Source: a virus. Taken from it: DNA of 34,375 nt. Shown here in pieces: positions 1 through 34,375 of this stretch (position 1 is the first letter of the stretch; each line of letters starts with the position of its first letter). Location of the stretch: positions 1 to 34,375 of IMG/VR virus record IMGVR_UViG_3300017788_000089; one strand, written 5' to 3'. A model generated the notes under the pieces. That model saw only the letters and a program-made list of their open reading frames with translations. It searched no databases and was not told the DNA's origin. The position numbers were made by a program, and so were the translations under genes.

Positions 1-1
1 A

Positions 2-3000
2 ATAGATTTAGTTGCTCAAGCATCAAGACAACTATTGAGTGAATTCACATCACAGAATACTGCTTGGGTAGGAATTTCTAAATTATCTGATCGTGCTCAG
101 AGTGACATAAGAAAAGCTTTTGGGTTTATAGATTGTTGTGAACAAATTAAAAATGTTGCAGTCGAGATGCACGGGGTTAGAAGCGATTTAAGAATAGCGG
201 AGCAGACCAAGGCAAATTTATTGTCTGAACAAGCCGCTAGGTCAGTTGGGGGTGGTGATGATGGTAGTCTAAGCAGACAACTTGAAAATACTTTATCCAA
301 TCAAGCAAATTCAGGAAGACGTACAAGTGGTGGAAGTGGAGGTGGAGGTGGAAGAGGAGCTAATGCTCCCGGAACTGGACCAGATATGGGGCAAATGTTT
401 GCTCTTGCACAACTTGTTCAAGCAGGGCTTGCAACTGCCACAAATATTGCCACGAATCTTGCTGATAAAGCGGGAATTAATCCTTTATCAGTTTTTGATG
501 GACTATTTGCCAACCAAGATCAGTATACTAAAAATATGCGAGTTATTATCCATGAGCAACATGGTTTTGGAAATTTAAACCGTGAAATAGAACAACAATA
601 TACAAACATCTACGACCAGCTCGGCGCAGCGGGCGTTACTGACGCAAAATATAAGGAGTTACAAAGCAAAAATTTAGAACGTGGTTTAGGTTATTTAAGC
701 GAGCAAGAAGCAATACAAATAAGAATGTCTAAGCTTACCGACAAAGAACAAAAAGCAGGAGGGAAAGAGTTTAAGGTTCTAAAACGAAGATTACAAATGC
801 TTCATAGCATTCAAACATCTGCCTCAAACACGGCAACAATGCTTCATATGAGTGCCGATACATTGAATGAAATGTTTATGGATATGCATTATCACATTGG
901 ACTTTCTTCCATGGAATTGGGAGAAATGGGTCGTCACATGCAGCACGTTGCCAAAACTACGGGAGTAACAGGTGCTCAATTAGAGCGTGCTATGAAGTCG
1001 GCAGAGGGTGTCATAAAAAACCTCAAAAAAGCTGGTGTTGTGAGTATGGAGGCAAATAAAAAAGTCATGTCATTTATGGCCGCTTCTCAAAAGTATGGTT
1101 TTGAAGGTGGTGCTGATATGATGAACGCTTTGTCGAGCAGAGAGGCTTTTCTTGAATCAAGCCAAAGAATGTTCTTATCGAACATAGCAGCCGCCTCAGG
1201 GGAACAAGACGCTATCACAGATCTGGTAATGGGAACAACTTTGCAGAATCCTGAAGGAATGAAACGACTCATGAAGGGCACAGAGAATTTTGTTAAACAG
1301 AGATTTACACAAGTAATTGGCCCTGACATTGCTGATGCTGTTGGCATAAATCTGAACGAAATAAGTCCTGAGAATATCAGCAAGGTAATAGAGAAATTGC
1401 AAATGGGAGACACAAGAGCGAAACAAGCTGCCGCTGTTCTTCAAAGACAGTTTAAAGCCTTAGGGATGGAGCTTGGTGAAGTTGAACAAATGTACAAAGC
1501 ACAAAAAGAAGCATCCAAAACACCTTTGGAAAGAATGGGAGGTTTAGATAAACAATTAGCAAATTTACAAAAAGCAAAAGAAAGCGGTGTTGATGTTTCG
1601 GATGAGATTAAGCGAGTTGAAGCTGAAAAAAGAGCATTACAAAACAACATGAATATGGATGCAATAGGTGCTTTAAACACTTATCAAAAAGAATTAGAAA
1701 CAATGAAAAAAGGTGGCGATGCTGGAGCACGTGCAGAAGAAATGTTGCTTAAAAAAATGACGGGAATATTGGGAGAGACAGATGCGGATACTTTTATAAA
1801 AGAACTTAAAACAGGTCAACCTAAGCTTATCGGAGAAACTTTAAAAAATCTAGATCAAAGACTTAAAGATTCTGACATGGGTGGAGTGGCGTCTCAAATA
1901 GCAAAAAATTTCCCGGATTATAATGAATTTCAAAAAAAATTAGCTGCTGGCGATGCAGAGGCCGTGGAAGAGCTTCAGAGGGTTATGCAGTTAGAGGGAG
2001 TAAAGGAGAAAGCAGCACAGGATCCTATTACAAGTCTTCAAGAGACATTAAGAGAGACCAATAATTATCTTTCCAATCTTGCTCTTGCATTTCGTTTATC
2101 TCTTGGTGCTTTTGGTGCTTTGGCTATTGCTATACTTTCTGGTGTTGGCAGTATTGTGGGAGCTATTGCTGCTTTTGGCACAACTATATTAACGGCAATG
2201 GGTGGAATATCGTCAATGAGAGGTTTAATGGGTGGTGGTGGTGGGATGATGGGCGGAAGAGGTGGAGGAAGATTTGCAAGAGGAAGAAGGGCTGTTGCAT
2301 CTGGCAGAAGTGGCAGAATGACAACTGCCGCACGAGCTAGAGGAACAACAGGCAGAGCAACCGCTAGTTCAAGGCCAAGAAGATCCAGAAGACCTCGTGT
2401 TAGAGGTGGTCGAGGTAGTTGGTTGCCCATGTTGGCGACAGCAGGGATTTCTTATATGGCAGGATCTTATATGTCATCTGGAGGAGATGAGAATGAAATG
2501 GGCGACGGCTCTGTTCCTGATTTACTGACTCAAATACGTGATATTTTAGCAAATTGTTGTGCCAACGGAGGATTAGGAGGAGGAAAAGGAGCACCTATAG
2601 ATCTTGGCGATCTAGTTCCAGAGGACAATGGCAGTTATCTTTCTGATAATACTTTGGATCGTATGGATAGTTTGGCAAATAATTTGGGTTACGCCCAAAT
2701 GGGAATGTTTGCTTTAGCTGACTTTGGTGGTGATGCGGCTAAATCTGCATCTAAAGCAGCCACTCAAAGTATTGATGACGTTGCAAGAGCAGCCACTCAA
2801 GGTGTTGATGACGTTGCAAGAGCAGCCACTCAAAGTGTTGATGACGTTGCAAGAGCAGCGGCAACAAACTCAAGTACTGTTGCGAGAGCATCTGCAAGTG
2901 GCGTAGATGATGCTGTTCGTGCAGCAAATGCAGCCGCAAATGCTGGGACACAAGGTTCTGTTGCCGCAGCGGCTGGTGGTGCTGGTGGTGTGCCAAAGCC

Positions 3001-5686
3001 GCCATCTGTTCCATCTGCGGCTGGTGGTGCAATGCCAAAACCGCCAGCCGCAAGAGGTTTTTTTGGAAAAATGGGTGATTCCATTAGTAGTGCGTGGAAT
3101 TCAACAAAATCCACAGTAAGCAGTGCTGCCGGATCTGTAAGGAGCGGGGCAGGTAATTTGTTAAGTTCGGCGGGAGGTGCTCTTGAGTCAGCAAAAACTA
3201 GTGTTGGAAGTGCTGTAGAGTCTGTCAGGAGTGGAGCGGGAACTGCTTGGCAAAAAACATCCGGAGCAGTTTCTAGTGCGTACTCATCTGCCAAAGGTGC
3301 TGTTGGAGGAGTAGGAGAGTATCTACAAAAGAAGATAGCCTCAGGTGTTAGTGTGGCTGGCGACTATGCCAGACTAGCAAAAGACAAACTTGGTATAACG
3401 CATGTTCAAGAATTTTTATCAAAAAATATCAAAAAAATAATTCCAAATGCTCTAAAAAGTGGAGGCGGCACAATAGGAAAAGGACTTATGAATGTTCTTA
3501 GAGGTGCCGCAAAATATGCAGGGCCAATAGCTGGTGTGTTGGAATTAGCATTCACAGGCATGGACGTTTATGAAGCGGCCAATCAAAAAGGTGTGCCTGT
3601 TGAAGAGTTGCAGTCAGAGATAGGGAAGATCGTGATAAGTAATGGGTTAGGTTTCTTGGCTGGCACCTTAGCGGCATCTGGCCTCGGCGCTTTATTGTCG
3701 CCAATACCGGGAGGAACAATAGTTGGTGGCATTCTTGGATATATGGGAGGAGATGCTGTTGGGCGAATGCTGGGAAATGCTATATCTGATTACGTTGGAG
3801 GTCCATTTCTTGGGAAGACTATTTTTGATTTGGGATCATCATGGGGTTGGTGGCCAAATAAAGGAGCTAGAGAAGCAGACATAGCCGCCGCACAAGAACC
3901 AACAGGAATGCCAGATGCCTCACAAGTTCCAGCAGATGCAAAAACAGTTGAGAATTCATTGCCAGCATATGAAGTTGGTGCCAGAGAAATTTTACAAGCT
4001 GGGGTTGCACAACTTCACGAAGGCGAAGTTGTAGTGCCAAAAGATGTTTGGGAAAAAATAAAAGCGGTCGGGGCTGGGCCTTTTAGTGGTGCTGCAAGTA
4101 TTCTTTCTGCTATAAAACACTCTTTTAAAGATTCTGAAAAGCCTGATATGAACTTATACGAATCATTGGGAATGAAAAGAAAAATGAGCATGATGGGATT
4201 GCTAAGTCCTCTCATGTTAGGTGCGTTTGATAAAAAATCTCCTATGGAAGCTGGAGAAGAGCAAACAAATCTTATGTTAAAAGATATAAATCCTAAAGAA
4301 ACATTGAACCAAGAAAGTTTTAATTTTCAAGAAAAATCCTTAAATTTACTTGAAAAATTAGTAAGCCTTACGGGTCTTTCTCTGGGAATAAATAAAAAAG
4401 AAACAAAAGAGAAAGAATCTGCCGGAACAAATACAATTTCTGAAGTTTTTGAAAAATACAAAAGTACTATTGGGTCTAAACTATCCGCTGCATCAGACAT
4501 TCTTGGACTAAGTAAAGTTTTTTCTTCTGTAACAAATTTAGGTATTTTCGATAAACAAAAACCATCTGAAGCAATTAAAGGGTCAATAGACACCGAACTT
4601 ACCGCAGAAATGGTTAAGTCCCACCCGGAAATTGTGGCTGATCTTTTCTCAAAATTTAATCCAGATAACTTTAGAGGAACAAACATCGATCCGATGGCTG
4701 GCTCGTATTCGCCTACAATATCTGATTTACTAAATGGATCTATGACCAACATAAACAGAAGTGTTATGGCAACGATGAAAGAAGAAGGTTTGTTTGGCCC
4801 TGATAAAAAAGAAGAAGCATCTGATGTTGAGAAACAAAACTTTTTAAGCAAACTCCCAATTAGTTCTTTATCGGGTTTAGGCTATGGAATTGGAAAATCT
4901 AGTCCTATCGGAGAAACTTTGCAAAAAGTATTCGAGTCTATGTCGGAAAAGATCAAGTCTGTTGTTAATTTTTCTAGTCTAGGTATTTTTGATTCTGATA
5001 AAAAAGAAGAAGCATCTGATGTTGCAAAACAAAACTTTTTAATGAAAATGAGCGGTTTAAATTTAAATGATATTGCCATATTGGAGATGGAAAAATATTT
5101 AAGTAAAAAATCAAAAATTGAAAAAAACATAGTAGCAGATGCTAGCGATTCATTCAACTATGGAACAGAGGCGTCTGATTCTGCTTCTAAAGTTTTTGGT
5201 AACAACTATAGTGTTTTGGATCCTAGTATTTCTCCTTCTATGATGGATTATTCGGACGATGTTAAGGGAGTTGCGTCTCCATACACCATGGATTATTCGG
5301 ATGATTTGAAGGGAGAGGTCGGAACTCTAGGATTAAGCAGATTTGCTATGGAGTCTGCTGTTGAGCAAAAAAAATATGGGGAAACAGCACGCACTAATAC
5401 AGCGGTTTTGCCCAGCATGGATGATGTTGCAGATTATCTGCTTGTTGATCAGTCAAATAAATTAGACCAAATGATAAATCTTTTAGATGCAATTAGAAAC
5501 AACACATCAAGAGGATCCATGTTAGGAACCGATGTGATCGGATCTATAGCTAGTGACGCTGCACCCGGATCGTCGTCTGGAATAAAGAATGCTGCTCGTG
5601 ATATGAATAGAGGATTATGGGATTTAACTTATAGTGATTACTCGTCGTCTTCGATAACAACCGATGGTCGTGGAGGTATTGGTTAA
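2..5686 (+). CDS. Tail tape measure protein, 5'-truncated by the window
   Basis: The frame is open from the first bases of the window (codons from position 2), so the true start lies upstream; a TTG at 35 is only the first start-like codon. At least 1,894 codons are present. The tape measure sets tail length and passes into the host envelope during injection. Support: great length; position directly before baseplate genes; long Ala/Gln/Lys-rich helical stretches; a hydrophobic segment at about 2078-2210; further Gly/Ala-rich hydrophobic segments at about 3630-3800; and the motif QAGVAQLHEGEVVVP near 3997-4041, resembling the LH.GE.VVP motif common near the C-terminus of tape measures. An Arg/Gly-rich basic tract follows the first hydrophobic segment (about 2245-2425). 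Three 11-residue repeats lie at 2756-2854 and degenerate FD(K)K..EA modules at about 4200-5045. No lytic domain was recognised. The stop overlaps the next start by one base. Confidence 0.88.
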   Translation: MDLVAQASRQLLSEFTSQNTAWVGISKLSDRAQSDIRKAFGFIDCCEQIKNVAVEMHGVRSDLRIAEQTKANLLSEQAARSVGGGDDGSLSRQLENTLSNQANSGRRTSGGSGGGGGRGANAPGTGPDMGQMFALAQLVQAGLATATNIATNLADKAGINPLSVFDGLFANQDQYTKNMRVIIHEQHGFGNLNREIEQQYTNIYDQLGAAGVTDAKYKELQSKNLERGLGYLSEQEAIQIRMSKLTDKEQKAGGKEFKVLKRRLQMLHSIQTSASNTATMLHMSADTLNEMFMDMHYHIGLSSMELGEMGRHMQHVAKTTGVTGAQLERAMKSAEGVIKNLKKAGVVSMEANKKVMSFMAASQKYGFEGGADMMNALSSREAFLESSQRMFLSNIAAASGEQDAITDLVMGTTLQNPEGMKRLMKGTENFVKQRFTQVIGPDIADAVGINLNEISPENISKVIEKLQMGDTRAKQAAAVLQRQFKALGMELGEVEQMYKAQKEASKTPLERMGGLDKQLANLQKAKESGVDVSDEIKRVEAEKRALQNNMNMDAIGALNTYQKELETMKKGGDAGARAEEMLLKKMTGILGETDADTFIKELKTGQPKLIGETLKNLDQRLKDSDMGGVASQIAKNFPDYNEFQKKLAAGDAEAVEELQRVMQLEGVKEKAAQDPITSLQETLRETNNYLSNLALAFRLSLGAFGALAIAILSGVGSIVGAIAAFGTTILTAMGGISSMRGLMGGGGGMMGGRGGGRFARGRRAVASGRSGRMTTAARARGTTGRATASSRPRRSRRPRVRGGRGSWLPMLATAGISYMAGSYMSSGGDENEMGDGSVPDLLTQIRDILANCCANGGLGGGKGAPIDLGDLVPEDNGSYLSDNTLDRMDSLANNLGYAQMGMFALADFGGDAAKSASKAATQSIDDVARAATQGVDDVARAATQSVDDVARAAATNSSTVARASASGVDDAVRAANAAANAGTQGSVAAAAGGAGGVPKPPSVPSAAGGAMPKPPAARGFFGKMGDSISSAWNSTKSTVSSAAGSVRSGAGNLLSSAGGALESAKTSVGSAVESVRSGAGTAWQKTSGAVSSAYSSAKGAVGGVGEYLQKKIASGVSVAGDYARLAKDKLGITHVQEFLSKNIKKIIPNALKSGGGTIGKGLMNVLRGAAKYAGPIAGVLELAFTGMDVYEAANQKGVPVEELQSEIGKIVISNGLGFLAGTLAASGLGALLSPIPGGTIVGGILGYMGGDAVGRMLGNAISDYVGGPFLGKTIFDLGSSWGWWPNKGAREADIAAAQEPTGMPDASQVPADAKTVENSLPAYEVGAREILQAGVAQLHEGEVVVPKDVWEKIKAVGAGPFSGAASILSAIKHSFKDSEKPDMNLYESLGMKRKMSMMGLLSPLMLGAFDKKSPMEAGEEQTNLMLKDINPKETLNQESFNFQEKSLNLLEKLVSLTGLSLGINKKETKEKESAGTNTISEVFEKYKSTIGSKLSAASDILGLSKVFSSVTNLGIFDKQKPSEAIKGSIDTELTAEMVKSHPEIVADLFSKFNPDNFRGTNIDPMAGSYSPTISDLLNGSMTNINRSVMATMKEEGLFGPDKKEEASDVEKQNFLSKLPISSLSGLGYGIGKSSPIGETLQKVFESMSEKIKSVVNFSSLGIFDSDKKEEASDVAKQNFLMKMSGLNLNDIAILEMEKYLSKKSKIEKNIVADASDSFNYGTEASDSASKVFGNNYSVLDPSISPSMMDYSDDVKGVASPYTMDYSDDLKGEVGTLGLSRFAMESAVEQKKYGETARTNTAVLPSMDDVADYLLVDQSNKLDQMINLLDAIRNNTSRGSMLGTDVIGSIASDAAPGSSSGIKNAARDMNRGLWDLTYSDYSSSSITTDGRGGIG
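2756..2854 (+). repeat. Three tandem 33-bp repeats in the tape measure gene
   Basis: Units at 2756-2788, 2789-2821 and 2822-2854 are nearly identical and in frame. They encode AATQSIDDVAR with only I/V and S/G changes. Further degenerate copies (VARASASGVDDAVRAA) follow to about 2930. Confidence 0.9.
4801..5042 (+). repeat. Pair of 47-bp direct repeats in the tape measure gene
   Basis: Copies at 4801-4847 and 4996-5042 differ at two bases. Both encode DKKEEASDV.KQNFL, each after a GLF/GIF motif. More diverged copies of the same module appear near 4215 (GAFDKKSPMEAGEEQ) and 4543 (GIFDKQKPSEA). Confidence 0.85.
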
Positions 5687-6261
5687 TGAAAGCAACAAAT
5701 AACGGATCTTTAATCGAAATACCTGACTGTTACATTGTGATTCCCGGAACTGGAGCAAATGGTGGAGAGGGTATTATAAAATTAAACAATCTTCCTGATA
5801 TTAGCGATACAAAAAATGCTGTGTATAATAGCGAAGGAATTATAGGAAGAAGTTTTCCTTTGTATACATATTCTCATTCGGCAGATCGCAGTATAAATGT
5901 TCAGATTCATTTTTTTATCATTAATCCGGGTGATGGAGAAAGAAATTTATCTTACTTAAGTATGATAAAAAGTGCTGTATATCCTAGAAGTGGCGTATCA
6001 CAGAATACTCCTTTCCAACCGCCTCCTGTTTGTAGAATAAAATGTAAAAACTTATTAGACAGTAGAGAGTTATGTGTGATTCTTGAATCGTATAGCGTAA
6101 AATTTCCTACCGAAGTGGCTTGGGAGCAAAATAGTTATTGCCCTTATAGATTTGACGTTGATACAAACTGGAAGGTTGTTTACACATCCGAAAATCTTCC
6201 TTTTCAAGAAGACATGATATCAATGGCTAGAAATTCTAGAATTTTCACTCCTATAAGGTAG
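5686..6261 (+). CDS. Baseplate hub/tail-tube adaptor protein (CIS-tube/gp48-like, tentative)
   Basis: 191 residues, starting at the ATG that overlaps the tape measure stop (TAATG). I infer a tail-tube terminator or hub adaptor between tube and baseplate. The pattern is that of contractile-system tube/LysM proteins: a strand-rich N-terminus, a segment around residues 84-105 ending in SAVYPRSG, a proline run before a strand (PPPVCRIKC, 112-120), then CVILESYSVKFPTEVAW (130-146), which resembles the 'G.LESVSV.YE.F' strand of those proteins. The next gene encodes a gp53/LysM-like wedge protein, consistent with this role. The exact family (T4 gp48/gp54 against AFP7/XkdP-like) cannot be decided by eye. 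Confidence 0.55.
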   Translation: MKATNNGSLIEIPDCYIVIPGTGANGGEGIIKLNNLPDISDTKNAVYNSEGIIGRSFPLYTYSHSADRSINVQIHFFIINPGDGERNLSYLSMIKSAVYPRSGVSQNTPFQPPPVCRIKCKNLLDSRELCVILESYSVKFPTEVAWEQNSYCPYRFDVDTNWKVVYTSENLPFQEDMISMARNSRIFTPIR

Positions 6262-6265
6262 AAAA

Positions 6266-6592
6266 ATGACACAAATAATAGAACAAACTGGAATTCTTCC
6301 ATCAAGTCTTATGGCTGCTGGCAGCAGGTATTTGACGCAAGATATAATCTATTATGGGGAAAAGAGACTTATTACTTTTGCAACTTACAAAAGAAATATT
6401 TATATTCCAAATGGAAAAGAAAAAGTAATGCTAATTACAAAAGGCACAGAGTATCGTCCCGATCTGGTTTCTTATGATGTTTATGGGTTTGTTGATAATT
6501 GGTGGAAAATATTAGAAGCAAATAAAATGAAAGATGTATGGGAGTTTATAGCTGGTAAAACAATTTTATTACCGAATGTAGTGTCAGTATAA
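6266..6592 (+). CDS. Baseplate wedge protein, gp53-like
   Basis: 108 residues; the ATG follows the previous stop by four bases with AAGG upstream. The segment YRPDLVSYDVYGFVDNWWKI (63-82) followed by AN, and WEFIAGKTILLP (92-103), match the pattern of the T4 gp53 / LysM-like baseplate wedge family: a Tyr-Arg-Pro start, a Tyr-Gly, a Trp-Trp pair, an Asn, and a final Gly-Lys then Ile-Pro-type strand. T4 gp53 is longer, so this is a minimal version. In T4 gp53 stabilises contacts between neighbouring wedges. It sits between the hub adaptor and hub genes. Confidence 0.72.
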   Translation: MTQIIEQTGILPSSLMAAGSRYLTQDIIYYGEKRLITFATYKRNIYIPNGKEKVMLITKGTEYRPDLVSYDVYGFVDNWWKILEANKMKDVWEFIAGKTILLPNVVSV

Positions 6593-6612
6593 TTTTTTTA
6601 AAAAGAGGATCA

Positions 6613-8241
6613 ATGTCTTTAATAGATTGCACCCCCAGAAGAACTCCCGGAGGAAGATTAAGGTCGAATGAGGCATTAGAATATTATTCGTGCAAAGGAC
6701 AAGGATCAACTTATGAATTCGCAGAGTCTGGACACGTTCTTTCTCCTTGGGTTGCTATAGATTTTGTTGATGCAGACCTTAGTGGCACTGCTGGAGCAGC
6801 CATCACTGTTGGCAATAAATCTTCTGGTTCCACTAACCCAGAGAACTGTGCTGTAATAACGGGTTTTAGCCTAGGGCATTCTGATGGCTTTGATGTTCGT
6901 GTTACAATTCATGACACACAAGGAGGCTCTTTTGAACAATTTATGAATCATATTTTACAAGATTGGATTTGTTTAAAGGATAGAAATCCGGCCACTTTAA
7001 TGATGAAAATTCAATTTGGATGGACCAAAAATGGATGTTATGGGCCTTTGCCAAGAGCCAGTTCTCCTTGTTATTATGTTATTTGCGATGCTGTAGATGT
7101 TAATTATTCTCAAGGAAAATTTATTTTTGATATTGTTGGAAAAGACACCCCCTCTAGAATGATGGAAGGAGCATTAGAGCTTCAACAGGGCGGAGAAGGA
7201 GAAAACGCCACACATTTAATGCACGCTGTGTACAAGCTTATGTGTGACTCATCCCCTCCAAATATAGCTGTTGTTAATTACAAAATAATGAAAGATGGAG
7301 TAATAGTTTCAGCAGGTTTCGACCCAACAAGTACTGATATAGAAAAGGCTCCTGAGATATTTACAGGTCGTGATGCTATGGAAAAAAAATTTGGACCCAA
7401 AGGAAAATGGGATGCAAAAAATCAAGACAAATTACATGCTGCAAGAAGATGGATGAGTGAGTGTCCTAGCATTAATGGGTTGCCTTGGTTTGCCAGATAC
7501 AATCCAGAAGTTCAGGGAGGAGAACTAATTTTTTGGGAAAGCAAAAAACCAGAATGCGCCCCACAGAACGATCAATTTTGGGATCAGTTGTGTTTGGGAA
7601 CATACATTGTTAATGGTGGACCAGCCAGTCCTGTGATAGAGTTTAATCCAAAAATTCGATGGGATTTTGGATTAGTCACCGGATCTGGAGGTGCCATGAG
7701 TGATTTAAAAGCAAAACCCCTTGATCCCGAAGGTTCTAAAAATCCGGGCAACCCATGCTTGCCAAAGGAAAAAGTTGAAGGAGCGGGCGGAGTTCAACAA
7801 ACCACAACGTCTGAGACGCAACAAGATAGATTAGGAGAAAACTCCGACAAAGAAGTTGCCGATTCTGAGGTGAAGGATAAAAAAGCCACACAAATAAGTT
7901 ATACCAATGGAATTTCTGCTGATCTGGTTATTGTTGGAGATCCCACATTTTGTCCTCCTGTTGAGGCCATAAATATAAAAACAATATCTATTATTGTAAT
8001 AAATCCATTTTATATTATGCGAAACAACGGATCGCAGTGTGGAGATTGGTTGGCTTTGCCTCCTGTGAATGGCGTTTTGAGCAATAAAGCTTGGATTATT
8101 AAATCTATTAATCACACAATAGAAGCTGGCAAATATACAACGACTATAGGAGTCGAATTAACAGTTCCGGGTGTTGATTATCCTGCCGGAAATCCTTGGG
8201 GTGGATGGATAGGCGGATTTAGGGCCAGATCGTGTTCTTAA
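6613..8241 (+). CDS. Baseplate hub protein, gp27/late-control-D-like
   Basis: 542 residues; the ATG has GAGG seven bases upstream. The N-terminal half contains strand-rich regions with VITGFSLGHSDGFDVRVTIH (about 83-102) and an IQFGW segment, typical of hub proteins that define a local force or field domain. The C-terminus has the characteristic hub ending: DLVIVGDPTFCPP, then IIVINPFYI, then PVNGVLSNKAWIIKSINHTI followed by a Thr-rich final strand, matching the 'G.Y.V.sv.H.i..G.f.T.l.l' pattern of gp27 and phage late control protein D families. A low-complexity Lys/Glu/Thr/Gln linker lies at about residues 375-425. It should form the trimeric hub carrying the spike encoded by the next gene. 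It is longer than T4 gp27 (391 residues). Confidence 0.72.
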   Translation: MSLIDCTPRRTPGGRLRSNEALEYYSCKGQGSTYEFAESGHVLSPWVAIDFVDADLSGTAGAAITVGNKSSGSTNPENCAVITGFSLGHSDGFDVRVTIHDTQGGSFEQFMNHILQDWICLKDRNPATLMMKIQFGWTKNGCYGPLPRASSPCYYVICDAVDVNYSQGKFIFDIVGKDTPSRMMEGALELQQGGEGENATHLMHAVYKLMCDSSPPNIAVVNYKIMKDGVIVSAGFDPTSTDIEKAPEIFTGRDAMEKKFGPKGKWDAKNQDKLHAARRWMSECPSINGLPWFARYNPEVQGGELIFWESKKPECAPQNDQFWDQLCLGTYIVNGGPASPVIEFNPKIRWDFGLVTGSGGAMSDLKAKPLDPEGSKNPGNPCLPKEKVEGAGGVQQTTTSETQQDRLGENSDKEVADSEVKDKKATQISYTNGISADLVIVGDPTFCPPVEAINIKTISIIVINPFYIMRNNGSQCGDWLALPPVNGVLSNKAWIIKSINHTIEAGKYTTTIGVELTVPGVDYPAGNPWGGWIGGFRARSCS

Positions 8242-8262
8242 TTTTAGAAAAAGGTATTAATT

Positions 8263-10515
8263 ATGTCAATGTCTAATAGTCCTTATAAACCATCATTGAG
8301 CAATGAAACTAGTCTCTCAAAATTTATTGACAATCTTTATGATAGAATTCATACATTAGAACAAGTTGTAAACAGAATCGGTTCAGAGACAAAGATGACA
8401 AAAAAAAGAAGGTTTGCTACAAAAAAAAGTGGAGTTGTTTTAAATGGTTTAACTCGTGCTTTGTGCGTAGAAACTATTGATCCTTATAAAATGAACCGTG
8501 TACGATTTTTTCATCCACTTCTTCATAATCCCAAGGCAACTGTTTGGAGTCTTCCTTTTGCCAAACCGATATCTGCTATGGGTGGATTTGATGATTGTGG
8601 CCTTAATTGGGTGCCACCAGCAGGCAGCACTCTGATGATTCTATTTGAAGGAGGTAGCGTTGACTCGGCTTTTTATCTAGGAACTGCTTGGCATAAAAAT
8701 CGTGGCGTCGGTGGACAAGACATTATGGAAATTTTTCCATCTAGAGAATATGAAAGTGTTTACAAAGGACATAGAAAAGGTTATTTAGTTGGGCCTGATG
8801 ACGAGAGTCAGGTGTATCCTCCTTGGAACACAGAGTCTTATAATAGCGGTGATATATTTTTTAATGCACAATTCTCGCTCAACCCAAATGAACAACGGAG
8901 ATCGACTTATCCTAATATTTATGGATTTAAAACTCCAGAGAAGCATATGGTGAAGATGGTTGATGGCAATGCCAAATGTAATCGTCGCTGGAAGAGAATG
9001 GAGCTTATGTCTAGTTGCGGAAACTGGCTGATATTCAAAGACGATCATTTGCATTATGGGGGTCAATGGGCTAATCCTAAATGTCCTCCTAATCCCGGTG
9101 GATCTCCTATTGATGTTTGTTCAAATCACGAATCAACTTTACCTTATTTTAGCGATTTTCATGGCACGCCCATAGAAAAATCAGCAGGCTGTGAACCTAA
9201 TTGTGAGTGTCCTAGAGAAGAAGGACAAACTTGCTCGCCAACTCAGTGCTCCAATATTTTAGGAGGACATACGCCTACTCCATGTGATCCAAATACAAAA
9301 CACTGTGATTCACAAAGTGGATCGAATCGTTTCTTTAAACATAAAAATGAATGCAGGCCGTATCGTGGACCCGGCACGCCTCAAAACAACAGGTGCGATT
9401 TGCCTCAAACCGGTATTCAATTTTTATCTATATCTGGACACAGTTGGGTTATGGATGACTCAGTGGAGGAGCCATCGGGTGTTCCACTATGGGAACGAAG
9501 TATGGATAATTTTAACTTTGGATGCAACAACAAATATCTTGGAAGAACTTATTGGAAAAGTGCAACTGGACACTCAATGATGATGTCTGATGTGGAAGAA
9601 TTAAGTGAGCTTAGAGGAAAAGATAACTTTATTAGGATAAAATCTGCGACTGGCAATAGAATTGAGTTAAATGATCATACAGTCGGGGAGCCTGAGAGGG
9701 GTTGCCCTCCTAATTATGCTGGAGAAGAAAGAGGTATTCATTTAGAAAGTACTTCTACGCATAAAATAAAAATGATAGACCATATGAACGAGCAATGTTC
9801 TCCGAAAAGACAAGAAGGAGGAAATCCTACTCCAAAAGCAACAAAAGCCTATATTCAAATAAAATCAGGATATGGTTTAGAAATGAGATTTAATGATGAC
9901 TTTAGTCAACAACAAACACAGAGTCAATGGATTCAAATTTTACATCCTCAATGTGTTGATCCCGATAGTGATGATACTTGTAATAGCAAAAAAGGTTGTG
10001 GCTATAGAGGCCCACACATATTGAGATTTCAAGGAAGGCCGAAAGGCCAAGCTGGGGTTGTGTTTCTAAGAGCAGGAGGCCACTCTGTTCGTCAAACATA
10101 TGATATGGATGTCGTTATAGTTGGAGATAAAGAGTGCAATCCATCCGATAAGTTTACATATGTCTCTAAAAATAGAAACTCAGTTGTTGAGAATATAGAT
10201 TTTAGATATGCTGGAGAAGAACATATATTTGTTGCAGGAACAAGAATATCTCTATTGGCTGGTAGAGACTGCGGTCCTCCTCCGGGTAAAAAATGTAAAG
10301 GGCCATGTACTTATCCAGTAATAATTGCAAGATGCCCAATTGTTTGTCCGCTTACTAATATAGTTCATTGGTCCATTTATTCTGTTAGTGAAAGGGTGTT
10401 TGCTTCGGGTTGGCGATGCTTGCCTCCTCCTGTTCCGGGAGAAAATGGGCCTTGTTCAGAAGATGAAGAGTCTTCGGTTAGTATTGACACCGGAGCAGGC
10501 ACTGTTACTGTTTGA
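8263..10515 (+). CDS. Baseplate central spike, gp5/VgrG-like, cysteine-rich
   Basis: 750 residues. A short N-terminal helix (21-40) precedes an OB-fold-type domain at about 75-150: NRVRFFHPLL, then GLNWVPPAGSTLMILFEGG, then AFYLGTAWHKN, the usual gp5/VgrG/gpV order. From about 386 to 550 a strand motif recurs: SISGHSWVMDD, SATGHSMMMSD, SATGNRIELND, STSTHKIKMID, IKSGYGLEMRFND. This fits the repeating triangular beta-helix of tail spikes. No lysozyme domain is recognised between OB fold and repeats, unlike T4 gp5. There are 29 cysteines, densest at 310-329 (C310, C314, C316, C324, C329) and near the C-terminus, suggesting metal sites or disulfides. AAGG stands nine bases before the ATG. Confidence 0.78.
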   Translation: MSMSNSPYKPSLSNETSLSKFIDNLYDRIHTLEQVVNRIGSETKMTKKRRFATKKSGVVLNGLTRALCVETIDPYKMNRVRFFHPLLHNPKATVWSLPFAKPISAMGGFDDCGLNWVPPAGSTLMILFEGGSVDSAFYLGTAWHKNRGVGGQDIMEIFPSREYESVYKGHRKGYLVGPDDESQVYPPWNTESYNSGDIFFNAQFSLNPNEQRRSTYPNIYGFKTPEKHMVKMVDGNAKCNRRWKRMELMSSCGNWLIFKDDHLHYGGQWANPKCPPNPGGSPIDVCSNHESTLPYFSDFHGTPIEKSAGCEPNCECPREEGQTCSPTQCSNILGGHTPTPCDPNTKHCDSQSGSNRFFKHKNECRPYRGPGTPQNNRCDLPQTGIQFLSISGHSWVMDDSVEEPSGVPLWERSMDNFNFGCNNKYLGRTYWKSATGHSMMMSDVEELSELRGKDNFIRIKSATGNRIELNDHTVGEPERGCPPNYAGEERGIHLESTSTHKIKMIDHMNEQCSPKRQEGGNPTPKATKAYIQIKSGYGLEMRFNDDFSQQQTQSQWIQILHPQCVDPDSDDTCNSKKGCGYRGPHILRFQGRPKGQAGVVFLRAGGHSVRQTYDMDVVIVGDKECNPSDKFTYVSKNRNSVVENIDFRYAGEEHIFVAGTRISLLAGRDCGPPPGKKCKGPCTYPVIIARCPIVCPLTNIVHWSIYSVSERVFASGWRCLPPPVPGENGPCSEDEESSVSIDTGAGTVTV

Positions 10516-10522
10516 GGTTTTT

Positions 10523-10945
10523 ATGAGTAAAAAATTTTTAGGATTACAATATCCATTAGTAAATACTGCAAGGGGAGTTTTGGCCCAAAAAACAGGTGTT
10601 GACCAAATAAAAGCAGATTTGCTTCAATTATTGTTAACAAATCCGGGAGAACGTGTTATGCTCCCGTCTTTTGGAACACCTTTAAGGAATTTAATTTTTG
10701 AGCCAAATGATATTAATTTAGAAATCAGAGCGAGAGATGTTATAACGCAAGCTATATTAAACTGGGAACCTAGAATAGTAATATCTGATATTGAAATTAC
10801 TTCTAATATACCAAAATCCGCTCTAAATCAATATGATAATTATGACGAGCAAGAAGCTATATTATATATTAAAATAAAATTTATAGATCCAGAGAATATT
10901 CAGCAAGTCGAAGAATTAGTTTTAGAAAGACCAATCGGGGGTTAG
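10523..10945 (+). CDS. Baseplate wedge protein, gp25/GPW-like
   Basis: 140 residues from the ATG at 10523, chosen because GAGG lies six bases upstream; a longer reading from 10388 would run far into the spike gene. Residues 33-62 carry LLQLLLTNPGERVMLPSFG and FEPND, the signature of the GPW/gp25 family (T..GER...P.fG.....FEP). The family forms part of the inner wedge and is related to T4 gp25 and Type VI TssE. The stop is one base before the next ATG. Confidence 0.9.
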   Translation: MSKKFLGLQYPLVNTARGVLAQKTGVDQIKADLLQLLLTNPGERVMLPSFGTPLRNLIFEPNDINLEIRARDVITQAILNWEPRIVISDIEITSNIPKSALNQYDNYDEQEAILYIKIKFIDPENIQQVEELVLERPIGG

Positions 10946-10946
10946 C

Positions 10947-12503
10947 ATGGCTTTAGAAAATTGTCCTTTTGATATAACACCTTATGATCAATCAAGTCTT
11001 GTAAAAATTCCAAAACTTGCAAATTTAAATTATACTAATCAAGATTTTTGGTCTATGAAATCTAGATTAGTAGATTTTATTAAAGAAAAATTTAGTGATT
11101 CATTCAATGATTTTGTTGAATCTGATCTTGCAATTATGCTTATAGAAAATTGGGCATTTATTGCTGATACTCTTAGTTTTAAAATGGATCAAATTGCAAA
11201 CGAAATTTTTATTGACACTGTGAGTGAGGTCGATAACGCATTTAGATTGGCAATGTTAGTTGGATTCAAGCCTCAGCCACCAATAGGCGCAAGGTCTCTT
11301 TGGTCTGCCAATATATCGAATTTGTTAGAAACTAATTTAGAAATTGAAACTCCTGTTTCAATACCTATAGACACAGAGGTCGGGCCAAGATTTATTGAGC
11401 TTTACGCAGCAGACAATAATAATCAACCGATATTCGGGCAAAGCATTTACATCCAATCTGGTACTTTTTTAACAACTTCCATAGTGGGATTAGAAGGAAG
11501 GACATATTTAGGTGGATCTGTTGGCACAGGAGAGCCGAATCAATTTGTTGCTTTATCAAATTTTCCTGTGATATTTAATTCCATTAAAGTAACTGTTGAT
11601 GGAAATGAATGGACGCAAGTGGATTATTTTACAGATTCTCAGCCAAGAAGAGAATTTAGAGTAGAATATTCTCCATCTTATGCTGCTTTTGTAATTTTTG
11701 GAAACAATAGAGCCGGTCAGATTCCTGCTGTTGGTGCGCAAATCGATATAACGTATAGAGTCGGTGGTGGGGTTGCGGGCAATATAGTTACTGGTGCTGC
11801 TGATTTTCAGACCAATTTTATTGTTCCGGGCTTTAGTTTTAGTGTTCCTGTTACTTTTAGAAATTTTACAAAAGGGGAGTTTGGTTATGCAGGTGATACT
11901 CTTGAAGACATAAAAAGAAAACTACCGTACTGGTTAAGAACACAAGACAGAACGGTATCTGGCGATGACATCGAAATTTTTGCTGGTCAGTTTGCAACAG
12001 AATTTAATGGACAAGTTGGAAAAGCAAAGGCAATATTGAGAAACTATGGATGTGCAGCGAATGTTATTGATCTTTATGTTTTAGCAAGAGAAGATGCAGA
12101 CAATTTGGTTTCTCCAGACAATGGACTTAAGGTAGAGCTTCAAGGTGCTTTGCAAGACAAAAAAATGCTCACAGACCTCATTTGCATTAAGGATGGTGTT
12201 GTTGTTGAAGTAGATGTTTTAGTTGATATTACAATGAATAAGTTTTACAGAAAATTTGAAGAAGAATTTAGAGAGAGGGCAATTAGAAGAATAAATGGAT
12301 TTTTTCTATTAAATAATTGGGATTACGGAAAAACTTTAAAATCAGTTGATCTTATAAAGCAATTGGCAGATGTGCCTGAGATAACTTCTACGGATGTTCA
12401 TTTTCAAACAACATCTGAGCAAAACTCAGGTGAGGTTGTAACAACAAAATTTTATGAAATAATTAGACCAACCAATATAACTATAACTTTTGTATACGAA
12501 TAA
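10947..12503 (+). CDS. Baseplate wedge protein, gp6/baseplate-J-like
   Basis: 518 residues, starting one base after the gp25-like stop. Residues about 55-95 (FVESDLAIMLIENWAFIADT and SFKMDQIANEIFIDT) match the N-terminal helical region of gp6/gp47-type wedge proteins. The middle has the GDD-type segment DTLEDIKRKLPYWLRTQDRT leading to an 'SGDDIE' turn, as in baseplate J. In T4, gp6 dimers form the ring that holds the baseplate together. The stop at 12501-12503 abuts the next ATG at 12505. Confidence 0.85.
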   Translation: MALENCPFDITPYDQSSLVKIPKLANLNYTNQDFWSMKSRLVDFIKEKFSDSFNDFVESDLAIMLIENWAFIADTLSFKMDQIANEIFIDTVSEVDNAFRLAMLVGFKPQPPIGARSLWSANISNLLETNLEIETPVSIPIDTEVGPRFIELYAADNNNQPIFGQSIYIQSGTFLTTSIVGLEGRTYLGGSVGTGEPNQFVALSNFPVIFNSIKVTVDGNEWTQVDYFTDSQPRREFRVEYSPSYAAFVIFGNNRAGQIPAVGAQIDITYRVGGGVAGNIVTGAADFQTNFIVPGFSFSVPVTFRNFTKGEFGYAGDTLEDIKRKLPYWLRTQDRTVSGDDIEIFAGQFATEFNGQVGKAKAILRNYGCAANVIDLYVLAREDADNLVSPDNGLKVELQGALQDKKMLTDLICIKDGVVVEVDVLVDITMNKFYRKFEEEFRERAIRRINGFFLLNNWDYGKTLKSVDLIKQLADVPEITSTDVHFQTTSEQNSGEVVTTKFYEIIRPTNITITFVYE

Positions 12504-12504
12504 A

Positions 12505-15500
12505 ATGGCAATTAAAAAAATAAATGAAAATCCAAAAATTACCGATAAAATTTTATTGGAAATAAAAACACCCGATGCTCAGGGTTGTTTTTCTAGTAAT
12601 CCTTATAAAGTTGATAGTGTAATAATATATTACATAGAAAGAGATTTTTTAGGAAACAATTATGGTGAATATGATAAACAAGTAACCTCTGATGAATTAC
12701 AAAAACAATTAAAAAAAGCAGAGGCCGAATTATGTGATGATCCCACTCAAAACAATTTAGAGAAATTAAATAATATTAAAATAGAGATTAAATCTTCTTC
12801 TCAAATAAATAAAATTTATTATAAAGACAGATCTGCAATAAAGGTAATAGGATCTGAGAATTTTCCTGCTTGGCTGACTACTGATATAGAGAATTCTTCT
12901 TTAGTTCTTGTTCCTTATGATGAAAATGGAAATTCTCAATTTGGTAATTTCGTTTATGAGTGGGATCCTAAAGGATCAATTCGTGAAGGAGATTATTTTG
13001 TTTGTTGGACTTGGACGCCATTGCCTGCTGGAGAGAAATTATCCGCACACATACATTTTATAGTTGAGGGAAATAGCAGTGCGGTTGTGGTTGTCCCTTA
13101 TCATTCAACGCCAGAGGGCAAGTACGAAGCTTTGTTGGAGAGATATCTTCCCGAAGTTTATAAATTCACATTATCGAATAATGACGTTACTCCGAAAACT
13201 ACTGAGAATTTTAATTTAGCTATTGCTAAAGGATTTTCTTTTCTTGAAGATATGGCAAATCAAATTATAGATTTATTTGATTCTAATGCACTTCATGAAT
13301 CCATGTTGAGTTACCTATCTAATACATTTGCTATAAAATTAAGATCAAGTGATCCCACCTTGTGGAGAAGACAAATAAAAGAAGCATTCCCTTTAAACAA
13401 AAGAAAAGGAACATTAAGAGGTCTTGAAGATGCTTTTTCTCAAAGTGGGATGAAATTAAATTATTTTATTCAATATTGGCAATTAACTTCAAAATACTAT
13501 TGGATTGAAACATTCACTGTGGAGGATAAAGATTATTTTATTCTTGAAAAAGAAGATATTATTTTAGAACAAAGCACTTATACCGAAGACAATTATTTGG
13601 AATTATATTTAAAAAGAAAAGACTCAGCGGATTTTTTATCGATTTCAAAAGATAGCGTATCTTTTGAAAACACAGAGGGTGGTCTTGTGAAAATGAATTG
13701 GATAGGAGATCAATTGTCTGTGAATGGGATGGATCTTTTTGAAGGAGATGTAATTAAAATAAAATATCAATTTAAAGAAATTCCATCAGCCACAGAGGCT
13801 TCTTTGGATAATTATATACAACTTCTTCCTTTGATGGATCAAAGAAATGAGAATGATCAAGTTTATCCGCCAAAAAATTGGAACGTTAGATTAATAGCAG
13901 AAGACGATCCCTTATTTTCTTTATTGATTCCTGTTCGCCATCCATTTGCTGATCCTTTGCAATTTGGTTGGTTAAGAACTGAATTTGCTTACTCTGAAAA
14001 TATCTATAACGCAGAGGAGTATAACGGATCGATTAGACCTTCTTTCGATGCTTGTCGCATAGATAAAAATTTTATTGATCCTTGTGGTGCTTGTTTAAGT
14101 AGTTCTTATAGTGTTGATATTGGCGTGGAAGAACTAAGTAATGACAGGTTAATTGAAGCACAAGACATATTAAACGAATACACGCCTTTTCATGCTCAAA
14201 TACATTCTATAAATTTTACTGGAGAGGTAAATGAATTTATTCAATCTCCTGTTGAGCAAATAGATACATTAATCACAATCGATTACGTACAAACCGTACT
14301 TTCTGGAAATTCAAATCCTATTTTTTACAGAAACATAGAAGGAGGCTTAAGTAATTGGATTATCACAAGAGAAGATCTCACTGACCAAAACACAGTTCTA
14401 TCTGGAAAAACTGGCATTGCTTATAATGACAAGATTGTTATGATAACTCCAGATCATAATTTAAGTAGTCTGGGTGTTATATGGAACAACCATATAATTA
14501 AAGTTTTATCCCCATCTGTGAATTATGGTGATTACACAATCGATCAAATTCAGGGATCTATGGCGAGAGTAACATCCCCAGTTGTGGAACCGTTGGATAA
14601 AAGTGCTTTTACATTTAATTTATTTAATATAACTTATAAAACAACTACTGCCTCTATAACACAAGATAATTTAATAGTTTTATCTGACGATAGTGTTAAT
14701 TTTTCAGAGCTAGGTGTCAAGAGCACTTGGGATAAAGAAAATACTAGTGGTTATGTTGGTGATTATTGGAAAATAAAATTTCCAGAGTATTCTGATTCTT
14801 TTTACGAAATTTTAGACGTTGCTAATGGAATGTTGATTATTAAAGGAGACTCAATTCTACCCTCATCTGATTCGTCTGGCGTTGGTTATATTTTATATGA
14901 TGATCAAGATAATCAAATTGAAACTAGTGAAATAGGCAATTTAAAAATAACAAAAAGAGGCCGAGTCAATTTAAACGATACTGCCATAATAAATATATTT
15001 GATTTTGTTAAACCGGGAGATCTATTAAACTACAATGAATTAGATTATAATATTTTGGAGATACAAGAGAATGAACTGCTTATTGATGGTTATGATGATG
15101 GTAATGCTTTTGGTGTTTCTGTACAGACTCGTAAAATTTTAATAAAAGAAGGTATAGGATACTTTGGATATAAAGGTCTTAATTTGATAACTGCAAATGA
15201 TCATGAATCTGAGTTTGAGATTCTGAATGGCGAAAATTCAGCCCCAATATCAGAGTGGACGGATGATAGTAATTTTAAAGAGAATTATCTGTTTAAGATA
15301 GGGGATGAGTTCTATAAGATTATTTCAATTAATAAAGAAAAAATCGTATTAGAGGGTAGAGAGCAGGATTGGATGACTAAAGACATTGGTGGAACTAATG
15401 TTTCTTATTCTTTGGTTCATTTTCCAAAAAAACAAGTGAATGTCGGATTTTACGTATTCGATCAGTTGGGTAGATCCGGTCAAGATCCAGTTGTGCGAGA

Positions 15501-15648
15501 GATTTACTCTGATATTGACAAAAACACAGCTATAGTTGCTTTGTCTTCGCCAAAAGGAAGTGGAGTACAAGAAAATATTGTTCAGGATGAAGGAATTAAA
15601 ATAGAAATAGAAATGAAAGACGGAGAAAAATTTGAAGGAGAATTATGA
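12505..15648 (+). CDS. Tail protein I-like baseplate protein with long beta-rich C-terminal extension
   Basis: 1,047 residues from ATG 12505; an in-frame TTG at 12490 lies inside the gp6-like gene and is less likely. Residues about 209-320 match tail protein I (P2 gpI-like, the wedge-to-fibre connector): LLERYLPEVYKF, then FLEDMANQIIDLFDSNALHE, then WRRQIKEAFPLNKRKGTLRG. P2 gpI is under 200 residues, so the rest is an extension. From about 640 to the end a short strand module seems to repeat (GDYWKIKFPE..YEILDV, GDLLNYNELDYNILEI, NYLFKIGDEFYKIISI), each followed by a hydrophobic strand and Gly. I infer a chain of small beta domains reaching outwards. It overlaps the next gene by ATGA. Confidence 0.7.
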   Translation: MAIKKINENPKITDKILLEIKTPDAQGCFSSNPYKVDSVIIYYIERDFLGNNYGEYDKQVTSDELQKQLKKAEAELCDDPTQNNLEKLNNIKIEIKSSSQINKIYYKDRSAIKVIGSENFPAWLTTDIENSSLVLVPYDENGNSQFGNFVYEWDPKGSIREGDYFVCWTWTPLPAGEKLSAHIHFIVEGNSSAVVVVPYHSTPEGKYEALLERYLPEVYKFTLSNNDVTPKTTENFNLAIAKGFSFLEDMANQIIDLFDSNALHESMLSYLSNTFAIKLRSSDPTLWRRQIKEAFPLNKRKGTLRGLEDAFSQSGMKLNYFIQYWQLTSKYYWIETFTVEDKDYFILEKEDIILEQSTYTEDNYLELYLKRKDSADFLSISKDSVSFENTEGGLVKMNWIGDQLSVNGMDLFEGDVIKIKYQFKEIPSATEASLDNYIQLLPLMDQRNENDQVYPPKNWNVRLIAEDDPLFSLLIPVRHPFADPLQFGWLRTEFAYSENIYNAEEYNGSIRPSFDACRIDKNFIDPCGACLSSSYSVDIGVEELSNDRLIEAQDILNEYTPFHAQIHSINFTGEVNEFIQSPVEQIDTLITIDYVQTVLSGNSNPIFYRNIEGGLSNWIITREDLTDQNTVLSGKTGIAYNDKIVMITPDHNLSSLGVIWNNHIIKVLSPSVNYGDYTIDQIQGSMARVTSPVVEPLDKSAFTFNLFNITYKTTTASITQDNLIVLSDDSVNFSELGVKSTWDKENTSGYVGDYWKIKFPEYSDSFYEILDVANGMLIIKGDSILPSSDSSGVGYILYDDQDNQIETSEIGNLKITKRGRVNLNDTAIINIFDFVKPGDLLNYNELDYNILEIQENELLIDGYDDGNAFGVSVQTRKILIKEGIGYFGYKGLNLITANDHESEFEILNGENSAPISEWTDDSNFKENYLFKIGDEFYKIISINKEKIVLEGREQDWMTKDIGGTNVSYSLVHFPKKQVNVGFYVFDQLGRSGQDPVVREIYSDIDKNTAIVALSSPKGSGVQENIVQDEGIKIEIEMKDGEKFEGEL

Positions 15649-16118
15649 TTAAAGAAAGCATAAAAACAAAAGGTGATGTTGAAATAATTTTAGATTTTAA
15701 AAATAAAAAATCAAAAATTATAAATTTCCCCAACACAGTTTTACTTACAGGTCGTAGAGCTTTGGCAAAATCTTTGGCCAATCAAATTGGAGAAAAGTAT
15801 CAATTTAATATAACAAGAATGGTTTTTGGAGATGGAGGAACAAATAATGGTGTTAAAAAATTTGTTAATGCTGGTCGTGAAGGATTGTTCGGAGTAACAA
15901 GATTATCCAAACCTGCATTAGCCAATTTAGACACAAGTGTTCCTGCACAAGCTATTTTCACATCTGTAATTAAATTTGATGAAGCCGTTGGGGTAACTCT
16001 GAACGAAATGGCATTACAAATGGCTGACGGAGGTTTATATAGTATGGTTACTTTTCCTGACTTGAATAAAACAGAGGACATGCAAATAACTTTTAATTGG
16101 AGACTTAATTTTGTATAA
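15645..16118 (+). CDS. Baseplate/fibre-associated structural protein of unknown family
   Basis: 157 residues, translationally coupled to the preceding gene by a 4-base ATGA overlap. I do not recognise a named family with certainty. The protein is mostly beta, with NFPNTVLLTGRRALAKSLA (28-46), MVFGDGGTNNG (59-69) and an LNEMALQMADGGLYSMVTF segment near 120-140, ending in ITFNWRLNFV. This pattern (start of a Gly-rich 'fG.GG', then 'lnE.aL...dG.l.s..tF...... i.w.i.f') recurs in phage proteins encoded beside tail protein I and fibres. I infer an adaptor between baseplate and fibre. Confidence 0.5.
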   Translation: MIKESIKTKGDVEIILDFKNKKSKIINFPNTVLLTGRRALAKSLANQIGEKYQFNITRMVFGDGGTNNGVKKFVNAGREGLFGVTRLSKPALANLDTSVPAQAIFTSVIKFDEAVGVTLNEMALQMADGGLYSMVTFPDLNKTEDMQITFNWRLNFV

Positions 16119-16168
16119 AAATAGTTTTTGCTAAAACCATGTATAAGAAATAATTAAGGAGATTTATA

Positions 16169-16990
16169 ATGCCTAGAATTGAATTAATACCTGAAGTTTT
16201 ATATGGTCCATTGGACCCTATACATTGGGAAATTGACAACATTCCTTTAAAGTCTATTTTAAGAAGACAAAATTTAATTAATTTATCCTTAGACAATGTT
16301 TTGGCTCAAATGCGAGATGCAATTGGAACTCAGGGAAGTCTCTCTAATAGACTAAATCAATCAATTAATGATGATGGAAGTCTTAAGTCTAGTGCTGTAG
16401 ATCAAACAATGCACAGCATAGAAGAACACTCTGACAGTGATTTGTATGTTAGAATGACTAGGGAAGAATCAGAAAAGTTAGCAAATATTTCAGAAGAAGC
16501 AAATAATTTGGGTTTAGAAATATTTACTAATGATATTAATTTTATCGAATTTAATAATGGTTTATTGAAGATTAAACCATCCACAACTATCGTTCCAAGT
16601 TTTGAAGCACCCGATGTTGTTAAGTTCAATATAAGTTTTCCTGCCGAGTCTGCTCATCAACATTATTATGGATTAGTGCCTGTAGATTTGAACGGAGTTG
16701 ATCCTGATAGGAAAAATTTTAAAGTAGCGAATACCGAACTATCCACTGCATTTATAGAAGGCAGTTTAAGGGTTTATATTAATGGAATGAGAATATTCGA
16801 AGACATGTACAACCACCATAACGAGGGATCAGTCCCCCTCGAAGGGGTTTACGTTCCCGGTTCTATGGTTGACAATGCTTGGACTCTTATGTCTTTTACT
16901 AGCGATTTTACAAATGGAACTTTTGAATTATCCTCTGCATTATCCGATGATGATGTAATTCGCATTGATTTTGACAAGGCTTTACTATGA
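16169..16990 (+). CDS. Tail fibre/adaptor-like structural protein
   Basis: 273 residues; AAGGAG seven bases before the ATG supports the start. The N-terminus (PRIELIPEVLYGPLDPIHWE) looks like an attachment segment. The middle is helical and polar (70-115). The C-terminal 90 residues form a strand-rich domain: GSLRVYINGMRIFEDMYNHH, then FTNGTFELSSALSDDDVIRI, then DFDKALL. This resembles end domains of phage fibre and collar proteins that state a 'value and an offset' strand pair, but no catalytic motif is visible. I infer a virion appendage subunit. The stop overlaps the next start (ATGA). Confidence 0.5.
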   Translation: MPRIELIPEVLYGPLDPIHWEIDNIPLKSILRRQNLINLSLDNVLAQMRDAIGTQGSLSNRLNQSINDDGSLKSSAVDQTMHSIEEHSDSDLYVRMTREESEKLANISEEANNLGLEIFTNDINFIEFNNGLLKIKPSTTIVPSFEAPDVVKFNISFPAESAHQHYYGLVPVDLNGVDPDRKNFKVANTELSTAFIEGSLRVYINGMRIFEDMYNHHNEGSVPLEGVYVPGSMVDNAWTLMSFTSDFTNGTFELSSALSDDDVIRIDFDKALL

Positions 16991-17520
16991 ATGTTGGCTT
17001 TATCGTTTTAAGTCCAGACAGAAACGTGGCTGGATTAAAAAATACTATAGGCTCTATAAAAATGAGATCTTATAATAGAGATGCCATATGCGTTGTTGGA
17101 AATGACGCAACTTCAAAAGAAATAAAAGAAATGAAAGAATTTTGTCCTACTTTTAAGGGCAAAAACACAATAACGAGTTTAATAAATATTGGACTTAAAA
17201 AATGTTCTTGGGATTGGGCTTGTTTTGTTTTTGGAGGCAGCAGGATTCCACGTTGTTTGGAAAAAAAATGGAATAATTTTTGTAAAGAAGAAACACATGT
17301 ACTTTATTGTTTGGCTGAGGGAAAAAACGATTTTGTTCATGGTTGCTTTAATGGTGTTTTAATAAATGTAAATTTTTTTAATAAAGTAGGACAATTTCCA
17401 GAGATAAGTATGAGCAAGCAAGGGTTAAACGATTTTGAACTGGCAAAATTAATGTGGGCATCAGATGCTTTATCTCATGGAGTTATTTTTAAAGGAATTC
17501 TTGGAGCCAGAGTGATTTAA
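16987..17520 (+). CDS. Small glycosyltransferase-like protein (GT-A fold, tentative)
   Basis: 177 residues, coupled to the previous gene by ATGA. The N-terminus GFIVLSPDRNVAGLKNTIGS (4-23) followed by AICVVGNDAT has the strand-helix-strand order of a GT-A nucleotide-sugar binding domain. WACFVFGGSRIPRCLEKKW (77-95) sits where GT-A enzymes carry the DxD metal motif, but here it reads FGGS, so the acidic pair is missing. NDFELAKLMW near 150-160 resembles the late 'ED.el..r' helix. It may be an inactive or altered transferase, or a metal-independent one. The role is not proven. Confidence 0.4.
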   Translation: MNVGFIVLSPDRNVAGLKNTIGSIKMRSYNRDAICVVGNDATSKEIKEMKEFCPTFKGKNTITSLINIGLKKCSWDWACFVFGGSRIPRCLEKKWNNFCKEETHVLYCLAEGKNDFVHGCFNGVLINVNFFNKVGQFPEISMSKQGLNDFELAKLMWASDALSHGVIFKGILGARVI

Positions 17521-17900
17521 TGAGTTATCCTTTAGGTTGGATTGTTAGAATTAAAAACGAACAAGGAACATCAGTAGTTTTTCCTCTACTTAATTATCAT
17601 TGGGAGTATGATATTAATTCTTGTTATAAAGGAACTATAAATTTAACCATAGAATCAAACTTAGTTGAATTAAACAAAATTTATAAATTTCAAAAAAATT
17701 CACTTTGTTCAATAGAATGTATACCTCATTATGAATTTAATCAAAAATTTTGTATAAATTTTATAAGTGAAATTAAATTTTCTATAAATAATGAAGATGC
17801 TATTGTGAGAGCGGATTTGTACTGTAGATTCCACAATATAAGGATTGGGAGAGTTGAAACTTTTTTTAATCAAAACAATTGGTTAAAAAATGGTTTTTAA
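17520..17900 (+). CDS. Small beta-rich protein of unknown function
   Basis: 126 residues, starting in the TAATG overlap with the preceding gene, so probably made from the same transcript. I do not recognise it. The composition (alternating hydrophobic and polar residues, many Asn, Ile and Phe; four Cys) suggests a beta-sandwich. Placement suggests a tail or fibre accessory protein. Its stop overlaps the end of the convergent minus-strand gene by four bases. Confidence 0.6.
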   Translation: MSYPLGWIVRIKNEQGTSVVFPLLNYHWEYDINSCYKGTINLTIESNLVELNKIYKFQKNSLCSIECIPHYEFNQKFCINFISEIKFSINNEDAIVRADLYCRFHNIRIGRVETFFNQNNWLKNGF

Positions 17901-18484
17901 ATATTTTCTAAATACTTTCTTATTAAAACCCACTCATGAGACATTTCTAATGTTCCATTATTTATTTTTTCTAATTCTTCTATTACTTGTTCAAAATTTT
18001 CAAAAACATTACATCTTTTATTTTTACTAACATCATCTAGATCGATAACTCCAAATAACCATCTCGGTAGTTTTTTAAGACCTCCTTCACAAACAAAAAA
18101 AATAGGTTTGTGCTGCTGCTCTGCTGTAAATATTTCATTATAAGTTCCACACATATGAACATTGGGATCTACTAGTGCAACTAAAAAATCTGATATGTCT
18201 ACAAACCTTAGATCCGCTCTTCTGTAGGCAGAGACATATTGTTTCAATTTTAAAAATTGACCTGTTTCTTGAAGTTCTATTTGCGTTTTTTTGTCTTCTT
18301 CAATTAGAGAATCTTCTTTTCCGGGTTTATTTGTTGGGTCAATAAACTTAATTTGTAAACCTTTTTGTTGACATAATTTAATAAATTTTCTTCTCCAAAT
18401 AACGCCATTGTCTTTTGCATATTCCATGGGTCCAGACAGGTAGCACAAAGATTCGTCTAATTTTCCTTCATTTTTACAATTCAT
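17897..18484 (-). CDS. Nucleoside 2-deoxyribosyltransferase-like protein
   Basis: 195 residues on the minus strand, with AAGGA eight bases before the ATG. YLSGPM at 15-20, followed by a WRR at 30-32, is the nucleotide-binding start of nucleoside 2-deoxyribosyltransferase and related folds. DFLVALVDPNVHMCGTYNEI (99-118) holds the conserved 'D..va.vdp....GT..E' element, with E117 the likely catalytic glutamate. The family moves deoxyribose between bases or cleaves nucleosides and nucleotides. It is one of few minus-strand genes, between convergent and divergent neighbours, so it looks like an inserted accessory gene. The true substrate (nucleoside, nucleotide, or NAD-like signal) cannot be told from sequence. 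Confidence 0.68.
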   Translation of the reverse strand: MNCKNEGKLDESLCYLSGPMEYAKDNGVIWRRKFIKLCQQKGLQIKFIDPTNKPGKEDSLIEEDKKTQIELQETGQFLKLKQYVSAYRRADLRFVDISDFLVALVDPNVHMCGTYNEIFTAEQQHKPIFFVCEGGLKKLPRWLFGVIDLDDVSKNKRCNVFENFEQVIEELEKINNGTLEMSHEWVLIRKYLENI

Positions 18485-18539
18485 ATTTGATCCTTTCTCA
18501 CTAATTTAGATTAAAGAATTATTCAAAAACAGGAGAAAA

Positions 18540-19211
18540 ATGTCAACAGATATCCTCTTAAAAGTCGATGAAATACTGGAGAAAGCCAATATGCCTGATA
18601 GGCATACTTTTTTTCAAATAGAAAAATTTATTATTGGAAAAGAACCTACAGCACAAGCTCAATTATGGGCAATTATAAGAGAATTACAATCTAGAAAAGA
18701 GTCTGTATACCAGCTTAATAAAGATTTAAAAGATTGTGAAGATAATTTAGAACTTATTGATATTAAAATTGAAAGATTGGATTTATCAATAAAAAAACAA
18801 TCAAAAAATAATGATGAAGAATCATTATTAAATATTAAAGAATTTGAGATAAATATAAGAAAACTTGAAAGAGAAAAAGAAAGTCTTATTTTGTCAGCAC
18901 AAAAAGTCAATAAAAAAGTTAATAATATTATTGAAGAAATTGATTTTCTTTTAAAAGGATATGAAAAAATAACATCAAATTATGAAAATTTAAAACAAGT
19001 TGATGACGAACAATCTCAAAAGGATATGTGGAATGAAAAATTGCTTGAAGAATTTAATTTAAGAATCATTCTACAGCGTCCTTTAGATCCTGAATTTGTT
19101 AAAACTGTTTTGTGCCTTAATGACGATGCACCCGTCAAAATTCAATTAATATCATTAATTGAAAATATACAAAAAAAAATTATTTCTAACAAACATTTAG
19201 AAAAAAAATAA
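18540..19211 (+). CDS. Coiled-coil protein of unknown function
   Basis: 223 residues; CAGGAG five bases before the ATG supports the start. The N-terminal 45 residues look globular (HTFFQIEKFIIGKEPTAQAQ at 22-41). Residues about 50-160 are very rich in Lys, Glu, Leu and Ile with heptad spacing, a long coiled coil. The last 50 residues are again compact, with LQRPLDPEFVKTVLCLND. It starts 55 bases after the divergent deoxyribosyltransferase-like gene and lies 12 bases before the first PKD protein, so it heads the fibre operon. It may be an assembly factor or stalk. Confidence 0.65.
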   Translation: MSTDILLKVDEILEKANMPDRHTFFQIEKFIIGKEPTAQAQLWAIIRELQSRKESVYQLNKDLKDCEDNLELIDIKIERLDLSIKKQSKNNDEESLLNIKEFEINIRKLEREKESLILSAQKVNKKVNNIIEEIDFLLKGYEKITSNYENLKQVDDEQSQKDMWNEKLLEEFNLRIILQRPLDPEFVKTVLCLNDDAPVKIQLISLIENIQKKIISNKHLEKK

Positions 19212-19223
19212 ACAAGGAAATGT

Positions 19224-20252
19224 ATGGCAAAAATATCAACACTAACAGACGGTTACGCAACGGGAATGTTGAGTTTGTTTCCTCAAGCTCTTGATGATTT
19301 TGAAAGCCTATATAGAGCAACAAATAATTCAAAAATTCCACTAAAACAAAGTCTCACTTTTAGTGGATCTAGAATAATAGTAGATTCAACAGAAGGTTTT
19401 CCTCCGAATGGTATTTTAAGAGTTGGGCCAGATGTGGGTTTGGTGGGCGATTATGAAATGATTTATTATGGAAAAAAAACATCAAACACCTTTGAAAGTC
19501 TTCAAAGAGGATTTGCTGGGTCTGCTCAAAGAAATTGGTTTGCAAATAATAATTTTGTTTCCAATGCTGTATTTGCTGAGCACCACAATGCTGTTAAGGA
19601 TGCTCTAATAAATATGGAAATTAATTGTGGAGTCAAAGACTTTCCAGAAGCAGAGTCTTTAAATGGTATTTTGAAGTCTCAAGAAATAAGATTTTTAGCA
19701 CCAAAACCTTTATTTAGGGCATTTCCCATAAAAGGACCACCACCGTTGAGTGTTAGATTTCAAAATTTCTCAACAGGTTATATTGGAAGATATCTCTGGG
19801 ACTTTGGCGACGGAAGCTCTTCTTTAGAAAGAAGCCCAACCCATGTTTATCTTTCAGAGGGCGTTTATACAGTTAAACTCAACGTTATCACACCAACTGG
19901 TGCTCAAGGAGTGGCAACAAAATTAGGATACATTGAAGTAAATGCCGACAATACTCAGCCATTTTTTTATGTTGAATCAATAAATGATCCATATTCACAA
20001 GAATACGCAACAAGAAATGGCCTTAATCCGAAGGAGTTTGTTTTTGTTGATCAGACCGATGGAGATATTGTTCAAAGAAACTGGTTTTTCGGAGATGGAA
20101 CAACAATTACGCAAGAAGATCCTGACGAACATGAGGTTAGACATATTTATGCTAAAGGCGATCCTAATGGCTATGTGGTAACAGAGCTAATTCAATTTGC
20201 TAATGGGTTTCTTAAACGTGTGGAATTGCCTGAGTTGTTATTCGTTTTATAA
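19224..20252 (+). CDS. PKD-domain fibre-like protein 1
   Basis: 342 residues; AAGG precedes the ATG. The N-terminal domain (about 40-165) has RIIVDSTEGFPPNGILRVG, EMIYYGKK and FESLQRGFAG, the usual 'i.vdst.GFP..G.i.ig.E.i.Y......f....RG..G' link domain of phage appendages, and ends in AEHHNAVKDALINMEINCG. Then a PKD domain (168-245) with RYLWDFGDGSSS and VYLSEGVYTVKLNVITPTGA, then a second PKD-like domain (about 255-338) with RNWFFGDGTTI. PKD domains are extracellular beta-sandwich modules used in surface binding and in fibre spacing. No signal peptide is seen, fitting a virion protein. It is the first of three related genes. Confidence 0.75.
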   Translation: MAKISTLTDGYATGMLSLFPQALDDFESLYRATNNSKIPLKQSLTFSGSRIIVDSTEGFPPNGILRVGPDVGLVGDYEMIYYGKKTSNTFESLQRGFAGSAQRNWFANNNFVSNAVFAEHHNAVKDALINMEINCGVKDFPEAESLNGILKSQEIRFLAPKPLFRAFPIKGPPPLSVRFQNFSTGYIGRYLWDFGDGSSSLERSPTHVYLSEGVYTVKLNVITPTGAQGVATKLGYIEVNADNTQPFFYVESINDPYSQEYATRNGLNPKEFVFVDQTDGDIVQRNWFFGDGTTITQEDPDEHEVRHIYAKGDPNGYVVTELIQFANGFLKRVELPELLFVL

Positions 20253-20263
20253 AAGGAAAAAAA

Positions 20264-22660
20264 ATGATACCAGAGAGTTCTTTATACCCAGATGCTTTAG
20301 ACAGCAATAACAATTTATTTGAGGTTCATGATTCTATTCGTGCAATTTTATTAGAAGATTATAATCCCGGAGACACTTCAATAGTTGTTGAAGCAGATTT
20401 TTTAACTGCTTCTAGAATAACGCCTACTGGTCTAATAACTCTAACAGAGCAATGCTCTGATATCGACAAGAGAGCTATTTCTTTTTATTACAGTGGGTGG
20501 GATGCTGATACTGGGGTTTTCTCTGGACTAGAAAGATTACCTGAGTTTGAAGATGTTGTTAAGCCAAAAAAAATAACAAATGTAATAATGAATGTTATGT
20601 CTATGCATCATAATCATTTAAAAAATGCATTAATTGAAATTCAAAAATTTTGTGGAAAAAAAGGCTTGGAAGATAATGTTCCTTTTGGCCCAACTTTAGA
20701 AGGAAGAATAAATTTTTTAAGAAGACTTGTTTTGCAACCAAAGGCTTGGTTTACAGCAAACAAAACTACAGGAAATACTCCCTTAGAAGTTGAATTTAAA
20801 AATATGAGCTTTAGATTGGGCACAGACGGAACTTCAGATGAGGTCACTGTTAGTTGGGACTTTGGAGATAATTCAAGCAATGTATCAACAATAAGCAATG
20901 TATCATATATAAGCAATGTATCAAATATAAGCAATGTATCAAATATAAGCAATGTATCAAATATAAGCAATGTATCAAATATAAGCAATGTATCAAATAT
21001 AAGCAATGTATCAAATATATCATGCTCCGTGGTGGATCCTGATTCTGGGATTGATGTAATTGTGGGTGAAAACGGATTAATTAAAAAAATATACAGAAAA
21101 GCAGGCTTATACGATGTCAAACTAACTGTAGAGAATAACTTTGGAAAAGATGAAATTATTTTTTCAAAATTTATAAATGCAAGAGTAAAAGCTCCAAATA
21201 AAGCTGTGATAGATTTTGTTTCTAATAGTTCTAATCAACAAACATTTGCTGGCGTTCCTCCTAATGGGCCATTTGAAATAGTTCCCAGAATACGTTCTCC
21301 TATTAATACTTTAATAAATATTGAAATAAAAGAAGGAAAAAACTTTGCTACTCCCGGATTTACTTATGGGGGTGAAGCTTTAAACGAATGTGGGCTTCCT
21401 TTAGACCCAATTCAGAGTTACTCTTGGTTTTTGGGAGATGATTTAACTCATCCAAATAGTAGAGACACAAAAGCTTCTTATAGTGTCGGAGGAATATACG
21501 ATTTAAAATTAAGAGTAGACACAGAGTTTGGTGCTTACAGAATTACAACATATAATCAAAGTATTGATATTGTTGAAAATACAAACTTATGGCTTTGGAC
21601 AATTGATCAATCAAATATAACAAAGGTTTATGAATATGGACTAATTAGCGAAACATATAAACTTGTTAATGCCCCACAGTATCCTGTTTCAATAAATGAA
21701 AGTTTTTTAAATAATCAGCCAGATACTGCTCGTGCTGGCATGAAATCCGAGTTTCGCAGAAACAACGGAATAGCTCCAAAAAGTAACACATCATCAGGAC
21801 AGAGCGGCTTAGCATTAATATATTGGGCAAGCGGAAGGAACCAATCCGACCCTATTTCTGTAGAAAACATAAGAGCAGTGGAGTTTAATGGATTTACAGG
21901 CACTTATGTTTCTAGAAATTCTATCTCCAAGCCATGGAATTGGATAAATTTAAATTCAAATACAAATTCATATTTTGTGTTCGGAACCATAGGATCCTAT
22001 GAGCCTTCTGTCTCACCTGTTGACAATTCTAAAACAACTTTATCGTTACTTGATTTATCTCAAACATCTAATAGTTTTAATGATGCTAATTTTTTGAACG
22101 GATCACAAGAACTTTTAGAAAACATATCTTTATATGACTCTGGCGGAAATAGCGTTTATGGACACTACAGCGTTTATCGGTCCACTTGGAAAGATAATAC
22201 AGGGTTTTTCACAAGAAATGATGGAGTGGGTCCATTTTTTAGAATTAAAAGTTTTTATAGAACTGAAGGCACTTTAGTTAATCAATTTCAAAATATACGA
22301 AAACTTCAAGATATTCAAGGCCCAACAAAATTAAATGGACAACTTACGAGTTTGAGTAGCGGAATTTATTTCTTAAACAATTCTGGAAGTATATCAAAAT
22401 TTAATAATGAAACAGAGAGTTGGTCTACTGGTGGTCCCGGTGTCAATTCGTTGCTTTACAGAAATTTACAGGATACATCCGTAGCTGGATTTGATAACTC
22501 TGCTAATTCTCTATTGTTGGCATCAGACAAGGATAAAAGAGCCTATTTGAGTTTTGATTACAGCAATAATGCTTTTGTGAAGTTTAGTGAAATAGATCTT
22601 ACTTTTAAAAGTCTAGGAAGTAGACCAGTTGGTGTTCAGTGGTTGACGGGTATATATTAA
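20264..22660 (+). CDS. PKD-domain fibre-like protein 2 with SNVSNI repeat insertion
   Basis: 798 residues; AAAAGG lies five to ten bases before the ATG. The N-terminal link domain (about 20-150) ends in SMHHNHLKNALIEIQKFCG, matching the previous gene. A first PKD domain starts near 165 (EVEFKNMS, SWDFGDNS at 197-204) and is interrupted by eight copies of SNVSNI (205-252), then resumes at about 253-300 with GLYDVKLTVENNFG. A second PKD domain carries YSWFLGDD (about 386-393) and GGIYDLKLRVDTEFGAYR. From about 445 to the end there are Trp- and Asn-rich strands (LWLWTIDQSN, YVSRNSISKPWNW, SLLLASDKDKRAYLSF) that could be a propeller-like receptor-binding tip (inference). Confidence 0.72.
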   Translation: MIPESSLYPDALDSNNNLFEVHDSIRAILLEDYNPGDTSIVVEADFLTASRITPTGLITLTEQCSDIDKRAISFYYSGWDADTGVFSGLERLPEFEDVVKPKKITNVIMNVMSMHHNHLKNALIEIQKFCGKKGLEDNVPFGPTLEGRINFLRRLVLQPKAWFTANKTTGNTPLEVEFKNMSFRLGTDGTSDEVTVSWDFGDNSSNVSTISNVSYISNVSNISNVSNISNVSNISNVSNISNVSNISNVSNISCSVVDPDSGIDVIVGENGLIKKIYRKAGLYDVKLTVENNFGKDEIIFSKFINARVKAPNKAVIDFVSNSSNQQTFAGVPPNGPFEIVPRIRSPINTLINIEIKEGKNFATPGFTYGGEALNECGLPLDPIQSYSWFLGDDLTHPNSRDTKASYSVGGIYDLKLRVDTEFGAYRITTYNQSIDIVENTNLWLWTIDQSNITKVYEYGLISETYKLVNAPQYPVSINESFLNNQPDTARAGMKSEFRRNNGIAPKSNTSSGQSGLALIYWASGRNQSDPISVENIRAVEFNGFTGTYVSRNSISKPWNWINLNSNTNSYFVFGTIGSYEPSVSPVDNSKTTLSLLDLSQTSNSFNDANFLNGSQELLENISLYDSGGNSVYGHYSVYRSTWKDNTGFFTRNDGVGPFFRIKSFYRTEGTLVNQFQNIRKLQDIQGPTKLNGQLTSLSSGIYFLNNSGSISKFNNETESWSTGGPGVNSLLYRNLQDTSVAGFDNSANSLLLASDKDKRAYLSFDYSNNAFVKFSEIDLTFKSLGSRPVGVQWLTGIY
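20876..21019 (+). repeat. Eight tandem 18-bp repeats encoding SNVSNI
   Basis: Eight 18-bp units (AGCAATGTATCAAATATA) run in frame. Units 3-8 are identical; unit 1 ends CAACAATA and unit 2 has CATATATA. Every unit adds six residues, so changes in copy number keep the reading frame. Confidence 0.97.
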
Positions 22661-22684
22661 TTGTTAGTTGATGTGAGGTTTAAA

Positions 22685-24547
22685 ATGGGTTTTCCACCAA
22701 TTCCAGTGTATCCTAGGGATTACGATAACAACTACACACTGTATGTTGTCTACAATACGACTGAAACAACTTTAGCAACAGATAATCCTCCTTGGTCTCA
22801 AGAAATTGATATAGTGCCAATGAATTCTGGAGAACCAGAGATATGGGCAGACAATGGTTTTGCCAATATAGAAGGAGAACTTTTTTATTATGACTCTGTC
22901 GAAAAAAATGAGAATAATAAAGTTACTAAATTAAAAAATTGTGCAAGACAACTAGGAGGAGAAAAAACAAAATTTAATAAAAAAGGAACTTGGATAAGAA
23001 GTTATGTCGTAGCAGAGCATCACAATCAGATTGTAAATTCAATATTGAAAACACAAAATTTTATAGGTTATAATTTTGATCCTAGAAGAGAAACTTTGGA
23101 TTGGAGAATTAGAAACTTAAGAGAGTTGCAAATTATATTTGATGATTTTAATTGTCCTGATATTAATTTTACTTGGAATATTATTGAAAATGATCCAGTG
23201 TCTGGAATATTGGCCGAATATTTAATACAGATTACTCCACCCGGAACAATAAGCAGTTTCAGATTAGATTTTGGAGATGGAGAATTCACAACAACTGATT
23301 TACAGGGACAACATAGATATGCAATAAATGCTGTGGTTGATCCTGTGATTCGTGTTTCAAATGATAAATGCCAAATTATTCAAACACCAATCGAAAGAGC
23401 AAATCCAGCAGAGCCTCCGCCAGATGTTGAGCCTGTTTTTGAGATTGTTATTCCCGAAGTGCCAGACATACCTGATTTTACTTTTGTTCCTTGTGAAGTT
23501 CCTGAGCCAGATATAAACTTGCCTCCTCTAATAGTTCCTTGCCTTTCTTTGGAAGGACAAATTGGACCAATTCCCTCGATTATAACTGGCCCAAACATAA
23601 ATTTGGTTAGCAATGTAGTTATAACTTCTAATGAACCAATAAACATAGCATATAGTACTGTGGAGATTACTGGCAACACTTTGCCTAGCGTTATCATTGT
23701 TGATATGCCTCCTATACCTCCAACAATCATAATTGACCCTCCTATACCTCCAACAATTGTGATAGTTCCTCCACAATCTAGTATTGTTTTAGATTTAGAT
23801 ATAGGACAATTGCCAAGAATAGAAGTTGACTGGGGAAAGCCTCCTGAGATGGAGGTGGCAATGACTTTTGCAAAAGCAATAAAAACTCCTGAACGTTTTG
23901 CTGTAGATGAAAAATTAATTTCTGAGTTTGGTCAAGAATTTGCTGATCTATTTGAAACAAAACAAACAATGAAAGTTGAATACGAACAAGTTGGAATACC
24001 GTCAGAGATAAAAGTTATACTACCCGATGAAACCTCAGTTCGTTTAGATACCTCTGACTTGACTAATAAAAAAATTCAAATAGATTCTTCAGGAGTTAAT
24101 ATTCCTAGTAGCATAAAAGTTTACGGGCCAGATAGCCCTATACCTACTTCTATTGCTTTTGATGCCTCTGAATTAATTGGCTCTATAGAAAGATTACAAA
24201 ATATTTCTCCAATTAAAATAGACGCATCTGGCATTCCTTCTTCTATTAAACTTGATATAGAAAAAGAAATTCCTAAAACAATTATTGTTGAAATGCCAAA
24301 ACCAATACCAGAAAAAATAATTGTTGAAAGCAATATACCGGACAAAATTATTTTAGAAGGCCCAACGGGAATTCCTTTATTACTTCCTGATGAGTTTGTT
24401 TTGCCTGTTAAGTTTCCAGATAAGATGCCAGAGATAGAGCTTGTTTGGCGTGGAAGTCCTATTGAGGTAAAAGTCACAATGGATGAAGTTATAAATAAAG
24501 AATCAGACGGCAAAAATTGTGTTATGATAGTTCCTTGTAAAGGGTAA
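22685..24547 (+). CDS. PKD-related fibre-like protein 3 with proline/isoleucine beta repeats
   Basis: 620 residues from ATG 22685, which has TGAGG seven bases upstream; a TTG at 22661 in the same frame has no such site. The N-terminus repeats the link domain of the two genes before it, ending AEHHNQIVNSILKTQNFIG (about 108-126). A degenerate PKD domain holds FRLDFGDGEFTTTD (about 193-206). From about 240 onward the chain is a long series of Ile/Val/Pro strands: IPEVPDIPDF, MPPIPPTIIIDPP, IPPTIVIVPP, and later IPSEIKV, IPSSIKV, IPTSIAF, IPSSIKLD, IPKTIIVEMP, IPEKIIVE, IPDKIILEGP. This looks like an elongated repeating beta structure, a likely fibre shaft. The final 60 residues form a small end domain. 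Confidence 0.65.
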   Translation: MGFPPIPVYPRDYDNNYTLYVVYNTTETTLATDNPPWSQEIDIVPMNSGEPEIWADNGFANIEGELFYYDSVEKNENNKVTKLKNCARQLGGEKTKFNKKGTWIRSYVVAEHHNQIVNSILKTQNFIGYNFDPRRETLDWRIRNLRELQIIFDDFNCPDINFTWNIIENDPVSGILAEYLIQITPPGTISSFRLDFGDGEFTTTDLQGQHRYAINAVVDPVIRVSNDKCQIIQTPIERANPAEPPPDVEPVFEIVIPEVPDIPDFTFVPCEVPEPDINLPPLIVPCLSLEGQIGPIPSIITGPNINLVSNVVITSNEPINIAYSTVEITGNTLPSVIIVDMPPIPPTIIIDPPIPPTIVIVPPQSSIVLDLDIGQLPRIEVDWGKPPEMEVAMTFAKAIKTPERFAVDEKLISEFGQEFADLFETKQTMKVEYEQVGIPSEIKVILPDETSVRLDTSDLTNKKIQIDSSGVNIPSSIKVYGPDSPIPTSIAFDASELIGSIERLQNISPIKIDASGIPSSIKLDIEKEIPKTIIVEMPKPIPEKIIVESNIPDKIILEGPTGIPLLLPDEFVLPVKFPDKMPEIELVWRGSPIEVKVTMDEVINKESDGKNCVMIVPCKG

Positions 24548-24559
24548 TAGAAAGTTTTT

Positions 24560-25444
24560 ATGAAAATAAGAAAACATTCAAATGGCAATGAATATATTTT
24601 TTCTGGCGGTGTGTGGGTTAGGAACTTTACTAAAACAAAAATAAAATCCATACAACTTAGTCATATGTTTGAAAAAGAAGATTTTGATACAATCATAAAA
24701 AATGAACAATTGAATAAAACATTTCCTTTAATATGTGATGAAATTTTGCATTTTAAAAAAATAGTCATAGTCTCTGACGGTTTTGATTTTGAAAAAAAAC
24801 AAAAAATTTTAAGTTATATTCCAAAAGATGTTTGTATATTAGCTATCAATCGTTCTTTGCATAAATGGAAATTATTGTCTCCATCAATCCCTGTAGAAGA
24901 TAGAAGGCCAATAAACGCTTATGTTGTAAACAATCCATATGAAAAGGCGAACTCTTATTTGCCAGATAAGTTTTCTCAATATTATCCCACTTGTGTTGCT
25001 TCCATAAGATCAAATAATGATTTTTTAAAAAAATATAAAGGAAATGTTTATGTCTATAGGCCAAGTTTTGAATTAAATTTTGGTAAAGAAAGTTCAGATA
25101 GGTATACGATAGATGATTACAGAAATCCTATTTGTGCTTGTATAGGTCTTGCTTATCAATTTGGAGTAGAAAAACTTTTATTGTTTTGTTGTGATGATTC
25201 TTTTGAAGAAAAAAGAGAAGATTCTGTTCTTCTTAGCAATGGATTGTATACCTACAAGCCACTGCTTAAATCTTATGATATTGTTGATGCAAATTTATAT
25301 TGGCTTAAAAATTTTTCAAAAGAAAAAATTCATGTAGTTAATCACTCTAGTGGTGCAGATTATAAAAATGCTTCATATATAAATGAGAAAGAAATAAGTT
25401 CTTTCTTTGCCGATGATTCGGAAGGAGTCAATTATGAACAATAA
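24560..25444 (+). CDS. MptE/DUF115-like enzyme (glycosyltransferase-like), tentative
   Basis: 294 residues; there is no strong ribosome-binding site before the ATG at 24560. KIVIVSDGFDFEKKQKIL (67-84), then VCILAINRSLHKW (91-103), then INAYVVNNP (118-126) and VASIRSNNDFLKKYKGNVYV (146-165) follow the order of the DUF115/MptE-like fold: nucleotide-binding strand, 'a.n.s...l', 'D..v..dp', then a segment on 'kV.vy'. GLAYQFGVEKLLLFCCDD near 198-215 corresponds to the 'G..ya...Gf..i.l.G.Dl' motif. Family members act as pterin pyrophosphokinases or as flagellin glycosylation (Maf) proteins; a sugar-transfer role fits the fibre-gene setting better, by inference. Its 3' end overlaps the next gene. 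Confidence 0.5.
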   Translation: MKIRKHSNGNEYIFSGGVWVRNFTKTKIKSIQLSHMFEKEDFDTIIKNEQLNKTFPLICDEILHFKKIVIVSDGFDFEKKQKILSYIPKDVCILAINRSLHKWKLLSPSIPVEDRRPINAYVVNNPYEKANSYLPDKFSQYYPTCVASIRSNNDFLKKYKGNVYVYRPSFELNFGKESSDRYTIDDYRNPICACIGLAYQFGVEKLLLFCCDDSFEEKREDSVLLSNGLYTYKPLLKSYDIVDANLYWLKNFSKEKIHVVNHSSGADYKNASYINEKEISSFFADDSEGVNYEQ

Positions 25445-25754
25445 ACCAATAACAGATAAGGAGTTCAAGAACTGGTTAGAGGGCCAAAATGACTCTAATT
25501 TTTCTTTTTCTGTAAATCGCAATAGAGTAGTGGAGGATGAGTGTGAAAAACACATTGGGCAAATGTGTAAAAGTAAAGTAAGCGAATCTAAACTTTTGGA
25601 TAAAATTGAAACCGATGAAGATCCACCTTCGATTGTTTCTGAATTTTTGGAGAACGGTGCTGTTGTTCTATCATTTGAAGGAAAAAAAGTTTTACTTGAA
25701 GTAGAATCTGGAACTTTCTATGTTCCAAAATTTTGTGTTAAATTTAAAAAATAA
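25434..25754 (+). CDS. Small protein of unknown function
   Basis: 106 residues from ATG 25434, chosen over an upstream in-frame ATG at 25407 because GGAG lies six bases before it and the shorter start gives a usual overlap with the previous gene. The N-terminal 60 residues are charged. The C-terminus (AVVLSFEGKKVLLEVESGTF) forms a compact strand pair. No family recognised. It is the last gene before the TnpB element. Confidence 0.55.
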   Translation: MNNKPITDKEFKNWLEGQNDSNFSFSVNRNRVVEDECEKHIGQMCKSKVSESKLLDKIETDEDPPSIVSEFLENGAVVLSFEGKKVLLEVESGTFYVPKFCVKFKK

Positions 25755-25771
25755 TATAAGTTTTTAAAAAA

Positions 25772-25795
25772 GCATAGTGGATATTTTTCACATGC
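25772..25795 (+). other. Left-end bulged hairpin of the TnpB element
   Basis: GCATAGTG at 25772-25779 pairs with CACATGC at 25789-25795, leaving one bulged A. IS200/IS605 left ends carry such imperfect, bulged hairpins, recognised by TnpA. The assignment is by position and shape only. Confidence 0.4.
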
Positions 25796-25796
25796 T

Positions 25797-25884
25797 TGTC
25801 CGCAGGAAGCCCCTTCTTTTCCGAAGGAAAAGTTTTGCCCCGCTTCGGGGCAAAATTCTTTAGGGGAGGGGAGGAATGCGGACA
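25797..25884 (+). other. Cruciform-like structured region before tnpB
   Basis: TGTCCGCA (25797-25804) pairs with TGCGGACA (25877-25884). Inside, CCCCT (25810-25814) can pair with AGGGG (25862-25866). Two perfect hairpins lie within: CTTTTCC/GGAAAAG with a GAA loop (25816-25832), and a 10-bp stem TTTTGCCCCG/CGGGGCAAAA with a CTT loop (25833-25855). The whole forms a four-way-junction shape. It could be transposon end DNA, a structured 5' leader of tnpB, or an end-of-operon structure; no long U-run follows, so a simple intrinsic terminator is unlikely. Confidence 0.7.
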
Positions 25885-25942
25885 TAATTAAATTTTATCA
25901 CCATTGAAGAAAAAAATCAATAGCAACATACTATATAAGTAT

Positions 25943-27049
25943 GTGAAAACAATAGCCAAAATCAAATTAGTAGCAGACAAAAGCGAAAAACAAGTGCTTT
26001 TAAGAACAGTTGAAAAATTCAACGAAGCCTGCAATGAGATTGCACAGACTTGTTTTGAGAAAAAATCAGCAAGTAAATTTGATATACAAAAATTAGTATA
26101 CCATGACATTCGTGAAAAATATGGACTATCAGCACAGTTAACAGTGCGAGCAATTAGCAAAACATGCGAAGCATATAAATTAAACAAAAAGAAACAACCC
26201 AAATTCTTAAAGCACGGTAGCATAACATATGACCAAAGAATATTAAGTTTTAAGGGTTCATTACTTGAAAAACCAAAAGTATCAATCTCTACCCTTGAAG
26301 GAAGAAAATTATTTGACATAGAAATAAGAGAATACTTCAAAGGCAGAGCAGATAGAATCAAAGGACAAGTTGACTTGGTTTACAAAAAAGGTGAATTTTA
26401 CTTGTATGCAACTTGTGATATGCCCGAAGACACTCCGATTAATCCAACTGATTGCCTTGGTATAGACTTGGGCGTTAAAAACATAGCAGTCGATTCAAGT
26501 GGTGAAGTTTTCTCAAATGAAAAAGTAGAAAAAACAAGAGTTAGATTATTGAATTTGCGATCAAGTTTGCAAAAAGCAGGAACTAAAAGTGCAAAACGCA
26601 AATTAAAGAAAATAAGCGGAAAAGAACGAAGATTCAGAAGCGATGTTAATCATTGTGTGAGTAAAATTATTGTTAAAAAAGCCAAAGACACTAATTGTTT
26701 TGTTGCGTTAGAAGATTTGACCAACATAAACAAAAAGACAACGGTAAGGAAAAAACAAAGAGCAGAGCGTTATAGTTGGGCGTTTTATCAACTGCGAACT
26801 TTCATAAATTATAAGGCTAAATTAGCAGGAATTCCTATTGTTTTAGTTGACCCAAGAAACACAAGTAGAACTTGTAGTGTTTGTGGTCATTGCGAAAAAA
26901 GTAATAGAAAGAACCAAGAAGAATTTTGTTGCAAAAAATGCAAGCACGAAGATCATGCTGACTATAATGCCGCTAAAAACATAAGAAATAAAGGGCTGCA
27001 TCAATCAGCCTATTGTTGTCCGTTAAACAACTGTTCAAAGGTTGCTTAA
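25943..27049 (+). CDS. tnpB: TnpB, RNA-guided DNA nuclease
   Basis: 368 residues from GTG 25943, chosen because TnpB proteins normally begin with the 'KTIKIKL' strand and here VKTIAKIKL follows directly; TTG 25904 would add 13 residues. There is no clear ribosome-binding site for either. The N-terminus carries KFNEACNEIA, typical of the family. RuvC motifs are complete: LGIDLGVKN (D175), FVALEDL (E257) and DHADYNAAKNI (D340). A zinc finger has C311-x2-C314 and C330-x2-C333. TnpB cuts DNA next to a transposon-specific motif, guided by an RNA made from the right end of its own element, which helps keep the element at the donor site. The enzyme looks intact. Confidence 0.93.
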   Translation: MKTIAKIKLVADKSEKQVLLRTVEKFNEACNEIAQTCFEKKSASKFDIQKLVYHDIREKYGLSAQLTVRAISKTCEAYKLNKKKQPKFLKHGSITYDQRILSFKGSLLEKPKVSISTLEGRKLFDIEIREYFKGRADRIKGQVDLVYKKGEFYLYATCDMPEDTPINPTDCLGIDLGVKNIAVDSSGEVFSNEKVEKTRVRLLNLRSSLQKAGTKSAKRKLKKISGKERRFRSDVNHCVSKIIVKKAKDTNCFVALEDLTNINKKTTVRKKQRAERYSWAFYQLRTFINYKAKLAGIPIVLVDPRNTSRTCSVCGHCEKSNRKNQEEFCCKKCKHEDHADYNAAKNIRNKGLHQSAYCCPLNNCSKVA

Positions 27050-27094
27050 AGTTGGAATAACAAGCCCACTCGCTTTAGCGGGTGGGTAGTTGAC
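26960..27094 (+). ncRNA. Predicted omega (reRNA) guide RNA of TnpB
   Basis: In TnpB elements the guide RNA scaffold overlaps the 3' end of tnpB and ends at the right tip, with the guide taken from flanking DNA. Here the hairpin CCCACTCGC-TTTA-GCGGGTGGG (27065-27086, one T-G wobble) followed by TAGTTGAC sits at the expected place. The guide would then begin at about 27095 (TTACTAACAATG). The 5' limit given is a guess. Confidence 0.45.
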
Positions 27095-27103
27095 TTACTA
27101 ACA

Positions 27104-27304
27104 ATGAACCCCTTTCCAAACGATTTCGAATCCGATTCAATAAAGAACCCGATATGTCTCTTTCAGACAGATCCTATTCTTTTCACTCCCAGTCTTTATC
27201 CAAACAAGACATGGAAAAACACAATTAAGGGATATCTTTACTATGCTTTTTTTCTTATCATTGTTCTTATTGCTTTAAATGAGTTTGTATTGGCAATAGG
27301 GTGA
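27104..27304 (+). CDS. Small membrane protein candidate
   Basis: 66 residues starting ten bases after the inferred right tip of the TnpB element. The N-terminal 40 residues are polar with several prolines; the C-terminal 23 (YLYYAFFLIIVLIALNEFVL) form one likely membrane span, so it could be a tail-anchored protein. There is no ribosome-binding site, and its last 64 bases overlap the 3' end of the minus-strand gene. It may have lost its upstream signals to the insertion, or may not be a gene. Confidence 0.35.
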   Translation: MNPFPNDFESDSIKNPICLFQTDPILFTPSLYPNKTWKNTIKGYLYYAFFLIIVLIALNEFVLAIG

Positions 27305-27606
27305 TCTTTTCTAGCGTCTAGATTCAGCATCGGATTGTGCCCAATCGGTAACTGTGTGTATCCTTTGTCTTTTAATCTTTTTTTTATTTCTTCAAAATTA
27401 TTTGCTGATTCTGCCCAAGGCTCCCATAATGCTCTATTTTCGTAAATAATTTGTTGTATTTTTCTTTCCCATAATTGTGGCAATTCTAAAATTGATATAT
27501 TTTCAATTTTAGTTGGTGGTGTTGCTGTTTGTTTCTTGGTCTGTAGGGTGGCAATTAATTTCACACCTCTTTTGCTGCGACTCGCCAAATATAAATAAAG
27601 TTTCAT
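27241..27606 (-). CDS. Protein of unknown function, downstream member of a minus-strand pair
   Basis: 121 residues. The first 25 residues are basic (SRSKRGVKLIATL), then Thr/Pro-rich, then a helical domain with ELPQLWERKIQQIIYENRAL and LKDKGYTQLPIGHNPMLNL. The amino acid make-up is that of a real protein and the C-terminal half looks conserved in style (W..., GY..LPIG..PML). AAGGG is about ten bases before the ATG. It overlaps the upstream minus-strand gene by 98 bases in a different frame. No family recognised. Confidence 0.5.
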   Translation of the reverse strand: MKLYLYLASRSKRGVKLIATLQTKKQTATPPTKIENISILELPQLWERKIQQIIYENRALWEPWAESANNFEEIKKRLKDKGYTQLPIGHNPMLNLDARKDHPIANTNSFKAIRTMIRKKA

Positions 27607-27730
27607 TTTTCATTAACCCTTCAAATAATATTTCCAATAATATATTAGAGTGTTTATCGTTTCCCCAATCTTCAAAAAAATTTTTAAGCGTTTTTGCGCC
27701 TAAAATAGCTTTTTCTTTTTCATTACTCAT
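27509..27730 (-). CDS. Small protein of unknown function, upstream member of a minus-strand pair
   Basis: 73 residues with AAGGGG about ten bases before the ATG. The first 50 residues look like a helical protein (EKAILGAKTLKNFFEDWGND, then LLEILFEGLMKNE). The last 24 residues, which lie in the overlap with the next gene, look less protein-like. A +1 shift in the overlap would join this N-terminus to the next frame, so the two may be one gene with a frameshift, programmed or by error. Its ATG lies 27 bases from the divergent start at 27758. Confidence 0.5.
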   Translation of the reverse strand: MSNEKEKAILGAKTLKNFFEDWGNDKHSNILLEILFEGLMKNETLFIFGESQQKRCEINCHPTDQETNSNTTN

Positions 27731-27757
27731 TTAATTGACCCCTTTTTAAATCTTAAA

Positions 27758-28372
27758 ATGATAGAATTCACTAAATATTCAAAAATTAAAGATAATTATC
27801 TAATTTGTTATTTTGGACCTTGTGTTGAATATTTACGACAATTAAAAATTTTAAAAAATATTTTAGAAAAAAAATTTAAAGGATTAAAAATATTTATATG
27901 TTGTAAAGATAATATTTATAATAAATTTAAAAATTATGATTATTTTATAAGTGAAAATAATGTTAAAGATAAAAAATTTAATTTTTCTTATATAAGAGAA
28001 TTAAGATTCAATAATAGAACACACCCTATTGAAGATTTTATTAACGAATGTGAAATCGAAGATATAACTGTCAGCACTGAAAGTTCTGGGGATAAAACAG
28101 TGCGGTGTGTTATTTTATCAAAAGCATTATACCCAACAATAAGCTTGAATCAAAATCAAATTGAATTATTAAAAAAAATAGGCTTAAGTGAAGGGTATGA
28201 AGTTTTTATAGATCAAGATATTGAAAACGCAGGGCTAGTTATGGGGGTAGAAAGTGATTTGTTGCTTAAGGCATTAGAGTCTGGCATTGAGACAAGGCTT
28301 TTGCCGACAGGCTTAGGGACAAATATTTACAAAAAAATGTTTCCAAATATGAAAATTTTATCATTTAAATAG
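27758..28372 (+). CDS. GT-B-like (heptosyltransferase-like) protein, short
   Basis: 204 residues; there is no clear ribosome-binding site. The N-terminal half has LICYFGPCVEYLRQLKILK (14-32) and KIFICCKDNIYNKFKNYDYF, strand-helix units like the acceptor half of GT-B enzymes. The C-terminal half has VFIDQDIENAGLVMGVESDL and ALESGIETRLLPTGLGTNIY, like the donor-side element of family 9 and related transferases, where a Glu/Ser pair and a Gly-rich turn bind the nucleotide. It is about two-thirds the usual GT-B length and very AT-rich. A shortened or altered transferase is the best guess. Confidence 0.4.
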   Translation: MIEFTKYSKIKDNYLICYFGPCVEYLRQLKILKNILEKKFKGLKIFICCKDNIYNKFKNYDYFISENNVKDKKFNFSYIRELRFNNRTHPIEDFINECEIEDITVSTESSGDKTVRCVILSKALYPTISLNQNQIELLKKIGLSEGYEVFIDQDIENAGLVMGVESDLLLKALESGIETRLLPTGLGTNIYKKMFPNMKILSFK

Positions 28373-28443
28373 GTGCATGTTAATATTAAATTTGTAAAAT
28401 AAGTAATAATTGTGAATCATATATATTTTCAAAGGTGAAAATA

Positions 28444-29037
28444 ATGTCAGTTTTTAAAGTAAAATTAAATAACAACATACAAGGTCGATTAGACATAAAC
28501 CCTACAACAGATACTAGCGAAACACAGGGTTATATTGGTGTTCCTTTCAGCATATCGAAACAAAGACAAATTTTTGTTGCTGGTCCTAATAAAAAATTAA
28601 GAACACTCAGCGATGGAGATGTTTTTACCGATTGTAATTATTGGAAACAGTTTACGGTGGAAGAAGCTGGAGAGGAGTTTGGCTTTATAGAGGTTGTTTC
28701 AGATGACGGCTCGATTTATAGCGAAATTCCTGAGGAGAATACATTTTCAATAGGAGAAACCCTTACATTAACAACAAGTTTCTCAGATAATGCCATTGAT
28801 TTTATTGAAACTTATGGAAATCCTTTGAGATTTCTTATGATTCAAAATCTAGATTCATCAATAACTGTTACAGGAGAACTAAACGGTGATACAAATATTA
28901 CATTTGTTATTGGTGCAGGAGAAACAATGATGTTTAATCAAGGAGATATGGTCATAACAAGCATTAGACTAAAATCTGCATCAGGAACACCAGATATTAG
29001 TTATATTGCGTCTATCAGAAGCTCTTGCACTAGTTGA
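28444..29037 (+). CDS. Beta-rich structural-looking protein of unknown function
   Basis: 197 residues from ATG 28444, chosen because AAGGTG lies seven bases upstream; a GTG at 28435 overlaps that site. It is rich in Thr, Ser, Ile and Gly with few Lys/Cys, and has many short strands (GDVFTDCNYWKQFTVEEAG near 60-80; TVTGELNGDTNITFVIGAGE near 145-165). The C-terminal 60 residues look like a jelly-roll-type domain. Likely a virion or fibre protein; no family recognised. Confidence 0.55.
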   Translation: MSVFKVKLNNNIQGRLDINPTTDTSETQGYIGVPFSISKQRQIFVAGPNKKLRTLSDGDVFTDCNYWKQFTVEEAGEEFGFIEVVSDDGSIYSEIPEENTFSIGETLTLTTSFSDNAIDFIETYGNPLRFLMIQNLDSSITVTGELNGDTNITFVIGAGETMMFNQGDMVITSIRLKSASGTPDISYIASIRSSCTS

Positions 29038-29063
29038 ATAACTTTACTTTCATTTGCTATAAT
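29034..29063 (+). promoter_or_regulatory. Sigma-70-like promoter before the family 9 glycosyltransferase gene
   Basis: TTGAAT (29034-29039) and TATAAT (29058-29063) are separated by 18 bases, close to the bacterial consensus. Transcription would start near 29070, at the ATG at 29071, and no ribosome-binding site precedes that ATG, so a leaderless message is possible. Confidence 0.5.
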
Positions 29064-29070
29064 ATAGCAT

Positions 29071-30060
29071 ATGAAAGTAGTAAGAAGAAAAATAGTATCA
29101 TCTAGACCTTTGGAAAAAAGACCAGAGAAAATTGTTCGTTTTTTGTCTTTAAAAGATTTTTATAACAAAAGAAATAAAATATTAATAATAAGAAACTGTG
29201 GCGGTTTAGGAGACATCTTCATGCATCGAATGATGTTTGAGGATTTTAAAAAATTAATGCCAGATGCTGAGATGCACTTTTGTTGTCCAAAATATTATCA
29301 TGATGCAGTTGTGGATCATCCCTTTGTGGATAAAATTTTAGATTTTAATGAAATTAACAAAGAAGATTATATAATTTCTTACAACACAACAACAGCATGT
29401 GGAAGAACAGAGATGAGGTACGCACCTTTCTCCGGACCACATAGAAGCGATATATGGGCCGAACACTGTGGCCTAACACTCACTGATCATAATATGCACA
29501 TTAATATTTCTGATGATGAGAAACAAGAGGCAAAAAAAATTATAGAAAAAATAAAAGATAGAAATGGAAAAATTGTAGCTGTGGCTCCTGTTTCGGCCAT
29601 GCAGATGAAAAATCTTTTAGATCATCAACTTTTAGGATTAATTAATTATTTAAATAGTAAAAACTTATTTACATTTTGTTTGCATAATACACCTATAAAT
29701 GTTTGTTATAAAAATAATATTCCTTTAATAGAAGAAAAACGAATAAGAATTTGGATGGCTTTATTGAATCAAGCCGATTATGTTATAAGCGTTGACACTT
29801 CTGCATTTCACTGCGCCGGTGGCATGGGCAAACCACTCGTTGGTATATTCACATTTGCCGATGGATTAGTATATGGAAAATATTTTGATTTTATATTGGT
29901 TCAAAAACATAGATCTAGGGACATCAATTGGACATGTGGGCCTTGTTATGCTTGGGGTAATTGTCCTAAAACAAAAAACAATTTAAAACCGTGTTTAACA
30001 GATATTTCTTTAGAAATGATGGTTGAAGCCGTAGATAATATGTTAAAAAAGTGGTCTTAA
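29071..30060 (+). CDS. Glycosyltransferase family 9 (heptosyltransferase-like)
   Basis: 329 residues. GGLGDIFMHRMMFEDFKK (44-61) is the N-terminal 'G.iGD.i...P....l' motif of family 9; the next strand (MHFCCPKYYHDAV) follows as expected. VAVAPVSAMQMKNL (about 168-182) stands in the place of the 'v.i.pga....K.wp' motif. ADYVISVDTSAFHCAGGMGK and PLVGIF (235-260) is the donor-binding 'ad.vig.DTg..HlAaa.g.P.v.lfg' motif, well kept. The end has CGPCYAWGNCPK, the 'c.Pc....C' segment seen in many members. These enzymes transfer sugars from nucleotide donors, for example heptose to lipopolysaccharide. In a phage it may modify host surface glycans or the virion. Confidence 0.82.
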   Translation: MKVVRRKIVSSRPLEKRPEKIVRFLSLKDFYNKRNKILIIRNCGGLGDIFMHRMMFEDFKKLMPDAEMHFCCPKYYHDAVVDHPFVDKILDFNEINKEDYIISYNTTTACGRTEMRYAPFSGPHRSDIWAEHCGLTLTDHNMHINISDDEKQEAKKIIEKIKDRNGKIVAVAPVSAMQMKNLLDHQLLGLINYLNSKNLFTFCLHNTPINVCYKNNIPLIEEKRIRIWMALLNQADYVISVDTSAFHCAGGMGKPLVGIFTFADGLVYGKYFDFILVQKHRSRDINWTCGPCYAWGNCPKTKNNLKPCLTDISLEMMVEAVDNMLKKWS

Positions 30061-30083
30061 AACTATATTAATAGAGGAAAATT

Positions 30084-30296
30084 ATGCCTCAACTTATAAA
30101 GCCCAGCACAAAAATAAAAGTAATTCCCAAAGATGGGGAATTAGAAATTACTTTAAATGTAAATATTACAGTGGATGGAAAAGTTTCAGCTTTTGCAGAT
30201 AATGCCAATGTTTCTGTTGAGGAAGAGGATAAGGCACCACATATTATTCCAGATTTCTTCTCTGGTCAAAAACTTGATTTTGGGAAAAAACAATAA
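30084..30296 (+). CDS. Small acidic protein of unknown function beside the actin-like gene
   Basis: 70 residues; AGAGG precedes the ATG. The first half is a strand-rich piece (KIKVIPKDGELEITLNVNIT), the second is acidic and extended (NVSVEEEDKAPHIIPDFF). The stop is 11 bases before the actin-like start, and that gene's ribosome-binding site overlaps this stop, so the two are co-translated. It could be a partner or adaptor of the filament protein, in the way ParR works with ParM, but it has no recognised DNA-binding fold. Confidence 0.55.
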   Translation: MPQLIKPSTKIKVIPKDGELEITLNVNITVDGKVSAFADNANVSVEEEDKAPHIIPDFFSGQKLDFGKKQ

Positions 30297-30307
30297 AGGA
30301 GGACAAA

Positions 30308-31321
30308 ATGGCTTGTGGATTTGATGTAGGAACTTACAATTTAGTTTGTTGTAAAAGAAATGAACAAAAAGATTTTGTTTATAAACGAGAAGTTAATGCA
30401 TTTTTGTCTATGCCTTTAGATAATGATTTTGTTTTCAATATGATGAAACAAGCCGGTGTGCCTTTGATAAGAAGAGATGATGCAAATATTGCATATGCCT
30501 TGGGAGAAGCCGCCGTAAATATGGCCTATACTATGACGCAACTCGAACTTAGCCGACCAATGAAAGATGGTTGCGTAAATCCAAAAGAACAAGATGCATT
30601 TCAAATTATGAATATTATGATTCATAGTTTGCTTGATGATGTGAGTAAAGATGGAGAAATATTAGTCTACTGTGTTCCTGCCAATGCCATTAACGAACAA
30701 ACCGATGCTGACTATCACCAAAAAATAGTTGAAGCAATTTTTAAAGCCTACAAATCAGAACAAGGACATACTGTCGATGCCAGACCGATAAATGAAGGCA
30801 TGGCATTAGTATATGCTGAGCTTAAAGAAAAAATGTTTACTGGGGTTGGAGTTAGTTGTGGCAGCGGCATGGTCAATGTTGCCTACTCTCTTTTTGGTGC
30901 TCCTGTGTTTACTTTTGCAATTGTAAATTCTGGAGACTGGATTGACAAACAAGCAGCACACGCTACAGGAGAAACAGTTGCTTTTATAAACAAAGCCAAA
31001 ACAAGAGTTGATCTTAATAAAGAACCAAGTAATTTAATAGAACGTGCTATCATAACCCAATACCAGTTGATGATAGAAAAAACTGTAGTGAATATTAAAA
31101 AAGGTTTTGAGGCTAATAAACAAAAAAATGCCAAATTAGATGCCCCAATAGATTTCGTTGTTGCCGGAGGCACAGCTTCTCCTCCGGGTTTTGATAAAAT
31201 GTTTGAAACGCTTTTAAGGCAAGCAAATTTACCAATTGAAATTGGTCGTGTGATAAGGCCAGACGATCCTCTTTACAGTGTCGCTCGTGGTTGTTTAATT
31301 GCAGCAGAGAACGCTAAATGA
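30308..31321 (+). CDS. Actin-like (ParM/MreB/Hsp70-fold) ATPase
   Basis: 337 residues with a near-perfect ribosome-binding site (AAAGGAGG, 30296-30303). The ATPase motifs of the actin superfamily are in order: phosphate 1, GFDVGTYNLV (4-13); phosphate 2, GVGVSCGSGMVNVAYSLFG (179-197); connect/adenosine, VVAGGTASPPGF (284-295). Length matches bacterial actin-like proteins (about 320-350) and not full Hsp70. The Asp of GFDVGT (6) should bind the metal-phosphate; the second motif reads SCGSG where ParM has a DxGG-type element, so activity may differ. Phage actin-like proteins are known to form filaments that place DNA in the cell, but the role here is unknown. Confidence 0.8.
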   Translation: MACGFDVGTYNLVCCKRNEQKDFVYKREVNAFLSMPLDNDFVFNMMKQAGVPLIRRDDANIAYALGEAAVNMAYTMTQLELSRPMKDGCVNPKEQDAFQIMNIMIHSLLDDVSKDGEILVYCVPANAINEQTDADYHQKIVEAIFKAYKSEQGHTVDARPINEGMALVYAELKEKMFTGVGVSCGSGMVNVAYSLFGAPVFTFAIVNSGDWIDKQAAHATGETVAFINKAKTRVDLNKEPSNLIERAIITQYQLMIEKTVVNIKKGFEANKQKNAKLDAPIDFVVAGGTASPPGFDKMFETLLRQANLPIEIGRVIRPDDPLYSVARGCLIAAENAK

Positions 31322-31347
31322 ATTGATTAAAGAAAAGAAGGAAAGAT

Positions 31348-31842
31348 ATGACAAAGTACATACACAAGTTTGTTAATGATTTAGGAGTTGCAGCATATGT
31401 TCTTATGCATGGATATGCTGTGATTGGAAAAAAAGGAAGATCTATTTATTTTGAATGCGAGAATGAAGAGGCTTCCAAGGAATTTGATAGATTAGTTTTA
31501 GAATATCAACCGCCGAATGATTTTTATACATTTGATTCTTGTTTAATGTTTTTGAAAAAAATTAATGAAAGCGTCCCAGAAGAGTTGAATGAAAAAATTC
31601 ACAGAACCGTGAGCGATCTTGGAGTTGCAGCCTATCTTCTGATGCATGAATACAGCCCTAAAAGCATAGGCGTAAAAGTAATAGGGAAAAAAGGAAAATA
31701 TGTTTATTTTGAAATTCCCGAGGAAAGGGGCGAGGATTTTGATAGGTTGAGCTATCAATATTTGCCAAGTCAATTTCAAATATATGATTCAAATCTAATG
31801 GCTCTTAAAAAAATTGGCGAACATATGCCAAAAACAAATTAA
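31348..31842 (+). CDS. Two-repeat protein (DUF5659-like domains)
   Basis: 164 residues; AAGGAAAG precedes the ATG. Two copies of one domain are visible (about 1-75 and 83-160). Shared motifs: DLGVAAYVLMHGY and DLGVAAYLLMHEY; VIGKKGRSIYFECE and VIGKKGKYVYFEIP; then EFDRLVLEYQP and DFDRLSYQYLP; then a final LMFLKKI and LMALKKI. The domain resembles DUF5659, a small phage-associated family of unknown function. The internal duplication is clean, so both copies are likely useful. It lies between the actin-like gene and the acidic giant. Confidence 0.6.
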   Translation: MTKYIHKFVNDLGVAAYVLMHGYAVIGKKGRSIYFECENEEASKEFDRLVLEYQPPNDFYTFDSCLMFLKKINESVPEELNEKIHRTVSDLGVAAYLLMHEYSPKSIGVKVIGKKGKYVYFEIPEERGEDFDRLSYQYLPSQFQIYDSNLMALKKIGEHMPKTN

Positions 31843-31869
31843 TAAGTTTTTTAAAAAATAATATTTTTA

Positions 31870-31888
31870 TTAATCTATATAAGATTAA
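31870..31888 (+). promoter_or_regulatory. Perfect 7-bp inverted repeat before the acidic giant gene
   Basis: TTAATCT (31870-31876), loop ATATA, AGATTAA (31882-31888), 18 bases before the ATG at 31907. It could be an operator or a weak RNA hairpin; AT-rich inverted repeats also arise by chance here. Confidence 0.3.
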
Positions 31889-31906
31889 GTAATCAAGAGG
31901 GCTATA

Positions 31907-34375
<2,469 letters not shown>

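Follow-up and report, generated by a model that had tools for sequence, protein, structure and literature searches.

The window analysed here, a virus record from IMG/VR taken as a whole stretch of 34,375 bases, is probably a fragment. Near its 3′ end lie the following features:

29071–30060, plus strand: neighbouring gene on the 5′ side, glycosyltransferase family 9 (GT9)-like (PF01075 at 24 bits, cut-off 22)
30084–30296, plus strand: small partner gene, 70 residues, encoding a putative adaptor (A2 alignment of 11 homologues and HMM matches)
30297–30307, plus strand: intergenic stretch containing the ribosome-binding site of the actin gene, AAGGAGG (read from the sequence; strongest among 21 starts)
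30308–31321, plus strand: volactin-family actin-like ATPase, 337 residues (PF25216, AlphaFold, structure comparison and invariant residues)
31348–31842, plus strand: third gene of the unit, 164 residues, two tandem copies of a DUF5659-like domain (profile match below cut-off and internal repeat)

Both the 70-residue and the 337-residue open reading frames are found where a preliminary description of this DNA had placed them (30084–30296 and 30308–31321), on the same plus strand and 11 nt apart. The AAAGGAGG that precedes the actin ATG gives the best duplex energy with the anti-Shine-Dalgarno sequence (−11.6 kcal/mol) of 21 gene starts from the window, so that the actin gene does have the strongest ribosome-binding site of those compared, in line with the earlier claim. 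The description had also put the pair ‘next to tail genes’, which is loose: the baseplate genes (a gp25-like wedge at 10388 followed by another baseplate wedge protein at 10947) occupy 10388–12503, some 18 kb upstream of the actin gene, and a tape-measure match at 35–5686 is weak. The GT9-like gene is probably context, outside the three-gene unit of partner, actin and third gene. Just before it, at 29034–29079, an extended −10 promoter-like site overlaps a 17-base inverted repeat and could be the start of GT9-partner-actin-DUF transcription; promoter-like sites occur in the window at chance frequency. On the other side, an open-ended gene (31907–34375, plus strand) encodes a very acidic protein, with a net charge near −90 and stretches of Asp/Glu. 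Its (GATGAG)n run is where the contig terminates, likely an assembly break, and a homologue of the protein follows downstream in only 10 of the 51 loci with room for it. Elsewhere the window holds a TnpB-like IS605 OrfB gene with a Cas12f1-like TNB domain amid late genes (25904–27049, plus strand), a PKD-like appendage protein containing tandem NVSNIS repeats (20264–22660) and, between tail genes, a nucleoside 2-deoxyribosyltransferase-like gene (17897–18484, minus strand).

The 337-residue protein matched the Pfam Volactin profile (PF25216) at 242.1 bits (cut-off 35) over its residues 1–333 and over the entire profile (positions 1–321 of 321), and on this sequence match it is a member of the Volactin family; identity to the volactins of haloarchaeal megaplasmids is about 35%. 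Five further phage records carry a match to the same profile above cut-off, with one copy of the gene in each. Pfam MreB_Mbl reached 27.1 bits against a cut-off of 27 over residues 54–128 only, and the NCBIfam profiles for MreB (22.8 bits, cut-off 293) and MamK (22.4 bits, cut-off 400) scored so far below their cut-offs that the window actin represents a family separate from both. A phmmer search with this protein alone against PDB sequences gave no match, and the volactin-family profile does recover the sequences of MamK, MreB and BeeR. No ParM or StbA family matched in a Pfam scan at E values up to 1 (a PF06406 search of the window was empty and its control equally silent), nor did any Hsp70 or sugar-kinase family in Pfam and NCBIfam, again at E up to 1. 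The chaperone-like (Hsp70) affinity that had been entertained for the protein was thus not borne out: no Hsp70 or kinase profile matched, and the firm placement with Hsp70-like or sugar-kinase-like enzymes that had been named as the refutation of a filament system is not what we found.

Structure prediction provided additional support for this assignment. An AlphaFold model computed from a 50-sequence alignment (pLDDT 92.5, pTM 0.90) had as its nearest solved folds MamK (Z 28.9, 2.8 Å over 293 residues), BeeR (Z 27.3) and MreB (Z about 25–26.1), followed by crenactin and F-actin. The protein is therefore a full-length actin-fold ATPase, as proposed earlier, since the family match extends over the full length and the predicted structure is nearest to filament actins. 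The likeness to MreB, MamK and BeeR lies in the fold (Z 25–29); only about 15–20% of residues are identical to those of MreB chains. An actin fold that resembles MreB in structure would be compatible with a protein for host takeover, acting on host MreB by capping, copolymerisation or disruption, yet this low identity, the uniform conservation of the phage clade, its own partner and its intact nucleotide site all argue against such a function, which we regard as very improbable.

The nucleotide site is readily recognised in the sequence: phosphate-1 is D6xGT9, connect-1 is INE163 and phosphate-2 is S183CGSG187, followed by SGD210WID213 and by the adenosine motif AG287G288T. Residues D6, G8, T9, E163, S183, G185, G187, D210, D213, G287 and G288 do not vary among the 50 volactins aligned, which come from phages, archaea and bacteria, and the signature that the phage proteins have in common with cellular members (DxGT, E, SxGxG, GDxxD, GG) aligns with the MreB motifs, S183 occupying the position of the phosphate-2 aspartate. 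As this serine is invariant across the 50 volactins, the ‘altered’ phosphate-2 motif is the normal motif of the family: SCGSG is present at residues 183–187 as described, but the peculiarity ascribed to it is not. Akin to the window protein, the Haloferax volcanii volactin (HVO_2015, PF25216) shows a full-length family match and the same motifs, including the serine that replaces the phosphate-2 aspartate. Haloferax volactin forms dynamic filaments in the cell and acts in cell shape (PMC10869688). The window type differs from it in being encoded by huge phages and in falling into separate, well-supported clades.

The phosphate-2 loop is also a site of insertion. In six relatives (L021, L022, L023, L024, L025 and L031) an in-frame intein lies inside this loop, in the arrangement GVS[C...HN]CGAG; in L023 and L025 the end of the contig falls within the intein. 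L197, a member of the second phage clade described below, carries a different intein, inserted a few residues later in the same loop (GISFGSGMTN[C...HN]CALA). Inteins tend to be found at conserved active sites in important proteins, and their presence here accordingly fits a working nucleotide site.

The small gene upstream of the actin gene is conserved as well. Its homologues have in common an N-terminal MPQLIKP, a strand segment GE(I/L)xI(T/S)..NINI and a C-terminal IPDFxSGxKLxFGKK, with a variable, acidic linker. The gene is real and conserved, as had been supposed, but the protein is ‘acidic’ only in a mild sense (pI 5.2, net charge −2.4). Of the 73 non-redundant viral loci that extend at least 1.5 kb upstream, all 73 have a match to the partner HMM 5′ of the actin gene and in the same orientation, the two genes most often being spaced by a few bases and sometimes overlapping by 4 bases. 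Six large phage contigs each hold one copy of the partner gene, and a comparison with phage records yielded a match in LR756511 only. In L001, L002 and several of L007–L012, GIY-YIG homing endonuclease genes lie between partner and actin, in gaps of mostly 600–790 bases. The dN/dS ratio of the partner is 0.07–0.13, and values for partner, actin and third gene are mostly 0.01–0.13, indicating purifying selection; conservation over dozens of viral contigs and ratios well below 1 argue that neither of the two open reading frames is a chance occurrence.

The arrangement of a phage actin gene closely preceded by a small gene is reminiscent of the AlpA-AlpC operon of Corynebacterium prophage CGP3, in which AlpA, the co-transcribed upstream adaptor, links actin-like filaments to phage DNA (PMC4446434). 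This gene order would fit a system for genome partition or for placing replication, as in ParMRC or AlpAC, in which the small protein would attach to phage DNA. However, the partner matched no DNA-binding family in Pfam or NCBIfam, is slightly acidic and is mostly disordered in the model; no centromere-like direct repeats surround the cassette, no repeat array of the AlpA or ParR type was found in the window, and AlpC-AlpA belongs to a prophage whereas the pair described here stands in a late-gene neighbourhood of huge phages. The likeness to AlpC-AlpA is one of gene order. In ParMRC, by contrast, the adaptor gene lies downstream of the motor gene and is accompanied by centromere repeats; with the partner upstream, no repeat array and a Pfam scan that gave no ParM/StbA match, the pair is unlike ParM-ParR, in agreement with the preliminary description. 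We therefore consider a partition function improbable.

The third gene matched DUF5659 at 17.2 bits (cut-off 23.6, E=0.0047) and, the match being below cut-off, is named DUF5659-like only; its internal repeat is visible in the alignment. It is found 3′ of the actin gene in 53/53 loci with at least 4.5 kb of downstream sequence, and in some clade A relatives (L003, L012) a gene for the terminase large subunit is situated between the two. Archaeal and bacterial volactin loci have neither partner nor third gene, which sets the phage type apart. As a control for this linkage we scored the surrounding genes in 50 loci with room: g28435 was present in 50/50, GT9 in 42/50 (absent from 8/50) and the others in 41–46/50, so that the whole neighbourhood is fairly conserved and the constant linkage of the trio is only partly specific, being weak evidence alone. 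The strand of g28435, GT9 and g27758 is reversed in L020, the member that diverges most, and the order and strand of the trio are unchanged. Taken together, partner, actin and third gene form a conserved unit of huge phages. In a linked co-fold, for which partner, actin and DUF protein of L147 were read through their stops as a modelling device (with no claim of read-through), the overall pTM was 0.50 and the third protein was folded (pLDDT about 75–93); the partner had a pLDDT below 50 almost throughout, so that no partner-actin interface can be read from this model and binding is neither supported nor excluded by it.

An alignment search of IMG/VR identified 510 candidate loci encoding relatives, of which the best 80 were retained; with the first search, two phage records, the window and L031, these made up 108 loci (78 non-redundant), all belonging to the window's own clade (phage A) with the sole exception of L028. 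The largest IMG/VR contigs among the matches listed measure 532,729, 511,233 and 458,813 bases, and LR756511, a phage record carrying the volactin gene, has 595,163 bases; among 50,697 phage records searched, only two gave a match. A second phage clade (B), 32% identical, comprises L028, L190–L197 and record LR745208 (485 kb); its members have the actin, and no homologue of the partner was found in them. In L028, an N-terminal PPGVYT had suggested a tail sheath (12974–17968), a reading that found no support in PHROGs, in Pfam or in a search for sheath proteins. Each of the two phage groups, A and B, forms one clade at 100/100 support, both apart from the archaeal clade. When a single capture of the gene was compared with several, none of the arrangements placing phage A beside phage B, beside bacteria or beside archaea was preferred over the others (AU p 0.28–0.36). 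Volactin thus occurs widely in a large clade of huge phages, and the preliminary description, although right on the actin fold, had overlooked the volactin family, the third gene and this spread. One locus labelled as a Neisseriaceae MAG (L031, RXKI01000042.1) carries the phage trio together with an intein, and most probably represents a phage contig inside a Neisseriaceae assembly. Volactins without the phage partner are also present in bacterial assemblies (L043, L047, L050, L096, L098, L101 and L103) assigned to Acidobacteriota, Chloroflexota, Patescibacteria, Nitrospirota and Thermodesulfobacteriota.

The results above raise the possibility, which we judge somewhat better than even, that the locus is a phage cytoskeletal module consisting of a volactin actin, an adaptor and a third component. 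On the side of the protein, this reading is favoured by the full-length volactin match, the invariant nucleotide site, nearest folds that form filaments and the filaments of Haloferax volactin; on the side of the locus, by the constant presence of the partner and of the DUF gene, the trio kept in L020, the inteins and the strong ribosome-binding site. Against it stand the co-fold without a readable interface, the conservation of the neighbourhood as a whole and clade B, whose actin was found with no partner homologue. In such a module, the actin would most likely bind ATP and assemble into dynamic filaments within the infected cell, and the 70–80 residue protein made just before it would most likely be a dedicated adaptor or filament regulator, its conserved C-terminal motif binding actin and its N-terminal strand region holding cargo or some other component. 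An accessory subunit would be the most likely role of the two-domain DUF5659-like protein, the third member of the unit. The terminase gene just behind the actin gene in L003 and L012 also speaks for the cytoskeletal reading; our guess as to timing and cargo is that the unit probably works late, positioning or moving genomes, capsids or tails in the cell, much as PhuZ or AlpC-AlpA do but with another actin family as its basis.

The same neighbourhood can be read in another way, with the actin-fold ATPase and its partner acting as a non-polymerising switch or chaperone in tail or head assembly. The terminase gene between actin and DUF gene in some clade A phages fits such a virion-assembly factor, as do the baseplate and appendage genes upstream in the window and the location of the clade B genes amid long proteins resembling virion components, none of them assigned to a family. 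Gene neighbourhood indicates timing at best, however, the structure is nearest to filament-forming actins, the characterised family member polymerises, and no Hsp70 profile of Pfam or NCBIfam matched; we consider an assembly factor unlikely and favour the cytoskeletal module.

The known phage cytoskeletons of jumbo phages are tubulins. Neither tubulin (PF00091) nor the PhuZ and chimallin of phiKZ found a match in eight large volactin-bearing records, which is again in line with a cytoskeletal module, although the PhuZ and chimallin queries were single phiKZ sequences and distant forms may have been missed. Like the PhuZ of phiKZ-like jumbo phages, the window protein is a candidate cytoskeletal NTPase of a giant phage, with an analogous role if filaments form, PhuZ being a tubulin and the protein described here having an actin fold. 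We tentatively suggest, as a possibility short of an even chance, that huge phages without recognisable PhuZ or chimallin build a volactin cytoskeleton for transport or positioning, with adaptor and third subunit, as the actin counterpart of the jumbo-phage tubulin spindle.

Among the papers naming volactin or salactin that we found, in a search covering few subscription papers and hardly any preprints, none dealt with a phage member, and jumbo-phage reviews and the paper describing huge phages describe no volactin; a viral branch of the family, equipped in huge phages with its own set of partner genes, thus appears to be so far undescribed. With it, the known range of volactins comes to include viruses and some bacterial genomes, and the three-gene set is testable, offering a ready partner for biochemistry. 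A volactin retained throughout a large uncultured group of huge phages would imply that actin-based intracellular organisation arose separately in giant phages.
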